DNA from: Corallococcus macrosporus
GTDB lineage: Bacteria; Myxococcota; Myxococcia; Myxococcales; Myxococcaceae
Reading direction: 5' to 3'
Assembly (NCBI RefSeq): GCF_017302985.1
Contig: NZ_JAFIMU010000007.1
Location: 372,001-436,000 of the forward strand
Length of the DNA stretch: 64,000 bases
Shown: piece by piece, positions 1-64,000 of the stretch
How the letters are laid out: each line of letters opens with the position of its first letter
How positions within the stretch are numbered: the first letter of the stretch is position 1
Program-made: the position numbers and the translations under genes
Notes under the pieces: model-generated
Told to the model about the DNA's origin: nothing
The model's input: the letters and a program-made list of their open reading frames with translations, nothing else
Databases searched by the model: none

Positions 1-3000
1 CACAGGCACGAATCCCTGCGCACCACGTTCGCCTCGCACGGGGGCACGCCGGTCCAGGTCATCTCTCCGCGGGCGGCCTTCCCGCTGCCGGTGGAGGACC
101 TGCGCGGGTACTCCGGACCGGAGCAGGAGGCACTGGCGCGGCGGCTGGCCGAGGAGGAGGCGCGTCAGCCCTTCGACCTCGCGAAGGGTCCGCTGCTGCG
201 GGCGCGCGTGCTCCGGCTGTCGGAGCGGGAGAACGTGCTGCTGGTGACGATGCACCACATCGTCTCCGACGGCTGGTCCATCGCGGTGCTCATCCGCGAG
301 TCGGTGGCGCGCTACGCCGCCACGGTCGCGGGCCAGCCGCTGACGCTGCCGCCGCTGCCCGTGCAGTACGCGGACTACGCGGTCTGGCAGCGCGAGTGGC
401 TCCAGGGTGACGTGTTGCAGGCGCAGCTCGACTACTGGCGCAACCAGTTGGCGGGAGCGCCGGACGCGCTGGAGCTGCCCACGGACCGGCCGCGCGCGCC
501 GGGCTCGCGTCAACCGGGCGCGAGCTTCCACCTGTCCCTGCCCCGGAAGCTGGCGCAGGACGTGACGGCGCTGTGCCAGAAGGAAGGCGCCACGCTGTTC
601 ATGGGCCTGCTCGCGGGCTTCCAGGCCGTGCTCTCCCGCTGGGCGTCCCAGGACGACGTCAGCGTGGGCGCGCCCATCGCGGGCCGCACGCGTGAGGAGA
701 CGGAAGGACTCATCGGCTTCTTCGTCAACACGCTGGTGCTGCGCACGCGGCTGGACGGCAACCCCACCTTCCGCGAGCTGCTGGGCCGGGTGAAGCGCGT
801 CACGCTGGACGCGTATGACCACCAGGATGTGCCGTTCGAGAAGCTGGTGGAGGTGCTCCAGCCCAAGCGGCAGTCGGAGCACACGCCGTTCTTCCAGGTG
901 GCGCTGGTGATGCTCAACACGCCGACGGCGGAGCTGTCGCTGCCGGGGCTGCGCATCGAGCCGCACGCGGTGGACGCGGGCACCGCCATGTTCGACCTTT
1001 CCGTGACGCTCACGGAGAAGCCGGACGCGCTGGAGGGTTCGGTGGAGTACCGCACCGACCTCTACGACCGGAGCACGGTCGAGCGCCTCATCGGGAACCT
1101 GCGGGTCCTGCTGGAGGAAGCCTGCCGCCATCCGGAGCGGCGCCTGTCGGACCTGCCCCTGCTCACGGAGGAGGAGCGTCGCCAGGTCCTGGTTGAGTGG
1201 TCCCGGTCGCAAGCCGCTGCCCCGCGAGACACGTCCGTGCACGCGCTGTTCGAGGCCCAGGCGAAGGCCACGCCGGACGCGGTGGCCGTGGAGCACGAAG
1301 GCCAGACCGTCACGTACGGGGAACTGGATGCCCGCGCGGATGCGCTCGCCCGAAGCCTGAGGGCCCAGGGAGTGCGCACCGGAGCCAGGGTGGCCCTGTT
1401 CCTGGAGCGCACACACGCGCTGCCCGTCGCGGTGCTGGGCGCGTTGAAGGCAGGCACGACCTACGTGCCGCTGGATCCGTCCGCTCCGCGGGAACGGCTC
1501 ACGTTCCAGTTGGAGGACGCAGGCGCCACGGTGCTCCTCACCGAAGCCCGGCTGCGCAACAAGCTCCCGCCGTTCCAGGGCCGCATTGTTGAAGTCGAGT
1601 CCACGCTGAAGGCTTCGGTCGCGAGCCCGGCGGTCACGGGATTCAATGCCGCGTCCGCGCTGAAGCCGTTCTCGTCAGAAGCGCCGCATCCGGCTTCGGG
1701 CGTAAGCCCGGCGGTCACGAGACTCGATGCCGGATCCACGCCGACGTCCTCGTCGAAGGGAGCACCGAGCCCGGCGAGCGTCATGAGGCTTGAGGCCGCG
1801 TCGACAGTGAAGCCGTCCTCGACGGAAGCGGCGCTTTCTGCCTCGGCCTCGAGCCTTGCTGCTGCGGTCCAGGCACTGGCCGAAACCACCGAGCAGCCCT
1901 CGGTGAACGCCGTGCTCCCGGACGTGCCCGCGGACCTGCCCGCTTACGTCCTCTACACGTCGGGCAGTACGGGCCAGCCCAAGGGTGTGCTGGTGTCCCA
2001 TCGCTCGCTCGTGAACCACGCGACGTGGATGGGTTCCACGTTCGCGCTGAAGGCGGGCGACCGGCAGCTCCAGCTCGCCGCGCTGGGCTTCGACGCCTCG
2101 GCGGCGGAACTCTTCTCCACGCTGCTGTCCGGTGCGACGCTCGTGCTCGCGCCTCCGGATGTGCCTCGTGACACCGCGCTCCTGGCGGACGTGCTGTCGC
2201 GCCAGCGCATCACCGTCCTCCAGGCCGTGCCCTCCGTGCTGCGCTTCCTCGCGGCGGAGCCCGCCCTGAAACAGGCCATGCACCTGCGCTGGCTGTTCTG
2301 CGGCGGTGAAGCGCTGACGCCGGACCTGGCCACGCGCCTGCGCTCCGTGCTGCCGTCGGTCCAGCTCGTCAACGCCTACGGCCCCACGGAATCGACCATC
2401 GATGCCACGTGGTCCCCCGTCACCGACGACGCGTCCGGTGCCACGGTGCCCATCGGCCGGCCGGTGGCCAATGCCGAAGCCTACGTGCTCGACGCCTCGC
2501 TTCGCCCTGTCCCCATCGGCGTCCCGGGCGAGCTGCTCCTGGGCGGTGTGCCCCTGGCGCACGGCTACCTGGGCCGCCCCGCCCTCACCGCCGAGCGCTT
2601 CATTCCCCACCCCTTCGCCACCGAGCCCGGCGCCCGCCTGTACCGCTCCGGTGACCGGGTCCGCTGGCTCGCCGATGGGCGCCTCCAGTTCCTCGGCCGG
2701 CTCGACCAGCAGGTGAAGCTGCGCGGCCTGCGCGTCGAACCGGGCGAGGTGGAAGCCGCGCTCACCCTCCACCCCAACGTCCGCGAAGCCGCGGTCCTCG
2801 TGCGCGAGGCCGGAACCCACGGCCCCACGCTGGTGGCCTATGTCGCGCCCCACACCGCGCGCCCCGTGGACGCCGAAGCCCTGCGCACCTTCCTCCAGCG
2901 CTCCCTGCCGGAGGCCCTGGTGCCGTCGGACTTCGTGCTGCTGGAGGCCCTGCCCCTCACGGCCAGCGGCAAGGTGGACCGCCGCGCGCTCATGGCGATC

Positions 3001-6000
3001 CAGCCCCAGCGCGCAGTCACCGCTCGCATCGCTCCGCGCACGGAGACGGAAGTCCAGCTCGCCGCCCTCTGGAACGAAGTCCTCAAGCAGGACGCGGTGA
3101 GCGCGACGGACGACTTCTTCGCCCGGGGCGGCCACTCGCTGCTGGTGGCGCAGCTGGCGTCGCGCATCCGCACGGCCTTCCAGGTGGAGCTGCCACTCCA
3201 GCTCCTCTTCGAGGCCCGCACGCTGGAGGAACAGGCGCAGCACCTGGACGTCCTCATGAAGGGCGGCGCTTCGCTCCAGGCGCCGCCACTGCGCCCCGTG
3301 CCGCGTGAAGCGCGCATGCCGCTGTCGTTCGCGCAGCAGCGCCTGTGGTTCCTGGACCAACTGGAGCCGGGCACCTCCACGTTCAACGTCCCCGTCGCCC
3401 TGCGCGTGGAGGGCACCCTGGACGTGGGCGCGCTGGAGCACTGCTTCCAGGAAGTGGTGCGCCGCCATGAGTCCCTGCGCACCGTCTTCCAGGACGGCCC
3501 GGAGGGACCGTCGCAGGTCATCCTGCCCGCGCTCACGCTGCCGCTCGAACAGGTGGACCTGAGCGCCCTGCCGCAAGACGCCCGCGAGGCGGAGGCCCAC
3601 CGCCTGGAGGTGGAGGAGGCCCTGAGGCCCTTCGACCTGGCGAAGGGTCCCATGCTGCGCGCCCGGCTCCTGCGCCTGAGCGACACTTCCCACCGCGTGC
3701 TGATGACCATGCACCACATCGCGTCCGACGGCTGGTCCATGGACGTGCTGGTGCGCGAGGTCAGCGCGCTCTACGTCGCCCACCAGCAGGGCCGTCCCTC
3801 GCCGCTGCCGCCCCTGGCCATCCAGTACGCGGACTACGCGGTCTGGCAGCGCCAGTGGCTGCAGGGCGACCTGCTGGAGAAGCAACTCGATTACTGGCGC
3901 CACCAGCTTGCGGGAGCCCCCGCGGTGCTGGAGCTGCCGCTGGACCGCCCCCGTCCCGCCGTGCGCGCCCACCGGGGCGGCATCGTGGCGAGGACGACGG
4001 AGCCCGCCCTGATGAAGGGCCTGGAGCAGCTGGCCGTGGACCGCAAGGCCACGCTGTTCATGGCGCTGATGGCGGCCTTCCAGGGCCTCCTGCACCGCTA
4101 CAGCGGCCAGACGGACGTGGTCGTGGGGACCGACGTGGCCAACCGCGACACCGCGGAGACCGAAGGCCTCATCGGCTTCTTCATCAACCAGCTCGTCGTG
4201 CGGCTGCGCATGGACGGCAACCCCACCTTCGTGGAGCTGCTGGAGCAGGCGCGGCGCGTGTCCCTGGACGCCTACGAACACCAGGCTCTCCCCTTCGAGG
4301 AGGTGGTGCGTGCCGTCAACCCGGAGCGCAGCCGCGCGCACGCGCCGCTGTTCCAGGTGAAGCTCATCCTCCAGAACACGCCGCACACCGCGCTGGAGCT
4401 GCCTGGCCTGACGCTGAGCGTGGACGCCACGAACACCGCCGCCGCGAAGCTGGACCTGACCGTGTCCATGACGCCCACGCCGGAAGGACTGGTGTGCGCC
4501 TGGATGTACGACCGAGACCTCTTCGACGAGGCCACGGTCGAACACATGGCGGACCGCTTCCACGCGGTGCTCGCGAGCATCGTCTCCCACGCGGGAGCCC
4601 TGCGCCTGTCGGACTTCCCCCTGCTGCCGGTGGCGGAGCGGCAGCGGCTGCTGGGCACGTTCAACGACACCGCGCTCGCTTACGCGGAGCGGTGCATCCA
4701 CGCGCTCATCGCGGAGCAGGCGGCGAGGACGCCGGATGCGCTGGCGGTGGTCGCGCCGGATGGGACGCTCACGTACGCGGCGCTGGAGCGGCGGGCGAAC
4801 CAACTGGCGCACCTGCTCCAGCAATACGGCGTCGCGCCGGAGACGCGCGTGGGCCTGTTCGTGGAGCGGCGGACCCATGCGCTCGTGGGCCTGCTGGGCA
4901 TCCTCAAGGCGGGCGGCGCCTACGTGCCGCTCGACCCCGGAGCCGCCAGTGCGCCGGAGCGGATGCGCCAGGTGCTCAAGGGCGCGGGCGTGCAGGTCAT
5001 CGTCACCGACGAGGCCCTGGCGGACGAGCTGCCCTCGCAGGGCGAGCTGCTGGTGAGCCTGGACGCGGACGACGGACTGCTGGACGCGCAGCCGGTGGAA
5101 GCGCCCGTCACTGGCGTCCTGCCGGGGCACGCGGCCTACGTCATCTACACGTCGGGCAGCACCGGCCAGCCCAAGGGCGTCGTCATCGAGCACCGCCAGC
5201 TCGCGGGCTACGTGGCGGGCGTCAGCGACCGGCTGGCGCTGCCGGAGGGCCTGTCCTTCGCGACGGTGTCCACGCTGGCCGCGGACCTGGGCCACACGGC
5301 GGTGTTCCCCACGCTGTGCAGGGGCGGCGCGGTGCACCTGGTGGACCGGGACACGGCGTCGGACGCGGGGAAGCTCGCGGCGTACGGCCGGACGCATGAG
5401 GTGCAGGGTTTGAAGATCGTCCCCACGCACCTGGAGGCGCTGCTCGCGGGCCAGGACGCGGCGGACCTCCTGCCGGGCCACCGGCTGGTGCTGGGCGGAG
5501 ACACGGTGTCGTGGGCGCTGGTGGAGCGCGTCCACGCGCTGTCACCGGACTGCGAGGTGTTCAACCACTACGGCCCCACGGAGACGACGGTGGGCGTGCT
5601 CGCGCAGCGGGTGGAGCGCGGCGCGAGGACGCAGGGCACGCGGTCGGTGCCGCTGGGCCGGCCGCTGGGCAACGTGCGCGTGTACGTGCTGGATGCGTAC
5701 GGGCAGCCGGTGCCCACGGGCGTCCCCGGTGAGCTGTTCATCGGCGGCGCGACGGTGGGCCGCGGCTATCAGGGCCGGCCGGACCTGACGGCGGAGCGCT
5801 TCGTGCCGGACAGCTTCGGCGCGGAAGCCGGCGCCCGGCTGTACCGCACGGGCGACCGCGTGCGGTGGCTGCACGACGGCCGCATCGAGTTCCTGGGCCG
5901 CGTGGACCACCAGCTCAAGATTCGCGGCTACCGCGTGGAGCTGGGTGAAATCGAAGCCGTGCTCGCGCGGCATCCCGCCGTGAGCGAGTGCGTGGTGGTG

Positions 6001-7275
6001 GCCCGCGACGATGCTGGCCAGGGCCGCCAGCTCATCGCCTACGCGGTGGGCCGGTCCGGGTCCGAGCAGGCCCTGGACGAAGCGGTGCTGCGCGGACACC
6101 TGACGAAGCTGCTGCCGGACTACATGGTGCCCTCGGCGTTCGTGGTGCTGGACGCCCTGCCGCGCACGTCCAACGGCAAGGTGGACCGCAAGGCCCTGCC
6201 GGAGCCATCGCGCTCCGGTGAGGACACGGGCCACGTCGCGCCGCGCACGCCCACCGAGGAGCGGCTGGCGGCGCTCTGGCAGGAACTGCTGGGCGTGCCC
6301 CGCGTGGGCGTGCACGACAGCTTCTTCGACCTGGGCGGCCACTCGCTGCTCGCCACGCAGGTGGTGGCGCGGGCGGGCGCGCTGTTCAACGCGAGGCTCG
6401 CGGTCATCGACCTCTTCGAGGCACCGACCCTGGAGGGGCTGGCCGCGCGCATCGACGCGGGCACGAGCTCGGACTCGCCGCTGGTGGTGCTGCGCAAGGG
6501 AGGCGCACGGACGCCCTTCTTCTGCGTGCACCCGGTGGGCGGCAGCGTGCTGGGCTACCTGGAGCTGGCGCGGCGCATGGGCGAAGACCAGCCCTTCTAC
6601 GGCCTCCAGGTGCCGAGGGACGGCGCGGGCCCGACGGTGGAGGCCATGGCCACGCGCTACCTGCAGGCCGTGCGCGGCGTGCAGCCCACGGGTCCCTACC
6701 GCCTGGGCGGCTGGTCCATGGGCGGACGCGTGGCGTACGAGATGGCGCGGCAGCTCCGCCTGGAAGGCGAGACGGTGGAGCTGCTCGTCGTCATCGACGC
6801 GCTGGGCGAGGAGCCCGCGCCCACGCAGGCCCTCACGCAGGACGAGGCCGTGGGCCAGCGCGTGCTGGAGTTCGCGGATCACCTCACGCGGCTCGCGGAC
6901 GTGCATCCCCGCGCCGCGGAGGTGCTGGGCCTCGTGGATCCGGTAGAGCTGCGCTGGGTGCTGGAGGAGATGCCCGGTTTGGACCTGGGCCTGGAGGAGG
7001 CCGCGTGCGAGGAGCTGCGCGAGCTGTGGCACCGCTTCGGCGGGAACCAGGCGGCATCGCGGGCCTACGTCCCCGGGCCGTATGACGGAAGCCTGGTGCT
7101 GCTGCGCGTGGCGGAAGGGCCGGAGGCACCGGAGGACCTGGGCTGGCGCGCGCTCGTGCACGGAGGCCTGACGGTGCACACCGTGCCGGGCGACCACTTC
7201 ACCCTCATCCGTCCGCCCCACGTGGACACGCTGGCCGAGCGCCTGCGCGCGCTGCTCACCGGAAGGAATGGCTAG
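1..7275 (+). CDS. Non-ribosomal peptide synthetase, C-terminal part (C-A-PCP-C-A-PCP-TE), 5' end outside window
   Basis: The frame is open from base 1, so the gene starts upstream; about 2,424 codons are visible. Domain order: partial condensation domain (RHESLRTTF at the edge, HHIVSDG near residue 85), adenylation domain 1 (about 410-995, P-loop TSGSTGQPKG), carrier (GGHSL, Ser ~1046), second condensation domain (HHIASDG ~1238), adenylation domain 2 (about 1565-2065), carrier (GGHSL, Ser ~2115) and thioesterase (GWSMGG, Ser ~2239; PGDHF near the end). Both condensation domains look like the LCL type. Reading the ten-residue codes by eye, A2 gives D-L-T-K-V-G-H-V-G-K, matching known Asp codes. 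A1 gives D-A-A-Q-F-G-A-I-D-K, nearest to Gln-type codes but uncertain. The thioesterase makes this the last module pair, so the peptide probably ends in (Gln?)-Asp before hydrolysis or cyclisation. The stop overlaps the next start by 8 nt. Confidence 0.96.
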   Translation, partial: HRHESLRTTFASHGGTPVQVISPRAAFPLPVEDLRGYSGPEQEALARRLAEEEARQPFDLAKGPLLRARVLRLSERENVLLVTMHHIVSDGWSIAVLIRESVARYAATVAGQPLTLPPLPVQYADYAVWQREWLQGDVLQAQLDYWRNQLAGAPDALELPTDRPRAPGSRQPGASFHLSLPRKLAQDVTALCQKEGATLFMGLLAGFQAVLSRWASQDDVSVGAPIAGRTREETEGLIGFFVNTLVLRTRLDGNPTFRELLGRVKRVTLDAYDHQDVPFEKLVEVLQPKRQSEHTPFFQVALVMLNTPTAELSLPGLRIEPHAVDAGTAMFDLSVTLTEKPDALEGSVEYRTDLYDRSTVERLIGNLRVLLEEACRHPERRLSDLPLLTEEERRQVLVEWSRSQAAAPRDTSVHALFEAQAKATPDAVAVEHEGQTVTYGELDARADALARSLRAQGVRTGARVALFLERTHALPVAVLGALKAGTTYVPLDPSAPRERLTFQLEDAGATVLLTEARLRNKLPPFQGRIVEVESTLKASVASPAVTGFNAASALKPFSSEAPHPASGVSPAVTRLDAGSTPTSSSKGAPSPASVMRLEAASTVKPSSTEAALSASASSLAAAVQALAETTEQPSVNAVLPDVPADLPAYVLYTSGSTGQPKGVLVSHRSLVNHATWMGSTFALKAGDRQLQLAALGFDASAAELFSTLLSGATLVLAPPDVPRDTALLADVLSRQRITVLQAVPSVLRFLAAEPALKQAMHLRWLFCGGEALTPDLATRLRSVLPSVQLVNAYGPTESTIDATWSPVTDDASGATVPIGRPVANAEAYVLDASLRPVPIGVPGELLLGGVPLAHGYLGRPALTAERFIPHPFATEPGARLYRSGDRVRWLADGRLQFLGRLDQQVKLRGLRVEPGEVEAALTLHPNVREAAVLVREAGTHGPTLVAYVAPHTARPVDAEALRTFLQRSLPEALVPSDFVLLEALPLTASGKVDRRALMAIQPQRAVTARIAPRTETEVQLAALWNEVLKQDAVSATDDFFARGGHSLLVAQLASRIRTAFQVELPLQLLFEARTLEEQAQHLDVLMKGGASLQAPPLRPVPREARMPLSFAQQRLWFLDQLEPGTSTFNVPVALRVEGTLDVGALEHCFQEVVRRHESLRTVFQDGPEGPSQVILPALTLPLEQVDLSALPQDAREAEAHRLEVEEALRPFDLAKGPMLRARLLRLSDTSHRVLMTMHHIASDGWSMDVLVREVSALYVAHQQGRPSPLPPLAIQYADYAVWQRQWLQGDLLEKQLDYWRHQLAGAPAVLELPLDRPRPAVRAHRGGIVARTTEPALMKGLEQLAVDRKATLFMALMAAFQGLLHRYSGQTDVVVGTDVANRDTAETEGLIGFFINQLVVRLRMDGNPTFVELLEQARRVSLDAYEHQALPFEEVVRAVNPERSRAHAPLFQVKLILQNTPHTALELPGLTLSVDATNTAAAKLDLTVSMTPTPEGLVCAWMYDRDLFDEATVEHMADRFHAVLASIVSHAGALRLSDFPLLPVAERQRLLGTFNDTALAYAERCIHALIAEQAARTPDALAVVAPDGTLTYAALERRANQLAHLLQQYGVAPETRVGLFVERRTHALVGLLGILKAGGAYVPLDPGAASAPERMRQVLKGAGVQVIVTDEALADELPSQGELLVSLDADDGLLDAQPVEAPVTGVLPGHAAYVIYTSGSTGQPKGVVIEHRQLAGYVAGVSDRLALPEGLSFATVSTLAADLGHTAVFPTLCRGGAVHLVDRDTASDAGKLAAYGRTHEVQGLKIVPTHLEALLAGQDAADLLPGHRLVLGGDTVSWALVERVHALSPDCEVFNHYGPTETTVGVLAQRVERGARTQGTRSVPLGRPLGNVRVYVLDAYGQPVPTGVPGELFIGGATVGRGYQGRPDLTAERFVPDSFGAEAGARLYRTGDRVRWLHDGRIEFLGRVDHQLKIRGYRVELGEIEAVLARHPAVSECVVVARDDAGQGRQLIAYAVGRSGSEQALDEAVLRGHLTKLLPDYMVPSAFVVLDALPRTSNGKVDRKALPEPSRSGEDTGHVAPRTPTEERLAALWQELLGVPRVGVHDSFFDLGGHSLLATQVVARAGALFNARLAVIDLFEAPTLEGLAARIDAGTSSDSPLVVLRKGGARTPFFCVHPVGGSVLGYLELARRMGEDQPFYGLQVPRDGAGPTVEAMATRYLQAVRGVQPTGPYRLGGWSMGGRVAYEMARQLRLEGETVELLVVIDALGEEPAPTQALTQDEAVGQRVLEFADHLTRLADVHPRAAEVLGLVDPVELRWVLEEMPGLDLGLEEAACEELRELWHRFGGNQAASRAYVPGPYDGSLVLLRVAEGPEAPEDLGWRALVHGGLTVHTVPGDHFTLIRPPHVDTLAERLRALLTGRNG
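1600..1905 (+). repeat. Degenerate tandem repeat inserted in adenylation domain 1
   Basis: Between the conserved YVPLDP region and the P-loop (TSGSTGQPKG), where adenylation domains normally have a short link, about 100 extra Ala/Ser/Pro-rich residues are encoded. They contain three imperfect units beginning SPAVTGFNA, SPAVTRLDA and SPASVMRLEA. The DNA core agcccggcgg recurs at about 1624 and 1705, with a variant at 1768. The frame is kept and A-domain motifs on both sides are intact. The second A domain in the same protein has no such insertion. Confidence 0.8.
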
Positions 7276-8065
7276 CCGCCCCATGGCCCGACACTTCACG
7301 CAGGCCCAGCACGCGTCCCTGCGCGCGTTGCTGGGCGCGGCTCCGGGAGATGGCGCGGAGGCCCTGGCGCACCGGGCGCCGGTGCCGTTCCGCGACGTCC
7401 AGCGCATCCTCGCGCTGCCGGAGCTGCCCTATGTCCACCTGCTGGGCGAGGACACGTGGCTCCTGGGAGGCCGCATCCTGCGCTGGCTCACCCACGACAC
7501 GCGCCCCGGCGGCGACTACGACCTGTTCTGCGCTTCGTTCCAGGCGCTGGAGCGGACCGCGAGGCACATGCTGGCCACGGGCTACACGCCCTGCCGGAGG
7601 CACGTGGCCACGGCCTGGGGTCCCTGGCTGAGGGACCGCATCCAGCGCCGTGACGACCACGCGCCCTGCAAGGAGGCCGTCCCCACCGCAGAGGCCGCGC
7701 TCCAGGAACGGCTGCGGCTGCGGCGCTTCCCGGACGGCCGGGAGATGTACGCGCTGGAGCTGCACTCCCCGGAAGGAGACCTGCTCCAGCTCGTGCACAT
7801 CCCGGCCCTCTTCACCGGGAGCGGCGACGCCAGGAGCCAGCAGCTGGCCTTCACGGACCTGAGCATCTGCCAGTTCCTCCTGGACGGCCGCCTGCTGCAC
7901 GCGGGACCCTACGCCTGGGCGGATCTCCTTCGACAGCGGGTGCGGGTGGTGCACATGGTCCGCCCGCGCATCACCGCCGAGCGCCTGGTCAAGTACGCCG
8001 GCCGGGGCTTCTGGCCCGATGCTCAATCCGTGCGCACGGTGTTCCAGGCCGTGCGCAGGGGCTGA
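7268..8065 (+). CDS. NRPS-coupled protein, possible nucleotidyltransferase fold, unknown function
   Basis: The 265-residue protein starts with an ATG inside the last codons of the NRPS, so it is probably translated by coupling and belongs to the same operon. I do not recognise a named family. The segment around residues 60-95 (LGGRILRWL, then GGDYDLF) resembles the GG...DxD(L/I)F pattern of the polymerase-beta type nucleotidyltransferase superfamily, where a GG/GS turn is followed by two acidic metal ligands. No signal peptide or membrane segment is seen. A role in tailoring or handling the peptide product is inferred from position only. The gene may equally be a bystander that shares the promoter. 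Confidence 0.8.
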   Translation: MASRPMARHFTQAQHASLRALLGAAPGDGAEALAHRAPVPFRDVQRILALPELPYVHLLGEDTWLLGGRILRWLTHDTRPGGDYDLFCASFQALERTARHMLATGYTPCRRHVATAWGPWLRDRIQRRDDHAPCKEAVPTAEAALQERLRLRRFPDGREMYALELHSPEGDLLQLVHIPALFTGSGDARSQQLAFTDLSICQFLLDGRLLHAGPYAWADLLRQRVRVVHMVRPRITAERLVKYAGRGFWPDAQSVRTVFQAVRRG

Positions 8066-8087
8066 GCGGCGCGCTCCTGTCCGCTCA
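8063..8087. terminator. Possible shared hairpin between convergent genes
   Basis: TGAGCGG (8063-8069) and CCGCTCA (8081-8087) form a perfect 7-bp inverted repeat with an 11-nt loop. The stop codons of both convergent genes lie in the two arms. There is no clear T-tract, so intrinsic termination is only a possibility. Confidence 0.35.
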
Positions 8088-8675
8088 AGGCCAGGTCGGT
8101 TCCGGCTCCAGGCAAAGCCGGCCGGTGCAGCAGTCGACGCGGCACGTCTGCGCGTTCTCGTTCGGACCGCAGATGCCGTCACCGCAGTTCGAGATGATGA
8201 GGCCGCAGTCCAGCCGGCAGTTGCTGGAGGTCTCCAGGCCGTTGCAGGTGCCGTCGCCACAGAAGGAGCCGCAATCATCGAAGCAGGTGGCGGTCGTCTC
8301 CGAACCATTGCAGGTCCCGTCGCCGCACCACGTCGTCTGGAGGGTGCAGTCCTGGGGGCAGGTGCTGGTGTTCTCGTTGCTGTTGCACACGCCGTCACCG
8401 CAGTAGTCGAGGACGAGGCCACAGTCCTGCGGGCAGTTGAGGCTCGTCTCGCGCCCGCTGCACACCCCGTCACCGCAGAACGTGAGCGTTCTGCAATCCC
8501 AGGGACAGTTGGTGCTGTTCTCTCCGTTGAGGTGATCACAGTCGCCATCACCGCACAGGTAGCGGCCCATCCCGGCCTCGACCTGCGCCAACTCCGACTC
8601 CGACTCCACGGGCCCGCACGCAGCGAACAGACCGAGCGACAACCCAGCAATCATCACAGCGAAACGCGACTTCAT
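8085..8675 (-). CDS. Cysteine-rich CGDGxC-repeat lipoprotein
   Basis: The 196-residue protein starts at the ATG at 8675, preceded by a strong GGAGG 5 nt upstream; the frame runs further upstream but without such a signal. The N-terminus MKSRFAVMIAGLSLGLFAAC is a lipoprotein signal with the lipobox Cys. The mature part has six Cys-rich units of about 28 residues, each with the pattern CGDGxCxxxExxxxCxxDC. Such repeats occur in extracellular myxobacterial proteins and probably form disulfide-bonded, perhaps Ca-binding, modules; that role is inferred from the spaced acidic residues. Likely located on the cell surface or outer membrane. The specific partner is unknown. Confidence 0.85.
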   Translation of the reverse strand: MKSRFAVMIAGLSLGLFAACGPVESESELAQVEAGMGRYLCGDGDCDHLNGENSTNCPWDCRTLTFCGDGVCSGRETSLNCPQDCGLVLDYCGDGVCNSNENTSTCPQDCTLQTTWCGDGTCNGSETTATCFDDCGSFCGDGTCNGLETSSNCRLDCGLIISNCGDGICGPNENAQTCRVDCCTGRLCLEPEPTWP

Positions 8676-8755
8676 CTGTACCTCCAGGGGAAGGGGACAC
8701 GCGTGCCAATACACAGACAATGCCAACCACCCCACCCCTCCCAGGACCTGGACTT

Positions 8756-8823
8756 TGTGGCGCAATCCGCCACATGAAACGGATTGAACCCACGTTCTGT
8801 GGCTCGATCCGTTACACCTGGCC
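8756..8823. promoter_or_regulatory. Nested, mutually exclusive inverted repeats in a divergent intergenic region
   Basis: Three inverted repeats overlap here. TGTGGCG (8756-8762) pairs with CGCCACA (8768-8774). CAATCCG (8763-8769) pairs with CGGATTG (8780-8786). AACGGAT (8778-8784) pairs with ATCCGTT (8817-8823), enclosing a CCAC/GTGG inner stem. The first two cannot form together, nor can the last two. The region lies between the Cys-rich lipoprotein gene and the divergent acyltransferase gene. Function is unknown; operator or attenuator are possibilities. Confidence 0.45.
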
Positions 8824-8927
8824 GGAGGACGCGGGCCTTGCCGCATGGAGGTCCATGATCGCCCTGCTGACTTCATCCGATCAGGGGGCTAGCATCGGGT
8901 GCATCCCCCCGCTGAAAGCCGACTCCG

Positions 8928-10076
8928 CTGAACGCCACCGAACCGCGTCACCTCGCCGGCCTGGACCTGCTCCGGTGCCTGGCCATCCTCATCGTCGTCG
9001 TCTTCCACTACCCGCGTCCCGAAGGTCACGAGCTCTACCAGGCGTTCGCCAACTTCGGCTGGACGGGCGTGGAGCTGTTCTTCGTGCTCAGCGGCTTCCT
9101 CATCGGCTCGCAGCTGCTGGAGCCGGTGTCGCGCGGTGAGACGCCGTCGCTCAAGCGCTTCTACCTGCGGCGCTCCCTGCGCATCCTTCCGTCCTTCCTC
9201 GTCGTGCTGGCGCTGTACCTCTTCGTGCCCGCCTGGCCCGAGATGCCCGTGGTGACACCCGCGTGGCAGTTCCTCACGTTCACGCAGAACTTCGGCCTGC
9301 GCCGCAACGGCTTCTCCCACGCGTGGTCGCTGTGCGTGGAGGAGCACTTCTACCTGGTGCTGCCACTCACCGTGCTCGCGCTGCGCAAGCACCTCCGCGC
9401 GCCGTCCCTCATCGCCCTCGCGGCGGCCGTGATGCTCGGAGGCATGCTCCTGCGCGGCGGGCTGTGGATGCAGCACTTCTCCACGCTCGGGCCGGGAGAG
9501 CCCGGGTGGCGCGAATACGACAAGCTGCTCTATTACCCGACGTACGCGCGGCTCGACGGGCTGACGTGCGGCGTGCTGCTCGCGGCCCTGCGCGTGTTCC
9601 GGCCCGCGGCCTGGGAGCGCTGGACGCGCGGTGCCCGCGCTGGAGGGATGGCCGTCGTGGGACTCGCGTGCCTGGGCGGCGTGCTCTTCATCAACGAGGA
9701 GCACTACCGCTACCTCCCCTATGTCCTGCTGTCCTTCCCCCTGGCCTCGCTGGGCTTCGCGGCGCTGCTGATGGCGCTGTCGGGCCCCTCGGCCTCGCGC
9801 GTCTGCGCGCGCATCCCGGGCGTGAAGACCTTCGCGGTCCTGAGCTTCACCGTCTACCTCACGCACAAGGCCGTGCAGCACGGGGTGCGTGACGCGCTCG
9901 CGCCGCATGGCATGGACGCGTTCCACGTCGTCACGGTGCTGGGCGGCGCCGTGGCGGTGCTGCTCGCCTCGCTCGCGCTGCACCATGGCGTCGAGCGGCC
10001 CATGCTGAAGCTGCGCGAGCGGCTGGAGCGCAGGCTCCTCTCCCGGAAGCCGCTGCCCCAGCCCGCCGTCTCCTGA
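8928..10076 (+). CDS. Acyltransferase 3 family membrane protein, probable CTG start
   Basis: A multi-pass integral membrane acyltransferase of the acyltransferase-3/OafA type, which transfers acyl groups (often O-acetyl) to sugars or other surface molecules. The diagnostic N-terminal motifs RHLAGLDLLRCLAILIVVVF, then TGVELFFVLSGFLIG and FYLRRSLRI are present. The first GTG in frame (9069) falls in the middle of these motifs and would delete the first helix and catalytic His region, so translation must begin upstream. Between the in-frame stop at 8913 and these motifs there is no ATG, GTG or TTG. CTG at 8928 is the only plausible near-cognate start and gives 382 residues, normal for the family. 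An assembly error upstream is the alternative. Confidence 0.85.
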   Translation: MNATEPRHLAGLDLLRCLAILIVVVFHYPRPEGHELYQAFANFGWTGVELFFVLSGFLIGSQLLEPVSRGETPSLKRFYLRRSLRILPSFLVVLALYLFVPAWPEMPVVTPAWQFLTFTQNFGLRRNGFSHAWSLCVEEHFYLVLPLTVLALRKHLRAPSLIALAAAVMLGGMLLRGGLWMQHFSTLGPGEPGWREYDKLLYYPTYARLDGLTCGVLLAALRVFRPAAWERWTRGARAGGMAVVGLACLGGVLFINEEHYRYLPYVLLSFPLASLGFAALLMALSGPSASRVCARIPGVKTFAVLSFTVYLTHKAVQHGVRDALAPHGMDAFHVVTVLGGAVAVLLASLALHHGVERPMLKLRERLERRLLSRKPLPQPAVS

Positions 10077-10160
10077 AGGCCGCCCGCGCTTCTGCGCGAC
10101 AGAAGCCGCGCACGGGGCACGCCCTGGGCCCGGACGCCGCGTGCGCGTTAAACGTCGCGC

Positions 10161-10901
10161 ATGCGCCCCTTCCTGACGGCGACGTGGCAGTACCTGCTGA
10201 TGCTCAACTACGAGGTGGATCCGGCGGTGCTGCGGCCCCTCGTCCCCCGTGGCACGGAGCTCGACGCGTGGCAGGGCCGCACGTTCGCGAGCATGGTCGG
10301 CTTCCGCTTCCTCGACACGCGCGTGCGGGGACTCGCGGTGCCGTTCCACCGCGACTTCGATGAGGTGAACCTGCGCTTCTACGTGCGCCGCCTGGGGCCC
10401 GAGGGCTGGCGGCGCGGCGTGGTGTTCGTGCGTGAAGTCGTCCCCCGGCTCGCCATCGCCACCGTGGCGCGCGTCCTCTACAACGAGCCCTACGTCGCGT
10501 GCCCCATGCGCCACGCCGTCGCCATGGACGGCGCGGACACCGGCGCGCCCGGCCACGTCGAGTACGCCTGGAAGTCCCACGGCCGCTGGCACCAGCTGTC
10601 GGCCCGGACGCTCGGCGCACCGCTGGAGAGCACGCCCGGCTCCCAGGAGGAATTCATCACCGAGCACTACTGGGGCTACACCGCCCAGCGCGACGGCGGC
10701 TGCGCCGAGTACCGCGTGGAGCACCCACGCTGGACCGTGTGGCGCGCCCGGGAAACCGCCTTCGACTGCGACGTCGCCCGCTTCTATGGCCCCGCCTTCG
10801 CCGGGTGCCTCCAGGGCACGCCCCACTCCGCCTTCGTGGCCACCGGCTCGGAAGTGGCCGTATTTCCTGGAAATGAACTCCTGCCCTTGCCAAGCCCGTA
10901 G
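10161..10901 (+). CDS. DUF2071 (YqjF) family protein
   Basis: The 246-residue protein matches the DUF2071/YqjF family by the opening (FLTATWQYLLMLNYEVDP), the LVPRGTELDAWQG segment typical of the family, and the FRFLDTRVRG and VNLRFYVRR motifs. It looks soluble, with no signal peptide. Members resemble acetoacetate decarboxylase-like beta-barrel folds, but the biological reaction is not established, so no function is claimed. The gene stands alone; a TTAAAC element 7 nt before the ATG may be part of its promoter. No Shine-Dalgarno sequence is visible. Confidence 0.85.
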   Translation: MRPFLTATWQYLLMLNYEVDPAVLRPLVPRGTELDAWQGRTFASMVGFRFLDTRVRGLAVPFHRDFDEVNLRFYVRRLGPEGWRRGVVFVREVVPRLAIATVARVLYNEPYVACPMRHAVAMDGADTGAPGHVEYAWKSHGRWHQLSARTLGAPLESTPGSQEEFITEHYWGYTAQRDGGCAEYRVEHPRWTVWRARETAFDCDVARFYGPAFAGCLQGTPHSAFVATGSEVAVFPGNELLPLPSP

Positions 10902-10932
10902 AAATCAATATTCTCAAACTCGAAATTGATTT
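10902..10932. promoter_or_regulatory. AT-rich 8-bp inverted repeat upstream of the DUF2089 gene
   Basis: AAATCAAT (10902-10909) and ATTGATTT (10925-10932) form a perfect inverted repeat with a 15-nt spacer. The 41-nt intergenic region is strikingly AT-rich compared with its surroundings. It ends 10 nt before the ATG of a protein with a helix-turn-helix-like region, so an autoregulatory operator is a reasonable guess. It could also act as a terminator for the gene upstream. Confidence 0.5.
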
Positions 10933-10942
10933 TCTAAACCCC

Positions 10943-11374
10943 ATGACGACTCCCAAGCCCACCTGGCCCGTGCCCACCCGCTGCCCCGTCTGTGGAGGCG
11001 GCACCGTCATCGAGCGGGTCCGCTGCGACGGGTGCCACTCCGCGGTGGAGGGGCGCTTCACGACGGGCTGGGTGCAGCAGTTGTCGCCGGAGCAGCTCGC
11101 GTTCGTGCGCGTGTTCATCGCGTGCCGGGGGAAGATCAAGGACGTGGAGCAGGCCCTGGGCCTCTCCTATCCGACGGTGGTGTCGCGGCTGGACGACGTG
11201 GTGGAGGCCCTGGGCCAGGCGCCCGGAGTGGCCCCGCCTCCGCCGGCGCCGCCTCCTCCGCCTTCGCCCCGTGAGCGCGGCTCACCGCGCCGGGCGCAGA
11301 TTCTCGATGACCTCGCGGCCGGGCTCATCGACGCGGACGAGGCCGCTCAACGTCTCAAGAAGGCACGGGAGTAA
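10943..11374 (+). CDS. DUF2089 family zinc-ribbon / helix-turn-helix protein
   Basis: The 143-residue protein has an N-terminal zinc ribbon (CPVCGGG and CDGCHS, residues about 14-35), then a DUF2089 core (LSPEQLAFVRVFIACRGKIK) with a helix-turn-helix-like segment (ALGLSYPTVVSRLDDVVEAL). A Pro-rich linker leads to a C-terminal motif (ILDDLAAGLIDADEAAQRL) that resembles SHOCT-like short helical domains. A similar motif ends the next protein, so the two probably share a partner or oligomerise. The gene is likely a DNA-binding regulator of the pair. The next gene begins 6 nt downstream. Confidence 0.85.
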   Translation: MTTPKPTWPVPTRCPVCGGGTVIERVRCDGCHSAVEGRFTTGWVQQLSPEQLAFVRVFIACRGKIKDVEQALGLSYPTVVSRLDDVVEALGQAPGVAPPPPAPPPPPSPRERGSPRRAQILDDLAAGLIDADEAAQRLKKARE

Positions 11375-11380
11375 CCACCC

Positions 11381-12409
11381 ATGATGGACCCTGAAGCCAC
11401 GCCGTCCTCCGACGCCTCGTCGTCTTCGCGCGACGGCGCCCAGCGCCACGCGATTCCGTGGGGTCAGCACGCGGAGCTGGAGCTGCACGCGCTCGCCGCC
11501 ACGCTCGTCGTGACGCCGCTGCCGGAGGGCGAGAAGCCCTACCTGGTGACGCACGGCCGGGTGGAGGCGCGCATCCAGGAGCACGGCCGGGTGACGAAGG
11601 TGGAGCTGGTGCCGCGCGAGGCGGGCTTCCTGTCGCTGTTCTGGCGCCAGGGCGGACAGGCGGAGCTGTTCGTGCCGCCGGACGTGAAGGCGAAGCTCCA
11701 ACTGGACGCGGGCGCCGTGCGCATCGCGGGGCTGAAGGACTGCGAGCTGGACCTGTCCACCGACGCGGGCACGGCGAGCCTGCGCGACGTGCACGGCAAG
11801 CTGACCCTGCGCACGGGCGCGGGCCGCATCATCGGCGAGCGCGTGGGCGGCACGTTCCACGTCCACGCCGCGGCGGGCGCGGTGAAGCTGGACGTGGACG
11901 CGCTGGACGTGGGCGAGCACCGCATCGGGACGCAGGTGGGCGCGGTGGAGCTGCGCCTGGTGTCCGGGCTGGACCTGAACATCTCCGCCCATACGTCGCT
12001 GGGCTCCACGCAGACGCGCTACCCGTCCAACCCGCAGGCGGCCACGACGCTCCTGCTGGAGACGGAGCTGGGCTCGGTGCGCGTGCGCGAGTCGGGCCGC
12101 TCGCGCAATGAGGACGCGGAGGGCTGGGAGGAGGACTCGCTGCGCTGGCAGCGTCAGGCGGAGCGCTGGCAGCGCCGCGCGGAGCGCCACGCGAACCAGT
12201 GGGCCCACGCGTGGGCGAACTCCTGGGGCGCGCCGTCCTGGGCCAATCCAGGCTCGCCGCACCACCGGCCGCAGCCCCCCGCGCCGCCCCCGCCGCCGCA
12301 GTCCCGAGGCATCCCCGACCAGGAGATGCGCCGCGTGCTGGACCTGGTGGAAGCCGGCAAGCTCAGCGCGGAGGACGCCCAGAAGCTGCTCAAGGCGATG
12401 CAGCGGTGA
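11381..12409 (+). CDS. DUF4097-like beta-helical protein with SHOCT-like C-terminus
   Basis: The 342-residue protein starts 6 nt after the DUF2089 gene. The middle (about 90-225) is a run of short beta-rich segments with regularly spaced Gly/Val (DAGTASLRDVHGKLTLRTGA), typical of DUF4097/DUF2154-like adhesin-type beta-solenoids linked to envelope-stress modules. Residues about 240-285 are Trp/Arg/Gln-rich, then a Pro-rich linker. The C-terminus (MRRVLDLVEAGKLSAEDAQ) repeats the SHOCT-like motif of the preceding protein. The pairing with a zinc-ribbon regulator suggests sensing and regulation of envelope state, an inference from the general occurrence of these domains. No signal peptide is seen. 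Confidence 0.75.
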   Translation: MMDPEATPSSDASSSSRDGAQRHAIPWGQHAELELHALAATLVVTPLPEGEKPYLVTHGRVEARIQEHGRVTKVELVPREAGFLSLFWRQGGQAELFVPPDVKAKLQLDAGAVRIAGLKDCELDLSTDAGTASLRDVHGKLTLRTGAGRIIGERVGGTFHVHAAAGAVKLDVDALDVGEHRIGTQVGAVELRLVSGLDLNISAHTSLGSTQTRYPSNPQAATTLLLETELGSVRVRESGRSRNEDAEGWEEDSLRWQRQAERWQRRAERHANQWAHAWANSWGAPSWANPGSPHHRPQPPAPPPPPQSRGIPDQEMRRVLDLVEAGKLSAEDAQKLLKAMQR

Positions 12410-12416
12410 GGCCGCT

Positions 12417-13067
12417 TCAGGCGCCCTGGGTGAGGAAGCGGAAGGGACGCACGCAGTCCTCGCGGGTGCACCGGAAGAGGTAGCCCCGGCCGTTGTCACC
12501 GAAGTCCAGGCCGAAGGGCATCGCGGCCAGCTGCGCGACGAAGCGCATGGGCGCGTCACAGCACTCCGGCGTCGCCTCGCCGTTGAGCCACCCGGGCACG
12601 CCGCCCACCTTGCTCTCCGGCGCCTCCGCCTGCGCGCGGTCCAGCGCAGCGAGCTGCTCGTCGGTGGCCTCGTTGACGTCCACCGACAGGGCCTCGGTGT
12701 CCTCGGTGGCGGGCTCGAAGCCGAGCGTCCATTCCGCGTACGGCTTCACCGGCTTCGACGGCGCGCTCACCGACGGCGTGCCCGCCTTCACCGGCACCGC
12801 CGCGTTGGCGCCCTCCTCCGGGTCCCAGCGGAAGCAGGCCGTGTCGGGGTTCTCGCACTGGAAGACGTGGACCGACGCGTGAGGCGCCAGGTCCAGCCGT
12901 CCCTCGACGTGCGGCAACTGGAAGAGGAAGCGCTGCGGCCCGCCGCACATGGCGCAGGCGGGCCACTCCAGGGGTCCCGGCGCCTCGGGCGTGCCCCCCA
13001 CCTTCAAGAGGGGGACACCGGTGCGGCCTGGGACGAGCGCCCAGAGGGGCGCGAGCGGACGGGACAT
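12417..13067 (-). CDS. DUF1963-like zinc-binding protein, possible immunity protein
   Basis: The 216-residue acidic protein has a CAMCGGPQRFLFQLPH segment, a VFQCEN...CFRWDP segment, and a C-terminal repeat of the theme (CCDAPMRF, then GRGYLFRCTREDC). The paired Cys and the FLFQL / LFRC pattern resemble the DUF1963 (YwqG-like) group; assignment is tentative. It lies 10 nt downstream of an endonuclease I gene on the same strand, so the two are probably co-transcribed. Because DUF1963 relatives are often beside toxin genes, an immunity role is possible but unproven. The start ATG at 13067 gives a plausible full length. Confidence 0.65.
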   Translation of the reverse strand: MSRPLAPLWALVPGRTGVPLLKVGGTPEAPGPLEWPACAMCGGPQRFLFQLPHVEGRLDLAPHASVHVFQCENPDTACFRWDPEEGANAAVPVKAGTPSVSAPSKPVKPYAEWTLGFEPATEDTEALSVDVNEATDEQLAALDRAQAEAPESKVGGVPGWLNGEATPECCDAPMRFVAQLAAMPFGLDFGDNGRGYLFRCTREDCVRPFRFLTQGA

Positions 13068-13077
13068 GCCGCGGACT

Positions 13078-13899
13078 CTAGAAGTCCGCGATGCGGTCGG
13101 CCAGCGACGCGTCGTCCACGAAGGGGTTGCGGTTCTGCTGGTAGGTCTCGATGACGTCGTTGCGCTTCACTTCCGCGGCGTCCACCTTGTCCAGCGTGTT
13201 CCACTGCTTGAGCACGGCCTCGTCGTCCGCGGGGATGTGCTTGTTGTAGACGGTGGAGAAGTAGAACAGCGCGCGCGCCACGTTGCCCTTGTGCGCATCG
13301 GGCGGCTCGAAGACGGTGCGGCCCTTCTCGTCGGTGCCGAACTTGGCGCCGTTCTCCTCCCACTTCACGTTCTTCACCGTGCCGAAGGGCCAGTTGCCGC
13401 GGATGGAGTTGGCCTTGCTGTCGGTGGGGAACAGGTGGTGCAGGTCCGCCTTCGCCGCGCCCGTGGCGCCCTTGGACTGGGGCCAGGTGTGCTCGGTGTT
13501 CATCACGTTGCTGCTGGGAATCTTGTTCGTCTTCACTTCCTTGCCCGTGTAGACGCACGTCACGACGCCGTCGTGGTTGTCCAGGGTGGTGAAGATGACC
13601 TTGCGCGCGCCGTTGTAGCCCAGGTCCTTGTGCTTGCTGACCGCGTCGTGGATGGCGTTGATCAGCGCCTGGTCCTTCAGCCCGTCGTAGCGGGGATCCG
13701 CCTTGGACGGCGGAACGTCCTCCACCGGAACCTGCGGCGGGGGCACCGGCGTCGTCGGGGCCTTCTTGGCCGAAGGGCCGGCCTCGAACGTGGACACCGA
13801 GGAGAACGCCTTCGGGGTGACACGGGCCGTGTTGGCCGGGGCCGACGCGGAGTTCGTCGAGGGGCGGGTCGCGGAGAGCGGGCGGGACGGGATGATCAT
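13078..13899 (-). CDS. Endonuclease I family protein (His-Me finger nuclease)
   Basis: The frame extends to a GTG at 13950, but the ATG at 13899 has a GAGGG 6 nt upstream and is preferred (273 residues). Residues about 1-85 are a low-complexity Ser/Thr/Pro-rich lead with no obvious signal peptide. The remainder is an endonuclease I domain: NTEHTWPQSKGATG, ADLHHLFPTDSKAN and RGNWPFG are the conserved metal and catalytic His/Asn motifs of this ssDNA/dsDNA/RNA-cleaving family. Classical members are periplasmic or secreted. Export of this one, if any, must use another route. It is probably the first gene of a two-gene unit with the DUF1963-like protein, which raises the possibility of an effector-immunity pair. 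Confidence 0.9.
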   Translation of the reverse strand: MIIPSRPLSATRPSTNSASAPANTARVTPKAFSSVSTFEAGPSAKKAPTTPVPPPQVPVEDVPPSKADPRYDGLKDQALINAIHDAVSKHKDLGYNGARKVIFTTLDNHDGVVTCVYTGKEVKTNKIPSSNVMNTEHTWPQSKGATGAAKADLHHLFPTDSKANSIRGNWPFGTVKNVKWEENGAKFGTDEKGRTVFEPPDAHKGNVARALFYFSTVYNKHIPADDEAVLKQWNTLDKVDAAEVKRNDVIETYQQNRNPFVDDASLADRIADF

Positions 13900-14135
13900 G
13901 ACGAGCCCTCGGGATTCGAGGTGGGGGATGACCCATTTTCGTCCAGACACGGGCCGGGTTGCGTGACGCGCCGCATTTTCCCACCGCGCCGGTTGGTTTT
14001 TCCGTCCGGCGCGGGAAAAGCGGGGCTCATCGCCGGTACCAGGGCGGCCCGGGGGCCCGGATTCCGGGGCCGGGCGGCGAGGACGGGGGGCGCGCTATGC
14101 CTCGGGGCGACGCACGGACCGAGGGGGCTTCTTCC

Positions 14136-15098
14136 ATGAAGGTCGTGATTCCGGGTGGCACGGGACAGGTGGGCGCACTGCTGGCGAGGGCGTTCCTCGC
14201 GCGGGGGGATGACGTCGTCCTCCTCAGCCGGGGAGGCCAGGGCGAGGCACGCACGGTGTCCTGGGACGGGCGCACGCTGGGTGACTGGGCGCGGGAGGTG
14301 GACGGCGCGGACGCGGTCATCAACCTGGCGGGGCGCAGCGTGAACTGCCGCTACACGGAGGAGAACCTGCGCCAGATGATGGACTCGCGGGTGGACTCCA
14401 CGCGGGTGGTGGGACAGGCCATCCAGCAGGCCGCGAAGCCGCCGCGCGTGTGGCTGCAGATGAGCACCGCGACGGTGTACGCGCACCGGCTGGACGCGCC
14501 CAACGACGAGTCCACGGGGATCATCGGCGGCAGCGAGCCGGGCGTGCCGGCGTACTGGAAGCGCAGCATCGACATCGCGCTGGCCTGGGAGCGCACGCTG
14601 GCGGAAGCGGACACGCCCCACACGCGCAAGGTGGCCATGCGCACGGCGATGGTGATGAGCCCGGACCGCGAAGGCATCTTCGACGTGCTCCTGGGCCTGA
14701 CGCGCAGGGGGCTGGGCGGCCCGGCCGGGAGCGGCCGGCAGTACGTGTCGTGGATCCACGACCGGGACTTCGTGCGCGCGGTGCGGTTGCTGCTGGAGCG
14801 CGACGACCTGGCCGGGCCGGTGAACCTGGCCGCGCCGAATCCCCTCCCCCAGAAGGAGTTCATGGCGAAGCTGCGCGAGGCGGCGCACGTGGGCGTGGGA
14901 CTGCCGGCGGCGAAGTGGATGCTGGAGGTGGGCGCGTTCTTCATGCGCACGGACACGGAGCTGTTGCTCAAGAGCCGCCGCGTGGTGCCCGGGAGGCTGC
15001 TGGACGCGGGCTTCACCTTCGAGTACCCCGACTGGGGAACCGCCGTGACGAACCTCGTCGAGCGCTGGCGCGCGGGTGGCGGGCCCGTCCGGAGCTGA
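14136..15098 (+). CDS. TIGR01777-type NAD(P)-dependent epimerase (SDR)
   Basis: The ATG at 14136 is chosen because the Rossmann motif PGGTGQVG begins five residues later and a GAGGGGG sequence precedes it. The 320-residue product has the extended-SDR layout of the TIGR01777/YfcH family: nucleotide-binding loop, VINLAGRSVNCRY, STATVYAH, and a C-terminal DUF1731-like region (LLLKSRRVVPGRLLDAGF). Substrates of this family are mostly unknown. The cytoplasmic enzyme is followed after 2 nt by an alpha/beta hydrolase gene, so the two form an operon. Confidence 0.9.
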   Translation: MKVVIPGGTGQVGALLARAFLARGDDVVLLSRGGQGEARTVSWDGRTLGDWAREVDGADAVINLAGRSVNCRYTEENLRQMMDSRVDSTRVVGQAIQQAAKPPRVWLQMSTATVYAHRLDAPNDESTGIIGGSEPGVPAYWKRSIDIALAWERTLAEADTPHTRKVAMRTAMVMSPDREGIFDVLLGLTRRGLGGPAGSGRQYVSWIHDRDFVRAVRLLLERDDLAGPVNLAAPNPLPQKEFMAKLREAAHVGVGLPAAKWMLEVGAFFMRTDTELLLKSRRVVPGRLLDAGFTFEYPDWGTAVTNLVERWRAGGGPVRS

Positions 15099-15100
15099 CC

Positions 15101-15982
15101 GTGTCCACGAAGAAGTACCGCGTCCATTGGGTCCGGCTGTTCGTGCTGGCGCTCGTCCTGGGCGCGCTGGGCACGGGCGCCTTCACGGCGGTGCGGGGCC
15201 TGCGCACGGCGCGAGGGCTGGTGCACCCGGCGCGAGTCCCGGTGACGCGGCCTTCGGGTGAGGACGCGCTGCCGGGCCTGGAGGACGTGTCCTTCCAGGC
15301 GGCGGGACGGGTCCTCCGCGGGTGGTACGTGCCATCGCGCGACGGGACGGCGGTGGTGCTGGTGCACGGCTTCGCGGACAACCGCACGCGGATGCTCTTC
15401 GAGGCGCGCACGCTGGCGGCCGGAGGCCACGGGGTGCTGCTGTTCGACCTGCACGGCCAGGGCGAGAGCGAGGGCGACGGCGTCGGCTGGGGCGACAGCG
15501 AGCGCGAGGACGTGCGCGCGGCCCTGGCGTTCGTGCGGGCCCGGCCCGACGTGACAGCGGGCCGGGTGGGGCTGTTCGGCTTCTCCATGGGAGGCACGAC
15601 GGCGCTGCTGGTGGCGCAGGAGGACCCGCGCGTGAAGGCGGTGGCGGTGGCGGGTGCGTTCCCGGACCTGGCGGTCGACATGGGCTCGCACTACGGCCTG
15701 AGCACCTGGGCGGTGCTGTGGGGGCTTCGCCGCGAAGGCATCGACGTGGACGCGGTGCGGCCGGTGGACGGCATGTGCCGGCTGGAGGGACGGCCGGTGC
15801 TGCTCATCAACGGAGGCAGCGACCCGGACGGGCCCCAGAAGCTGGGGGGCCGGCTCTTCCAGGCGGCCTGCGAACCCAAGGAACAATGGGTGGTGCCCCA
15901 GGCGGCCCACGGCGAGTACGCCCAGAAGGACCCCGAGGGCTACGCCCGCAAGCTGCGCGAGTTCTTCGACCGCGCGCTATGA
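15101..15982 (+). CDS. Membrane-anchored alpha/beta hydrolase
   Basis: The start is GTG at 15101, with GGAG just upstream overlapping the previous stop region. The 293-residue protein has one N-terminal membrane segment (LFVLALVLGALGTGAF), then an alpha/beta hydrolase domain. Visible elements are the oxyanion strand VVLVHGFADN, the nucleophile elbow GFSMGG (Ser162), an acidic loop (GGSDPDG) and a C-terminal His (AAHGEY). This is the pattern of a prolyl-oligopeptidase or BAAT-like hydrolase/esterase. Substrate unknown. Its last 6 nt overlap the convergent LuxR gene. Confidence 0.88.
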   Translation: MSTKKYRVHWVRLFVLALVLGALGTGAFTAVRGLRTARGLVHPARVPVTRPSGEDALPGLEDVSFQAAGRVLRGWYVPSRDGTAVVLVHGFADNRTRMLFEARTLAAGGHGVLLFDLHGQGESEGDGVGWGDSEREDVRAALAFVRARPDVTAGRVGLFGFSMGGTTALLVAQEDPRVKAVAVAGAFPDLAVDMGSHYGLSTWAVLWGLRREGIDVDAVRPVDGMCRLEGRPVLLINGGSDPDGPQKLGGRLFQAACEPKEQWVVPQAAHGEYAQKDPEGYARKLREFFDRAL

Positions 15983-17053
15983 GCGGCGGCCCTTGGCCAC
16001 GAACTCCGCGCGGCTATGGGTGCCGGTCTTGTCGAAGAGGGACTTGATGTGGACCTTCACGGTCTCCACCGAGCACTTCTTGAGCCGCTCGGCGATCTCC
16101 TTGTTGGCCAGGCCTTCGTGGAGGCAGTCCGCCACGCGTGACTCCTGGACGGTCAGCTTCGCCTTCCAGTCCGGACGCATCCAGTGGGTGCGCTCGTGCA
16201 TGCGCACCTGCCACAGCTTGCGGCCGCCCCAGATGACGGAGGACTGGGTGAACGTCACGTCCATCCGGTCCGCGCCCCGCTCCAGCGTGAGCGACTCCAG
16301 CCGGGGGTCCACCGCGACGTCGAAGCGGGACAGCGCCATCACCCGCTCCATCCACGAACGGGGCACCCCATCGCTGAGCTCGTGGGGCGCGAAATACCGC
16401 TCCAGCAGAGGGATGGCCGGGCCCGTGTCCGCGACCTTCCGTCCCAGGCTGTTCAACACCAGCACCGGGTTGGACCCCATCGCGATGGCCTTCAGGAGAT
16501 CCCGCTCGAAGCGCAGGGCGTAGAACTCCTGGAGCCGGACCACCGTCCGGGTGAGGTAGGGGAGGATCTGCTGGAGGAACCACTGCGCCCGGAGCGTGAA
16601 GGGATGGGGGGACTCCCGATACATCGCGATGCCGCCCTTCAGCTCCTGCTCCTCCGTGAACAGGAGCGACGCCAGCACGCGCTTCAGCTTCAGCCCCGCG
16701 CCCTGGCTGCGCCGGAAGGACTCCGTCTCCGACAGGGGCTTGCCCCGGAGCATCTCGACGTCACTGAGCACCTGGTTGGGATGCACCAACGTGGACTGGA
16801 AGACGAAGTCATCCTGCACCCATTCCGCGTAATCCTTGAGGAGGGGTTGGACGGTGTCCGTCTTCCATTGCAGCCCCGCCGTCCCGTCCGGATTCGCGCC
16901 GCCCACCGCCAGGTGGTCCGCCTCGCACAGCGTGAGCAGCGTCCGGGAGAGGGCCTCGTAGACGTCCTCGAGGGTCCGCGCCTCCCCCAGCGCTTCCTTC
17001 AACTCCGCGATCAACGCCTGCTCACGTGACAGGAACTTCAGTGCCTTGCCCAT
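15977..17053 (-). CDS. LuxR-family transcriptional regulator
   Basis: The ATG at 17053 has a GGGAG 7 nt upstream; an in-frame TTG lies 30 nt further out. The 358-residue protein ends in a LuxR/FixJ-type helix-turn-helix (LTVQESRVADCLHEGLANKE, then CSVETVKVHIKSLFDKTG). The N-terminal ~290 residues look GAF-like or otherwise sensory (TLLTLCEADHLAVGG; ALRFERDLLKAIAMGSNP) but I cannot name the fold or ligand. There is no receiver domain. A dyad at 17072-17088 sits just upstream and may be an autoregulatory site. The divergent TerB-like gene is a candidate target. Confidence 0.9.
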   Translation of the reverse strand: MGKALKFLSREQALIAELKEALGEARTLEDVYEALSRTLLTLCEADHLAVGGANPDGTAGLQWKTDTVQPLLKDYAEWVQDDFVFQSTLVHPNQVLSDVEMLRGKPLSETESFRRSQGAGLKLKRVLASLLFTEEQELKGGIAMYRESPHPFTLRAQWFLQQILPYLTRTVVRLQEFYALRFERDLLKAIAMGSNPVLVLNSLGRKVADTGPAIPLLERYFAPHELSDGVPRSWMERVMALSRFDVAVDPRLESLTLERGADRMDVTFTQSSVIWGGRKLWQVRMHERTHWMRPDWKAKLTVQESRVADCLHEGLANKEIAERLKKCSVETVKVHIKSLFDKTGTHSRAEFVAKGRRS

Positions 17054-17071
17054 GGGTGCGCTCCCGTTGCC

Positions 17072-17088
17072 AATACTCAACAAGTATT
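17072..17088. promoter_or_regulatory. Inverted repeat upstream of the LuxR gene
   Basis: AATACT (17072-17077) and AGTATT (17083-17088) are perfect 6-bp arms around 5 nt. LuxR-type regulators commonly bind dyads of this size. On the minus strand the right arm overlaps a TAATAC element that could serve as the -10 box of the regulator gene. Confidence 0.45.
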
Positions 17089-17140
17089 ACGGGGGCTGAA
17101 ACAGGGCCCATCCCTCCAAAGAGGTATGACAGGGCTGACA

Positions 17141-17186
17141 GGCAGGTCACGCTGGACGGATCCCCCCCAGGCAGGTCAGCCTGGAC
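17141..17186. promoter_or_regulatory. 17-bp direct repeat upstream of the TerB-like gene
   Basis: GGCAGGTCACGCTGGAC (17141-17157) recurs as GGCAGGTCAGCCTGGAC (17170-17186), differing at two positions, with starts 29 bp apart. The pair lies 24 bp upstream of the TerB-like start and between divergent genes, as expected for tandem regulator sites. Confidence 0.45.
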
Positions 17187-17210
17187 CGCCCCCGGAGGAT
17201 CCGACCCCAC

Positions 17211-17549
17211 ATGGTTGCCCCGCTGCCCCCTGAGTCCCAGTTCCACATCGAAGTCATCAAGCTCCTGCTCCAGGTGGCCACCAGCGACGGCCGCGTCACC
17301 CGCGAGGAGATCGACGCCATCATCGACACCGCGCGCGGCTTCAGCGTGCCCCTGACGGAGCTCAGCGTCCTCACCCGCTGCCTCCAGGAGGGCAAGCCGC
17401 TCCCGCCGCCGAACCTGAGCGTCCTGCGCGAGGACCCCAAGGCCGTCCTCGACGCCGTGCACACCCTCATCGCGGGCGACGGCCACGTGCACGAAGCGGA
17501 GATTGAAATGGCGCGGCAGATCCGCGAGCTGCTCGGCATCGCGCCCTGA
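17211..17549 (+). CDS. TerB-like protein
   Basis: The 112-residue all-helical protein matches the TerB/TerB-like pattern: FHIEVIKLLLQVATSDGRVT and HTLIAGDGHVHEAEIEMARQ are the two DGxVxxxE acidic, metal-binding half-sites. TerB domains occur in tellurite-resistance and membrane-associated stress complexes; stand-alone versions like this have no fixed function. No signal or membrane segment. A GGAGG lies 12 nt before the ATG, rather far. Only 4 nt separate its stop from the convergent ABC exporter gene. Confidence 0.85.
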   Translation: MVAPLPPESQFHIEVIKLLLQVATSDGRVTREEIDAIIDTARGFSVPLTELSVLTRCLQEGKPLPPPNLSVLREDPKAVLDAVHTLIAGDGHVHEAEIEMARQIRELLGIAP

Positions 17550-17553
17550 GGGC

Positions 17554-19302
17554 TCAGGCCGCCACGAACTGCCGCTCCACCAGGCGCCGGTAGAGCCCCT
17601 CCTGGGCCATCAGCGCGGAGTGGCTGCCGCTCTGCACCACGCGGCCGCCCTCCAGCACCAGCACGCGGTGCGCGTTGGCCACCGTGGACAGGCGGTGCGC
17701 GATGACCAGCGTGGTGCGGCCCTGCATCAGCCGCTCCAGCGCCTCCTGCACCAGGTGCTCGCTCTCCGCGTCCAGCGCGGACGTCGCCTCGTCCAGCACC
17801 AGGATGCGCGGATCCTTCAGCACCGCCCGGGCAATGGCCACGCGCTGCTTCTGACCGCCAGACAGCTGCACGCCGCGCTCGCCCACCTCCGTGCGGTAGC
17901 CCTCCGGGAAGCGCTGGATGAAGTCGTGCGCGTTCGCGGCCTTCGCGGCGGACTCCACCTCCGCGTCCGTGGCGTCCGGCCGGCCATAGCGGATGTTGTC
18001 CGCGATGGAGCACGAGAACAGCAGCGGCTCCTGCGCCACCGCGCCCAGGTTCCTGCGCAGCCAGCCCGGGTCCAGCGCGCGCAGGTCATGCCCGTCCACC
18101 CAGATGCTCCCCGACAGCGGGTCGTACATGCGCGCGAGCAGCGCGGCGATGGTGGACTTGCCTCCGCCCGACGGCCCCACCAGCGCCACCACCTCCCCTG
18201 GCGCCAATTCCAGGTCCAGCCCCTGGAGCACCGGCACGTCCAGGCGCGAGGGGTAGGCGAAGCGCACGTCCCGGAACGACACGCGGCCCTCCAGCGACGA
18301 GGGCCGCTCCCCGCCCTCCAGCGGGATGGCGGGCACGCGGTCGATCATCTCGAACACGCGCTCCGCGGAGCCGGACGCGCGCATGAAGTCGCCCCACAGG
18401 TCCGTCAGCCCGCTCAGCGCGGTGGACACCAGCAGCGTGTACGCGAGGAACGACGTGAGGCTGCCCACGGACAGGTCCCCGCGGATCATCAGCCGGCTGC
18501 CGTACCAGAGCACCAGCGCCGCCGCGAAGAGGCCGCCAAAGCCGCTGCCCGCCATGAAGGCCGCGGACAGCCGCGAGCGCTGATACATCAGCGACAGCAC
18601 CTGGGACAGGCGCCCCCGGTAGCGCGCCACCTCGTGCCGCTCCGCCGCGAAGGCGCGCACGGTGCGGATGCCGGTGAAGACCTCGTCCGCCACACCCGTG
18701 GCGTCCGCCAGCGCCGCCTGCACCTGGCGCGAGGCCTGGCGGATGCGACGGCCCACCACGACACCCGCGATGGCCACCGGCGGCACCACCGCCACCATCA
18801 GGAGCGCCAGCGACGGCGACGTGTAGAAGAGCATCGTCAGGCCGCCCACCGCCTGCGCGCCGCTGCGCAGCGCCGTGGCGATGTTGTTGCTGACCGCGTG
18901 CTGCAGCACGGTGGTGTCCGCGGTGAGCCGGCTGGTCAGCTCGCCCGTGCGGCGCGTGTCGAAGAAGGCCACCTCCTGGTCCACCAGCCGGGCGAACAGG
19001 TCCTCGCGCAGCTTCGCGACGGCGCGCTCCCCCGCGGTGTTGAAGAAGTAGAAGCGCAGCGCATCCGACACCGCGCGCACCGCGAACACGACGGTGAGCC
19101 CCAGCGCCATGCGGTCGATGACGGTCTGGTCCTTGCCGCCCAGCGCCTCGTCGACGATGACGCGCAGCGCCTGCGGCAGCACCAGCGACAGCGCCGTGGC
19201 CACCACCAGGAAGAAGAGCCCCACGCCCAGCGCGCGGCGCTCCTCCCAGGCCAGCCGCAGCAGGCGGCTCACGGTGACGGTCCCTCGGGTGGGAGCCGTC
19301 AC
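17554..19302 (-). CDS. ABC exporter, fused permease and ATPase (MsbA-like half transporter)
   Basis: The GTG at 19302 overlaps the preceding stop as GTGA, typical of translational coupling; a second GTG at 19272 is possible. The 582-residue product has an N-terminal six-helix membrane domain (about 20-310) and a C-terminal ATPase with Walker A GPSGGGKST (~376), signature LSGGQKQR (~480), Walker B ILVLDEATSALD (~500) and the H-loop VIAHRLST (~535). Half-size exporters of this type dimerise and pump lipids, peptides or drugs. It is the last gene of the four-gene operon starting at 23299, so its cargo may be the product of the nucleotidyltransferase and MBL-fold enzymes. Confidence 0.93.
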   Translation of the reverse strand: MTAPTRGTVTVSRLLRLAWEERRALGVGLFFLVVATALSLVLPQALRVIVDEALGGKDQTVIDRMALGLTVVFAVRAVSDALRFYFFNTAGERAVAKLREDLFARLVDQEVAFFDTRRTGELTSRLTADTTVLQHAVSNNIATALRSGAQAVGGLTMLFYTSPSLALLMVAVVPPVAIAGVVVGRRIRQASRQVQAALADATGVADEVFTGIRTVRAFAAERHEVARYRGRLSQVLSLMYQRSRLSAAFMAGSGFGGLFAAALVLWYGSRLMIRGDLSVGSLTSFLAYTLLVSTALSGLTDLWGDFMRASGSAERVFEMIDRVPAIPLEGGERPSSLEGRVSFRDVRFAYPSRLDVPVLQGLDLELAPGEVVALVGPSGGGKSTIAALLARMYDPLSGSIWVDGHDLRALDPGWLRRNLGAVAQEPLLFSCSIADNIRYGRPDATDAEVESAAKAANAHDFIQRFPEGYRTEVGERGVQLSGGQKQRVAIARAVLKDPRILVLDEATSALDAESEHLVQEALERLMQGRTTLVIAHRLSTVANAHRVLVLEGGRVVQSGSHSALMAQEGLYRRLVERQFVAA

Positions 19303-20894
19303 CGGAGGAAGGACTCCGCCTGGCCGTAGGGCATGTCCCCGTCCACGCCGTGCTCCCGGCAGTGCTCCAGCAGCTTGCGAGACTCCACCAGCTGCGGGGA
19401 CTGCTCGTGGTAGCCCATCACCATCACGTGGCCCAGCCACGGCTCGCGGCCCATGGCGTAGATGCGCACCTGCCGGGGCTTGAGCCGCTGGACGATGTCG
19501 ATGGCGCGCGCCGCATTGGAGCCGTTGAGCCGCCGCGACTGGTCCATCTTGCGCGACAGCGGCGCGGGCAACAGCGGCCCGTACATCCAGCTGAGCGGCC
19601 CGCCCTCCGACTCCATGCCCAGCCACATCATGTCGATGGGGCCCACGTGCGGCTGCACGTGCTCGTACAGCCGGGGCTCCAGCGCGTTGGAGTCCGCCGC
19701 CATCAAGAGCGCCTTGCCCTCCAGCCGCACCAGGTGCGCCAGCTTGCCGCGCACGTCCAGGTCGCCGTGCTCACCCAGGAACGGCAGGCCCACCAGCTCG
19801 CCACCGGGCACCGGCAGCGCCTCCAGCTCTGACAGCGTCACCACGTTGCGGAAGCCCGCCTGCTGGAGCATCAGCTTCAGCGACGGGTCCACCAGCGCAC
19901 CGCCGCCGCCCGCGGGCACCACCACCGTGCCGATGCGGTGGCGCAGCTGGAGCAGCGGCTCGAACATCAGGTGGTCCGCGTGGCCGTGCGTGAGCAGCAC
20001 GTAGTCAATGCGCTCCGGCAGGTCCGCGAAGGTGAAGCGCGGCAGGTCGGTGGGGAAGTCGTAGCTCACCACCGGGTCGGTGAGCACGCTCACGTGGCGT
20101 GACTCGATCAGCACGCACGCGTGGCCGAAGTAGCGCACGCGCACCCCGTCGCCGTCGTAGCGCGGGGCGGGCCGGGGCGGCTCGGGCGTGAAGAAGGTGG
20201 CGAAGGTGTCCCCGTCCTGGGGGGCAATCCCCAGCGCGTCGCGCACCGTCTCCAGCGGGGCCGGCGTGCGCCGCATGGCGAACAGCGTGTCCCAGGCCTC
20301 GTGCTTGAACGGCAGCCGCACCTGGAGATCGCCTTCCCGCGAGTCGTCCAGCCGGGGCGTGCTGAAGACATACGGACGCGCGTCCCCGTGCACCAGCCGC
20401 AGGGACATGCTCTGCGAGGACTCGCGGTGGAAGGGGCTGCGGTAGAGCAGCGGCTCGAAGAAGCGCGCGGACGCGCGGTTCCGCAGGTCATACGTGAGCT
20501 CCACGTAGCCGCGCAGCAGGTCCGGCACGCGCGGGTACAGTTCCTCCAGCGAGTAGCCCTCCGCCGACGCGAGCAGCGCGTCCAGCTCGCGCATCGCGGC
20601 CGCGTACCGCATGGCCAGCGACTCCTCCTGGAGCGTGCGCTCCAGCAGCGCCTTCACCTCCCCCACCCGCTCCACGCCGCAGTTGAGGTAGGGACCGCCG
20701 CGCAGCGCCGGGCTCTTCAGCGCCGCGACGTGGATGGCGGGGTTCGCGACGAAGGACTCCATGATCTTCACATGGAGGTTCGCGACGAACAGCGGCGCCG
20801 TCATGGGCGACGCCAGGAACCACCATGCGTACCATTGGTTGTGGAGCGGCTCGGCGACGACGTTCTGCTTCAGGTACACCGGGGGGCGCGACAT
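19299..20894 (-). CDS. Metallo-beta-lactamase-fold hydrolase with a large N-terminal domain
   Basis: The ATG at 20894 has an AAGGAG 5 nt upstream. The 531-residue protein has two parts. Residues 1 to about 235 form an N-terminal domain I do not recognise (NVVAEPLHNQWYAWWFLASP, later FEPLLYRSPFHRESSQ). Residues about 250-531 form an MBL-fold domain with the metal motif THGHADHL (~301-308), ADSNALEP and a C-terminal GYHEQSP. It is much longer than ordinary MBL hydrolases of 250-350 residues. The gene sits 21 nt after the nucleotidyltransferase gene and is coupled to the ABC exporter. Natural-product or lipid chemistry is possible, but the substrate is unknown. Confidence 0.85.
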   Translation of the reverse strand: MSRPPVYLKQNVVAEPLHNQWYAWWFLASPMTAPLFVANLHVKIMESFVANPAIHVAALKSPALRGGPYLNCGVERVGEVKALLERTLQEESLAMRYAAAMRELDALLASAEGYSLEELYPRVPDLLRGYVELTYDLRNRASARFFEPLLYRSPFHRESSQSMSLRLVHGDARPYVFSTPRLDDSREGDLQVRLPFKHEAWDTLFAMRRTPAPLETVRDALGIAPQDGDTFATFFTPEPPRPAPRYDGDGVRVRYFGHACVLIESRHVSVLTDPVVSYDFPTDLPRFTFADLPERIDYVLLTHGHADHLMFEPLLQLRHRIGTVVVPAGGGGALVDPSLKLMLQQAGFRNVVTLSELEALPVPGGELVGLPFLGEHGDLDVRGKLAHLVRLEGKALLMAADSNALEPRLYEHVQPHVGPIDMMWLGMESEGGPLSWMYGPLLPAPLSRKMDQSRRLNGSNAARAIDIVQRLKPRQVRIYAMGREPWLGHVMVMGYHEQSPQLVESRKLLEHCREHGVDGDMPYGQAESFLR

Positions 20895-20915
20895 CAACAC
20901 TCCTTCAAGGGTTTC

Positions 20916-21932
20916 TCAGGCGGCCTTCGCCAGCCGGACCAGCGACTCACGCGCGGCCTCGCGCAGCGAGGGCTCCGGCGAGTCCAGCAGCCGCTCCAGC
21001 GCCTGGCGCACGTCCGCGTCCGGATAGGCGATGTCGCCCAGCCGCCGGGCCGCCATCACCCGGTCGCGCACCGCCCCGCGCGTCAGCTCCAGCAGGAGGA
21101 AGTCGCGGTAGCGCGCGAGGAAGGTGTTCTCCGCGTCCAGCATCCGCGCGCACGCGTCCTTCAGCGCGGCCTTCGCCTCCGCGTCCTCCGGCACGCGGTA
21201 GCCCCACTTCTGGCGCAGCGCGAAGATGGACTCGTACAGCGGCGTCCAGGTGTCGTTCAGGTGCTCGCGGTGCGCCTGGATGGCGTCGCGCTTGGAGAAG
21301 GTGTGGCGGCCCGCGTCCAGCGCCACCACCGCCGTCGCCATCCGGCACGCCAGGGTGACCAGCTCCTTGAAGCCCCGGTGCAGGTTGCCCTGCGCGTCCG
21401 TCACCTCGCGGTAGTCGTAGCCGTACAGCTCGCCGCCCGGGTCCGGGTACGCCAGCGGGAAGCGCAGGGGCGCGTCCTCCGGGCGGGCCCGCGCGCGTTC
21501 GATGAACCGGTAGGGCTGGTGCATGCTGTGGCGCGTCCACGCCTCCAGCGGCATCAGCGGCACGCGGTCGCGGAGGTCCTCGCCCGCGATGAGCAGCGCG
21601 TTCTGCTTGAGGTTCACCTCGCCCTCGGCGACGAGCCGCGACTCCTCCACCGCGTTCAGGTCCAGCGGGTAGCGGGCCAGCGGACCCACCGCCATGCGGA
21701 AGCGCTCGAAGCGGTCCTCCTCGCCGGGCAGGAACGCGTCCTTGAAGACGAGCGTGAGGTCCAGGTCGCTCTCGCCCACCGCCTCGCTGGTGGCGTGGCT
21801 GCCCACCAGGTAGCAGGCCCGCACGCGCCCCGGGAACGTGAGCGCGTACAGCCCCACGAAGCCGAACAGCAGCGCGTTGACGCCCATGTCCTCCGTCAGC
21901 CCGACCAGCGACACCTCTTCCACGTCCGTCAC
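20916..21932 (-). CDS. Nucleotidyltransferase-domain protein with C-terminal HEAT-like repeats
   Basis: The start is GTG at 21932, overlapping the upstream stop as GTGA. In the 338-residue product, GSHATSEAVGESDLDLTLVF (about 44-63) is the classic GSxxxxxxxSDxDL motif of the polymerase-beta nucleotidyltransferase superfamily. A helical middle region follows (LNDTWTPLYESIFALR). The last ~70 residues (DVRQALERLLDSPEPSLREA) look like HEAT/PBS repeats. Related enzymes adenylylate small molecules, proteins or antibiotics; the acceptor here is unknown. Cytoplasmic. The gene is second in the operon. Confidence 0.88.
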   Translation of the reverse strand: MTDVEEVSLVGLTEDMGVNALLFGFVGLYALTFPGRVRACYLVGSHATSEAVGESDLDLTLVFKDAFLPGEEDRFERFRMAVGPLARYPLDLNAVEESRLVAEGEVNLKQNALLIAGEDLRDRVPLMPLEAWTRHSMHQPYRFIERARARPEDAPLRFPLAYPDPGGELYGYDYREVTDAQGNLHRGFKELVTLACRMATAVVALDAGRHTFSKRDAIQAHREHLNDTWTPLYESIFALRQKWGYRVPEDAEAKAALKDACARMLDAENTFLARYRDFLLLELTRGAVRDRVMAARRLGDIAYPDADVRQALERLLDSPEPSLREAARESLVRLAKAA

Positions 21933-23299
21933 GCGGTCACCTGCAGGGGGTGGGCTTCCTTGTGCTCCGGCGCGCCCGCGAGCCTGCGGGTGAGCCGGCG
22001 GCGCACGACGTCCACGTGCTCGCGGAAGAAGTAGAGGTTCTCCGCGTAGGCGATGGGCACCGCGATGCGGTTCACCTCGCGCTCCGCCTCCTCCAGCCGC
22101 TTGAGCATGTCCTGGAGCATCTCCTGGTCCGGGTCCTCCTCCAGCTGGATTTCAATCTCCTTCAGCCGCGCGTACCACCGGTGGATGCGCGAGCGCACCC
22201 GCCACAGGAACACCGCGGGCACCGCGCGCCCCAGCGGCACCACCACCGCGATGATGGGCACCAGCATCACCCACAGCCGGTCCACCAGGTTCGCCGCCCA
22301 GAACGGCAGGTAGCGCTGGAGCAGCGGAACGCCCGTCGCGTAGTAGCGCTTCGCCTCGCTGCTCAGCGGGAAGCCCGCCGCGAGCGGCGCGGGGAACTCG
22401 CCCGTCTTGTCCAGGATGCCCGCCGTGCCGGAAATCTCACTGGCCGCGCGCATCAGGAGGTACGCGAGCGCCGGGTGCAGCGTGTCGCGCGCCAGCAGGA
22501 GCGCGTTGGGCGCGAGCAGCACCACGTCCTGGTCCGGCACGTTCTTCGCGAAGTCGAACACGCCCTGCGGCAGCACGTGGCGCGACAGGTACGGGTAGCG
22601 GCGCGTGTACGCCTCCGCGCGATTGAAGCTGAGCAGCCGCACGTCCTTCACCGCGGCCAGCTTGTGGATGCGCGGAGACTCCGCCGGCGACACCAGGAAC
22701 ACCGCGTCCACCTTGCCCTGCGTCAGCGCGTCGATGGCCGCGTCCCGGTCCAGGGGCAGCAGCTCCGTGGGCGCGGTGTCCACCTTGTTCGCCTGCAGCA
22801 GCGTCATCGCCAGCGCGCGCGTGCCGCTCTCCTCGGGCCCCACCGCGATGCGCTTGCCGGCGAGGCCGCGCACGTCGTCCACGGGCTCGCCCCGGTAGAA
22901 GACCCACAGCGGCACGTAGGAGAGGCTGCCCAGCGACGCCACGTGCTCCGGCACCTCCTGCCCCTTGCCGCCGGTGGTGCCGCTCTGCGCGAAGGCGATG
23001 TCCACCCCGCTGTCCTCCGCGTCCAGCAGCGCCACGCTGCCCACGGAGCCCTTCGTGTTGCGCAGCTCCAGCGTCACCCCGTGCTGCGCGAGGAACTTCT
23101 GGTAGCGCTTCGCCATGTAGTTGAAGCCGCCCTCGTCCGGCGCCAGCGCCATCACCAGCGTCTTGGGCGGCGCGGGCTTGACGAAATAGAACGTCACCGC
23201 GAACGCGACCGCGATGAGCAGCGTCGCGGGGGCGACGGCGATCCACAGGTCGCGCCGCAACGTGCGCTTGAGCTGCGCCTTCAACGTGTCCGTCTTCAT
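21929..23299 (-). CDS. TAXI-family (TRAP-type) solute-binding protein, membrane anchored
   Basis: The 456-residue protein has an N-terminal membrane anchor (LWIAVAPATLLIAVAFAVTF), a TAXI-type substrate-binding domain (about 45-330; LVMALAPDEGGFNYMAKRY, SGVDIAFAQSGTTGG, KRIAVGPEESGTRALAMTLL), then a membrane segment (WVMLVPIIAVVVPLGRAVPA) and a coiled, acidic tail (EIEIQLEEDPDQEMLQDMLK). TAXI proteins normally deliver solutes to a TRAP permease, but no permease gene is nearby. The tail and double anchoring are unusual for a transport component, so a sensory role is possible. First gene of the four-gene operon; no Shine-Dalgarno, and a TATACT box 10 nt from the ATG. Confidence 0.88.
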   Translation of the reverse strand: MKTDTLKAQLKRTLRRDLWIAVAPATLLIAVAFAVTFYFVKPAPPKTLVMALAPDEGGFNYMAKRYQKFLAQHGVTLELRNTKGSVGSVALLDAEDSGVDIAFAQSGTTGGKGQEVPEHVASLGSLSYVPLWVFYRGEPVDDVRGLAGKRIAVGPEESGTRALAMTLLQANKVDTAPTELLPLDRDAAIDALTQGKVDAVFLVSPAESPRIHKLAAVKDVRLLSFNRAEAYTRRYPYLSRHVLPQGVFDFAKNVPDQDVVLLAPNALLLARDTLHPALAYLLMRAASEISGTAGILDKTGEFPAPLAAGFPLSSEAKRYYATGVPLLQRYLPFWAANLVDRLWVMLVPIIAVVVPLGRAVPAVFLWRVRSRIHRWYARLKEIEIQLEEDPDQEMLQDMLKRLEEAEREVNRIAVPIAYAENLYFFREHVDVVRRRLTRRLAGAPEHKEAHPLQVTA

Positions 23300-23309
23300 G
23301 AGGATGGGC

Positions 23310-23315
23310 AGTATA
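23310..23315 (-). promoter_or_regulatory. -10 element (TATACT) for the four-gene operon
   Basis: TATACT reads on the minus strand and ends 10 nt before the ATG at 23299. There is no Shine-Dalgarno sequence between. This would give a leader of only a few nucleotides. Confidence 0.5.
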
Positions 23316-23449
23316 CCGACCGCGCCGTGCGGGGCCCCGCCGTACACCGCGTTCGTCCAAGCAGGCGAGCACGTCCCGACCCAGGGGCACTTGGCGCAAC
23401 CCCTTGCGCGACACACCCTCCCTCCCAGGCCTTTTTGAAGGGGTGTGGC

Positions 23450-24994
23450 ATGGGTTGGCGCGGCGGGTGGGTGATGTCTTTGCTGGTGGTGGGGGTGGGC
23501 TGCGGCGGGGCGCTTCCCGAGGAGCAGACGGAAGCGGGCCTCGCACAGGAGCCTACCTCGGCCCCGGACGTGACGGCGGAGGCCCTCTGCCTTCCCACCG
23601 ACGCGGGCACCCAGCGGGTGAAGACCATCCTCCCCCCTTCGGAGCTGGGCATCCCGCGCTTCGCGATGGGCCCGGGGGACTTCGAGTCCTTCCAGGGGAC
23701 GCTGCACTTCGCGGTGAACTTCGAGGACGGCCGCCGCGGCCTGTGGCGGAGCACCGGCACGGACGCGGGCACCACGCCGGTGCGAAGCTTTTCGGCGACG
23801 GACGGCACCTCGACGCCGCGCCTGTCACAACTCACCGCCACCCCGACGCAGCTCTTCTTCCAAGCGCCGGACTCGGTGCACGGCAACGAGCTGTGGGTGA
23901 GTGACGGGACGACGGCCGGCACCCACGTGGTGCGGGACCTCACGCCGGGCTCGGAGGACTCGTACCTGACGCACCTGACGGCGGCGGGCTCCACGCTCGT
24001 GTTCTTCCGGGAGGTGTTCGACACCACCGTCTTCACCACGCGCTACGAGCTGTGGAAGTCCGACGGCACCGCCGCGGGCACGGTGCGCCTGCGCGACTTC
24101 GGCACCCGCGTGGAGGTGAGCTACCTGGACGCGAAGCCAGGCAACGCGCTGCTGTTCTTCGTGCGCGAGCTGGAGGGTGGCATCTCGCTGTGGCGCACGG
24201 ACGGCACCGCCACGGGCACCGTCCAGTTGAAGCGGCTGGATGCGGGCCCCAACACCTTCCCGAACGACGTGCGCACCTCCGGCGCGCTCACCCTCTTCAA
24301 GCTGGACGAGAGCACCGGCCTGTCGGAGCTGTGGAAGTCGGACGGCACGGCGGCCGGCACGCTGCGGCTGGCGTCGTTCGGCTCCACGCGGTCCATGCGC
24401 GTGCTGGGCGCGCTGGGTGCGCACGCGTACGTCACGACGACCAGCTACAGCACCCAGTACATGGTGCTCTACCGCGTGCCGCTCGCGGGCGGGAACCCGG
24501 AGCCCGTCTTCACGCTGCCCAATGACTACGCGTCGCAGGGCCCGGCGTTCCCGTACATCGACGCCGTGAGCCAGGTGCCGGGCGGCTCCCGGCTGTACTT
24601 CTCCGTGGCCATCGGCAGTGACGGTCCGGCGCCGCGCGACACGCAGCTCTGGGTGACGAACGGCACCGCCGGGGGCACCACCCTGCTGCGCCGGCCGCTG
24701 AGCCTGTCGGACGAGTACAGCTCGCCGGTGTACGCGGTGGCGGACAACCTGGTCTTCTTCAGCGCCTACGACCCCGCGACGGGCATCGAGCCCTGGGTGA
24801 GCAACGGCACGACGGGCGGGACGCGCCGCCTCAAGAACATCGCCGCGCCGGCCCAGGGGGACTCCTCCTACCCGCGCGAGTTCTTCCGTCAGGGCAACCG
24901 CGTCTACTTCAGCGCCTATGACGAAACGCTGAACGCGCAGCTGTGGTCCAGCGCGCTCAGCAACACCTGCGTGGCGCCGGACGACGCCCTGTAG
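23450..24994 (+). CDS. ELWxxDGT-repeat lipoprotein
   Basis: The ATG at 23450 is chosen because it follows GAAGGGG and opens a lipoprotein signal (WVMSLLVVGVGCGG). The 514-residue protein contains at least seven repeats of the ELWxSDGTxxGTxxxxD type (for example ELWVSDGTTAGTHVVRDL, ELWKSDGTAAGTVRLRDF, EPWVSNGTTGGTRRLKN). Such repeats are a hallmark of myxobacterial cell-surface proteins and probably fold as a beta-propeller. Located at the outer membrane or surface. The binding partner is unknown. It stands alone. Confidence 0.92.
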   Translation: MGWRGGWVMSLLVVGVGCGGALPEEQTEAGLAQEPTSAPDVTAEALCLPTDAGTQRVKTILPPSELGIPRFAMGPGDFESFQGTLHFAVNFEDGRRGLWRSTGTDAGTTPVRSFSATDGTSTPRLSQLTATPTQLFFQAPDSVHGNELWVSDGTTAGTHVVRDLTPGSEDSYLTHLTAAGSTLVFFREVFDTTVFTTRYELWKSDGTAAGTVRLRDFGTRVEVSYLDAKPGNALLFFVRELEGGISLWRTDGTATGTVQLKRLDAGPNTFPNDVRTSGALTLFKLDESTGLSELWKSDGTAAGTLRLASFGSTRSMRVLGALGAHAYVTTTSYSTQYMVLYRVPLAGGNPEPVFTLPNDYASQGPAFPYIDAVSQVPGGSRLYFSVAIGSDGPAPRDTQLWVTNGTAGGTTLLRRPLSLSDEYSSPVYAVADNLVFFSAYDPATGIEPWVSNGTTGGTRRLKNIAAPAQGDSSYPREFFRQGNRVYFSAYDETLNAQLWSSALSNTCVAPDDAL

Positions 24995-25106
24995 GTCTTT
25001 TCCCGCCTCCCCGCCCCGGCCGGTACCGGACGCGGGGACGCTGGCCCGCCCGGTCTCCAGGCGGGTGACCGTGCCAGGGCGGAGCGTGGGTGTTACACAC
25101 CCGCGC

Positions 25107-26177
25107 ATGCCCACCGTCAGTGACAGCGCGCGCCGCTCGGGACTCCGCCTTGAACGCAGCCGGGCCTCCCGTCAGTTCGAGGGCCAGGGCTTCCGCAACA
25201 CCGCCCCCGTGGGGCCCGGCCTCCAGGGCAACCCGCTGCCGCTCCTGGGCGAGTACTTCTTCGGCGGCACGCAGCGCACCCCGCCCGCGCCGCTGCCGGT
25301 GGAGGATCCGCGCGGCACCTGGGCCCGCGCGCCGGACACGGGCCTGCGCGTCACGTGGCTGGGCCACAGCACGATGCTGCTGGAGGTGGACGGGGCGCGC
25401 GTGCTCACCGACCCCGTCTTCGGCGACCGGGCCTCGCCCGTGTCCTTCGCGGGCCCCAAGCGCTTCCACGCCACGCCCGTGCCGGTGGACGCGCTGCCGG
25501 ACCTGGACGCGGTGCTGGTGTCACACGACCACTACGACCACCTGTGCCGGAGCACCATCCAGGCGCTGGCGAAGCGGCGCGTGCCCTTCGTCACCGCGCT
25601 GGGCGTGGGCCGCCACCTGGAGGCCTTCGGCGTGGCGCCGGAGCTGATCACGGAGCTGGACTGGTGGGAGGAGCACCGCGTGGGCCCGGTGTCCTTCCGC
25701 GCGGCGCCCTCGCAGCACTTCTCCGGACGGGGCCTGGGCGACCGCAACTCCACGCTGTGGGCGTCGTGGGTGCTCACCACCGACAAGCACCGGCTGTTCT
25801 TCAGCGGCGACACCGGCCTCACCCCGGAGTTCGAGGAGATTGGCCGCAGGTGTGGCCCCTTCGACCTGGTGATGCTGGAGGTGGGCGCGTTCCACCCGAG
25901 CTGGGGCGGCATCCACCTGGGCCCGGAGAACGCGCTCAAGGCGCACGCGATGCTGGGCGGCGGCACGCTGATGCCGGTGCACTGGGGCACCTTCAACCTG
26001 GCGCTGCACGCCTGGGATGAGCCCGTGGAGACGCTGGTGCGGCTGGCCACGGAGCAGCAGGTGCGCCTGTTCACGCCGGGCCTGGGCCGCGGCCTGGAGC
26101 CCTCGCGCGTGGAGGGCGTGACGCCGTGGTGGCGAGAGGTCGGCGAGCCCCGGCTCGTGCCCCGGCTGGCGCCGTGA
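25107..26177 (+). CDS. NAPE-PLD-like MBL-fold hydrolase
   Basis: The ATG at 25107 gives 356 residues; an in-frame GTG 42 nt upstream is less likely. The protein follows the NAPE-PLD/UlaG branch of the metallo-beta-lactamase fold: an N-terminal lead (RFHATPVPVD), TWLGHSTMLLEVDGARVLTD, metal motif SHDHYDHL (~139-146), LFFSGDTGLTPEFEEI, and MPVHWGTFNLALHAWDEP near the C-terminus. Family members cleave phosphodiester bonds in phospholipids or cyclic sugar phosphates. No signal peptide is seen. It is monocistronic between an ELWxxDGT protein and a glycosidase. Confidence 0.9.
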   Translation: MPTVSDSARRSGLRLERSRASRQFEGQGFRNTAPVGPGLQGNPLPLLGEYFFGGTQRTPPAPLPVEDPRGTWARAPDTGLRVTWLGHSTMLLEVDGARVLTDPVFGDRASPVSFAGPKRFHATPVPVDALPDLDAVLVSHDHYDHLCRSTIQALAKRRVPFVTALGVGRHLEAFGVAPELITELDWWEEHRVGPVSFRAAPSQHFSGRGLGDRNSTLWASWVLTTDKHRLFFSGDTGLTPEFEEIGRRCGPFDLVMLEVGAFHPSWGGIHLGPENALKAHAMLGGGTLMPVHWGTFNLALHAWDEPVETLVRLATEQQVRLFTPGLGRGLEPSRVEGVTPWWREVGEPRLVPRLAP

Positions 26178-26188
26178 GGCATTGGGCG

Positions 26189-26194
26189 TAGAGT
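26189..26194 (+). promoter_or_regulatory. -10-like TAGAGT element
   Basis: TAGAGT ends 7 nt before the ATG of the glycoside hydrolase gene, with no Shine-Dalgarno sequence. This is compatible with a leaderless mRNA. Confidence 0.4.
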
Positions 26195-26201
26195 CGCGCC
26201 C

Positions 26202-27095
26202 ATGACCCGCGCCCCCCTCGCGCTGTCCCTCGCTGTCCTGCTGTCACCGCTGCTGGCGTGTGACCCCGCGGCCGGGTCCCAATCGCAGACAGACGACCCG
26301 GCCCCCGTCGTGACGAAGAGCGCGAAGCGGGGCCTCGGGTATGGCTATCACTCGGCGGAGGACCTGAAGGCGCTCTCCCCCGGGATGAGCTGGTGGTACA
26401 ACTGGTCCCCCCGTCCCGAGGCGGGCGCCGCCAGCGTCTACGTCTCCGAGAACGTCTCCTTCGTGCCCATGGCCTGGGGCGGCACGCCCACGGTGGCCCA
26501 GCTCGAGTCGGAGATCCCGGCGGGCGCGAAATACCTGCTGGGGTTCAACGAGCCCAACTTCAAATCCCAGGCGAACAAGACACCCCGCCAGGCCGCGGCG
26601 CTGTGGCCCGTGCTGGAAGAGGTGGCCCGCCGCAAGGGACTCAAGCTGGTGTCACCGGCGGTGAACTACTGCGGCGACTGCGTGTCCGAGGACGGCGTCA
26701 CCTTCACCGACCCCGTCGTGTACCTGGATGCCTTCTTCAAGGCGTGCGCGAACTGCCAGGTGGATGCCATCGCCATCCACTGGTACGCGTGCGACGTAGG
26801 GGCGCTCAAGTGGTACGTGGGGCAGTTCAAGAAGTACAACAAGCCCCTCTGGCTGACGGAGTTCGCGTGCGGCGACCGTCCTCATGACGAAATCACCGTG
26901 GCCGTGCAGAAGCAGTACATGGTGGATGCCATTGGCTATCTGGAGTCGGAGCCCGCCATCGAGCGCTACGCGTGGTTCTCCGGACGCAACAATGAAATCC
27001 CCTCCATCAACCTGCTGGGCGCCTCCGGGGAGCTGACGGAGCTGGGTCACCTGTACGTCACGCTGGCCGCGGGCGCAGAGAAGCCGGCCCCATGA
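26202..27095 (+). CDS. GH128-type (Asl1-like) glycoside hydrolase, lipoprotein
   Basis: The 297-residue product has a lipoprotein signal (LAVLLSPLLAC). The remainder matches the Asl1-like/GH128 fold of endo-beta-1,3-glucanases: GFNEPNF (Glu117, proton donor) and LTEFAC (Glu220, nucleophile), with DAIAIHWYACDV and a conserved Trp/Tyr-rich opening (MSWWYNWSP). A role in degrading fungal or other beta-1,3-glucans fits a predatory bacterium. Likely on the cell surface or in the outer membrane. Stop and next promoter are close to the first kinase gene. Confidence 0.9.
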   Translation: MTRAPLALSLAVLLSPLLACDPAAGSQSQTDDPAPVVTKSAKRGLGYGYHSAEDLKALSPGMSWWYNWSPRPEAGAASVYVSENVSFVPMAWGGTPTVAQLESEIPAGAKYLLGFNEPNFKSQANKTPRQAAALWPVLEEVARRKGLKLVSPAVNYCGDCVSEDGVTFTDPVVYLDAFFKACANCQVDAIAIHWYACDVGALKWYVGQFKKYNKPLWLTEFACGDRPHDEITVAVQKQYMVDAIGYLESEPAIERYAWFSGRNNEIPSINLLGASGELTELGHLYVTLAAGAEKPAP

Positions 27096-27167
27096 CGCAG
27101 GGAGGCACTGGCCTCCATGTGGGGCAGGCGTGGGGGCGTCTATTCGTCGCTTCCGGGATTCTGGAGT

Positions 27168-27173
27168 TAAGGT
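27168..27173 (+). promoter_or_regulatory. -10-like TAAGGT element before kinase 1
   Basis: TAAGGT ends 9 nt before the ATG. It is part of a TTAAGRTGC block found at the same distance before kinases 1, 3 and 4. Confidence 0.45.
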
Positions 27174-27182
27174 GCGCCCCGG

Positions 27183-29129
27183 ATGACTCTTGAGGCAGGA
27201 GACACCTTCGGAAGGTATGAGCTGGTGTCCTGGCTGGGCCGGGGCGGCATGGCGGAGACGTGGCATGCCCAGTTGATGGGCGCCGCGGGCGTCACCAAGT
27301 CCGTGCTCATCAAGAAGGTCCTGCCCGAGTACGCGGACGACGAAGCCTTCATCTCCATGTTCATCAGCGAGGCGCGCATCTCCGCCACGCTGTCGCACGG
27401 CAACATCGCGCAGGTCTACGACTTCGGCCAGGTGGAGAACGAGTACTTCCTCGCCATGGAGTTCGTCGACGGCAAGCCGCTCGACAAGGTGCTCAAGCGC
27501 ACGATGCGCAGCGGGATGCCCGCCCTGCCCGTCCCCGTCGCCGTCTTCGTCGCGATGGAGATGTGCCGGGGCCTGCACTACGCGCACACGCGCACGGACA
27601 GCAGCGGGAAGCCCCTGGGCATCGTCCACCGCGACATCTCCCCGGACAACGTGCTCGTCAGCTACGAGGGCCAGGTCAAGATTGTCGACTTCGGCATCGC
27701 CAAGGCGCAGCTGCTGCGCAACTTCAAGACGGCGCCGGGCGTGGTGAAGGGCAAGTACCTCTTCTTCTCCCCGGAGCAGGCGCGCGGGGAAGAGGTGGAC
27801 GCGCGCACGGACATCTGGGCCACCGGCGTCGTGCTGTATGAGTTGCTCTGCGGCCGGCTGCCCGTGGACGGCCCGCCCCACGTCGTGATGACGAAGATTG
27901 CTCACGGGGAGATTCCCCCGTTGAGCCAGGTGCGGCCGGACCTGCCGGAGGCGCTCGACCGCATCGTCCTCAAGGCGTTGAACCCGGATCCGGCGCAGCG
28001 CTACGCCACCAGCCACGCGTTCGGGGACGCCCTGGCGGAGTTCCTGTATGCGAACCATCCGCGCTTCTCGTCCTTGAGCCTCGCGCACCTGCTGCGGGTG
28101 CTGTTCCGCGGAGACCTGCTGAACGAAGGCCGGGAGCTGGCGGTCCCAGAGGACTTCCTGGAGGAGCTCAAGGCCTGGCGCCAGCCCGTGGCGCAGGATC
28201 GGATCCCCACGGTCCGCCACATCCGGGCCCTGAAGCCGCCGCCTCGCCCCGCCACCGCGGCGGTCATCGTCACGCGCGAGTCGCAGGAGGAAGAGGCCCC
28301 CGCGCTGCCCACGGCCGAGGTGTCGCCCGTCCGCCGCTCCCGCGCGCCCTGGGTGGGGCTCGCGCTGGGCGGTGCGGCGCTGCTCGCGCTGGGGGGTGGC
28401 GCCTGGTGGACCCGGTTCCGGAACGCGCCGGTTCAGGAGCCGCCGCCCCAGGCCAAGGTCGTGGATGCCGGGGTGCTGGTGGTGGAGCAGCTCCCCGAGC
28501 CGCCTGCGCCTGAGCCTGAGCCTGAGCCTTCGACTCCACCACCTCCGGTCAATGAGTGGGATGAGACGCGGGTGCGCAAGCTGCTCGAGGACGTGTATCG
28601 CCTGGGCAAGAGCAGCAAGGACCTGCCCCGGGCCGCGAAGCTGGTCCAGACCTGTGTGGACGCGCTGCCTGACAACGCGGACTGCCGGCTGGCCGCGGGC
28701 TTCGCCTACGAACGGCTCCGGGCCTTCGACAAAAGCGTGCTTCACTACCAGGCCTTCCTGGAGCGCGCCCCCACCACGGACATCCGGCGGAGCGCGGTCG
28801 CGGACCGGCTGGCGGACCTGCCGCTGCGCAAGCCGATGGAGTCCACGCCCGCCAGCGAGGCGGAGCTGGAGTCGTCGCGCAACGCCGTCCTGATGAACCT
28901 GAGCCGGGGCCAGTTGAAGGAAGCGCTCGACGCCGCCACCCGATGCGTCACGAGCCTGCCCCGTGAGCCGGAGTGTCACCTGTTGCAGGGCGACGTCCTG
29001 GCGAGGATGAACCAGGGAGCGAAGGGCGCGCGAAGCTATGAGCGCTTCCTGGCGTTGGCGCCCGCGGACCATCGCCTGCGCCCCTCTGTCCTGCGGAAGC
29101 TCGTCGCGCTGCGGGCAACAGGTCCCTAG
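27183..29129 (+). CDS. Membrane Ser/Thr protein kinase, paralog 1
   Basis: The 648-residue protein has a cytoplasmic Hanks-type kinase domain (about 10-275): Gly loop LGRGGMAE, Lys44 (VLIKKV), HRDISPDN (Asp151), DFG (Asp169) and the activation segment YLFFSPEQARGE. A Pro-rich link leads to a single membrane segment (~388-412). The part beyond has two TPR-like units, each with a C-x9-C pair (CVDALPDNADC, CVTSLPREPEC). HRDIS instead of HRDIK is common in myxobacterial kinases, so activity is expected. The protein probably couples an envelope signal to cytoplasmic phosphorylation. First of four tandem paralogs; the catalytic domain is very similar in all four, while the parts beyond about residue 290 diverge. 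Confidence 0.93.
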   Translation: MTLEAGDTFGRYELVSWLGRGGMAETWHAQLMGAAGVTKSVLIKKVLPEYADDEAFISMFISEARISATLSHGNIAQVYDFGQVENEYFLAMEFVDGKPLDKVLKRTMRSGMPALPVPVAVFVAMEMCRGLHYAHTRTDSSGKPLGIVHRDISPDNVLVSYEGQVKIVDFGIAKAQLLRNFKTAPGVVKGKYLFFSPEQARGEEVDARTDIWATGVVLYELLCGRLPVDGPPHVVMTKIAHGEIPPLSQVRPDLPEALDRIVLKALNPDPAQRYATSHAFGDALAEFLYANHPRFSSLSLAHLLRVLFRGDLLNEGRELAVPEDFLEELKAWRQPVAQDRIPTVRHIRALKPPPRPATAAVIVTRESQEEEAPALPTAEVSPVRRSRAPWVGLALGGAALLALGGGAWWTRFRNAPVQEPPPQAKVVDAGVLVVEQLPEPPAPEPEPEPSTPPPPVNEWDETRVRKLLEDVYRLGKSSKDLPRAAKLVQTCVDALPDNADCRLAAGFAYERLRAFDKSVLHYQAFLERAPTTDIRRSAVADRLADLPLRKPMESTPASEAELESSRNAVLMNLSRGQLKEALDAATRCVTSLPREPECHLLQGDVLARMNQGAKGARSYERFLALAPADHRLRPSVLRKLVALRATGP

Positions 29130-29174
29130 CCCGGCAGGCAGGGAGCCTGCATTCGGGGTTTCACGCGTTCCGGA

Positions 29175-29180
29175 TAGGAT
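29175..29180 (+). promoter_or_regulatory. -10-like TAGGAT element before kinase 2
   Basis: TAGGAT ends 11 nt before the ATG. The block is shifted by about 2 nt relative to the other three kinase promoters. Confidence 0.4.
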
Positions 29181-29191
29181 GCGCGCCCCAT

Positions 29192-31072
29192 ATGGAACTG
29201 CGCGCCGGAGATACCTTCGGAAGGTACGAACTGGTGTCCTGGCTGGGCCGGGGCGGCATGGCGGAGACGTGGCGCGCGCAATTGATGGGCGCCGCGGGTG
29301 TCACCAAGTCCGTGCTCATCAAGAAGGTCCTGCCCGAGTACGCGGACGACGAGGCCTTCATCTCCATGTTCATCAGCGAGGCGCGCATCTCCGCCACGCT
29401 GTCCCATGGCAACGTCGCGCAGGTCTTCGACTTCGGGCAGGTGGAGGACGAGTACTTCCTCGCCATGGAGTTCGTCGACGGCAAGCCGCTCGACAAGATG
29501 CTCAAGCGCGCGCTGAAGGCGGGCCTGGGTGCGCTGCCCATTCCGGTGGCTGTCTTCATCGCGATGGAGATGTGCCGGGGCCTGCACTACGCGCACACGC
29601 GCACGGATGGCAGCGGGAAGCCCCTGGGCATCGTCCACCGCGACATCTCCCCGGACAACGTGCTCGTCAGCTACGAGGGCCAGGTCAAGATCGTCGACTT
29701 CGGCATCGCGAAGGCGCAGCTGCTGCGCGGCTTCAAGACGGAGCCCGGGGTGGTGAAGGGCAAGTACCTCTTCTTCTCCCCGGAGCAGGCGCGCGGGGAA
29801 GAGGTGGACGCGCGCACGGACGTCTGGGCCACGGGCATCGTGCTGTACGAGCTGCTGTGCGCGAAGCTTCCGGTGGATGGGCCGCCCCAGACGGTGATGA
29901 TGAAGATTGCCCACGGACAGCTCCCCGCGCCCACGGAGCTGCGGCCGGACCTGCCGAAGGAGCTGAACGACCTGGTGATGAAGGCGCTGGCGCCGGACCG
30001 CAAGCGACGCTTCGCGACCAGCCATGCCTTCGGAGATGCGCTGGCGGGCTTCCTCCATGCCCACTACCCGCGCTTCTCCTCGCTGAGCCTCGCGAGCCTC
30101 CTGCGCGTGCTGTTCCGCGCGGACCTGATGAACGAAGGCCGCGAGCTGGCCGTGCCCCCTGAGTTCCGCGGCGAGGCGAAGCAGTGGGGAGCGCCCGCGC
30201 TCACGAAGCTGCTGGATGCCCCGCCGCCGGAGCAGGTCCAGACCCGGCGGATCGTGCGCGCCGTTGCGAAGCCTCCGGCGACGGAGACCACGCAGCCCGA
30301 CGCCGCCCCCACCCTGCCAGCCCGCACCTCTCGCAAGGCGCTCTACGGCGCGAGCGCGGTGGGAGGCCTGGCCGTGGTGGGAGCCGGTCTGTGGTTCCTG
30401 ATGGACGCCCGCGCCCCTGCGCCCGTCGCATCGCCGGTCGCGCAGCAGGTCGCGGTCGCAGCGCCCGCGCCGAAGGCCGAGCCGCCCGCGCAAGCCCCCG
30501 TGGAGGAACCACCGGAAGCGGTGGCGGTGGCGCCGGCGGAGCACATCGAGGCGCCAGCGCCCGCGAAGCCCGCGCATTCCACCCGGAAGTCCTCCACCCG
30601 TCCCGTCCGCGCCCCCCAGCGCGTCCAGCCCGAGGAGCCGCAGCCGGTCCCTGTCATCGAGGAGAAGCCCGCGCCGCCGACGGTCGTCGCGGCCAGCGCC
30701 GTCCAGGAGCCGCCTCCCGCCGTCGTGGAAGCAGCTCCCGCACCCAGGAAGGGCGTCCTGGGGCTGCTCGACTCCAAGCGGCAGGAGGTGCAACAGAAGG
30801 TCACCTCGCTCGTGAAGACGAAGCAGCAGCAGTTCTCCGGTCTGCTCCAGAGCCAGGACTATGACGCGGCCCTGGAAGCCGCCAATGACTGTGCGAGGAA
30901 CAATCCAGGCGTGCCGGAATGTCACCTCATGCTCGGGGACGTGCACGCGAAGATGAACCATTCGCGTGAGAGCACGCAGCACTACGAGACCTTCCTGAAG
31001 CTCGCCCCCGTGGACCATCCCCGCCGGGCGCGCGTCCTGGAGGTGCTTGGGAGGAGCGGCGCCACGGATTGA
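29192..31072 (+). CDS. Membrane Ser/Thr protein kinase, paralog 2
   Basis: The 626-residue protein has the same kinase layout and residue numbering as paralog 1 (Lys44, Asp151, Asp169; HRDISPDN, DFGIAKAQ, FFSPEQARGE). The membrane segment is at about 382-405 (YGASAVGGLAVVGAGLWFLM). The outer part begins with about 120 residues rich in Pro/Ala/Val/Glu, then a single TPR-like unit with CARNNPGVPEC (C-x9-C) and ECHLMLGDVHAKMNHSRES. It therefore carries a longer flexible spacer and fewer repeats than its neighbours, suggesting a different reach or ligand. No partner gene is adjacent. Confidence 0.93.
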   Translation: MELRAGDTFGRYELVSWLGRGGMAETWRAQLMGAAGVTKSVLIKKVLPEYADDEAFISMFISEARISATLSHGNVAQVFDFGQVEDEYFLAMEFVDGKPLDKMLKRALKAGLGALPIPVAVFIAMEMCRGLHYAHTRTDGSGKPLGIVHRDISPDNVLVSYEGQVKIVDFGIAKAQLLRGFKTEPGVVKGKYLFFSPEQARGEEVDARTDVWATGIVLYELLCAKLPVDGPPQTVMMKIAHGQLPAPTELRPDLPKELNDLVMKALAPDRKRRFATSHAFGDALAGFLHAHYPRFSSLSLASLLRVLFRADLMNEGRELAVPPEFRGEAKQWGAPALTKLLDAPPPEQVQTRRIVRAVAKPPATETTQPDAAPTLPARTSRKALYGASAVGGLAVVGAGLWFLMDARAPAPVASPVAQQVAVAAPAPKAEPPAQAPVEEPPEAVAVAPAEHIEAPAPAKPAHSTRKSSTRPVRAPQRVQPEEPQPVPVIEEKPAPPTVVAASAVQEPPPAVVEAAPAPRKGVLGLLDSKRQEVQQKVTSLVKTKQQQFSGLLQSQDYDAALEAANDCARNNPGVPECHLMLGDVHAKMNHSRESTQHYETFLKLAPVDHPRRARVLEVLGRSGATD

Positions 31073-31160
31073 GCGGTCAGGGACTTCCACTCGCTGACAT
31101 CCCAGGCGGCCAGGCAGGCAGAAAGGCAGTCGGGATTCTGCCATCCCTGGAATATGGGTT

Positions 31161-31166
31161 TAAGAT
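31161..31166 (+). promoter_or_regulatory. -10-like TAAGAT element before kinase 3
   Basis: TAAGAT ends 9 nt before the ATG. The 22-nt stretch from TGGAAT to TAAGATGCC aligns with the same stretch before kinase 4 (TTGAAT to TAAGATGCC). Confidence 0.45.
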
Positions 31167-31175
31167 GCCCCACCC

Positions 31176-33110
31176 ATGGCACTCCAAGCGGGCGACGTCT
31201 TCGGACGATATGAGCTGGTCTCCTGGCTGGGCCGGGGCGGTATGGCGGAGACGTGGCGTGCCCAACTGGTAGGTGACGCGGGCGTCACGAAGCCGGTCCT
31301 CATCAAGAAGGTCCTGCCCGAGTACGCCAACGACGAAGCCTTCATCTCCATGTTCATCAGCGAGGCGCGCATCTCCGCCACGCTGTCACACGGCAACGTC
31401 GCGCAGGTCTTCGACTTCGGCCGCGTGGATGGAGAGTACTTCCTGGCCATGGAGTTCGTGGATGGCCAGCCGCTGCACCGCGTCCTCAAGCGGGCGATGA
31501 AGAGTGAGCTGGGTGCGCTGCCCATTCCGGTGGCCGTGTTCATCGCGATGGAGATGTGCCGGGGGCTTCACTACGCGCACACGCGCACGGACAGCACTGG
31601 CCGGCCGCTGGGCATCGTCCACCGGGACATCTCTCCGGACAACGTGCTCCTGGGTTACGAGGGTCAGGTCAAGATCGTCGACTTCGGCATCGCGAAGGCG
31701 CAGCTGCTGCGCGGCTTCAAGACGGCGCCGGGCGTGGTGAAGGGCAAGTACCTCTTCTTCTCTCCGGAGCAGGCGCGCGGAGAGGACGTGGATGCGCGCA
31801 CGGACGTCTGGGCCACGGGCGTCGTGCTGTATGAGTTGCTCTGCGGGAAGCTGCCGGTGGAGGGGCCACCCCACGTGGTGATGATGCGCGTGGCGCGTGG
31901 GGAGATTCCCGCTCCGAGCGTGCTTCGGCCGGAGCTTCCGCAGGAGTTGAATGACATCGTGAGGAAGGCGCTGACCCCGGACCGGGAGCAGCGCTTTGAA
32001 TCCAGCCACGCGTTCGGGGACGCGCTGGCGGGGTTCCTGTATTCGAACTTCCCGCGCTTCTCCTCCATGACCATCGCGCACCTGTTGCGCGTGCTGTTCC
32101 GGGGCGACCTGGCGAACGAAGGCCGCGAGCTGTCCGTGCCGGGGTCCTTCCTGGAGGAGCTGAAGGCCTGGAGAGCGCAGGCCGCACCCGAGGAGGCGGT
32201 GACACCGCCGCCCGCCACCGGGCGTCAGACCCGGCGTCTCCGGCCGGTCAACCCGCATGTCACGGAGACCACCCAGCCGCGGTCCATCGCGGCGGCATCT
32301 GGCACCCCGCGCCCGCTGCTCTACGGGCTGAGCGTGGGAGGACTGCTGGTCGTGGGCGCGAGCCTGTGGCTCCTCATGGATGCGCATTCCTCCGGGGCCA
32401 CCGTGGGAGCCCCGCCGCCCACACCCATCCGTGCGCCAGTCACCGAGCAGCAATCCCCGCCGCCGGTCACACCGGAGAAGCGAGCCGAGGCGCCTCCGCA
32501 ACCCGCGGAAGTCCCCCAGACTCCGCCTGAAACCGATGCCCACCAGGCTCCACAGACTTCCGACGAGACCACGGCCTCAAGCACGACGGACGTCGTCCTG
32601 CCCAGCTCAATCGACGCGATACAGCGTGAAGTCCTGAGACTATCCAAAGTGGACGCCCCAGCAGCGCTAAGGATGTCAGAAGCCTGCGCACTCAAGATGC
32701 CCAAGACTCCAGAGTGCTACCTCATGCTTGGCGTCGTCTACGCCACGCTCAAAGACCACAAGAAGAGCGAGCAGTCCTACGAGACATTCCTGACACTCAC
32801 CCCCGAAGGCTACCCCAAGAGAGATCTTGTCATCAGGGCCTTGGGGGAGATGTCGAAATCGAATTCGTCACCCTCCCGCGCTTCCGTGGAGGGCCATGCA
32901 TTCATCGAATTGGAGAGGGAATGGGCGAAGACAAAGGCGCTCTTCCTGACGCTCGAGAAGAACCACAGCTGCGAGGCCATGGGGCTGCAGTGTCAGCGCT
33001 ACGGCACGCTCGTGGAGGGGTTCAACGAGGGCGGCAGCAAGACGCCGACCCTCAAGGAAGTGCGGACCCTCTACAACCAGCTCAAGGAAGTGCAGCGTCG
33101 TCAGGAGTAG
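31176..33110 (+). CDS. Membrane Ser/Thr protein kinase, paralog 3
   Basis: The 644-residue kinase has the same catalytic motifs (Lys44, HRDISPDN with Asp151, DFG Asp169). Its domain is closest to paralog 4, with long identical DNA blocks (for example near 31231-31300 and 33601-33670). The membrane segment is at about 379-402. Beyond it come a Pro/Glu-rich spacer, one TPR-like unit (CALKMPKTPEC, C-x9-C), and a C-terminal helical tail (EREWAKTKALFLTLEKNHSC, QLKEVQRRQE) not found in the others. The DNA encoding the spacer and outer part (about 32560-32900) is visibly less GC-rich than the kinase part, suggesting a swapped or diverged sensor domain. Confidence 0.93.
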   Translation: MALQAGDVFGRYELVSWLGRGGMAETWRAQLVGDAGVTKPVLIKKVLPEYANDEAFISMFISEARISATLSHGNVAQVFDFGRVDGEYFLAMEFVDGQPLHRVLKRAMKSELGALPIPVAVFIAMEMCRGLHYAHTRTDSTGRPLGIVHRDISPDNVLLGYEGQVKIVDFGIAKAQLLRGFKTAPGVVKGKYLFFSPEQARGEDVDARTDVWATGVVLYELLCGKLPVEGPPHVVMMRVARGEIPAPSVLRPELPQELNDIVRKALTPDREQRFESSHAFGDALAGFLYSNFPRFSSMTIAHLLRVLFRGDLANEGRELSVPGSFLEELKAWRAQAAPEEAVTPPPATGRQTRRLRPVNPHVTETTQPRSIAAASGTPRPLLYGLSVGGLLVVGASLWLLMDAHSSGATVGAPPPTPIRAPVTEQQSPPPVTPEKRAEAPPQPAEVPQTPPETDAHQAPQTSDETTASSTTDVVLPSSIDAIQREVLRLSKVDAPAALRMSEACALKMPKTPECYLMLGVVYATLKDHKKSEQSYETFLTLTPEGYPKRDLVIRALGEMSKSNSSPSRASVEGHAFIELEREWAKTKALFLTLEKNHSCEAMGLQCQRYGTLVEGFNEGGSKTPTLKEVRTLYNQLKEVQRRQE

Positions 33111-33184
33111 GCCCTACAGCGGCGGCAACAGTCCAATCCAACACATCCATTCCCAGCCTGAGCAACAAGGCATTGCCGCCAGGG

Positions 33185-33190
33185 ATACAA
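33185..33190 (+). promoter_or_regulatory. -10-like TACAAT element upstream of the small Cys-rich gene
   Basis: TACAAT lies 45 nt before the ATG of the small secreted protein. Unlike the kinase genes, this gene has a normal leader with AAAGGA before the start, suggesting its own promoter. A convincing -35 element is not seen. Confidence 0.35.
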
Positions 33191-33235
33191 TGGCATCACG
33201 CCCACCCCTCGGGCGCTCTTCCAAAGGATCCCACC

Positions 33236-33448
33236 ATGAAGAGAAAGCTGCTCACCACCAGCGTGTTCCTGTTTGGCCTTGTCCTCGGAGGCGCCTCCGC
33301 CAGTGCGTCCAGTCCGTCCAAGGACGCCCCGGTCCCGAGCATCACGCCGGAGATGTCTGCGTGCCTCGCCGCCTGTCAGAACGATGGACAGACCTTCGAG
33401 GCGTGTTGGGCCTGCTGCGTGCGCAACATCTGCGGCGCGGTGGATTGA
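33236..33448 (+). CDS. Small secreted Cys-rich protein between two kinase genes
   Basis: The 70-residue protein starts at an ATG 7 nt after AAAGGA. Residues 1-25 are a clear signal peptide (LLTTSVFLFGLVLGGASASA). The mature ~45 residues hold six cysteines in a compact pattern (CLAAC, then CWACC, then NIC), expected to form three disulfides in the periplasm or outside. I know no named family. It sits between kinases 3 and 4, whose exported domains also carry paired cysteines, so a ligand or redox-partner role is an attractive but unproven idea. It could also be an unrelated small exported factor. Confidence 0.75.
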   Translation: MKRKLLTTSVFLFGLVLGGASASASSPSKDAPVPSITPEMSACLAACQNDGQTFEACWACCVRNICGAVD

Positions 33449-33530
33449 ACCTGAGGCCCACCCTGGTTCGCCATCCTGGCGGGCCGGGGTGAGGCCGTCA
33501 CTCGTTGCCACAGCCCGTTGAATCCTCGCT

Positions 33531-33536
33531 TAAGAT
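33531..33536 (+). promoter_or_regulatory. -10-like TAAGAT element before kinase 4
   Basis: TAAGAT ends 9 nt before the ATG, in the same position as before kinase 3. Confidence 0.45.
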
Positions 33537-33545
33537 GCCCAACGC

Positions 33546-35753
33546 ATGGCACTGCAAGCGGGAGACACCTTCGGACGGTATGAGCTGGTCTCCTGGCTGG
33601 GCCGGGGCGGTATGGCGGAGACGTGGCGTGCCCAACTGGTAGGTGACGCGGGCGTCACGAAGCCGGTGCTCATCAAGAAGGTCCTGCCCGAGTACGCCAA
33701 CGACGAAGCCTTCATCTCCATGTTCATCAGCGAGGCGCGCATCTCCGCCACGCTGTCGCACGGCAACGTCGCGCAGGTCTTCGACTTCGGTCGCGTGGAC
33801 GGGGAGTACTTCCTGGCCATGGAGTTCGTGGATGGCCAGCCGCTGCACCGCGTGCTCAAGCGCGCGATGAAGAGCGGAATGGGTCCCCTGCCCATTCCCG
33901 TCGCCGTGTTCATCGCGATGGAGATGTGCCGGGGCCTGCACTACGCGCACACGCGCACGGACAGCAGCGGCCGGGCCCTGGGCATCGTCCACCGGGACAT
34001 CTCTCCGGACAACGTGCTCCTGGGTTACGAGGGTCAGGTCAAGATCGTCGACTTCGGCATCGCGAAGGCGCAACTCATCCGTGGCTTCAAGACAGCGCCC
34101 GGCGTGGTGAAGGGCAAGTACCTCTTCTTCTCTCCGGAACAGGCGCGCGGAGAGGACGTGGATGCGCGCACGGACGTCTGGGCCACGGGCGTCGTGCTGT
34201 ATGAGTTGCTCTGCGGAAAGCTGCCCGTGGAGGGGCCACCCCACGTGGTGATGATGCGCGTGGCGCATGGAGAGATTCCCGCGCCGAGCGTGCTCCGGCC
34301 GGAGCTTCCGCGGGAGCTGAATGACATCGTGAGGAAGGCGCTGACCTCGGACCGGGAGCAGCGCTTTGAATCCAGCCATGCGTTCGGAGATGCGCTCGCG
34401 GGCTTCCTCCACGCAAGCTTTCCCCGACTCTCTTCATTGAGCCTTGCCCATCTGCTGAGGGAGTTGTTCAAGCAGGACCTGGCACAGGAAGGCAGGGAGC
34501 TGCCGGTGCCCGAGACCTTTCGCGACGATTTGGCGGGATGGAACAAGCCCGCGCCGCCACTCGTCAAACCAGCCGTCAAGCCCCGTGCCCCCATCCAGAC
34601 CGGGCAGGTCGACGCGCCGCAGCCTGTCACCGCCAGGCCCGATGCACCCGCGGCGTCAGCCCCGGCTTCAAGAAAGTGGCTGCTTCGGTTGGGGTTCGTC
34701 TTCCTGGTGGCCAGCGTGAGTTGGGCCATGTTCGTCCTGGGCAGTGCCTTGCCGACCCTCGCGGAGGACACAGCGCAAACAACGCATCCATCGCCGGAGG
34801 CCGGGCCGGATGCGGAGATACAGGTCACCACCGGTAAGCCTTCTCAGCTCCGGGAGGAGAAGGCCCGCCAGGATTTGGAACTCGCGAAGTCCTGCCTCCA
34901 GGCGCAGCCAGAGGACGCTGACTGCCACCTGATGATGGCGAGCAGCTACCGACAACTCGGCAACTTCCCGGAGAGCGCGCTCCACTACCGGGCGTTCCTC
35001 GCCTGCGCGAACCCAAAGGATTCGCGGAGGGATTCCGTGACCGCGGCGTTGGGAGAACCCATGCTTGCGCAGGCCGCGGCCCTTGCCCTCCCCTCTTTCC
35101 ACTCGCGGGTTCGTGAGCTGCTGGATCGGCGTGCGTACCTCCTGGCCCTCGACCTGGCAGCCCAGTGCGAGGCGCAGTATCCCGAAGACGCGGAGTGCCA
35201 GCTGCTGCTCGGGATGGCGAACGCGCGGCTGGAGAAGCCAGCTGAAAGCGCCGAGCACTACCAGAAGTTCGTGCTCCTGGCCTCCGAGGATGAGCCCTTG
35301 CGCCAACGTGTCGCAGACCTGTTGCGTGGCATGGGAATCGCTACCCCCGTTGCCCCGGAGCCGCCGCCGCAATTCTATGATTTCGCGCAGTCGCTGTCGG
35401 CCGCCCGCAGGGCCGTCAAGAAGGAGCAGCCCCAGGAAGCAATCAATCACTACCGGGCTGCCTTCATGCTCAGACGAAGTTCCGTTGAGGCCAGGACTGG
35501 ACTGGCCATCCTGCTGACCCAGACGGGTGAGCACGGGGACTGCCAGGAGGCCACGGAGCTGCTCTCGAAGCTGGTCGCCGAGGCCCCGACTCGTGCGAAG
35601 CAATGGTACTGGCTGGGAATGGCGCACCACTGCACGAACAAATTGGACCCAGCAGCTCGCGCCCTCAAGAAGTACCTGTCCCTGGAGCCCCGGGGCGCCG
35701 AGGCCGCCAGCGCTCGCGAGGTCCTCCAGCAGCTTGCGCCCTTCGCGCCCTGA
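33546..35753 (+). CDS. Membrane Ser/Thr protein kinase, paralog 4, with TPR array
   Basis: The 735-residue kinase is the longest of the four. Catalytic residues match the others (Lys44, Asp151, Asp169). The membrane segment is at about 378-402 (FVFLVASVSWAMFVLG). The exported part has at least three to four TPR-like units. Two have the C-x9-C pair (CLQAQPEDADC, CEAQYPEDAEC); the last units (NHYRAAFMLRRSSVEARTGL, AKQWYWLGMAHHCTNKLDPA) look like canonical TPR helices. The catalytic half is near-identical to paralog 3, but the sequence diverges sharply after about residue 290, consistent with domain shuffling or gene conversion of the kinase part. Confidence 0.93.
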   Translation: MALQAGDTFGRYELVSWLGRGGMAETWRAQLVGDAGVTKPVLIKKVLPEYANDEAFISMFISEARISATLSHGNVAQVFDFGRVDGEYFLAMEFVDGQPLHRVLKRAMKSGMGPLPIPVAVFIAMEMCRGLHYAHTRTDSSGRALGIVHRDISPDNVLLGYEGQVKIVDFGIAKAQLIRGFKTAPGVVKGKYLFFSPEQARGEDVDARTDVWATGVVLYELLCGKLPVEGPPHVVMMRVAHGEIPAPSVLRPELPRELNDIVRKALTSDREQRFESSHAFGDALAGFLHASFPRLSSLSLAHLLRELFKQDLAQEGRELPVPETFRDDLAGWNKPAPPLVKPAVKPRAPIQTGQVDAPQPVTARPDAPAASAPASRKWLLRLGFVFLVASVSWAMFVLGSALPTLAEDTAQTTHPSPEAGPDAEIQVTTGKPSQLREEKARQDLELAKSCLQAQPEDADCHLMMASSYRQLGNFPESALHYRAFLACANPKDSRRDSVTAALGEPMLAQAAALALPSFHSRVRELLDRRAYLLALDLAAQCEAQYPEDAECQLLLGMANARLEKPAESAEHYQKFVLLASEDEPLRQRVADLLRGMGIATPVAPEPPPQFYDFAQSLSAARRAVKKEQPQEAINHYRAAFMLRRSSVEARTGLAILLTQTGEHGDCQEATELLSKLVAEAPTRAKQWYWLGMAHHCTNKLDPAARALKKYLSLEPRGAEAASAREVLQQLAPFAP

Positions 35754-35765
35754 GTGCGCCCCTGG

Positions 35766-36575
35766 CTATGCGCCATCCGCGCCGGGCTGGAACCCCAGCC
35801 CCTCTGTTACTTCCCCTGCCGTCAGCTCGCGGACGGCCCCTTCCGCCACGTCCAGCGCCACCCGCCCCACTGCTTCACGGTGCAGCGTGAGCACCGGGTG
35901 CCCCACCGCCGCGAGCATCCGCTTCACCTGGTGGTGCCGCCCTTCCGTGAGCGTGAGCTCCACCACGCCGGGTGCGCGGAGCGCGGCTTCCGCCGGACGC
36001 GTGGGGCCGTCCTCCAGCGTCAATCCCTCTCGCAGTCGCGTGAGCGCCGCCTCCGGAGGCTGCCCCTCCACGCGCGCCACGTACCGCTTGGGCAGGTGTG
36101 TCTCCGGCGCCGTCGCGTGCCGCACCAGCCGTTCGTCGTTGGTGAAGAGCAGGAGCCCCGTGGTGTCGCGGTCCAGGCGGCCCACCGCGTACCACTCGAA
36201 GCCCTGAAGCTCCGGCGTCAGCACCGCGCGCAGGCTTTCGAAGACAGTGCCCACACCCTCCGGATCCGAGCCGTGCACCACCGGCCCCGCGGGCTTGTGG
36301 AACATCAACACGCGCACCTCGCGCGTCAGCGCGCGCTCCACGCCGTCCACGCGCACCCGCGTCCCCTCCCCCACCGGCGCGAACGGCTCCCGCTCCACGC
36401 GGCCGTCCACCTCCACGCGGCCGTCGCGGATGGCCTGCTCGGCCTCGGCCCGGGGCAGCACGCCCGCCCGGCCCAGCGCTCGCGCCAGCCAGTCCGCGCC
36501 CGGGCCCGAGGGGGCTTCCGGCCCCCTGCGCCTCGCGGCCTCCAGCCATCGCGGCGTCCGTTGCTTGCGCGCCAT
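35766..36575 (-). CDS. rRNA pseudouridine synthase, RsuA/RluB/E family
   Basis: The ATG at 36575 follows GGGAGGACGC. The 269-residue enzyme has an N-terminal S4-like RNA-binding region (LGRAGVLPRAEAEQAI, DGRVEVDGR), then the pseudouridine synthase domain with LMFHKPAG, the catalytic motif GRLDRDTTGLLLFTND (Asp) and EGRHHQVKRMLAAVGHPVL. It would isomerise uridine in 16S or 23S rRNA. The long Arg-rich N-terminal lead (about 30 residues) is extra relative to minimal RsuA. Convergent with kinase 4. Confidence 0.93.
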   Translation of the reverse strand: MARKQRTPRWLEAARRRGPEAPSGPGADWLARALGRAGVLPRAEAEQAIRDGRVEVDGRVEREPFAPVGEGTRVRVDGVERALTREVRVLMFHKPAGPVVHGSDPEGVGTVFESLRAVLTPELQGFEWYAVGRLDRDTTGLLLFTNDERLVRHATAPETHLPKRYVARVEGQPPEAALTRLREGLTLEDGPTRPAEAALRAPGVVELTLTEGRHHQVKRMLAAVGHPVLTLHREAVGRVALDVAEGAVRELTAGEVTEGLGFQPGADGA

Positions 36576-36711
36576 GCGTCCTCCCGGGTTCCCACCTGCT
36601 GTATCAGATGTGTCACGCCTGGGGATTCCCCGAGCACCCCGCACATTGGAGCGAGCAGGTGGGCTTCCGGCGCGGCGCCATGCCGTTTGACTCGCCCCGG
36701 CGGCTCTGCGC

Positions 36712-37995
36712 ATGTGCGCGCCCGTCGTGTCCACGCGCCCTCCCGAAACCGCTGATGTGCCGCCCGAGTTCGCCGCCGCGCTCGCGCCCCCACCTCCCGG
36801 CCCCGCGGTGGCCTTCGTGCTGCGCCTGGGCCAGGCCCTGCACCGCCACGGCACGCCCGCCCACCGCCTGGAAGGGCTGATGCTGCGGGTGAGCGAGCGG
36901 CTGGGCCTGGAGGCCCGCTTCTTCTCCACGCCCACCTCCATCTTCGCCTCCTTCGGCCCGCCCGAGGACCTGCGCACCAGCCTCATCCGCGTGGAGCCCG
37001 GCGACATGGACCTGGAGCGCCTCATCCTCCTGGACATGCTCGCGGACGACGTCATCCAGGGACGCCTCACGCCAGCGGAGGGCGCCACCCGCGTGGAGGA
37101 CATCCTCGCCCGGCCGCCGCGCTACGGCCCCGCCCTCCAGTTGCTCTGCTGGATGCTGGCGGGCGCGTCCGCGGCCCTGCTCTTCGGCGGTGGCTGGAAG
37201 GAGATGGGCGTGTCTGGCTTCAGCAGCCTGGCCATCGGCGTGCTGGACCTGGTGACGCGCAAGCAGCCCACCACGGCGCGGGTGCTGGAGCCCGTGGCGG
37301 CCGTGCTGTCCGCCGCGTTCGCGGGCATCGCGGCCCACTTCTTCGGCCCGCTGCACGGCGAGGTGGCTACGCTCGCGGGACTCATCGTCCTCCTGCCCGG
37401 CCTCACGCTCACCGTCGCCGTCAACGAGGTGGCCACGCGCAACCTCATCTCCGGCACGTCGCGCCTCACCCACGCCGCGCTCATCTTCCTGCAGTTGGGC
37501 TTCGGCGCGGCCCTGGGCAGCCGCGTGGCCACGGTGCTGCCTCCGGTGCCCACGCCGCCCCTGCCCGCGGTGCTGCCGCCCGGCACGGCCGTCGTCGCGC
37601 TGGTGGTGGCGGGCTTCGCCATCGCGGTGCTCTTCCGCGCCCGGCCGCGCGACTGGGGATGGATTGCCCTGGCCGGCGCCGCCGCGTTCATGGGCGCGCG
37701 ACTGGGAGCACTGCTGCTGGGGCCTCAGCTGGGCGCCTTCGCGGGGGCGCTGCTCCTGGGCATCGGGAGCAACGCGCTGGCGCGGCTGCGCAACCGGCCC
37801 GCCGTCACCACCGTGGTGCCGGGCCTGATGCTGCTCGTGCCCGGCAGCGTGGGCTTCCGCAGCCTCGCGTCGCTGCTGGAGCGCGACGTGGTGGCCGGCG
37901 TGGACACGGCCTTCTCCATGCTGATGGTCGCGGTGGCGCTGGCGGCGGGCCTGCTGTCCGCCAACGCCATCATGCCCTCGCGCAAGGTGCTCTAG
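36712..37995 (+). CDS. ThrE family threonine/serine exporter
   Basis: The 427-residue protein has a soluble N-terminal region (about 30-145: LRLGQALHRHGTPAHRLEGL) followed by ten or so membrane segments, as in ThrE and fused ThrE/YjjP-YjjB proteins. Characteristic motifs are FFSTPTSIFASFG, ARPPRYGP, LPGLTLTVAVNE, and the C-terminal VPGLMLLVPGSVGFR that marks the YjjB-like half. The likely role is export of small amino acids across the inner membrane. It is divergent from the pseudouridine synthase gene. Confidence 0.9.
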   Translation: MCAPVVSTRPPETADVPPEFAAALAPPPPGPAVAFVLRLGQALHRHGTPAHRLEGLMLRVSERLGLEARFFSTPTSIFASFGPPEDLRTSLIRVEPGDMDLERLILLDMLADDVIQGRLTPAEGATRVEDILARPPRYGPALQLLCWMLAGASAALLFGGGWKEMGVSGFSSLAIGVLDLVTRKQPTTARVLEPVAAVLSAAFAGIAAHFFGPLHGEVATLAGLIVLLPGLTLTVAVNEVATRNLISGTSRLTHAALIFLQLGFGAALGSRVATVLPPVPTPPLPAVLPPGTAVVALVVAGFAIAVLFRARPRDWGWIALAGAAAFMGARLGALLLGPQLGAFAGALLLGIGSNALARLRNRPAVTTVVPGLMLLVPGSVGFRSLASLLERDVVAGVDTAFSMLMVAVALAAGLLSANAIMPSRKVL

Positions 37996-38005
37996 CGGGC
38001 CGGGC

Positions 38006-38422
38006 TCACGCCAGCCGCAGCAGGTACACCGCCGCGACGGTGACCACGAAGTACGGCACCAGCACGGCGGCGCCCGCGTACTCCTTCGCCATGCGCTGGC
38101 CGAAGAAGAGGGCCAGCAGCGACAGCGCGGAGAGCACCGCGCCCAGGTACGCGAGGAACGGGTTGCCGTTCACCAGCAGCGCCACCGCGCCCGCCGCGCT
38201 CAGCGCCCCGGACGCCAGCTCCATCAGCGTGATGACCGCCAGCATCGGCGTCACCACGCCCTTCAGGGGCGACTTGGAGAAGTGGCCCGTCAGCCAGCCC
38301 AGGTTGCCCTTCCAGTCCACGACCTTGTCCAGGCCGGACTGCAGGAAGAGGATGGCCAGGAAGACGGCGCACAGGAGCTGCGGGAGCCAGAGGGTGAAGC
38401 GGGCGGAGTCAAAAGGCGGCAT
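38006..38422 (-). CDS. DoxX-like small membrane protein
   Basis: The 138-residue protein has four membrane segments and the family's early motif LFLQSGLDKVVDW, where DoxX-type proteins carry a conserved Lys/Asp. The following TGHFSKSPLKGV fits the DoxX/SURF4 group. Function is unclear; relatives are linked to respiration and redox stress. It has a TAGAGT element 6 nt before the ATG and no Shine-Dalgarno. Confidence 0.82.
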   Translation of the reverse strand: MPPFDSARFTLWLPQLLCAVFLAILFLQSGLDKVVDWKGNLGWLTGHFSKSPLKGVVTPMLAVITLMELASGALSAAGAVALLVNGNPFLAYLGAVLSALSLLALFFGQRMAKEYAGAAVLVPYFVVTVAAVYLLRLA

Positions 38423-38428
38423 GCGCGC

Positions 38429-38434
38429 ACTCTA
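38429..38434 (-). promoter_or_regulatory. -10-like TAGAGT element for the DoxX-like gene
   Basis: On the minus strand TAGAGT ends 6 nt before the ATG at 38422, with no ribosome-binding site between. This is compatible with a leaderless mRNA. Confidence 0.4.
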
Positions 38435-38544
38435 CCGCCCCCTTCGCCGCCCCCAAGTCCGGTGAGCAGACAGGCGGGCAGGCCTGGGGGAATGTTCCCG
38501 CGTCATCCCGGCCGGGCAGGCTCCCGCCGACAGGTCCGGCTCCT

Positions 38545-38550
38545 TAAATT
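38545..38550 (+). promoter_or_regulatory. -10-like TAAATT element for the AI-2E family gene
   Basis: TAAATT ends 9 nt before the ATG at 38560. An AAGG lies only 2 nt from the start and is too close for a normal Shine-Dalgarno. Confidence 0.4.
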
Positions 38551-38559
38551 TGCAAGGCC

Positions 38560-39735
38560 ATGGCCTCCGATCAGGTAGCGCGACGCGTCTTCGTGGGTCT
38601 CATCCTCCTGTCCATCCTCCTCCTGTGCCTGGTCATCCGGCCCTTCGCGGAGGCGTTCTTCCTGGCGGCGGTGCTGGCGGGCACCTTCTACGGCCTGCAC
38701 AGCCGGCTGCGGAAGCGGCTGCGCGGCCACGGCAACGTGTCCGCGGGCCTCATCGTCACCGGCATCCTGCTGGCGCTGCTGCTGCCCCTGGGCGGCCTCA
38801 CCGCGTTCGTCGTCGCGGAGGTCTCCGAGGGCGCCCGCTTCGTGTCCCAGACCGTGCAGAAGGACGGCATGACGGGCCTGGTGGAGAAGCTGCCCAGCGG
38901 CGTCCGGGGCCCGGTGAGCAAGCTCATCGAACGGCTCCCCCTGGAGGAGGAGCAGATCGACCAGAAGCTCCAGGAGCAGGTGACCACCCAGGGCGGCACG
39001 GCCGCCAAGGCCGTCACGGGGGCGGTGGCCGCCACGGGCACGCTCGTCCTCCAGACGACGATGATGCTCATCGCGCTCTTCTTCTTCCTCACCGACGGCG
39101 CGCGGCTGGTGCAGTGGATCGAGAGCGTGTCCCCGCTGCGGCGCGGACAGACGCGGGAGCTGTTGCACGAGTTCAAGAACACCTCCGTGTCGGTGCTCGT
39201 CTCCACCGTGGCCACCGCGGGCGTCCAGGCGGCGGTCGCGCTCATCGGCTTCCTCATCGTGGGGGTGCCCGCGCCGCTGTTCTTCGCGGGCCTCACGTTC
39301 TTCCTCGCCCTCATCCCCGCCGTGGGCGCCGCGGTGGTGGTGCTCTTCGCCGCGGGCCTGATGTTCCTCAGCGGTCACCCGTGGGCGGCCCTCTTCCTGG
39401 CCATCTGGGGTGTCGTCGTCGTGGGGCTCGTGGACAACGTCGTCAAGCCGCTGCTCGCCCGGAAGGGCATGAACCAGCACGGAGCCATCGTCTTCTTCGC
39501 GCTGCTCGGCGGCCTGGCGGCGTTCGGCACGGTGGGCCTGCTGCTGGGGCCCCTCATCGTCGCCTTCTTCCTCTCCGTGGTGCGCATCTACGAGCGCGAC
39601 TACGGCCGGCCCAACCCCCGGCTGGGCGACCCGGCCACCCCGGGTGGACCGGTGCAGCCGGGGACCCAGCGCGTCGTGCTCACCACGGAGTCCGGCGCGC
39701 CCCTGACGGAAGGTGACGCGCCGTCCAATCACTGA
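38560..39735 (+). CDS. AI-2E family (PerM-like) permease
   Basis: The 391-residue membrane protein has two N-terminal helices, a long soluble loop (about 100-165), and a C-terminal bundle of helices, the standard AI-2E/PerM layout. Motifs include FFFLTDGARLVQWIE, FFAGLTFFLALIPAVGAAVV and a C-terminal DNVVKPLLARKG followed by VFFALLGGLAAFG. Family members include the TqsA-like exporters and Na+/H+ antiporters; the substrate here is unknown. A hydrophilic tail of about 50 residues follows the last helix. Confidence 0.92.
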   Translation: MASDQVARRVFVGLILLSILLLCLVIRPFAEAFFLAAVLAGTFYGLHSRLRKRLRGHGNVSAGLIVTGILLALLLPLGGLTAFVVAEVSEGARFVSQTVQKDGMTGLVEKLPSGVRGPVSKLIERLPLEEEQIDQKLQEQVTTQGGTAAKAVTGAVAATGTLVLQTTMMLIALFFFLTDGARLVQWIESVSPLRRGQTRELLHEFKNTSVSVLVSTVATAGVQAAVALIGFLIVGVPAPLFFAGLTFFLALIPAVGAAVVVLFAAGLMFLSGHPWAALFLAIWGVVVVGLVDNVVKPLLARKGMNQHGAIVFFALLGGLAAFGTVGLLLGPLIVAFFLSVVRIYERDYGRPNPRLGDPATPGGPVQPGTQRVVLTTESGAPLTEGDAPSNH

Positions 39736-39748
39736 CGGGCGGCTCGCG

Positions 39749-41932
39749 TCAGGGCGTGCCCTTCGCCGGCGCCGCTCCCTTCCTGGGAGTCGGCGCCGGA
39801 GCCGTTTCAGGCCCCAGCTCCCGGAACGCCTCGCGCACGGCGTCCGGAGAACCCGCCACCTTCGCGGCGACGCGGCGGGCCTCGGCGGGAGACAGCCGGC
39901 CCAGCAGGCTGCGCTCCAGGTGCTGATCCACGAAGGCCTGGGTGGTGTCCTCCTTCAGGTCCACCAGCTCCCCCTTGGCGTCCAGCACCGGCACCACGCG
40001 CGGAGAGTTGAGCAGCAGCACCGTGGGCACGTCCACGGCCTTCACCCGGCGGGCGACCTCGTCGCGCAGCTTCGGGTCGAAGTGGATGCCCTTCTCCTGC
40101 ACCAGCGCGCGGATGCCCTCGTAGTCGCCGGTGGCCTTGATGACCATGAGCTTGGAGAGCAGCTCGCCCACGGCCTCGCGCATCCTGGCGTAGTCCGGCA
40201 CCGTGAGGTACGTGCGGCCGTCCTGCGTCACCTGCTTCACCGCGCCCTTCTCCTCCAGGAACGTCACCGTCATGTGGTGGCCGCGCTGGTGGTCCTCCTC
40301 GAAGGCGTTGCCCTGCTCCACCCGGCGCAGGTTGGTGAGCCCCTCCACCAGGAAGTCGCGGTACATCTGCCGCGCGATGGCCTCGTGGTCCGGCGACAGC
40401 TCCGCGAGCGCCGGGTCGAACGCGTGCCACAGCGCGATCAGGTCCGCGCGCGCCTCCTCCAGCGTGTTGTCGTACTCCTTGAGGAACACGGACGGGGACT
40501 GGCCCTTCAGCTTCGGATCCACCTGGCCGGAGGCGTGGCCCAGCACCTCATGGAAGGCCACCAGCCACTTGCGCGCGGTGACGGAGTACTTGCGCGCCTC
40601 CTCGCGATCCTCCGCCGTGCGGGAGAACTCCAGCGCCAGGGGCAGCCGCGTCACGGCGGAGGCCGCGTCCATGACGTTGGTGATCATCACGCTCTTGCTG
40701 CCGTACTTCTCGCGGATGTGCTGCTCGTTGGGCAGGTTGATGCCCGCGGGCGGCTCCGGGTTGGACGTGATGAGGTTGATGGCCTTGGCGACGGGCAGCG
40801 CGACCTTCTTGCGGCGGTACTTCTCCGGCCACGGCAGCCGGTCCTCGAAGTACTGGGCCTTCTGGCCCATGAGTACCATGATCTGGTTCTCCTGCGTGTC
40901 GCGGTAGTTGACCAGGGCCTCCCACTGGCCCTTGTGGCCGCGCGGGTCGACGTACGTCTCGATGAAGCCCAGGTTGGCATCCACCTTCGGATCCACCTTG
41001 AGCCACGCGATGTTGTACGCGTCCCAGTCCTTCGGGCTGCCCGTCTGGAAGTAGCGCACCAGCTTGCCCAGCGCGGCCTTCTGCGTGGGCTCCGCGGACT
41101 TCATCGCCTCCTGGAGGTGTGCGATGACGCGCGAGAGCTCCTTCGCGTACAGGCCCGGCTTCACCTTGCCGTCCGGTGTGCCCGCGCGGAACACCTGCTC
41201 CACCAGCTTCCCGTCCTGCTTCACCACGCGCGAGTTGAGCGGGTACTTCTCCGTGAAGCCCACCAGGTCCTTCTCCGTCACGCCGGGGCCATAGGCGGTG
41301 TTGGAGGACGCGGTGAGGAGGTCCTGTCCCGGCGGCGGGGCCTTGGAGGTGAGCTGCGGCTCGAAGGCCGCGTCGAAGAGGGTGGGCTTCAGCTCCTGGA
41401 GCCAGGCCTGGAGCGCGGCGTCATCCTTCACGGACCAGGGCGCGCCGGCCTTGAGGGCTCGCGAGGCGCCCGCGGCCAGCTGCTCCGCGGTGAAGCCCGG
41501 GACGAACTTCTGGCCGGTGGTGCTGTCGTGGTTGCCGCCGTGTCCGTAGAAGCGCAGCAGGTAGTCCGCCAGCTTCGCGTCGAAGCCGGACGCGGCGCTC
41601 TGCGCGTCCCGGCCGAAGAGCCACACGCCCTCCAGCAGTTGCTTCGCGGGCACCAGCTTCCAGCCGAGCTGATCCAACGCGATGTCCTCGCCCGCGTGCG
41701 CCGCGAGCGTGAGCGACCACGCCACGCGCTTCTCCGCCAGGGACAGCTCCGCGATGCCCGGCGCGAACATCTGGGCGACGGCGGTGTTGCCGGAGCGGGC
41801 GCGCAGGAACTTCCCTCCGGGCACGGTGAGGGAGGGCTGCGCGGCCTGCGCGGGCCCGGCGTCGGGCGCCAGGGACTTCGGCGGGGTGGCGGGCGCGGCG
41901 GCGAGGACGGCGGCCAGCAGCAGGGGCTTCAT
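39749..41932 (-). CDS. Exported M49-family zinc peptidase (dipeptidyl-peptidase III-like)
   Basis: The 727-residue protein has a signal peptide (MKPLLLAAVLAAAPA) and a GGAG upstream of the ATG. The active site is HEVLGH (His461, Glu462, His466), the HExxxH motif with three intervening residues that defines family M49. A second ligand motif EEARAD near 491-496 corresponds to the family EExxAD. Dipeptidyl-peptidase III releases N-terminal dipeptides; export into the periplasm suggests nutrient peptide breakdown. The C-terminal ~20 residues are a Pro/Ala/Lys tail. It is convergent with the AI-2E gene. Confidence 0.92.
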   Translation of the reverse strand: MKPLLLAAVLAAAPATPPKSLAPDAGPAQAAQPSLTVPGGKFLRARSGNTAVAQMFAPGIAELSLAEKRVAWSLTLAAHAGEDIALDQLGWKLVPAKQLLEGVWLFGRDAQSAASGFDAKLADYLLRFYGHGGNHDSTTGQKFVPGFTAEQLAAGASRALKAGAPWSVKDDAALQAWLQELKPTLFDAAFEPQLTSKAPPPGQDLLTASSNTAYGPGVTEKDLVGFTEKYPLNSRVVKQDGKLVEQVFRAGTPDGKVKPGLYAKELSRVIAHLQEAMKSAEPTQKAALGKLVRYFQTGSPKDWDAYNIAWLKVDPKVDANLGFIETYVDPRGHKGQWEALVNYRDTQENQIMVLMGQKAQYFEDRLPWPEKYRRKKVALPVAKAINLITSNPEPPAGINLPNEQHIREKYGSKSVMITNVMDAASAVTRLPLALEFSRTAEDREEARKYSVTARKWLVAFHEVLGHASGQVDPKLKGQSPSVFLKEYDNTLEEARADLIALWHAFDPALAELSPDHEAIARQMYRDFLVEGLTNLRRVEQGNAFEEDHQRGHHMTVTFLEEKGAVKQVTQDGRTYLTVPDYARMREAVGELLSKLMVIKATGDYEGIRALVQEKGIHFDPKLRDEVARRVKAVDVPTVLLLNSPRVVPVLDAKGELVDLKEDTTQAFVDQHLERSLLGRLSPAEARRVAAKVAGSPDAVREAFRELGPETAPAPTPRKGAAPAKGTP

Positions 41933-42141
41933 GGCGGGCTCCAGGGAGACGTGACGGGACGTGGCTATCTCGCGCGCGAGGGGGACTCAAGCCGAGAGCC
42001 ATCCCGAGCCACCGGGGCCGGACAGAGCAGGGCGGCGCACCCCGCAGGGAATGCGCGGAGGGCCGCCGGCTCGCGCAAGGATTGCGCCGGGCCCCCTCAC
42101 GCGAGACGCCCCGCGCGTGCACGCATGCTGGCAGGCCCGCC

Positions 42142-42185
42142 GGTACGGGGCATGCAGTGTCGAAGGCCGGACAGGTCCCCGTACC
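42142..42185. promoter_or_regulatory. Strong 9-bp inverted repeat upstream of a small lipoprotein gene
   Basis: GGTACGGGG (42142-42150) and CCCCGTACC (42177-42185) are perfect 9-bp arms with a 26-nt spacer. The right arm ends 23 nt before the ATG. It may be an operator dyad or an mRNA hairpin controlling translation. Confidence 0.45.
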
Positions 42186-42208
42186 TCTCTCCTTTCGAGC
42201 CAGCGCCC

Positions 42209-42559
42209 ATGCCCTCTTCCTCGTCCCTGCCCCACGCGGTCCTGCTCGCCGCCCTCTTCGCCACGGGGTGCGCGGGCTCCGCGAGGGAGACGCGTGCGGA
42301 TCCGGCCCTGCCGCTGCCGCCCCCGCCCACCTCGGTGGCGCTCACCGTGGGTTACGAGGAGGCCGTGAGGCTGGGGGCCGCGTACGCACGGAACCAGGGT
42401 CCGGCACTGGAACTGGTGATGGCGAAGCAGGGGGCCGCGTCCTGGTGGCTGCGCTACGCGTCGCCGGAGGGACACTCCCTGCTGGACCTGCGCGTGGATG
42501 GGCAGACGGCGGCGGTGGAGCCCATTCCCCTGCCGCCGCCCCGCGCTCACGCGGAGTGA
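42209..42559 (+). CDS. Small lipoprotein, unknown function
   Basis: The 116-residue protein starts at 42209 and has a lipoprotein signal (AVLLAALFATGCAG). After a Pro-rich link, residues about 45-105 form one small domain (VALTVGYEEAVRLGAAYARN, then ASWWLRYASPEGHSLLDLRV) that I do not recognise. It ends in a short Pro/Arg tail. It lies 71 nt upstream of the cytochrome operon on the same strand, but the spacing and separate promoter-like hairpin suggest it is not necessarily part of it. Confidence 0.75.
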   Translation: MPSSSSLPHAVLLAALFATGCAGSARETRADPALPLPPPPTSVALTVGYEEAVRLGAAYARNQGPALELVMAKQGAASWWLRYASPEGHSLLDLRVDGQTAAVEPIPLPPPRAHAE

Positions 42560-42630
42560 GCCCGCCACAAAACAGAAGCCTTGCAGTCGCGGTCCCCTTT
42601 TTATGAAACGGGACGCGGTCCCCAGGTCCC

Positions 42631-43257
42631 TTGGAGGTTGCACTGGCGACGCTCATGATGGTGCTGCTCGGCGCGGTGGCTGTGATGGTGGCGATGATTG
42701 CCTATGCCGCGGGGTATCTCACCGCGAACGGGCTGGGTCGCCTGGTGTTGCTCGGAGGGCTGGCCCTGCTTCCGCTGGCCGTCAGCGGGGCCGGCGTCGC
42801 GGTGGGCGTGCGCGAGTCGAGCCAGACGCAGTTCTGCATGGGCTGTCACGAGATGGAGCCCTACGGGCAGAGCCTGTTCGTGGACAACCCCAACGCCCTG
42901 GCCGCGGTGCACTACCAGAAGCGGCTCATCAACCGCGACTCCACCTGCTTCTCCTGCCACACGGACTACGCGCTCTTCGGGGACGCGAAGGCCAAGCTCA
43001 ACGGCTTGCGGCACGTCTGGGTCCATTACTTCGGGACCGTTCCCCCGGAGCCCCGGCTCTATCAGCCGTATCCCAATTACAACTGCCTCCACTGCCACAA
43101 CGATGCGCGCGGGTACCTGGAGGGCGGGCCGCACCGGGAGCTCCAGGCGGAGCTCCAGAGCGGGGCACGTTCGTGTCTGACCTGCCACGACGTCGCGCAT
43201 GACATGGAGGGCGTGAAGGCCCAGAACTTCTGGCTGCCGGAGCGACAGCATCCATGA
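42631..43257 (+). CDS. NapC/NirT-type tetraheme inner-membrane cytochrome c
   Basis: The protein (up to 208 residues) has two N-terminal membrane segments (MVLLGAVAVMVAMIAYAAGY; LVLLGGLALLPLAVSGAG) followed by four CxxCH heme sites (CMGCH, CFSCH, CLHCH, CLTCH). CHEMEPYGQS after the first heme is typical of NapC/NirT/CymA quinol dehydrogenases. It should take electrons from menaquinol or ubiquinol and pass them to periplasmic partners. The start is unsure: TTG 42631 opens the frame but precedes the GGAGG at 42633-42637. CTG at 42643 has 5-nt spacing; ATG 42655 is 17 nt away. First gene of a six-gene operon. Confidence 0.93.
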   Translation: MEVALATLMMVLLGAVAVMVAMIAYAAGYLTANGLGRLVLLGGLALLPLAVSGAGVAVGVRESSQTQFCMGCHEMEPYGQSLFVDNPNALAAVHYQKRLINRDSTCFSCHTDYALFGDAKAKLNGLRHVWVHYFGTVPPEPRLYQPYPNYNCLHCHNDARGYLEGGPHRELQAELQSGARSCLTCHDVAHDMEGVKAQNFWLPERQHP

Positions 43258-43451
43258 GCCATGAGAAGCGCATCCGGGTGGCGGCCCTCTTCGTCCTGGC
43301 GGGGCTGCTCGTCCAATTGTTCGCACGCCTCGCGTGGTCCCCGCTGGCCTTCGTGGTGTCCACCGCGGTGGGCGTGCCGCTGGTCCTGCTGGGGGTCCTG
43401 CTCTACGTCATCACGGTCTGGCGGATCCTCAAGGAGCAGAAGGCCCTATGA
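43254..43451 (+). CDS. Small two-helix membrane protein of the cytochrome operon
   Basis: The 65-residue protein overlaps the tetraheme gene by ATGA and the next gene also by ATGA. Two membrane segments (VAALFVLAGLLVQLFARLAW and LAFVVSTAVGVPLVLLGVLL) with a basic N-terminus and a basic C-terminus (WRILKEQKAL) are visible. No heme motif. It is likely an assembly or anchoring subunit for the quinol dehydrogenase. I know no family name. The tight coupling on both sides argues that it is real. Confidence 0.8.
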   Translation: MSHEKRIRVAALFVLAGLLVQLFARLAWSPLAFVVSTAVGVPLVLLGVLLYVITVWRILKEQKAL

Positions 43452-43783
43452 GCGCCGCTCCCTCCCAGCGCACGGGGTGGTGGCGGGCCGGGCTCGTCCT
43501 CCTCCTGCTCCTCACGACGCCCATCTTCGCCGTGAACTCGCCGCAGGACGTCCGGCTGCCGCCGCTCAAGGAGCGCGCCGCTCCGGCTCCGGCCCTGTTC
43601 TCGCATTGGGGGCATGGCTCCATGCACTGCTACAGCTGCCACCCCGGCACCTTCCCGCAGGCCCCGCTGGGCTTCACGCATCAGGACATGCGCGAGGGCC
43701 GCTACTGTGGGCGCTGCCATGACGGACGGGCCGCCAGGGCCCAGACGTCCATGAACTGCGAGGCGTGCCATGCGCGCCGCTGA
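43448..43783 (+). CDS. Small periplasmic triheme cytochrome (c3-like)
   Basis: The 111-residue protein starts within the ATGA overlap. It has a signal or anchor segment (GLVLLLLLTTPIFAV) and three heme sites (CYSCH, CGRCH, CEACH), plus extra His (HWGHGSMH, FTHQDM) for bis-His ligation. The size and density of hemes resemble tri/tetraheme c7/c3-type shuttles. It probably carries electrons across the periplasm from the NapC/NirT protein to the outer-membrane complex. It overlaps the barrel gene by 14 nt. Confidence 0.9.
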   Translation: MSAAPSQRTGWWRAGLVLLLLLTTPIFAVNSPQDVRLPPLKERAAPAPALFSHWGHGSMHCYSCHPGTFPQAPLGFTHQDMREGRYCGRCHDGRAARAQTSMNCEACHARR

Positions 43784-46043
43784 GCGGAAGGCCTGGACGC
43801 TGCTCGTCTGCGCGTGGGTGCTGGCCGTCCCCGGCGCCACGCGGGCGCAGTCGCAGGAGGAGAAGCGGCGGCAGCTCCAGGAGCGGCTGGGCATCAAGCC
43901 CGCGCCCCCCGGGCAGGCACCGGCGCCCGACGCGGGCGTCATCGAGCCGGGAGCGCCGTCGCCTGTCGTTCCGCAGGGCGCCGTCCGGAGCCCCGCCGCG
44001 CCACCGGCCCGGACGCCTTCCGCCGCGGTCCGGCCGCGCGTGCCGGACTTCGACGATGCCCGGCCCATCCTGGAAAAGGCGTGCGGGTCCTGCCACGGTC
44101 CTGAGGGCATGGCGTCCAGGTCCCGCTGGGTGCTGCGGGGTGAGCCGGGCGACTACGACGCCACCGTGCGTTTCGTGCAGCCCGCGACCGCCGCACAGAG
44201 CCCCCTGCTCAAGAAGGGCACCGGCACCTCGCTTCATGGAGGCAAGAAGGCCCTCGCGGTGGAGTCGGCGGAGTACGCGACGCTCCTGCGGTGGATTGAA
44301 GGGGGCGCTCCGCCCGGCCGGGCACGGGCGGGCACGTCCGCGCACGCCGCATCACGTCCGGAGCCCTCCGCGTCAGCGCAAGCCGGTGCGCCCTCCACTG
44401 CGCCTTCCGCGTCCACGCACCCGGGTTCGCCCACCCCGACGCCTTCCACGCCCGCGAGCTCCGGTGCGTCCTCGACGGCGCCTTCCGCGCCAGCACAAGC
44501 CGGTGCGCCCTCCGCGACGAACGCCACGGCCTCGCAAGCCGGCTCAGCCGCCACTGCGCCTGCCGACGCCGCGCACACGGGTTCGCCTGCCCCGACGGCT
44601 TCCGCGTCCAGCTCGGCGCCCACCACGTCCTCCGGAGCAGTCACGGCCGCGCAGCGCTTCGCGCCCCAGGTCCACGAGGCGCTGCTGGCGGACTGCTCCA
44701 GCTGTCATGCCTCCGACGGGATGGCCGGCGCCAGCCGCTACGTCACCCACACGGATCCAGACGCGCACCTGCGGTCGGTGACGCCCCTGGTGGTGCCCGG
44801 CGACGCCGCCAACAGCCTCCTGTACCAGCGCGCGAAGGGGGACTCGCATCCAGGCGGCGCGGTGTGGGAACCGGGCAGTGCGCAGCTCGCGCTCCTGGCC
44901 CGGTGGATTGACATGAGTGCGTCGGGCTCCGCGCCACCCGCCACGGCGAGCGCCGCCGTGCCCACGCCCTCCGCGCCCGCCCCGTCCAAGCCTCCCGTCC
45001 CGGCGGGCCCGCATCCGCATGCAGGCGTGCCGCTGGGGACCTTCCCGGTGCTCGGCTCGCTGAGCCTCAACGGGCGCTTCGACCTCAACTACGAGCGCGT
45101 CAACTACAACGACCATCCCTTCAAGTCGGAGGGTGAGAGCGCGCTGCGCAGCTATCACCACTTCCTCTTCCTCACGCGGCAGTCCGCGGAGGATCCGGTG
45201 ACGCTCACCCTGGAGGTGCTGTCGTTGCAGTTCTGGGAGTTGGGCTACCGCGTCAGTGGCGAGTCCTGGCCGGTGAAGGTGTTCGCCAAGGGGGGCAAGG
45301 TGCTGGTGCCCTTTGGAGGGGATCCGCTCTTCCACCACAGCTACGGCGGACTCGCCGGCTTCGACCAGCGGGTGCTTCCCGTCGTGTTCGCCCGGGAGGG
45401 CCTCACCGTGAACGTGGAGCACCGGCTGGGGCCCCTCGCCCTCTCCGGCGACGCCTATGTCATCGCCGGCTACCGGTTGAAGCGCGCGGACGCGGTGCTC
45501 AACCTCCAGTCGGACCTGGCACCGCTGGAGGACACCCGACTGGGCGTCGGGGCGCGGCTGGGCGCGGCGTGGGGACCCATCAACCTCTGGTACTCGCCGT
45601 ATTACAACTCACTGGGGTTCGGACGCCGCCTGTTCCTCCAGGCGCTGGACGTGGCGGTGTGGCGCCCGCGCGGGCTCCCGGTGCTGGAGCACTTCTCCCT
45701 GGGCGCCGGGCTGCTGCGCGCGGATGTCTCCGGAGGCGAGGCCGAGGGCTACGGCGGGCCGGGCGCGGACTACTACCACTTCGCCAGCTACCTCCAGCTG
45801 CGCTACCACCCCACGGACTGGCTCTACGTCCAGTACCGGCAGGGCCTGCGCACCTTCGGAAACCGGAGGGGGCTCATCCTGGATGAGAACGCGCTCACCC
45901 GGGAGGACGGCTCCAGCCACAACCTGGGCGTGGTGGCCCGGTGGCGCGGCCTGAGCGCCGGCCTCTACCAGTACTGGAACCTGGAGAAGACAGACGAAAC
46001 GCCGGACGACTTCACCCGGCTGGTGGTGGCGTATGAGTTCTGA
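43770..46043 (+). CDS. Diheme-outer-membrane beta-barrel fusion protein
   Basis: The 757-residue protein begins with a signal peptide (LLVCAWVLAVPGATRAQS). Two small monoheme domains follow: CGSCHGPEGM (~110) and CSSCHASDGM (~310), each ending in a LLRWIEGG / LLARWIDMS motif typical of planctomycete-style cytochrome C-like domains. A Ser/Thr/Ala/Pro linker of about 100 residues lies between them. Residues about 425-757 are alternating beta strands with aromatic girdle residues, ending in VVAYEF, where the terminal Phe is the usual outer-membrane protein signal. This looks like a porin carrying its own hemes, so the protein could be the outer-membrane electron wire. Heme-barrel fusions of this arrangement are not something I recognise. 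A periplasmic heme-containing porin unrelated to electron export is the alternative. Confidence 0.85.
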   Translation: MRAAERKAWTLLVCAWVLAVPGATRAQSQEEKRRQLQERLGIKPAPPGQAPAPDAGVIEPGAPSPVVPQGAVRSPAAPPARTPSAAVRPRVPDFDDARPILEKACGSCHGPEGMASRSRWVLRGEPGDYDATVRFVQPATAAQSPLLKKGTGTSLHGGKKALAVESAEYATLLRWIEGGAPPGRARAGTSAHAASRPEPSASAQAGAPSTAPSASTHPGSPTPTPSTPASSGASSTAPSAPAQAGAPSATNATASQAGSAATAPADAAHTGSPAPTASASSSAPTTSSGAVTAAQRFAPQVHEALLADCSSCHASDGMAGASRYVTHTDPDAHLRSVTPLVVPGDAANSLLYQRAKGDSHPGGAVWEPGSAQLALLARWIDMSASGSAPPATASAAVPTPSAPAPSKPPVPAGPHPHAGVPLGTFPVLGSLSLNGRFDLNYERVNYNDHPFKSEGESALRSYHHFLFLTRQSAEDPVTLTLEVLSLQFWELGYRVSGESWPVKVFAKGGKVLVPFGGDPLFHHSYGGLAGFDQRVLPVVFAREGLTVNVEHRLGPLALSGDAYVIAGYRLKRADAVLNLQSDLAPLEDTRLGVGARLGAAWGPINLWYSPYYNSLGFGRRLFLQALDVAVWRPRGLPVLEHFSLGAGLLRADVSGGEAEGYGGPGADYYHFASYLQLRYHPTDWLYVQYRQGLRTFGNRRGLILDENALTREDGSSHNLGVVARWRGLSAGLYQYWNLEKTDETPDDFTRLVVAYEF
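44345..44640 (+). repeat. Low-complexity Ser/Thr/Ala/Pro linker repeat
   Basis: Imperfect repeats of the type QAGAPSTAPSAS, THPGSPTPTPST, QAGAPSATNATA are encoded, with related DNA units at about 44380 and 44495. They separate the two heme domains of the barrel fusion and probably form an extended spacer in the periplasm. Confidence 0.7.
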
Positions 46044-46464
46044 TTCACGCATCCCGTCCCTCGCCGCGGTCCTCATGGCGGCGGTCGCGCTGCTCGTGGG
46101 CTGCGCGGACTTCGAGCGGGGCCCGGTCTCCGCCGACGCAGGGGTTCCTCCCGTCGATGGCGGCGGCGGGGATGGCGGCGGCGCCGTCTCCTTCGCGACC
46201 GACGTCCATCCGCTGCTCACCACCGGATGTCAGAGCTGCCATCGCAGCGGAGGGGCCGCGGGCTCCACCTCCTTCCTGCTGACGGGCGAGGCCGAAGCGG
46301 ACTACGCGGCATCGAGCTCCCTGACGGACAGTTCCAATCCCTCCGCCAGCCGGCTGCTGCGCAAGGCCTCCGGCGCGGGCCACGGCGGCGGGACCATCTA
46401 CGGGGCGGACACCCCGGAGTACCAGACCCTCCTGTCGTGGATCTCCGGAGGCGCTCAACCATGA
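46033..46464 (+). CDS. Monoheme cytochrome lipoprotein
   Basis: The 143-residue protein overlaps the barrel gene by 11 nt and the next frame by ATGA. It has a lipoprotein signal (LMAAVALLVGC), an Asp/Gly-rich link, and one heme domain (CQSCHRSGGAAGS) that ends in LLSWISGGAQ, the same type of domain found twice in the barrel fusion protein. It is probably an outer-membrane lipoprotein that contacts the barrel. Its single heme would fit as an intermediate between barrel and the decaheme partner. Confidence 0.88.
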   Translation: MSSDSRIPSLAAVLMAAVALLVGCADFERGPVSADAGVPPVDGGGGDGGGAVSFATDVHPLLTTGCQSCHRSGGAAGSTSFLLTGEAEADYAASSSLTDSSNPSASRLLRKASGAGHGGGTIYGADTPEYQTLLSWISGGAQP

Positions 46465-46490
46465 CGTCTTTCTTTGCCAGGAAGGCTCCG

Positions 46491-48821
46491 ATGAAACGCT
46501 CCCCGCTGCTCCTGGTCGGACCGCTGCTGCTGGCCCTGGCGCTGAGTGCCTGCGCCAAACTGGAGACGCCCCACCCGGAAGTCATCACCGACGGTCCGCA
46601 CTCGGTGCTCGTGGGCCAGACGCTTCAGCTCACCGCCACCACGCGCGAGGCCACCGACGACGGCTATCAATGGGAGAGCGAGAACCCGGCCATCGCCACC
46701 GTGGACGCCGCCGGACAGGTGACCGGTGTGGCCGCGGGCGAGACGGCCATCAAGGTCACCGGCACGATGTCCAGGCTGGAAGCGCGCCACGTGGTGGTGG
46801 TGATGGGCGCCCTCGCGGGCGACGCCGGCGTCGACCCCAGCCAGGTGCCCTACTTCCTCGCGTGGTCGGGCTCGCCGCATGCGGACACCACCGCCGAGGC
46901 CTTCTCCCACTGGAACAAGGACGGGCTCGTCCCCACCAGCTGCGCGCGGTGCCACAGCTCCGAGGGCTACATCGACTTCCTGGGCGGTGACGGCTCCACC
47001 GCGGGCAAGGTGGACGCCCCCGCCCCGACAGGGTCGGTGGTCCGCTGCGAGACGTGCCACGACAGCGCCGCCGCCAGCCTGACCTCGGTCACCTTCCCCT
47101 CGGGCAAGAAGGTCACCGGCCTGGGCCCGGAGGCCCGGTGCGTGGTGTGCCACCAGGGGCGCGCCTCCGGGAAGGACATCGACGCGCAGGTCGCGGACGC
47201 GGGCGTGGTGGGCGAGGACACGACCTCACCCGCCCTGGGCTTCACCAACATCCATTACTACCCCGCGGGCGCGACGCTCTTCGCCAACCAGGCCGCGGGC
47301 GGCTACCAGTACTCGGATCAGACCTACGACTCGCGCTTCCGCCACGTGCCGGGCTTCGACAAGTGCAACGAGTGCCATGAGCCGCACAGCACGCGCGTCC
47401 GGTGGGACGCCTGCGCCACCTGCCATCCCGGTGTGACGGACGTCACGAAGGCGTGGGACATCCGGCAGATGGCCTCGCGCAACCAGGACTACGACGGGGA
47501 CAAGAACCGTACCGAGGGCGTCTATTACGAGATCCAGGGCCTGAGGGAGCGGCTGCTGGCCGCCATCCAGCGGTACGGTGCGGAGCGGGCCCAGCCCCTC
47601 TGCTACGGCAACACCCACCCCTACTGGTTCCGGGACACCGACGGGGACGGGACGTGTGGGCAGGCTGAATCCGTCGCCACCAACGCGTACGCCAGCTGGA
47701 CCCCGCGCCTGCAGAAGGCGGCCTACAACTATCAACTCTCCCGTGTGGACCCGGGCGCGTTCGCGCACAACGCGAAGTACATCCTCCAGCTGCTGCATGA
47801 CTCGACCCAGTCGATGAACAAGGGGCTGAGCGTCCCCTTCGACATGTCCCTGCTGGTGCGCAACGACCCGGGCCACTTCAACGGCGCCAGCAAGGCGGCG
47901 CGCAACTGGGACTCGGGCGAGAGCGTCCAGGCCAGCTGCTCGCGCTGTCACAGCGGCGCGCAGGGCTACCGCTTCTTCGTCCAGTACGGCGTGGGACAGC
48001 AGGTGCCGGAAACCGCGAATGGCCTGGAGTGCTCCACCTGCCATGAGAACTTCGAGCCGGACTACGACGTCTTCGTCCCCGCCCAGACGTGGCTGCCGGA
48101 CGGCAAGACGGTGAACCTGCCGGGCCAGGACAACCTCTGCGCCAACTGCCACATCGGCCGCGCGTCCAAGGCCACCATCGACACGGCGCTGGCGGCGGGG
48201 GGCACGCCGCGCTTCCAGAACGTGCACTACCTGCCGGCCGCGGGGACGCGCGAGGGAACGCTGGTCCGCATTGGCTACGAGTACCCCAACAAGACCTACG
48301 CCGGCCGGCTCACGCACATGGGCGGCGTGCAGTGCACCAGCTGCCACGTCCCCGGCAAGAGCAACCACACCTTCCGCATCCAGGACGTGTGGGGCGAGCG
48401 CTGCAAGACGTGCCACGCGGACCAGACCGCGGCCGAGCAGCTCCGGGTCGTCCACGTGTCGGACTACGACGGCGACGGAAACACGACGGAGACCCTGAAG
48501 GCGGAGGTGGAAGGAATGGCCGCCCGCCTGCTGACCGCGATGCGCGGGGTGACAGGCAATGGCCTCTGCTACAACGGCGACGTCAACCCGTACTTCTTCA
48601 AGGACACGGACAAGGACGGCACCTGCGGCGCCACCGAGTCCGTCTCCGCCAACGCGTTCGCGCCCTTCACGCCGGCGCTCGTGAAGGCAGCGCACAACTA
48701 CCAGTTGAGCAAGAAGGACCCGGGCGCCTGGGCCCACAACTTCAACTACGTGGGACAGCTCCTCTACGACAGCGTGGAGGACCTCACCGGGGCGGCCCCC
48801 TTGAACATGCTTCGGCCTTGA
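46491..48821 (+). CDS. Decaheme outer-membrane lipoprotein built from two pentaheme repeats
   Basis: Two starts are possible: ATG 46461 (ATGA overlap with the previous stop) and ATG 46491, which follows AGGAAGG and opens a clean lipoprotein signal (LLLALALSAC). The latter gives 776 residues. A BIG2-like Ig domain follows (VTGVAAGETAIKVTG). Ten CxxCH sites lie in two sets of five: CARCH, CETCH, CVVCH, CNECH, CATCH and CSRCH, CSTCH, CANCH, CTSCH, CKTCH. The two halves are about 330 residues apart and share further motifs (GRAS, NIHYYPA/NVHYLPA, DYDGD, LCY). Two Asp-rich DTDGDGTCG / DTDKDGTCG loops look Ca-binding. The domain count recalls MtrC/OmcA-type surface decahemes, but no close similarity is claimed. 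Confidence 0.93.
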   Translation: MKRSPLLLVGPLLLALALSACAKLETPHPEVITDGPHSVLVGQTLQLTATTREATDDGYQWESENPAIATVDAAGQVTGVAAGETAIKVTGTMSRLEARHVVVVMGALAGDAGVDPSQVPYFLAWSGSPHADTTAEAFSHWNKDGLVPTSCARCHSSEGYIDFLGGDGSTAGKVDAPAPTGSVVRCETCHDSAAASLTSVTFPSGKKVTGLGPEARCVVCHQGRASGKDIDAQVADAGVVGEDTTSPALGFTNIHYYPAGATLFANQAAGGYQYSDQTYDSRFRHVPGFDKCNECHEPHSTRVRWDACATCHPGVTDVTKAWDIRQMASRNQDYDGDKNRTEGVYYEIQGLRERLLAAIQRYGAERAQPLCYGNTHPYWFRDTDGDGTCGQAESVATNAYASWTPRLQKAAYNYQLSRVDPGAFAHNAKYILQLLHDSTQSMNKGLSVPFDMSLLVRNDPGHFNGASKAARNWDSGESVQASCSRCHSGAQGYRFFVQYGVGQQVPETANGLECSTCHENFEPDYDVFVPAQTWLPDGKTVNLPGQDNLCANCHIGRASKATIDTALAAGGTPRFQNVHYLPAAGTREGTLVRIGYEYPNKTYAGRLTHMGGVQCTSCHVPGKSNHTFRIQDVWGERCKTCHADQTAAEQLRVVHVSDYDGDGNTTETLKAEVEGMAARLLTAMRGVTGNGLCYNGDVNPYFFKDTDKDGTCGATESVSANAFAPFTPALVKAAHNYQLSKKDPGAWAHNFNYVGQLLYDSVEDLTGAAPLNMLRP

Positions 48822-48898
48822 GGGTGGAATCCGCGCGGAAGCATCGTCGCGCACCGGGGCAGGCCCGGTGAGCGACGGTCGCCGAGGAACGCGGACCG

Positions 48899-50533
48899 AT
48901 GATGCCCTTCTTGCTCTTCCAGCCCTCCCACGCGGCACGCATTGGCCGTTGGGCCTTGCTCGTCCCCCTGCTCGCCCTGCTGGGTGGACCGGTCGCATGT
49001 GGTGACGACCCGGACGAGCCGCGTCCCGATGGCGGCTCCCAGACCGTGGACGCGGGCACTGACATCGACGCGGGCACTGACATCGACGCGGGCACGGACG
49101 CAGGCACGGAGGCCGACGCGGGCACCGATGCGGGCACGGTGGCGTGCACCCCGAGCGGTTGGGTCGACACGCCTCCGGACCTGAGCGTCATCCAGGACCC
49201 GTCGCTGGACCTCAAGGTCCGGCTGCAGGCCATCCCGGGCCTGACCGTGACCGAGGAGCGGACCAGCGGTGTCCCCGTGGGCTACCGGTTCTTCGTCATG
49301 AAGTACAACCAGCCGGCGGATCACGCCCACCCGGAGTGCCAGCGCTTCGAGCAGGTCGTCACGCTGCTGCACAAGGCGGACACCAGCCCGATGGTGCTCT
49401 ACACCAGCGGATACAACGTCTCCACCGGGGTCGGCCGCTCGGAGCCCCAGCAGCTCCTGACCGCGAACCAGCTCTCCGTGGAGCATCGCTTCTTCAGGTC
49501 CAGCACCCCGTCCCCCGCGGACTGGAGCCACCTGACCATCCGCCAGTCCGCGGATGACTTCCACCGCCTCACCCAGGCACTCAAGTCCATCTACACCGGC
49601 AAGTGGGTGTCCACCGGTGGCAGCAAGGGCGGCGAGACGGTGGTGTTCTTCCGCCGCTTCCACCCGGACGACGTGGACGCCACCGTGGCGTACGTGGCGC
49701 CCATCGCGAAGCGCAACGACGAGCGCTTCGTGACGTTCCAGGACGGCGTCGGCGGTGACGCGCAGGCCGCCTGCCGCGAGCGGCTGTGGGCCTTCCAGCG
49801 CGAGGTGCTCTCGCGCCGGGAGAACATGCTGAAGCTCCTGAAGGACTACGCGGTGGACCAGAACGCGACGTACTCGCAGCTCGGCTTCGAGCTGGCGCTG
49901 GAGCACGGCGCCATCGAGACCTACTTCGCCTTCTGGCAGTACGACGTCGCCTCGCGCTGCGTGCAGAACATCCCCGACACCACCGCGACGGACCAGCAGC
50001 TGTTCGACGCGATGGACCGGCAGGTCGGCATGAACTCCTTCGCGGACGAGGGCCTCAAGAACTACGCCGCCTACTACCACCAGGCCGCGACGGAGCTGGG
50101 CTGGCCCCAGCCGTACGACAAGCACCTGGGCGCGCTCATCCACTTCCCGGACACCGACACCGGCGAGGTGTACTCGCCGCCTGGCATCCCGTTCGTGTTC
50201 CGTCCGCAGGCCATGCCGGACGTGCAGGACTGGGTGTCCACGCAGGGGCAGCGCCTGATGTTCATCTACGGCAGCCACGACCCCTGGACCGCGGCGGCCT
50301 ACACGCTGGGCAACGCGCAGGACTCCTACCTGTACTCGGTGGCGGGCGGGAACCACGGCTCGCGCATCAGCCAGCTCCCGGCGGCCCAGCAGGCCGAGGC
50401 GAAGGCCACCCTCAACCGCTGGATGGGCCTGTCCCCCGCGCTGAAGCGCGCTCCGAAGTACGTGCCGTCCGAGGAGCCGCCCGTCTTCGGGCCCCACGTG
50501 CCGCCCCGCCTGCGCGAGGCGTCGCGGAACTAG
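48899..50533 (+). CDS. S37-family tripeptidyl aminopeptidase, lipoprotein
   Basis: The 544-residue protein has a lipoprotein signal (LLALLGGPVACGD), then a DAGTD-repeat linker, then a peptidase S37 (PS-10) domain. The nucleophile elbow is STGGSKGGE (Ser242), followed by FRRFHPDDVDATVAYVAPIA, a family hallmark, with IYGSHDPW and GGNHGSR for the Asp and His of the triad. S37 enzymes release N-terminal tripeptides. Attached to the cell envelope, it may process peptides from prey. Located 78 nt after the cytochrome operon and probably transcribed separately. Confidence 0.92.
   Translation: MMPFLLFQPSHAARIGRWALLVPLLALLGGPVACGDDPDEPRPDGGSQTVDAGTDIDAGTDIDAGTDAGTEADAGTDAGTVACTPSGWVDTPPDLSVIQDPSLDLKVRLQAIPGLTVTEERTSGVPVGYRFFVMKYNQPADHAHPECQRFEQVVTLLHKADTSPMVLYTSGYNVSTGVGRSEPQQLLTANQLSVEHRFFRSSTPSPADWSHLTIRQSADDFHRLTQALKSIYTGKWVSTGGSKGGETVVFFRRFHPDDVDATVAYVAPIAKRNDERFVTFQDGVGGDAQAACRERLWAFQREVLSRRENMLKLLKDYAVDQNATYSQLGFELALEHGAIETYFAFWQYDVASRCVQNIPDTTATDQQLFDAMDRQVGMNSFADEGLKNYAAYYHQAATELGWPQPYDKHLGALIHFPDTDTGEVYSPPGIPFVFRPQAMPDVQDWVSTQGQRLMFIYGSHDPWTAAAYTLGNAQDSYLYSVAGGNHGSRISQLPAAQQAEAKATLNRWMGLSPALKRAPKYVPSEEPPVFGPHVPPRLREASRN
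49049..49138 (+). repeat. DAGTD(I)-type tandem repeat linker
   Basis: An 18-nt unit (gacgcgggcactgacatc) is repeated, first twice exactly and then as variants, coding for DAGTDI, DAGTDI, DAGTDAGTEADAGTDAGT. It is an acidic flexible spacer between the lipid anchor and the peptidase. Variation in copy number between strains is likely but not phase-variable, since units are multiples of three. Confidence 0.8.
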
Positions 50534-50547
50534 TCCGACAGTCGGAC
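50533..50547. terminator. Possible terminator hairpin between convergent genes
   Basis: GTCCGA and TCGGAC flank a 3-nt loop, giving a 15-nt near-palindrome starting at the last base of the S37 stop codon. There is no T-tract. Confidence 0.35.
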
Positions 50548-50552
50548 AGGTT

Positions 50553-51173
50553 TCAGCGGCCCATCTTGTACGGCCCGCCCCGCTCCAGCGCGCGCTGGTA
50601 CGCGGGGCGCGCGTGGAGCCGGTCGAGGTAGGCCGTGAGGTTCGGAAGGTCCCCGAGCAGCCGGAAGGACTTCGCGGCCTCCAGCACGAAGCTGAGCTGG
50701 ATGTCCGCGCCCGTCAGCGACGGGCCCACCAGGTACTCGCGGCCCTGGAGCACGCCCTCCAGGTAGCCCAGGTGGTTGCTCAGCTCGGAGTCGATGCGCG
50801 GCTTGATGGGCGCCGCGGCATCCCCCAGCCGCTTCACGTAGAGCAGCTGCACGATGGGCAGCATCGCGGAGCCCTCCGCGTAGTGCAGGAAGTGCGTGTA
50901 CGCGTCCAGGTCCTCCGGCGCGGGCGTGAGCCGGCCCTGGCCGTACTTGCGAACCAGTGTCTCGATGATGGCGCCGGACTCCGCCAGCACGCGGCCCGAG
51001 TCCTCCACCAGCGGCGACTTGCCCAGCGGATGGATGGCCTTGAGCTCCGGCGGGGCGAACCCCGTCTTCGGGTCGCGCTCGTAGCGGACGACCTCGTAGT
51101 CGAGCCCCAGCTCCTCCAGGAGCCAGAGGATGCGCTGCGAGCGGGATTCGGAGAGGTGGTGGACCTTCAGCAT
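50553..51173 (-). CDS. Glutathione S-transferase family protein
   Basis: The 206-residue protein has the two-domain GST layout: an N-terminal thioredoxin-like domain (VHHLSESRSQRILWLLEELG, with the cis-Pro/Ser glutathione site in GKSPLVEDSGRVLAESGAII) and a helical C-terminal domain (LTGADIQLSFVLEAAKSF). The ESRSQRI segment is the usual position of the active Ser in beta/nu-like bacterial GSTs. Detoxification or redox function is likely. The substrate cannot be inferred. Confidence 0.93.
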   Translation of the reverse strand: MLKVHHLSESRSQRILWLLEELGLDYEVVRYERDPKTGFAPPELKAIHPLGKSPLVEDSGRVLAESGAIIETLVRKYGQGRLTPAPEDLDAYTHFLHYAEGSAMLPIVQLLYVKRLGDAAAPIKPRIDSELSNHLGYLEGVLQGREYLVGPSLTGADIQLSFVLEAAKSFRLLGDLPNLTAYLDRLHARPAYQRALERGGPYKMGR

Positions 51174-51274
51174 GGGGTGTGGGCTCCTCGCGTCCGGTGG
51201 CGGGACGGCGACGGGGCACACTCTCCCAGGTCGCTCCTCCGGACCAGCGAAGTCCGGAGGAGCGGTGTTCAGCA

Positions 51275-52996
51275 CTAGAACGCGGTGCCGCTGGCGCGCT
51301 TACCGGGCGAGCTGCTCAGGCTGGACACGCCCGTGTGCAGCACGAAGCCGCCCGACGACGACGCATCCGGGCTGCGGTTGGCGGACACGCCGTCCGTGCC
51401 CGAGAGCGCCGAGGCGAAGGTCGCCGTGTCCACCGCCGTGCCCGTGCTGTTCTTCAGCGTGACGGTGTCACCGCTGTTGCCCAGGCCCAGCGTGCCGGAG
51501 GACGCGGCCACCGCGCCCGTCGTGCCGGAGGGGATGCCGGACGCGCCGCCGAACACCACCACCGCCTTGCCCGCCGCCACGGACGTGCCGCTGGCGAAGG
51601 TGTGGCGCACGCCCGTGCTGTCGGACACCGTCCAGCCGCTCAGGTCCACCGCCGCGGTGCCGCTGTTCACCAGCTCCACGAACTCGCCGTTCACGTCCGA
51701 GCCCGGCTCGTTGAGCAGCACCTCGTTGATGAACACGTTGCCCGTGCCGCCCGTGCCGCCCGTGGTGATGGTGAAGGCCGCGTTGGACAGGTCGGTGACC
51801 GTGGCGTTGCTCGCGTCGCTCACCCGCACCCACGCGTTGGTGCTGGCGCTGGAGGGCACCGTCCACGCCACGCTGCCGCCGGACGCCCCCGTGCTCGACG
51901 TGAGGGTCGTCCAAGAGGCGCCGTCCAGCGAGTACTCCACCTTCACGTTGGACACGCCGGAGGAGCTCCAGGTGATGGTGCGCGCCGAGCCGGCCGTCCA
52001 GCTCTCACCGCCGTTGGGCGACAGCACCGTCACGGCGGAGGCCGTCGTGCCGTCCCCGGGGATGAGGAAGTCCTTGATGACGCCCATGTGCTGCATGCCG
52101 GACGCCCCGCTGTCACCCGACAGCGCCGGGGAGATGTCGGACAGGGGCGAGTACACGCGCGTGTCCACCACCAGGCCGTTGGCGAAGGTGCTGGAGCCCA
52201 TCACGACGGACGTCTGGTAGGCGCGCAGGTCGCTGTCCACCAGCACGTGGTCGTACGGCGAGCTGCGGCCCGCGTTGGTGTTGGTGTTGCCGTTCTTGTC
52301 CGCCGGGTACGGCGACGCCGTGGACACCACGCTGGAGAAGGTGCCGAAGCACGCCTCACCGCGGCTGCCGGTGTTGAAGTCGCCGCCAATCACCAGGTAG
52401 TCGCTGGCGGGCACGTTGGCGTTGATGAACTTCACCAGGTTGGAGGCCTCCGTGTTGCGGACGCTGGAGCCGGAGGTCAACAGGTGCACGCTGATGGCCC
52501 ACAGGTCCTTGGGGCCCGGGATGTCGATGCGCGCCCACGCGAAGTCGCGGTTGGACACCTGCGTGTCGTCCCACTCACCGGCCGCGATGATGGGGTAGCG
52601 GCTGATGATGCCGTTGGGAATCTGCGCGCCGGCCTCGCGATAGTACGAGAAGCCCGTGCCGAAGGCGGTGTCCACGAAGGCGCGGATGTCCGCCGCGGAG
52701 TCCGTGCCGTAGTTGAACTCCTGGATCATCACGACGTCCGCGTCGGTGCCCTGGAAGATGCGGATGCCGTGGCCCGGGTTGTAGTCCTGCCCCGTGCCGC
52801 TGGTGATGTTCGCCGCCATCAGGCGCAGCCGCACGTTCGCCAGCGAGTCCTCGCGCGCCACGAGCCGCGGCGCCACCGTCTCCGCGTCCGCCTCCACGGA
52901 GCCACCGCACGCGCTGAGCGCCGCGCACACCAGCGTGAAGGACCACGTACGCCAGGAGACAACAGGACGCCGGAAGAGGTCTTGTTTCAGGCTCAC
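51275..52996 (-). CDS. Secreted lipoprotein with EEP nuclease/phosphatase domain and lamin-tail domain
   Basis: The start is GTG at 52996, giving 573 residues with a lipoprotein-like signal (LVCAALSACGG). Residues about 55-315 are an endonuclease/exonuclease/phosphatase domain: MAANITSGTG, VVMIQEFNYG, LWAISVHLLTSG, VIGGDFNTGS and SSPYDHVLVDS provide the metal-binding Glu, Asp/Asn and His. An Ig-like domain follows (SPNGGESWTAGSARTITWSS), then a C-terminal lamin-tail domain (NVFINEVLLNEPGSDVNGEF, WTVSDSTGV). Such architectures are typical of secreted DNases. A DNA-scavenging or biofilm-DNA role fits. Confidence 0.9.
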   Translation of the reverse strand: MSLKQDLFRRPVVSWRTWSFTLVCAALSACGGSVEADAETVAPRLVAREDSLANVRLRLMAANITSGTGQDYNPGHGIRIFQGTDADVVMIQEFNYGTDSAADIRAFVDTAFGTGFSYYREAGAQIPNGIISRYPIIAAGEWDDTQVSNRDFAWARIDIPGPKDLWAISVHLLTSGSSVRNTEASNLVKFINANVPASDYLVIGGDFNTGSRGEACFGTFSSVVSTASPYPADKNGNTNTNAGRSSPYDHVLVDSDLRAYQTSVVMGSSTFANGLVVDTRVYSPLSDISPALSGDSGASGMQHMGVIKDFLIPGDGTTASAVTVLSPNGGESWTAGSARTITWSSSGVSNVKVEYSLDGASWTTLTSSTGASGGSVAWTVPSSASTNAWVRVSDASNATVTDLSNAAFTITTGGTGGTGNVFINEVLLNEPGSDVNGEFVELVNSGTAAVDLSGWTVSDSTGVRHTFASGTSVAAGKAVVVFGGASGIPSGTTGAVAASSGTLGLGNSGDTVTLKNSTGTAVDTATFASALSGTDGVSANRSPDASSSGGFVLHTGVSSLSSSPGKRASGTAF

Positions 52997-53174
52997 GATG
53001 TTTCACCCTGCTCCCGGCGAACCCGGGAGCCATAGAGGTTCAAGGACGTCACGGCAGCGCCGCGGACGCAGTATTCCGCGTACACGACGCCACCGCCGTT
53101 TATCCGTCACATTCCTTGAAACGTTGCGTGAGCGGCGCATCCCGTCCTCCGGGCGCGCGCAATGTTACGCATTG

Positions 53175-53657
53175 TTACATCGCGGCCGTGGTGGACAGCG
53201 CCACGAAGGCGTAGCGCAGACCCTTGCCCAGGGTGACGAAGACGACGAAGGGCAAGGGGCGCACGCCCACGAAGCCGCCCGCGAGCACGAATGCGTCCCC
53301 CAGGATGGGCAGCCACGCCATGAGCAATGCGGGCGCACCCCAGGTGCGGAGGTTCGCTTCGACCCGCGCCATGCGTGGGCCTTCCTTCTCCCGGCGTCGC
53401 GCCACCCAGCGGCCCAGGGCGCCGCCACCGCCACGCGACACCCACTGGCCCAGGATGTAGAGCGTCACCGCGCCCAGCACGTTGCCCACGGTGGCGACGA
53501 CGGTGGCCGTCACCGGCGGCGTGCCGTTGTAGATGAGGGCGGCGAGCATCGCCTCGGAGGGCACCGGCACCACGGAGCCCGCCATCATGGCGACGAAGAA
53601 CATCCCGGGGAGACCCCAGGTGGACAGGGTGGACGGCTCGGCGGGCATGGGCGGCAT
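53175..53657 (-). CDS. Small DedA/VTT-domain membrane protein (YqaA-like)
   Basis: The ATG at 53657 is chosen (160 residues); the frame extends further upstream but with GC-rich nonsense. The protein has membrane segments around MFFVAMMAGSVVPVPSEAML and LPILGDAFVLAGGFVGVRPL, with the typical VTT/DedA motif (VPVPSE, then G...LG). Small YqaA-type DedA relatives act in membrane lipid scrambling or proton-dependent transport. The exact role is open. It is the upstream neighbour of the nuclease gene on the same strand but 178 nt apart, with no operon sign. Confidence 0.82.
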   Translation of the reverse strand: MPPMPAEPSTLSTWGLPGMFFVAMMAGSVVPVPSEAMLAALIYNGTPPVTATVVATVGNVLGAVTLYILGQWVSRGGGGALGRWVARRREKEGPRMARVEANLRTWGAPALLMAWLPILGDAFVLAGGFVGVRPLPFVVFVTLGKGLRYAFVALSTTAAM

Positions 53658-53840
53658 GGGCCATACACCCGGTCCGGGGCGCGCGTCTCGTCCTGCGTCC
53701 AGGCTCCCTTGCTCGCCACCCTGTCCCCCGGGGCGTGGGGCTGTCCGGCGACGGGGGCCTCCCGGTGGCACGGGTTGTAGGCGCGGGTGGGGGTCCCCAT
53801 CGTCCCCGGCATGCGACGCTCGACGCGCGAACGGTCAGGC

Positions 53841-54143
53841 ATGCGGTCCATCGACACCGAGGACGAGCGGATCGCCTCCCTGCTCGTCGCGGAGCCTCCG
53901 GCGCTGCACTTCGAGGGCTCCCGGGACCTGGTGGTGCGGCTGCGCGACGGGCGCAGCTTCGTGCTCAGCGTGATGACCCTGGAGGCGCTGGAGGCGCGGC
54001 TGGGCAGTGCGCCGTCCTACGTGGCCCCCGGCATCGTCCTGGTTCGCCGGCTGTCGGATGGCGCCCTGCTGCACGCGGTGCGCTCCGCGATGGACCAGGG
54101 CCTGGAGCGGTTCGGCACGCTCCAGCCGCCCATCGAGGAGTAG
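53841..54143 (+). CDS. Small conserved-looking protein, unknown function
   Basis: Among three in-frame starts (GTG 53787, ATG 53811, ATG 53841) the last is preferred because the sequence before it is Arg-rich and unstructured. The 100-residue product has a beta-rich core (LHFEGSRDLVVRLRDGRSFVL, VAPGIVLVRRLSDGALLHAV) that I do not recognise. No signal or membrane segment is seen. It precedes the DisA_N-like protein by about 100 nt. Confidence 0.55.
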   Translation: MRSIDTEDERIASLLVAEPPALHFEGSRDLVVRLRDGRSFVLSVMTLEALEARLGSAPSYVAPGIVLVRRLSDGALLHAVRSAMDQGLERFGTLQPPIEE

Positions 54144-54232
54144 GCGGGTGCTACAGGCCGGGCTCACGGTGGGAAACGGACGCCGCATCGCGGCGCGCGC
54201 GTGACTTCCTCCGGGAAGCGGGGCGCCGTGAT

Positions 54233-54238
54233 TATGCT
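54233..54238 (+). promoter_or_regulatory. -10-like TATGCT element
   Basis: TATGCT ends 9 nt before the ATG of the DisA_N-like gene, with no Shine-Dalgarno sequence visible. Confidence 0.4.
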
Positions 54239-54247
54239 GCCCGCCCG

Positions 54248-55564
54248 ATGGATGAACCCGGCCTGCAATATCCCGGAGAAGCCCTGCGCAGCTGGCTGCG
54301 CCAGTTCGCCAAGACACCGCTGGCCGAGCCGACGCTGAAGCTGCTGGTCGTCCTGGCGGACACGGTGTTCTTCGCGAGCCTGGGCCGGGAGGAAGGCGAA
54401 GCCACGCGCGTGCGCATCGCCTACCACGCGCAGGGGTTGCAGGGCCTGCAGGCGGTGCGGGAGACCGTCTACGTCGGAGGCCAGAAGGGCAAGCGGCAGG
54501 CGTGGGAGACGCTGCCCCTGGAGCCCAAGTCGAGCATCACCGACTTCAGCGTGGAGGCGCTGGTGAAGCTGGCGCCCGCGGCGCACCTGCCGCGCACGGC
54601 GGTGGTGGTGGGGCCGCGCGAGGGCAAGCTGCGCATCCAGGGACTGGCGCGGCGGGTGGAGTACACGGAGTTCCACGCCGAGGGCGAGGAGGACGTCTTC
54701 ATCCTCCACGCGCCGGAGCCGGGCCACCTGGTGGTGAGCACGCAGGGGCGCGAGGTGTTCCGCTACGAGCAGGGCGCGCCGGTGCCGCCGGGCCGCCGCG
54801 TGGCGCTGCACGACCTGCTCTTCCACGAGGACAGCGCGGTGCGCGCGGCGCTGATGGAGATGTGCTCCACGCTGGTGGAGTCCCTGCCGAAGGTGCAGCC
54901 TCTGATGGGCGGCAACCGCGAGTGGTACGTGTCCAACGCGGTCCAGGGGCTCATCCGGAAGATGGCGGGCCTGCACCACGGAGGGCTCATCGCGCTGTTG
55001 CCCAAGCAGCACGACGTGGAGCGCTTCCGCACGCGAGGCAAGTACGTGTTGCCGCCGGAGCAGGGCTCGCTCCTGCGTCAGCGGTTGCAGCGCTTCGTGC
55101 AGGCGCGCGCGGACCTCATCAACGGCGCGTGGCAGGCGGAGGCCGGGAAGGCGGCGGAGGAGGAAGAGGACCCGGAGCTGAAGAAGGCCGCCGCCGAGCA
55201 CGACGACAAGGCGACGGAGAGCGACTTCCAGGCGCTGGTGGAGAGCATCGGGCAGTTCACCGCGGTGGACAACGCGCTGGTGCTGGGGCCGGAGCTGGAG
55301 GTGCTCTGCGCGGGGTATCAGATCGCCATCCCGCGAAGCGGCCCACCGCAGGTCTTCGAGGCGCGCACGCTCCAGGGAAGGCCCGGGCCGCACTACCCCA
55401 TCAGCCAGCACGGCTCACGCCACCGCGCCGCGGCCGTCTTCGCCAACCAGCACTCCGGCGCCATCGTCTTCGTGGCGTCCCAGGACGGGCCGCTTCGCTG
55501 CCTGCACCGGCCGCCGGGCAAGAAGAAGGTGCTGCTCTGGAGCCTCCTGCTGACGGAGGACTGA
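54248..55564 (+). CDS. DisA_N-like (DACNV-type) sensor or diadenylate-cyclase-related protein
   Basis: The 438-residue protein has a long N-terminal part (about 1-320) of unknown fold containing the segment YVSNAVQGLIRKMAGLHHGG, and a C-terminal part (about 335-438) with two motifs resembling the diadenylate cyclase domain: DNALVLG (Asp341; DGA in true DisA) and GSRHRAAAVF (Arg391-His392-Arg393). Predicted DACNV/DACNx domains of this type lack firm evidence of cyclase activity. The DNA (rather than DGA) motif makes catalysis uncertain. The gene ends 1 nt before the AHH toxin gene, whose Shine-Dalgarno (GGAGG) is inside this gene, so they are probably one operon. Confidence 0.7.
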   Translation: MDEPGLQYPGEALRSWLRQFAKTPLAEPTLKLLVVLADTVFFASLGREEGEATRVRIAYHAQGLQGLQAVRETVYVGGQKGKRQAWETLPLEPKSSITDFSVEALVKLAPAAHLPRTAVVVGPREGKLRIQGLARRVEYTEFHAEGEEDVFILHAPEPGHLVVSTQGREVFRYEQGAPVPPGRRVALHDLLFHEDSAVRAALMEMCSTLVESLPKVQPLMGGNREWYVSNAVQGLIRKMAGLHHGGLIALLPKQHDVERFRTRGKYVLPPEQGSLLRQRLQRFVQARADLINGAWQAEAGKAAEEEEDPELKKAAAEHDDKATESDFQALVESIGQFTAVDNALVLGPELEVLCAGYQIAIPRSGPPQVFEARTLQGRPGPHYPISQHGSRHRAAAVFANQHSGAIVFVASQDGPLRCLHRPPGKKKVLLWSLLLTED

Positions 55565-55565
55565 G

Positions 55566-56891
55566 ATGAAGCGGCTGGGCTGGGCGCTGCTGTTGGGATT
55601 GTTCGTGTCAGGCTGCGCGACGACGCGGGTCGTGCGGCTGGAGACTGACGACGGAGAGCGGGTCGTCGTCACGCCCCGGGAGGACGCGTCCTCTTCCGAG
55701 GCACGGCTGGAGGTGGAGGAGTTCGGGGACGCCGTGAGGACGCTCGCGCGGGACGTGCGGCCGTTCTCGCATCCGCTGCGGGACGCCCGGGCGTTGTTCG
55801 GCCTGCCGGAGCGAAGCGGCCTCTTCGGCTTCCAGGAACGGACTCGGCGGATCATCCCGTTGGGCGAGGACGAGGCACGGGACCTGCGTCTGATGGATGC
55901 GTCGGACGACCTGACCCGCGGCTACAAGCAGTGGTGCGGCCAGAGGCGCGAACAGGCGGGGGACTGCCTGCGCTTGCTGGACGAAGGGCCATTGCTGGGA
56001 AGCGATGGCCGCTATGCGCTAGCGATGGCCATTGCGATGGATTCGGTCTGGCGCGAGACGGCGGAAGCCCTGGAGGGCATGGCGAGTCCCCAGGCCGTCA
56101 TGGCCACGATGACCTCCACCGTGACGATGTACCTGTTGCTCTGGGCCATGCCGGAGCCGGTGTCCAAGGGGCTCGCCGCCTTGCTCACCGCCACGGCGAT
56201 TGCGTACCTGGGCGTGGACACGGTGTGGCGCATCCTCGACGGGTGGATGACGCTGGTGCGCCACGTGGACCGGGCGACCACGTTCGTCCAGGTGCGTGAC
56301 GCGGGCGAGGTCTACGGAGCGGTGCTGGGCAAGAACGCAGCGCGGGTCTTCGTGATGCTGACGGCCGCGGCGCTGGGCAATACGGCGGGGCTCGCGATGA
56401 AGGCCCCGACCCTGCCGGGGTCCGCGCAAGCAGCGGTCGCGGTGGAGACACAGGCGGGCCTCCAGTACATGTCGCTCGGAGGCGTGCGCTCCGTGGCAAT
56501 GACGGCCGAGGGCTTCACCATCGCCCTCGCGCCCAACGCGGTGGCCATGTCATCGCGCCCCGGGAAGCCTCAGCGTCATCACCTGGCCACGATTCGCAAC
56601 GAGAAGTCCGCGAAAAATGGCGGCCCGTGGACCCCACTCTTCCGGCGCATCTTCAAGCGAGCCGGTATGGAGTTGAAGGATCCGGAGAACATCGTCGAGG
56701 TCCCAGGCCACCGGGGGCCTCATCCCGCCGAGTACCATCAACTCGTCTATGACAGGTTGAGGCAGGCTACTTCCGAGTGCCGCAGCGTGGAGGCATGCCG
56801 CGAAGCCCTGACGGGCGTCCTCAAGATCCTCGCCGAGCAAGCCAAGACGCGAGGTACGGAACTCAACCGATTGCTGATCCGAGGCCCATGA
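55566..56891 (+). CDS. AHH-nuclease polymorphic toxin lipoprotein (SitA-like)
   Basis: The 441-residue protein has a lipoprotein signal (LLLGLFVSGCATT), a long conserved middle region with hydrophobic helices (TSTVTMYLLLWAMPEPVSKG, AARVFVMLTAAALGNTAGLA), and a C-terminal AHH-type nuclease: QRHHLATIRN, RRIFKRAGMELKDPENIVEV and HRGPHPAEYHQLVYDRL. This layout is that of myxobacterial SitA-type toxins, which are lipoproteins moved between kin by TraA/B-dependent outer-membrane exchange and neutralised by a SitI immunity protein. Here the immunity gene overlaps by ATGA. The assignment to a SitA subfamily is from memory and not verified. Confidence 0.85.
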   Translation: MKRLGWALLLGLFVSGCATTRVVRLETDDGERVVVTPREDASSSEARLEVEEFGDAVRTLARDVRPFSHPLRDARALFGLPERSGLFGFQERTRRIIPLGEDEARDLRLMDASDDLTRGYKQWCGQRREQAGDCLRLLDEGPLLGSDGRYALAMAIAMDSVWRETAEALEGMASPQAVMATMTSTVTMYLLLWAMPEPVSKGLAALLTATAIAYLGVDTVWRILDGWMTLVRHVDRATTFVQVRDAGEVYGAVLGKNAARVFVMLTAAALGNTAGLAMKAPTLPGSAQAAVAVETQAGLQYMSLGGVRSVAMTAEGFTIALAPNAVAMSSRPGKPQRHHLATIRNEKSAKNGGPWTPLFRRIFKRAGMELKDPENIVEVPGHRGPHPAEYHQLVYDRLRQATSECRSVEACREALTGVLKILAEQAKTRGTELNRLLIRGP

Positions 56892-57463
56892 CAGCTCGCT
56901 ACTTCCGATTGTCAGAAGACGTCTACGCTCCGGGACGCTGGTACCTGGGTGATCCCGTCAATGAAGTCTCCGTGGAGGTCGAAGACCCATGGATGTTCAG
57001 CGCGGGGAGGCCCATCCAGGCCCCTGGCTCCCTTCGATTTCCCATCGACGAGCTTGGAAAGCCGCTGGACTACTCAGAAGCGGGCATCGGAGGCACGCCC
57101 ATCATTCACGTCAAGCTGGCCACCGTCTTCGCGGAGCTTGCACCCGATGACGTCCAGCTCTTCGCAGTGGACATCCCAGGCCACCCTGAGCAGTTCAGCA
57201 TGCTCGTGGCCACCCGGCTGATCCGCTGCATCGACGACAAGGCCTCCCGGGAAGTGGAGTACTGGGATCCCATCAAGCATCAACAGCCCGAGAAGGCAGG
57301 CCAGTACGCCTCCGTCGCGGGAATGCGAATCGATCCATCGAAAGTGGGCGGAGCCAAGGTCTTCCGCACCTGGGGTTGGAAGGTCGCCCTCATCGTCTCC
57401 GAGGACCTGAAGACAGCGCTGGAGCGCACCGGCGGCACCGGCATGTCCTTCACGGAGGTGTGA
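56888..57463 (+). CDS. Imm11-family immunity protein, copy 1
   Basis: The 191-residue protein starts inside the toxin stop (ATGA). It matches the myxobacterial imm11/DUF1629 family: YFRLSEDVYAPGRWYLGDP, the DDVQLFAVDIPGH block, LIRCIDDKAS, and the C-terminal KVFRTWGWKVALIVSEDLKT, TGMSFTEV. It is presumed to bind and block the AHH nuclease of the adjacent gene. It is cytoplasmic, with no signal peptide. The last ~25 codons are almost identical in DNA to copy 2. Confidence 0.85.
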   Translation: MTARYFRLSEDVYAPGRWYLGDPVNEVSVEVEDPWMFSAGRPIQAPGSLRFPIDELGKPLDYSEAGIGGTPIIHVKLATVFAELAPDDVQLFAVDIPGHPEQFSMLVATRLIRCIDDKASREVEYWDPIKHQQPEKAGQYASVAGMRIDPSKVGGAKVFRTWGWKVALIVSEDLKTALERTGGTGMSFTEV

Positions 57464-57465
57464 TT

Positions 57466-57567
57466 CGCGCCCCCAAGCTGGCGGGTGCTCTCAAGGAGCT
57501 TGCTTAAGAAGCCAATACTCCAGGCACCGTGCTCAACAAGCTGCTGATCTCTCGTCCGGGACGTTGA
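57466..57567 (+). pseudogene. C-terminal remnant of a second AHH toxin gene
   Basis: The 112-nt gap between the two immunity genes translates in one frame as LAGALKELA-stop-EANTPGTVLNKLLISRPGR-stop. This aligns with the last 27 residues of the toxin (LTGVLKILAEQAKTRGTELN, RLLIRGP). An in-frame TAA at 57505-57507 and the absence of everything upstream show decay. The remnant ends 8 nt before the start of immunity copy 2, exactly where an intact toxin gene would end. Confidence 0.8.
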
Positions 57568-57575
57568 GACACCCC

Positions 57576-58145
57576 ATGACTGATCGTTTCTTCGAGCTGG
57601 ATGGCCACCCTCAGGATGGCTACTGGTATTTGGATGATCCTGCGGACAAGAACGGAGTGGAAGTCGACAGTCCCTGGGTCTTCAGAGCAGGCAAGCCTGT
57701 CGAAATAACGGGGCCCCTTCAGATTCCCATAATGGAGCCAGGGAGGCGTCGAGACTTCTCAATGGCAGGGTTGAGCGTGGCCCCCGTCATTCACGTCAAG
57801 CTCGCCAACATCCTGTTGGAGCACGCGGCGGATGACGTGCAACTCATCCCCGTTACCATCCCGAAGCATCCTGATCAGTACGCACTCCTGGTCGCCACGA
57901 AGCTCATCCGTTGCATCGACGAGCAGGCATCGGAGGGGGTTCGATTCTTTGGGCCCGAGCACGGTCAGCCCTGGCGGATCGGTGAGTACCTCTCCGTGGA
58001 CATCATGCGCATCGACAAGTCGAAGGTGGGGAACGCGAAGATCTTCCGCCCATGGGGCTGGAATGTCGCCCTCGTCGTCTCCGAGGACCTGAAGACCGCG
58101 CTGGAGCGCACGGGCGCCACCGGCATGTCCTTCACGGAGGTGTAG
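57576..58145 (+). CDS. Imm11-family immunity protein, copy 2
   Basis: The 189-residue paralog of the preceding gene shares FxLDGHP...GYWYLDDP, DDVQLIPVTIPKHPDQYALL, LIRCIDEQAS, KIFRPWGWNVALVVSEDLKT and TGMSFTEV. The N-terminal halves are diverged while the C-terminal ~25 codons are nearly identical. Because its own toxin is reduced to a C-terminal fragment, it is probably a spare (orphan) immunity protein protecting against a toxin carried by other strains. TTGAGACACCCC precedes the ATG without a clear Shine-Dalgarno. Confidence 0.85.
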   Translation: MTDRFFELDGHPQDGYWYLDDPADKNGVEVDSPWVFRAGKPVEITGPLQIPIMEPGRRRDFSMAGLSVAPVIHVKLANILLEHAADDVQLIPVTIPKHPDQYALLVATKLIRCIDEQASEGVRFFGPEHGQPWRIGEYLSVDIMRIDKSKVGNAKIFRPWGWNVALVVSEDLKTALERTGATGMSFTEV

Positions 58146-58169
58146 CTGGAAGCCGGCGAAGCAGGCTCC

Positions 58170-58200
58170 TGGTACAACATCCAGATTGTCATGGTACAAT
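58170..58200 (+). promoter_or_regulatory. Direct repeats TGGTACAA overlapping the promoter of the MocR gene
   Basis: TGGTACAA occurs at 58170-58177 and 58192-58199, starts 22 bp apart (two helical turns). The second copy overlaps TACAAT (58195-58200), a good -10 box that ends 7 nt before the ATG. MocR regulators generally bind direct repeats at their own promoters, so this is a strong candidate autoregulatory operator and leaderless promoter. Confidence 0.6.
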
Positions 58201-58207
58201 CCGGACC

Positions 58208-59593
58208 ATGTCCCGCTCCAATTGGAAGCCCCGCATGAAGCGCTCAGAGGGTCCCCTCTATGGGGCGCTCGTGGATGCGCTGGCCGCGGACATCAGCGCG
58301 GGGAAGTTGCGAGCGGGAGACCGGCTGCCCACGCATCGGGAACTGGCCAGCACGCTGGGGGCGTCTCTGGGCACCGTGACCCGGGCCTATGCGGAAGCAG
58401 AGCGGCGAGGTCTCATCTGGAGCCAGGTGGGCAATGGGACGTTCGTGCGCGACCTGCGGGAGGGTGACCGGTACTCGCCCCAGCTTGACCGGACGCGCAT
58501 CGACCTGGGGCCCACGGCGGTGCCCATCGTGCCCGGGGACGTGGGACATCTGGCGTTCGCCGCCGCGCTTCGGCGGCTGGGCGAGCGCGCGGACCTGGGC
58601 GCGCTCAGTGGCTATCAGGCCCATGCGGGCACTGGCACGCAGCGCGCGGCGGGGGTTCGCTGGTTGGAGCTCGCGGGGGTCCCGGCCACCAACGAAGAGG
58701 TCCTCGTGTGCAGCGGGGCCCAGCACGCGACCCTGATGGTCCTGTCCCTGCTCGCGAACCCGGGCGGCCTGCTGGTGGAGGATCTCACCTATCCGGGCGT
58801 CCTCGCCGCGGCGGAACTCCTCCGGCTGCCCATGCATCCGGTGGCGCTCGATGCGGAAGGGCTGATTCCCGAGGCGCTCGCGGAGGCGTGCCGGAGGACC
58901 CAGGCTCGGGTGCTCTACTGCACCCCCACGAACCACAACCCGACCACCACCGTCATGCCCCTGAAACGGAGGCAGGCGCTGGTCGACGTCTGCCGGGAGT
59001 TCGACGTCACCCTCATCGAGAACGGCACGCTCGCGCCACTCGTAGCGAAGGCACCCGCGCCCCTGGCCGCCCTGGCCCCGGAACGGACGTATCACCTGAC
59101 GAGCCTGTCCAAGGCCGTCCTGCCCGCGCTGCGCGTCGGCTACATCCGGGCGCCAGTCCATGCACGGCTGTCATTGGAGCAGGCCGCCGCGGCGACGGTC
59201 TGGTCCGGGTCGCCCCTGTTGCATGAGCTGGCCACGCAATGGGTGACGGACGGCACCGCCGAGTCCCTCCGCGACGCGCGCCGGGCCGAAGCCGCTGCCC
59301 GCCAGTCCCTGGCCGCGAAGGCGCTGAAGGGCCATCCCTACGTCGCGCACGCCAGCGCGTACTTCCTGTGGATGCCCATTCCCGAGCATCGCCGCGCCAC
59401 GGGCCTGGTCGAGGAGGCCGCCGCGCGCGACGTGCTGCTCGGCCCGGCGCACCTGTTCTCCGCCCGGCCGGGCCAGGCCCCCAATGCGCTCCGCGTATCG
59501 CTGGGCGCGGCCGGCTCGCGCGAGGAGCTGGAGCGGGGCCTGAAGACGCTGGCCGAACTGCTCGCTGCCCCCGCACCCCGCCGACTGGCCTGA
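58208..59593 (+). CDS. MocR-type transcriptional regulator (GntR HTH plus aminotransferase-like domain)
   Basis: The 461-residue protein has an N-terminal GntR-type winged helix (LYGALVDALAADISAGKLRA, DRLPTHRELASTLGASLGTV) and a class-I aminotransferase-like domain (about 95-460) with the PLP lysine in TSLSKAVLPALRVGYI (Lys302), YCTPTNHNPTTT and IENGTLAPLV. In the last segment, most aminotransferases have Asp where Asn is seen here (IENG). This suggests sensing of an amino acid or PLP rather than catalysis. The neighbour gene may be a target. Direct repeats upstream suggest autoregulation. Confidence 0.92.
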   Translation: MSRSNWKPRMKRSEGPLYGALVDALAADISAGKLRAGDRLPTHRELASTLGASLGTVTRAYAEAERRGLIWSQVGNGTFVRDLREGDRYSPQLDRTRIDLGPTAVPIVPGDVGHLAFAAALRRLGERADLGALSGYQAHAGTGTQRAAGVRWLELAGVPATNEEVLVCSGAQHATLMVLSLLANPGGLLVEDLTYPGVLAAAELLRLPMHPVALDAEGLIPEALAEACRRTQARVLYCTPTNHNPTTTVMPLKRRQALVDVCREFDVTLIENGTLAPLVAKAPAPLAALAPERTYHLTSLSKAVLPALRVGYIRAPVHARLSLEQAAAATVWSGSPLLHELATQWVTDGTAESLRDARRAEAAARQSLAAKALKGHPYVAHASAYFLWMPIPEHRRATGLVEEAAARDVLLGPAHLFSARPGQAPNALRVSLGAAGSREELERGLKTLAELLAAPAPRRLA

Positions 59594-59625
59594 CGTTTCC
59601 ATCTCCTCCTTCCTGGAGCGTGCCC

Positions 59626-61857
59626 ATGACGTCTTCCCTTCCCCGCCGTGGTGGACTCCTGTCGCGTGCGCGCATCGCGCTGCTCCTCGCGGGGCTCGCC
59701 CTCCCCTGGAGGACAGCGGCGGGAGCGGAGGCCGGTGACACGCTCCAGGCGCGGCTCGACTTCTCCCAGGCTTCGCTGCGCTGGCCCGACCGGATCCGGG
59801 ACACCCTGACGCCGCCCCGGTGGCTGCCCGAGGGCGAACGGTTCGTGTACTGGTCCAGTGTCGAGCCCCATCGCGACACCTGGGTCCTGGTGGATGCGCA
59901 GCGGCGCACCCAGCAGCCCCTGTTGGACTCGGAGTCGCTGCGCTCCCAGCTCACGCAGCGGCTCGGCAAGCCGGTAACGTTGCCTCCGTTCATGCCGTTC
60001 ACGTTCAGCACCGATGCGAAGGCCCTCGTCTTCAGCCTCCAGGGCCGCGCGTTCTCCTTGGGCCTCACCGACAAGCGTCTCGTGGCGCTCGAGCCCTCGC
60101 ACCCGGTCGCGCTGTCGCTCGTGCGCGGCAACGTCCTGTCACCGGACGGTGGGGCGGTCGCGGTGCAGCGGGACACGGGGTTCGCGGTGGTGGACGCGAA
60201 GGGCGCGGCCCGCGTGGAGCGCACCGGCACGGAGGACGCACCGTGGCGGCTGCCCGAAGCGGCGTGGTCCCCCCAGGGCCGGTTCGTGGCGGTCTGGCGC
60301 GACGACATGCGCGGCATGCACCGGCTCCCGCTGGTCGACTACAGCACCCCGCTGGAGAAGGTGGAGTGGGCGCCCTACGCCAAGGCGGGCACACCGCTGA
60401 TGCGCTCGGAGCTGCACTTCGTCACGGTGGAGACAGGGCAGGTGGCGCCCGCGCCGGGTGACGCAACGGAGGGCTACGACTGGTTCGCGGGCTGGCGTCC
60501 GGACGGCAGTGAAGCGCTGGTGCTCCAGCTCTCCCGGGATGGCAAGCGGCTGGACCTGATGGCGGTGGAGCCAGCGACGGGCAAGCGCCGCCGCGTGGTG
60601 CGGGAAGAGCGCAAGGACACCTTCGTGGGAGCGCTGGACTTCGTGGTGGGCGGCTGGGCCCAGCAGGTGAAGCCGCTGCCGGACAACCAGCACTTCCTCT
60701 GGATGTCCGAGCGCGATGGCTGGCGCCACGTCTACCTGTATGACTATTCCGGCAAGCTCGTGCGCCAGCTCACCCGGGGCGCGTTTCCGGTCCACGCGGT
60801 GGTGGGCATCGCGCCGAAGTCGGACGCCTTCTTCGTGCTCGCCTCCGCGGAGTCCGGTGCGCCCTATGACCGGTCGGTGTATCGGGTGCCGATGACGGGC
60901 GGAGCGCTGAAGCGGCTGTCGCCGGAGCCCGGCATGCACCGGCCCGTGCTGTCGCCGTCCACGCGGTTCTTCGTGGATGGGCACTCCACGCGCGAGCAGC
61001 CCCGGGTCTGGGACGTGACGCCCACGGATGGACGCCCGTCCTTCCGCTACGCGAAGGCGGACACGAGCGCCCTGGCGGAGCTGCACTACACGCCGCCGGA
61101 GGGCATCACGGTCAAGGCCGCGGACGGCGTCACGCCCCTGTACGGCGTGCTCTACAAGCCCTGGAACTTCGACCCGAAGAAGCGCTACCCGGTCATCGAC
61201 GTCATCTACGCGGGGCCGTTCACGACGGTGGTGCCCTGGAGCTACGTGGGCCCGTACGAGTCGGTCATCGCGCATTCACTGGCACAGCTCGGGTTCATCA
61301 CGATGGTGCTGGACGCGCGAGGGACGCCGGGGCGGAGCAAGGCGTTCCAGGACGTGAACTACGGCCGCGTGGGCCAGACGGAAATTCCGGATCACGTCGC
61401 GGCCCTGAAGCAGGCGGCCGCGAGCCGGCCCTACATGGACCTGGAGCGCGTGGGCATCCATGGCCATTCCTGGGGAGGCTACTTCGCGCTGCGCGGCATG
61501 CTCACGGCGCCGGAGTTCTTCAAGGCAGGCTACGCGGGAGCACCGGGAGCCCTGACGGAAGAAGCCGTCATCAACGAGCCCAACATGGGCCTGCTGTCGG
61601 ACAACCCCAAGGGCTACGCGGCCGGCTCCAACGAGGCCCTGGCGGACAAGCTCCAGGGAGCGCTCAAGCTGATGCACGGCACGAGCGACGTGAACGCCTC
61701 CCTGTCCACGACGATGCGGATGGCCCAGGCGCTGATCCGCGCGAACAAGCCCTTCGACCTGCTGCTCATGCCCGGCGAGGGACACGGCCCCGAGGGCCGC
61801 TACTACCCGGACGACGTGCGCCGGTTCTTCCTGCGGGAGCTGGGCGATCCCAAGTGA
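59626..61857 (+). CDS. Exported S9-family prolyl oligopeptidase / DPP-IV-like serine peptidase
   Basis: The 743-residue protein starts at 59626 after GGAG and has a signal-like N-terminus (ARIALLLAGLALPWRTAAGA). Residues about 60-470 form the DPP-IV-type beta-propeller (WLPEGERFVYWSS, RDGWRHVYLYDYSGKLVRQL). The C-terminal alpha/beta hydrolase has GHSWGG (Ser615), TSDVN (Asp688) and GEGHGPEG (His720). It would release N-terminal dipeptides or cut short peptides in the periplasm or outside. It lies 32 nt after the MocR gene and may be in its operon. Confidence 0.93.
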   Translation: MTSSLPRRGGLLSRARIALLLAGLALPWRTAAGAEAGDTLQARLDFSQASLRWPDRIRDTLTPPRWLPEGERFVYWSSVEPHRDTWVLVDAQRRTQQPLLDSESLRSQLTQRLGKPVTLPPFMPFTFSTDAKALVFSLQGRAFSLGLTDKRLVALEPSHPVALSLVRGNVLSPDGGAVAVQRDTGFAVVDAKGAARVERTGTEDAPWRLPEAAWSPQGRFVAVWRDDMRGMHRLPLVDYSTPLEKVEWAPYAKAGTPLMRSELHFVTVETGQVAPAPGDATEGYDWFAGWRPDGSEALVLQLSRDGKRLDLMAVEPATGKRRRVVREERKDTFVGALDFVVGGWAQQVKPLPDNQHFLWMSERDGWRHVYLYDYSGKLVRQLTRGAFPVHAVVGIAPKSDAFFVLASAESGAPYDRSVYRVPMTGGALKRLSPEPGMHRPVLSPSTRFFVDGHSTREQPRVWDVTPTDGRPSFRYAKADTSALAELHYTPPEGITVKAADGVTPLYGVLYKPWNFDPKKRYPVIDVIYAGPFTTVVPWSYVGPYESVIAHSLAQLGFITMVLDARGTPGRSKAFQDVNYGRVGQTEIPDHVAALKQAAASRPYMDLERVGIHGHSWGGYFALRGMLTAPEFFKAGYAGAPGALTEEAVINEPNMGLLSDNPKGYAAGSNEALADKLQGALKLMHGTSDVNASLSTTMRMAQALIRANKPFDLLLMPGEGHGPEGRYYPDDVRRFFLRELGDPK

Positions 61858-61858
61858 A

Positions 61859-61871
61859 GGGGCCAGGCCCC
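61859..61871. terminator. Short GC-rich palindrome between convergent genes
   Basis: GGGGCC-A-GGCCCC is a perfect palindrome in the 15 nt between the S9 peptidase stop and the MFS stop. It could end transcription from both sides, but there is no T-tract. Confidence 0.35.
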
Positions 61872-61872
61872 C

Positions 61873-63246
61873 TCACCCCTCGCGAGGGACGTTGCCCTCC
61901 AGGCCGGGCCCCGCCACCGCCATGCCCAGCGCGGCCACCGCCGTGAGCCCCGCGGCGATGGCGAACTGCGTGGCGAAGTGGCCTCGCGCCAGCGACAGCG
62001 CCGCCACCGCCAGGGAGCCGCCCAGCAGGCGCATCGAATAGAGTGTGCTCGTCACGATGCCCCGGTACTGCCACGGCGCCCGGGACTGCGGCCCCAGCAG
62101 CGAGCTGCTCGCCGCCGGGCCCACGCCCATGCCCACCAGCGCCAGCGCCGCGAACGTGGCGGGAATCCCCCAGCCTCGCAGCGCCGCCACCGACAGCAGC
62201 GCCGCGCCCGTCGCAGCGAGCGTGAACCCCAGCCCCACGCTCGCGCGCATCCCGCCGCGCACCAGCACCTTCACGCCGAAGGTGGACCCCACGGACCAAC
62301 CCAGCAGCATCGGCACCAGCGCCAGCCCCGCGCCGATGGGCGAATGCCCACCCTGCTCCGTCATCCACAGCGGCACCCACGCGGACATCGTGTACAGCAG
62401 CGCGCCCGCGAACAGCCCGCCCGCGATGCCGCTCACCACCGTCCGGTCCCGCACCAGCACACCCGGCAGCAGCGGCGCGGACGTCCGCTTCTGCTGCCAC
62501 ACGAACAACGTTATCCCCACCACCGCGCCCAGCGCGCACACGCCCCGCGCCTGCGCCGCGCCCGGCTCCAGTGCGAAGAGCAGCAGCGCCACCGTGCTCC
62601 CCGCCAGCACCGGCCCCCAGGTCTCCAGCGTCGTCCCCTCGTGCCGGGGCGGGTCGCGGTAGGACAGGTGCAACAGCAGCGCGGACAGCACGCCCACGGG
62701 CAGGTTCACCAGGAACACCCACCGCCACGACGCGTGCATCACCAGCCAGCCGCCAATCAGCGGGCCCAGCGCGTTCGCCGCGCCCCACGCGCCGGTGAAG
62801 AGGCCCTGGATGGCCGCCCGCTCGCGCAGCGTGTAGAGGTCCGCGCTGATGGTCAGCGTCGTGGGCTGCAACGCCCCCGCGCCCAGCCCCTGCATCACCC
62901 GGAAGCCCACCAGCGCCGGCACCGACGTGGCCAGGCCGCACAGCGCGGACCCCAGCAGGAACAGCCCCATCCCCGCGAAGAACACCGGCTTGCGCCCCAG
63001 CCGGTCCGCCAGCTTTCCGCTCACCAGCACGCCCACCGTCGAGGCGAAGAGGAACGCGGAGAACACCCACGAGTAGAGCGCGTCTCCGCCCAGCTCCCGG
63101 GTGATGGTGGGCATGGCGCTCGTCACCACCGTGCCCTCGAAGGCGCTGACCACCAGGGCCAGCAGCACCGCCCCCGTGGCCACCCGCCGCGCCCCACCCG
63201 GCCGCATCCGGCTGCCCGCTTCCACCGTCACACCGCTTCCATCCAT
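61873..63246 (-). CDS. MFS drug/solute efflux permease (14-TM, DHA2-like)
   Basis: The ATG at 63246 follows GGAAGGGGG and is preferred over ATGs at 63258 and 63297; the product is 457 residues. It has the MFS motif A (GKLADRLGRKPVF), motif C-like G-rich segment (GLFTGAWGAANALGPLIGGW) and about 14 membrane segments. The early motif VVSAFEGTVVTSAMPTITRE is typical of DHA2-type drug:H+ antiporters. It is divergent from a LysR regulator gene, with LysR-type sites between, so it is probably controlled by that protein. The substrate is unknown. Confidence 0.92.
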   Translation of the reverse strand: MDGSGVTVEAGSRMRPGGARRVATGAVLLALVVSAFEGTVVTSAMPTITRELGGDALYSWVFSAFLFASTVGVLVSGKLADRLGRKPVFFAGMGLFLLGSALCGLATSVPALVGFRVMQGLGAGALQPTTLTISADLYTLRERAAIQGLFTGAWGAANALGPLIGGWLVMHASWRWVFLVNLPVGVLSALLLHLSYRDPPRHEGTTLETWGPVLAGSTVALLLFALEPGAAQARGVCALGAVVGITLFVWQQKRTSAPLLPGVLVRDRTVVSGIAGGLFAGALLYTMSAWVPLWMTEQGGHSPIGAGLALVPMLLGWSVGSTFGVKVLVRGGMRASVGLGFTLAATGAALLSVAALRGWGIPATFAALALVGMGVGPAASSSLLGPQSRAPWQYRGIVTSTLYSMRLLGGSLAVAALSLARGHFATQFAIAAGLTAVAALGMAVAGPGLEGNVPREG

Positions 63247-63274
63247 GCCCCCTTCCATACGCCCGGGAGGGCCA

Positions 63275-63318
63275 TGCGGAAACCGCATCTTCGGCATAGG
63301 CTCCTTGCGGACTCCGCA
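63275..63318. promoter_or_regulatory. Two LysR-type operator palindromes
   Basis: TGCGGAAACCGCA (63275-63287) and TGCGGACTCCGCA (63306-63318) both have the T-N11-A form with 5-bp arms, centred 31 bp (three helical turns) apart. The second overlaps the A of the LysR start codon. The spacing suits a LysR tetramer repressing itself and controlling the MFS gene. Confidence 0.7.
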
Positions 63319-64000
63319 TGACCTCCGAACAGCTCCGAGCCTTCCTGCAGGTCGCCCGCGAGGGGCGCGTCTCCACCGCCGCGAAGGGCCTGGGCCTCTC
63401 CCAGTCCGGCCTGTCCCGGCAGCTCCAGGCGCTGGAGGCGGAGGTGGGTGCCCGCCTCCTGGTGCGCACGCCCTCCGGTGCCGTCCTCACCGACGCGGGG
63501 GAGCGCTTCCTCCCGCACGCCACCCGCGCACTGGAGGCCATGGCGTCGGGCCGGGCGGAGCTGGAGCGCCTGGCCGGCACACCTCGAGGTCCCGTGGTGC
63601 TGGGCGTCCTGCCCACGGTGGGCGCCTTCCTCGCTCCAGACCTGATGGCCGCCTTCGTCCCCGCCCACCCGGAGGTGCGGCCCCGGCTGGTCCAGGACCA
63701 CGCGCCCGTGCTGGAGGAAGGCGTGGCACGGGGCACGCTCGACCTGGCCATCCTCACGATGCCCGTGCGCCGGGTGGACCTGGTCGCGCAGCGGCTGTGG
63801 GACGAGCCCCTGGTGCTCGCGGTGCCCCGGGGTCACCGGCTGACGCGGCTGGGGCGGCCGGTGGCCATCCAGGAGCTGACGGAGGAGACCTGGGTCCGCA
63901 TCCCCAACATGGTCGGAACCCGAGCGGTGGAAGCGGCGTGCGAGGCGCGCGGCGTGACGCCGAAGGTGGCGCTGGAGACGGACACCGCCGAAGCGCTGGG
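63318..64000 (+). CDS. LysR-family transcriptional regulator, 3' end outside window
   Basis: About 227 codons are visible before the window ends. The N-terminal winged helix (MTSEQLRAFLQVAREGRVST, LSQSGLSRQLQALEAEVGAR) and the substrate-binding domain (VVLGVLPTVGAFLAPDLMAA, LDLAILTMPVRRVDLVAQRL) are typical LysR. The ligand is unknown. The start overlaps the second operator palindrome; the divergent MFS pump is the probable target. Confidence 0.95.
   Translation, partial: MTSEQLRAFLQVAREGRVSTAAKGLGLSQSGLSRQLQALEAEVGARLLVRTPSGAVLTDAGERFLPHATRALEAMASGRAELERLAGTPRGPVVLGVLPTVGAFLAPDLMAAFVPAHPEVRPRLVQDHAPVLEEGVARGTLDLAILTMPVRRVDLVAQRLWDEPLVLAVPRGHRLTRLGRPVAIQELTEETWVRIPNMVGTRAVEAACEARGVTPKVALETDTAEAL

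Follow-up and report, generated by a model that had tools for sequence, protein, structure and literature searches.

Six plus-strand genes at positions 42631-48821 of a Corallococcus macrosporus contig (Table 1; numbering follows the window, the whole 64,000-nucleotide stretch that was analysed) form a cassette whose best reading is a new variant of the porin-cytochrome conduit. I lean towards a porin-tethered electron conduit, driven by quinol, that would start at the inner membrane and reach the outer membrane or extend past it. Myxobacteria are pictured as strictly aerobic soil predators. Should the conduit reading hold, some Corallococcus and Myxococcus strains would be able to shed respiratory electrons at the outer membrane or further out, and that picture would change, with possible relevance in dense swarms, soil crumbs and prey biofilms. 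With its single hemes tethered to a small porin, the design would then represent a minimal conduit distinct from MtrCAB.

Table 1. Features of the cassette and its surroundings (window coordinates)
Feature	Position	Strand	Assignment	Basis
Gene 1	42631..43257	+	tetraheme NapC/NirT-family quinol dehydrogenase candidate	4 CxxCH, PF03264
Gene 2	43254..43451	+	65-aa two-helix membrane protein	hydrophobic peaks
Gene 3	43448..43783	+	c7-type triheme cytochrome, presumably periplasmic	PF14522, TIGR04257
Gene 4	43770..46043	+	presumed signal peptide, two monoheme domains, predicted C-terminal porin	AlphaFold2, Foldseek
Gene 5	46033..46464	+	monoheme lipoprotein	1 CxxCH, lipobox-like LVGC
Gene 6	46461..48821	+	decaheme lipoprotein, Big_2 Ig-like domain and two pentaheme modules	10 CxxCH
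Small putative lipoprotein gene	42209..42559	+	116 aa, optional adjunct of the cassette	tblastn
Gain/loss block	42029..48964	.		blastn homology to G087 and G077 interrupted

The six proteins carry 4, 0, 3, 2, 1 and 10 CxxCH motifs, respectively, and the 20 heme sites (4+3+2+1+10) claimed in a preliminary description are thereby borne out; when the residues of the six proteins were shuffled 2000 times, a mean of 0.06 and a maximum of 2 motifs were obtained by chance. The same description mentioned five of six junctions as overlapping or ATGA-linked. The tight linkage stands, but six genes make five junctions, each with an overlap (4, 4, 14, 11 and 4 bases). Candidate starts of gene 1 range from TTG 42631 down to ATG 42655. 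For gene 6, the start is either 46461 or 46491; its mechanical open reading frame, from 46227, extends into gene 5. Compared with C. exercitus, gene 6 shows 35, 22 and 97 substitutions at codon positions 1, 2 and 3, and as the substitutions between near relatives are concentrated on third positions, the reading frame is under selection. A search of the cassette for FNR-like sites gave none.

On the quinone side, gene 1 matches PF03264 (38.2 bits, cut-off 24.1) and has two N-terminal hydrophobic stretches, peaking at residues 5-23 and 38-56. Its first heme site reads CxxCHxM, with C69, C72, H73 and M75 invariant in all 11 aligned sequences, the window included. The family match, the N-terminal helix, the four hemes and the CxxCHxM site mark gene 1 as a candidate quinol dehydrogenase of the NapC/NirT family; the NCBIfam equivalog models for NrfH, NapC and TorC match it only far below their cut-offs. 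A member of this family, CymA, serves as the quinol oxidase in Shewanella extracellular electron transfer (PMC6295460), which fits the conduit reading. Gene 2, with hydrophobic peaks at residues 9-27 and 31-50, follows gene 1 in 15 of 15 complete operons and is likely its partner. Gene 3 scores above cut-off with both PF14522 (42.6 bits, cut-off 24.8) and TIGR04257 (50.1 bits, cut-off 40), which identifies it as a triheme cytochrome of the c7 type.

For gene 4, residues 425-757 had been named in advance as the place where a barrel should be predicted, and AlphaFold2 indeed models one at residues 420-757, ending in a terminal Phe. Two monoheme domains, at about 94-181 and 299-381, are fused to this porin, in agreement with the earlier claim that the barrel carries its own heme domains. 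They reside on long disordered linkers with pLDDT < 50, and their position relative to the pore is not set by the model. Foldseek matched the barrel to OprP (1.4e-10), and VIA-align to OprO (Z 23.9, rmsd 4.1, 297 aligned residues), other general porins being close behind (Z 21.2-22.6 among the matches listed). DSSP divides the model into 17 segments, and the strand number of 16 is taken from the match to OprO/OprP-like porins, which are 16-stranded. The C-terminus is modelled as an OprO/OprP-like 16-strand porin and not as a 26-strand MtrB, and no Pfam porin family matched at E up to 1. Each heme domain holds a single invariant histidine besides CxxCH (H156 and H360, in 10 of 10 sequences), and no conserved Met was found as a candidate distal ligand. 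Gene 5 shares 36-44% identity with a heme domain of gene 4 (tblastn, in the loci), and a three-way alignment likewise identifies it as a paralogue of both. A distant relative of the barrel in G010 adjoins open reading frames with 30, 13 and 6 CxxCH. A general-porin barrel such as the one predicted for gene 4 has no obvious space for a continuous heme wire.

The decaheme protein of gene 6 keeps all 10 CxxCH sites invariant in 11 of 11 sequences. Besides a Big_2 Ig-like domain (47.6 bits, structural Z 13.9) it comprises two pentaheme modules in tandem, with a predicted helical segment after each, and the two repeats align to each other with hhalign (100%, E 4e-70). Ten invariant histidines are present outside the CxxCH motifs, five per repeat, and these five spare histidines in each pentaheme repeat suggest an electron wire. 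The match in number between hemes and invariant histidines, one of each per gene 4 domain and ten of each in gene 6, is consistent with bis-His wire hemes; as four further histidines (150, 446, 665 and 745) are conserved in 10 of 11 sequences, the ligand count in gene 6 is not unique. A match to PF22113 (MtrC/MtrF domains II/IV) reaches 39 bits against a cut-off of 30, and neither TIGR03507 (OmcA/MtrC family) nor PF02335 (NrfA) matched at E up to 1.

The gene order, which the preliminary description proposed to look for in other genomes, and the 4-0-3-2-1-10 heme formula recur unchanged at every one of the 15 complete loci, three of them from metagenome relatives with barrel identities of 51-60%. 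Within the genus, 9 of 16 genomes carry the cassette, and its flanks vary from relative to relative. The block is absent at the same site from G087 and G077, two genomes of the genus that each consist of one contig, the blastn homology ending at 42028 and restarting at 48965. Pairing strains that carry the cassette with strains that lack it at this site makes its function directly testable. The 116-aa putative lipoprotein gene, which the preliminary description did not mention, falls inside the block missing from these two strains; among the loci compared by tblastn at E <= 1e-3, it matched only operon-carrying Corallococcus-type loci, and Pfam gave no match at E <= 0.001.

Elsewhere in the phylum, high-scoring homologues of gene 1 lie near genes of the MtrC family, a 23-heme gene or both. 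In bin.157, an OmcA/MtrC-family decaheme gene (TIGR03507, 396.7 bits, cut-off 209.3) lies immediately upstream of gene 1, on the same strand with a gap of 2 bases; among the 15 operon loci with a scored gene 1, this is the only one with a TIGR03507 gene beside the operon. Outside the operon, 17 homologues score at least 228 bits, and an MtrC-family gene is located within 3 kb of 13 of them, always on the same strand and upstream in 12 of 13; the remaining four adjoin a 23-heme gene. Four of the 17 (G018, G070, G147 and G154) had been picked from MtrC loci to build the gene 1 profile, and without them the numbers are 9 of 13 beside MtrC-family genes and 4 of 13 beside a 23-heme gene. Six of the 36 lower-scoring places were examined, and none has another open reading frame with at least 3 CxxCH in the stretch fetched, so electron export is not the only setting of gene 1 homologues. 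In the MtrC/23-heme clusters gene 2 accompanies gene 1 only irregularly: a similar protein was detected after gene 1 in 2 of 9 of them, and in 3 of 6 other gene 1 loci. None of the 16 genus genomes matches TIGR03507 at E <= 1e-10, and the own genome has no PF11854 barrel at E <= 0.001, with a model able to detect such barrels (one of 195 genomes matched at 351 bits). Homologous quinol dehydrogenases ahead of different cytochrome sets could provide a handle for finding further conduits.

In the proposed mechanism, gene 1, together with gene 2, would tap the quinone pool and supply its electrons to gene 3, whose triheme protein could hand them to the two single-heme domains held by flexible linkers to the outer-membrane porin of gene 4, and also to gene 5, the monoheme lipoprotein related to those domains. 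At the pore, either a tethered heme would enter, or the acceptor would enter to meet the heme. The final carrier would be gene 6, a wire of two times five hemes with a lipid anchor at the outer membrane, and it might reduce Fe(III), humics, flavins or another soluble shuttle at or outside this membrane. I infer the electron direction, the surface position of gene 6 and the physiological acceptor. More tentatively, and with considerable doubt, the cassette may represent a third outer-membrane electron route, neither the MtrAB wire-in-barrel nor the monoheme Cyc2, in which monoheme domains on long, flexible tethers move about at a small porin and deliver electrons to a wire of pentaheme repeats that originated in the NrfA superfamily; as a cassette it would have become distributed among myxobacteria that are predatory and supposedly aerobic and, behind homologous quinol dehydrogenases, been exchanged in evolution with MtrC-type clusters.

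Alternatively, gene 6 may be a quinol-dependent reductase of the NrfA/multiheme reductase superfamily, acting on nitrite, sulfite, a metal complex or an organic compound, with the gene 4 porin admitting the substrate. I regard this as unlikely, even though the predicted general-porin fold would suit it and the pentaheme repeats appear distantly NrfA-like: NrfA chains are the best PDB profile matches of the second half (6v0a E 0.04, 8bcx 0.11, 3ubr 0.35), 3ubr ranks second (E 0.17) for the first half, after an unrelated ribosomal chain, and the five hemes of the second half are in register with those of a myxobacterial NrfA (hhalign probability 69%, pairwise E 4.3e-5). However, these PDB matches fall below usual significance, and the first half aligns with NrfA over 21 columns only (probability 21%). 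At the active site of NrfA lie the segments CHVEYYF (after heme 3) and QHPEFE (before heme 4); the hhalign alignment shows no equivalent of either in gene 6, and with five invariant histidines besides CxxCH per five-heme module there would be no obvious open heme. As the genome also has a separate NrfA-type gene, in an NrfHA-type pair elsewhere, the nitrite reduction that had been offered as an alternative is weakened.

Inward flow of a Cyc2-like kind, with electrons passing from Fe(II) or some other reduced donor to the gene 4 heme at the porin and on to the quinone, seems less likely still. The architecture of Cyc2 (an N-terminal heme and a 16-strand porin, in the excerpted text of PMC8406198) speaks for it, as does the excerpted account of CymA, for which quinol oxidation and quinone reduction are both described as possible (PMC6295460). 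Yet the Cyc2 motif AxPxFAR[QK][TY] before CxxCH was not found in gene 4, which has two heme sites instead of one, and the same excerpt describes Cyc2 as a single-heme protein, with no ten-heme lipoprotein in that description (PMC8406198). A conserved His as candidate distal ligand, without a conserved Met, moreover suggests that the gene 4 hemes are of low potential and would be ill-suited to Fe(II). I consider it least probable that the porin heme domains reduce a metal complex or redox-active compound at import or detoxification, without respiration. The highly conserved porin residues around 509-537 and the patchy presence in the genus would fit such an accessory function, but no transporter for such a substrate was found among the neighbouring genes scanned for families, the flanks differ among relatives, and 20 hemes are many for this task.

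The conduit reading invites comparison with MtrCAB/OmcA plus CymA in Shewanella and with other porin-cytochrome (Pcc) clusters, which likewise combine a NapC/NirT-family quinol dehydrogenase, a periplasmic cytochrome, an outer-membrane barrel and a ten-heme lipoprotein in one cluster. The cassette nevertheless differs from an MtrCAB-type complex in the parts that count most: the MtrCAB barrel is a 26-strand PF11854 (MtrB/PioB family) member, whereas gene 4 has a predicted general-porin barrel with fused heme domains and no PF11854 match at E up to 1; no periplasmic cytochrome resembles MtrA, which would need some 8-10 hemes or more to fill the barrel, as the proteins between genes 1 and 6 have 0, 3, 2 and 1 hemes; and the surface decaheme of MtrCAB belongs to the TIGR03507 family, which gene 6 does not match. 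The earlier proposal of a conduit from quinone pool to cell surface is partly supported, by the conserved unit, the predicted porin and the MtrC-family or 23-heme neighbours. NrfA shares the five-heme pattern with the second half of gene 6 and differs in that gene 6 is duplicated, lacks PF02335 and the active-site segments, and has five candidate distal histidines per module. In the Myxococcota MtrC/23-heme clusters (e.g. L163, L164 and L168), the gene 1 homologue (~30% identity) lies beside multiheme cytochromes; no counterparts of genes 4, 5 and 6 were found there, and these clusters carry an OmcA/MtrC-family decaheme and open reading frames with 23-25 and, in most cases, 12 hemes. The OprP/OprO phosphate-selective porins appear to have the barrel fold in common with gene 4, which differs by its added heme domains, the lack of a Pfam porin family match and an identity of 16-18%. 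In Cyc2, according to the excerpted PMC8406198, an N-terminal heme domain is likewise fused to a porin with a phosphate-porin-like fold; gene 4, in contrast, has two heme domains on long linkers and is part of a 20-heme operon with its own quinol dehydrogenase candidate.

The six genes of the operon lie on the forward strand where the preliminary description had placed them, and its count of heme sites is reproduced, with 4, 0, 3, 2, 1 and 10 CxxCH motifs in genes 1 to 6. When the residues of the six proteins were shuffled 2000 times, the mean number of such motifs was 0.06 and the highest 2. All five junctions between the genes overlap, by 4 to 14 bases; neither an FNR-like box nor sigma-70-type promoters were found at the cassette. 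Family scans assign gene 1 to NapC/NirT (PF03264, 38.2 bits against a cut-off of 24.1) and gene 3 to the c7/triheme families PF14522 and TIGR04257 (both above cut-off), and match gene 6 to a Big_2 domain and several multiheme families, while the gene-4 barrel has no family match in these scans.

The gene-4 barrel is present in 18 of the 195 Myxococcota genomes and in 9 of 16 within the genus (E <= 0.001); two of the 18, G010 and G185, carry distant barrels without the operon. A check for the same gene order in other myxobacterial genomes found it complete at 15 distinct loci, that of the window (from a Corallococcus-type genome of 9.8 Mb) counted, and the heme formula 4-0-3-2-1-10 is kept in all 15. 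Three of these loci come from metagenome-assembled genomes (bin.157, Chersky_194 and Co_bin.297) that fall outside the family or whose placement is unclear; identities are 51-60% for the barrel and 53-57% for gene 6. In G079, G082 and fen_1088, left out of the complete-locus count, the operon is cut by contig ends and the part that is present agrees. Beside the operons outside the genus, none of the genes that flank it in the window was found, so the conserved unit consists of genes 1 to 6. A scan of named genomes, made with two peptide patterns only, recovered just 9 of the 15 known operon genomes besides the window's own, so the operon may also occur outside the Myxococcota. A literature search, with most subscription journals and preprints outside its coverage, gave, among the titles and abstract openings listed, no account of the operon or of electron export in Corallococcus, and nothing on multiheme cytochromes of Myxococcaceae.

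Within the genus, two operon-less genomes consisting of a single contig (G087 and G077) lack the whole block, and their corresponding stretches hold no open reading frame of at least 60 residues with at least two CxxCH; a third, G083, is without the upstream flank and thus uninformative on the block. The G+C content of the block is close to that of its surroundings (0.706 vs. 0.693). The block includes a putative lipoprotein gene, without Pfam match, which was detected nowhere but in those loci of the genus that carry the operon. The S37-type peptidase at the border of the cassette is matched 8 to 17 times in each of the 16 genus genomes, many of these matches being short pieces.

Coordinates of the features discussed, in the window or in fetched loci (L numbers)
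Feature	Sequence	Position (strand)	Remark
Operon, genes 1 to 6	window	42631-48821 (+)	
Gene 4, barrel fusion	window	43770-46043 (+)	
Gene 6, decaheme lipoprotein	window	46461-48821 (+)	
Block missing from G087 and G077	window	42029-48964	DNA homology ends at 42028, restarts at 48965
Putative lipoprotein gene, 116 aa	window	42209-42559	inside the missing block
ORF upstream of the cassette	window	39713-42559 (+)	rejected as a gene; displaced by the better coding candidate in the next row
Peptidase M49	window	39749-41932 (-)	
S37-type peptidase gene	window	48899-50533	borders the cassette
NrfHA-type adjacent pair (tetraheme and pentaheme)	L118, window's genome	6142-8054	about G000:C7:3116141-3118053
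MauG/cytochrome c peroxidase-type diheme gene	L050, Co_bin.297	12876-14150	~1.3 kb downstream of the operon
Four neighbouring ORFs, 12 CxxCH each	L084, G033	1233-15092	the third along the locus is related to gene 6
Single 15-heme protein	L082, G006	6947-10753	gene-6-type pentaheme module apparently present a third time
ORFs of 30, 13 and 6 CxxCH	L037, G010:C23	516-7143	next to a distant barrel relative

The AlphaFold2 model of gene 4 (ten sequences, mean pLDDT 60.9) comprises a pair of compact, helical heme domains (residues ~94-181 and ~299-381), linkers with a pLDDT below 50, and a barrel at residues 420-757, so that the outer-membrane barrel proposed earlier is borne out by a predicted structure that superposes on porins. 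Foldseek ranks OprP and OprO at the top (E 1.4e-10), and VIA-align yields a Z of 23.9 for OprO (rmsd 4.1, 297 residues), with further porins at Z 21.2 to 22.6 among the matches listed. DSSP breaks the barrel up into 17 strand segments; it is counted here as a 16-strand barrel, because the porins on which it superposes have 16 strands. Its C-terminal residue is phenylalanine, as is common in outer-membrane barrels. One histidine outside CxxCH is invariant in each heme domain, H156 in the first and H360 in the second (10 of 10 sequences). The only heme domain of gene 5 is a paralogue of these two. A search of solved structures with the sequence of gene 4 gave no match at E up to 1.

In gene 6, two homologous pentaheme modules (hhalign probability 100%, E 4e-70) come after an Ig-like domain, and in a weak model each of the modules is trailed by a helical segment. 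As the heme regions are poorly modelled by AlphaFold2 (mean pLDDT 47) and the VIA-align list covers the Ig domain only, the statement on its fold is limited to the Ig domain, and no fold is assigned to the heme part. Outside CxxCH and the Ig domain exactly ten histidines are invariant, five per module, in all 11 sequences including that of the window. In the repeat alignment 140/472, 265/589, 295/619 and 436/759 pair up, and 309 and 636 stand a few residues apart across a gap; four further histidines (150, 446, 665 and 745) are kept in 10 of the 11 sequences. Ten invariant histidines for ten hemes fit bis-histidine hemes, which on sequence grounds would make gene 6 a wire. Its profile matched 103 of the 195 genomes; among the matches listed, many weak ones cover Big_2 positions only. 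Apart from the operon genomes, G183, G006, G042, G033 and G046 have strong matches to the heme part and G163 has a weaker one; no gene-4 barrel was found in these six stretches (tblastn, 1e-3).

A role in nitrite reduction has to be weighed against that of a wire. Against solved structures the whole of gene 6 matches mainly Ig-like domains; by profile the PDB chains closest to its second half are NrfA nitrite reductases, below the usual significance, and for its first half an NrfA chain came second, after an unrelated ribosomal protein. When set against an NrfA profile from the same family, the second half aligned with five hemes in register (probability 69%, E 4.3e-5, a single comparison) and the first half over 21 columns only; the alignment shows nothing in gene 6 that corresponds to the NrfA segments following heme 3 and preceding heme 4. 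The window's genome contains a separate NrfHA-type pair, whose NrfA-type reading frame has five CxxCH. In the family, genes of NrfA type are common, with a match in 26 of 39 genomes at E <= 0.001 and above cut-off in 21 of 39, so nitrite reduction has no need of the operon. The lineage is reputed to be oxygen-bound; it may be less purely so than its reputation.

The company kept by homologues of gene 1 also bears on electron export. Its profile found 68 places in the 195 genomes, and the 32 of at least 228 bits were used in the neighbourhood count, 15 of them in operon genomes and 17 elsewhere. Thirteen of these 17 have an MtrC-family gene within 3 kb (stronger TIGR03507 matches, with weaker fragments left out), always on the same strand and in 12 cases upstream, and the remaining four adjoin a 23-heme gene. 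Four of the 17 (G018, G070, G147 and G154) had been found beside MtrC-family genes and were used as profile rows, chosen from 11 fetched MtrC-family loci, which favours finding more of the same kind; without them, 9 of 13 lie beside an MtrC-family gene and 4 of 13 beside a 23-heme gene. In bin.157 gene 1 is immediately preceded, on its own strand, by a gene for an OmcA/MtrC-family decaheme protein (TIGR03507, 396.7 bits, cut-off 209.3). Of the 9 MtrC/23-heme clusters examined for a gene-2-like protein, only 2 showed one, and this, together with the bias of the profile, slightly lowers my confidence in a conduit. Moreover, all six lower-scoring gene-1 places examined, out of 36, are without another nearby reading frame of at least three CxxCH (three of the six have a gene-2-like neighbour), so homologues of gene 1 are not exclusive to electron export. 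It also speaks against the export reading that no genome of the genus is matched by TIGR03507 at E <= 1e-10. MtrB/PioB barrels were found in 1 of the 195 genomes (E <= 1e-5) against 54 with TIGR03507 above cut-off, which suggests that the MtrC-family proteins of the phylum are mostly paired with other barrels.

A large cluster recurs in the Myxococcota (L163, L164, L168, L160 and L205-L209, from G070, G154, G147, G018, G068, G146, G071, G105 and G108), in which a tetraheme NapC-like protein, its fourth heme motif being CX4CH in the four rows aligned, stands beside a reading frame of 23-25 CxxCH; several loci have a ten-heme OmcA/MtrC-family gene and 12-heme reading frames nearby. The gene-4 barrel was not matched in this cluster. 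At L037, with its distant barrel relative, there is a 496-aa protein without Pfam match, then a histidine kinase and a sigma-54 response regulator.

On balance I lean slightly towards reading the cassette as a quinol-driven, porin-tethered electron conduit with its acceptor at or beyond the outer membrane. Electrons would pass from quinol through gene 1 to the triheme gene 3, from there to gene 4's tethered monoheme domains as well as to gene 5, and from these through the decaheme gene 6 to the acceptor. The crossing could be made by a heme domain that docks in the porin mouth and contacts gene 6 or a shuttle. Alternatively, the pore could admit a soluble acceptor that meets the heme, in the way proposed for Fe(II) and Cyc2 (PMC8406198).

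For the path from the quinone pool to the surface that had been read from the gene order, conservation, the predicted porin and the MtrC-family neighbours speak in favour; it departs from MtrCAB in the defining features tested, as neither the barrel family, nor an MtrA-like wire, nor the MtrC family was found in the cassette. Cyc2 is described as a fused cytochrome-porin with an N-terminal heme domain and a 16-strand porin (PMC8406198). The model of gene 4 likewise places heme domains N-terminal to a porin; however, gene 4 lacks the Cyc2 motif and has two heme sites, against the single heme of Cyc2. Since it lacks these tested features of MtrCAB and of Cyc2, the cassette is counted as a member of neither; it is best read as a new form of porin-cytochrome system, and it probably works like the two of them.
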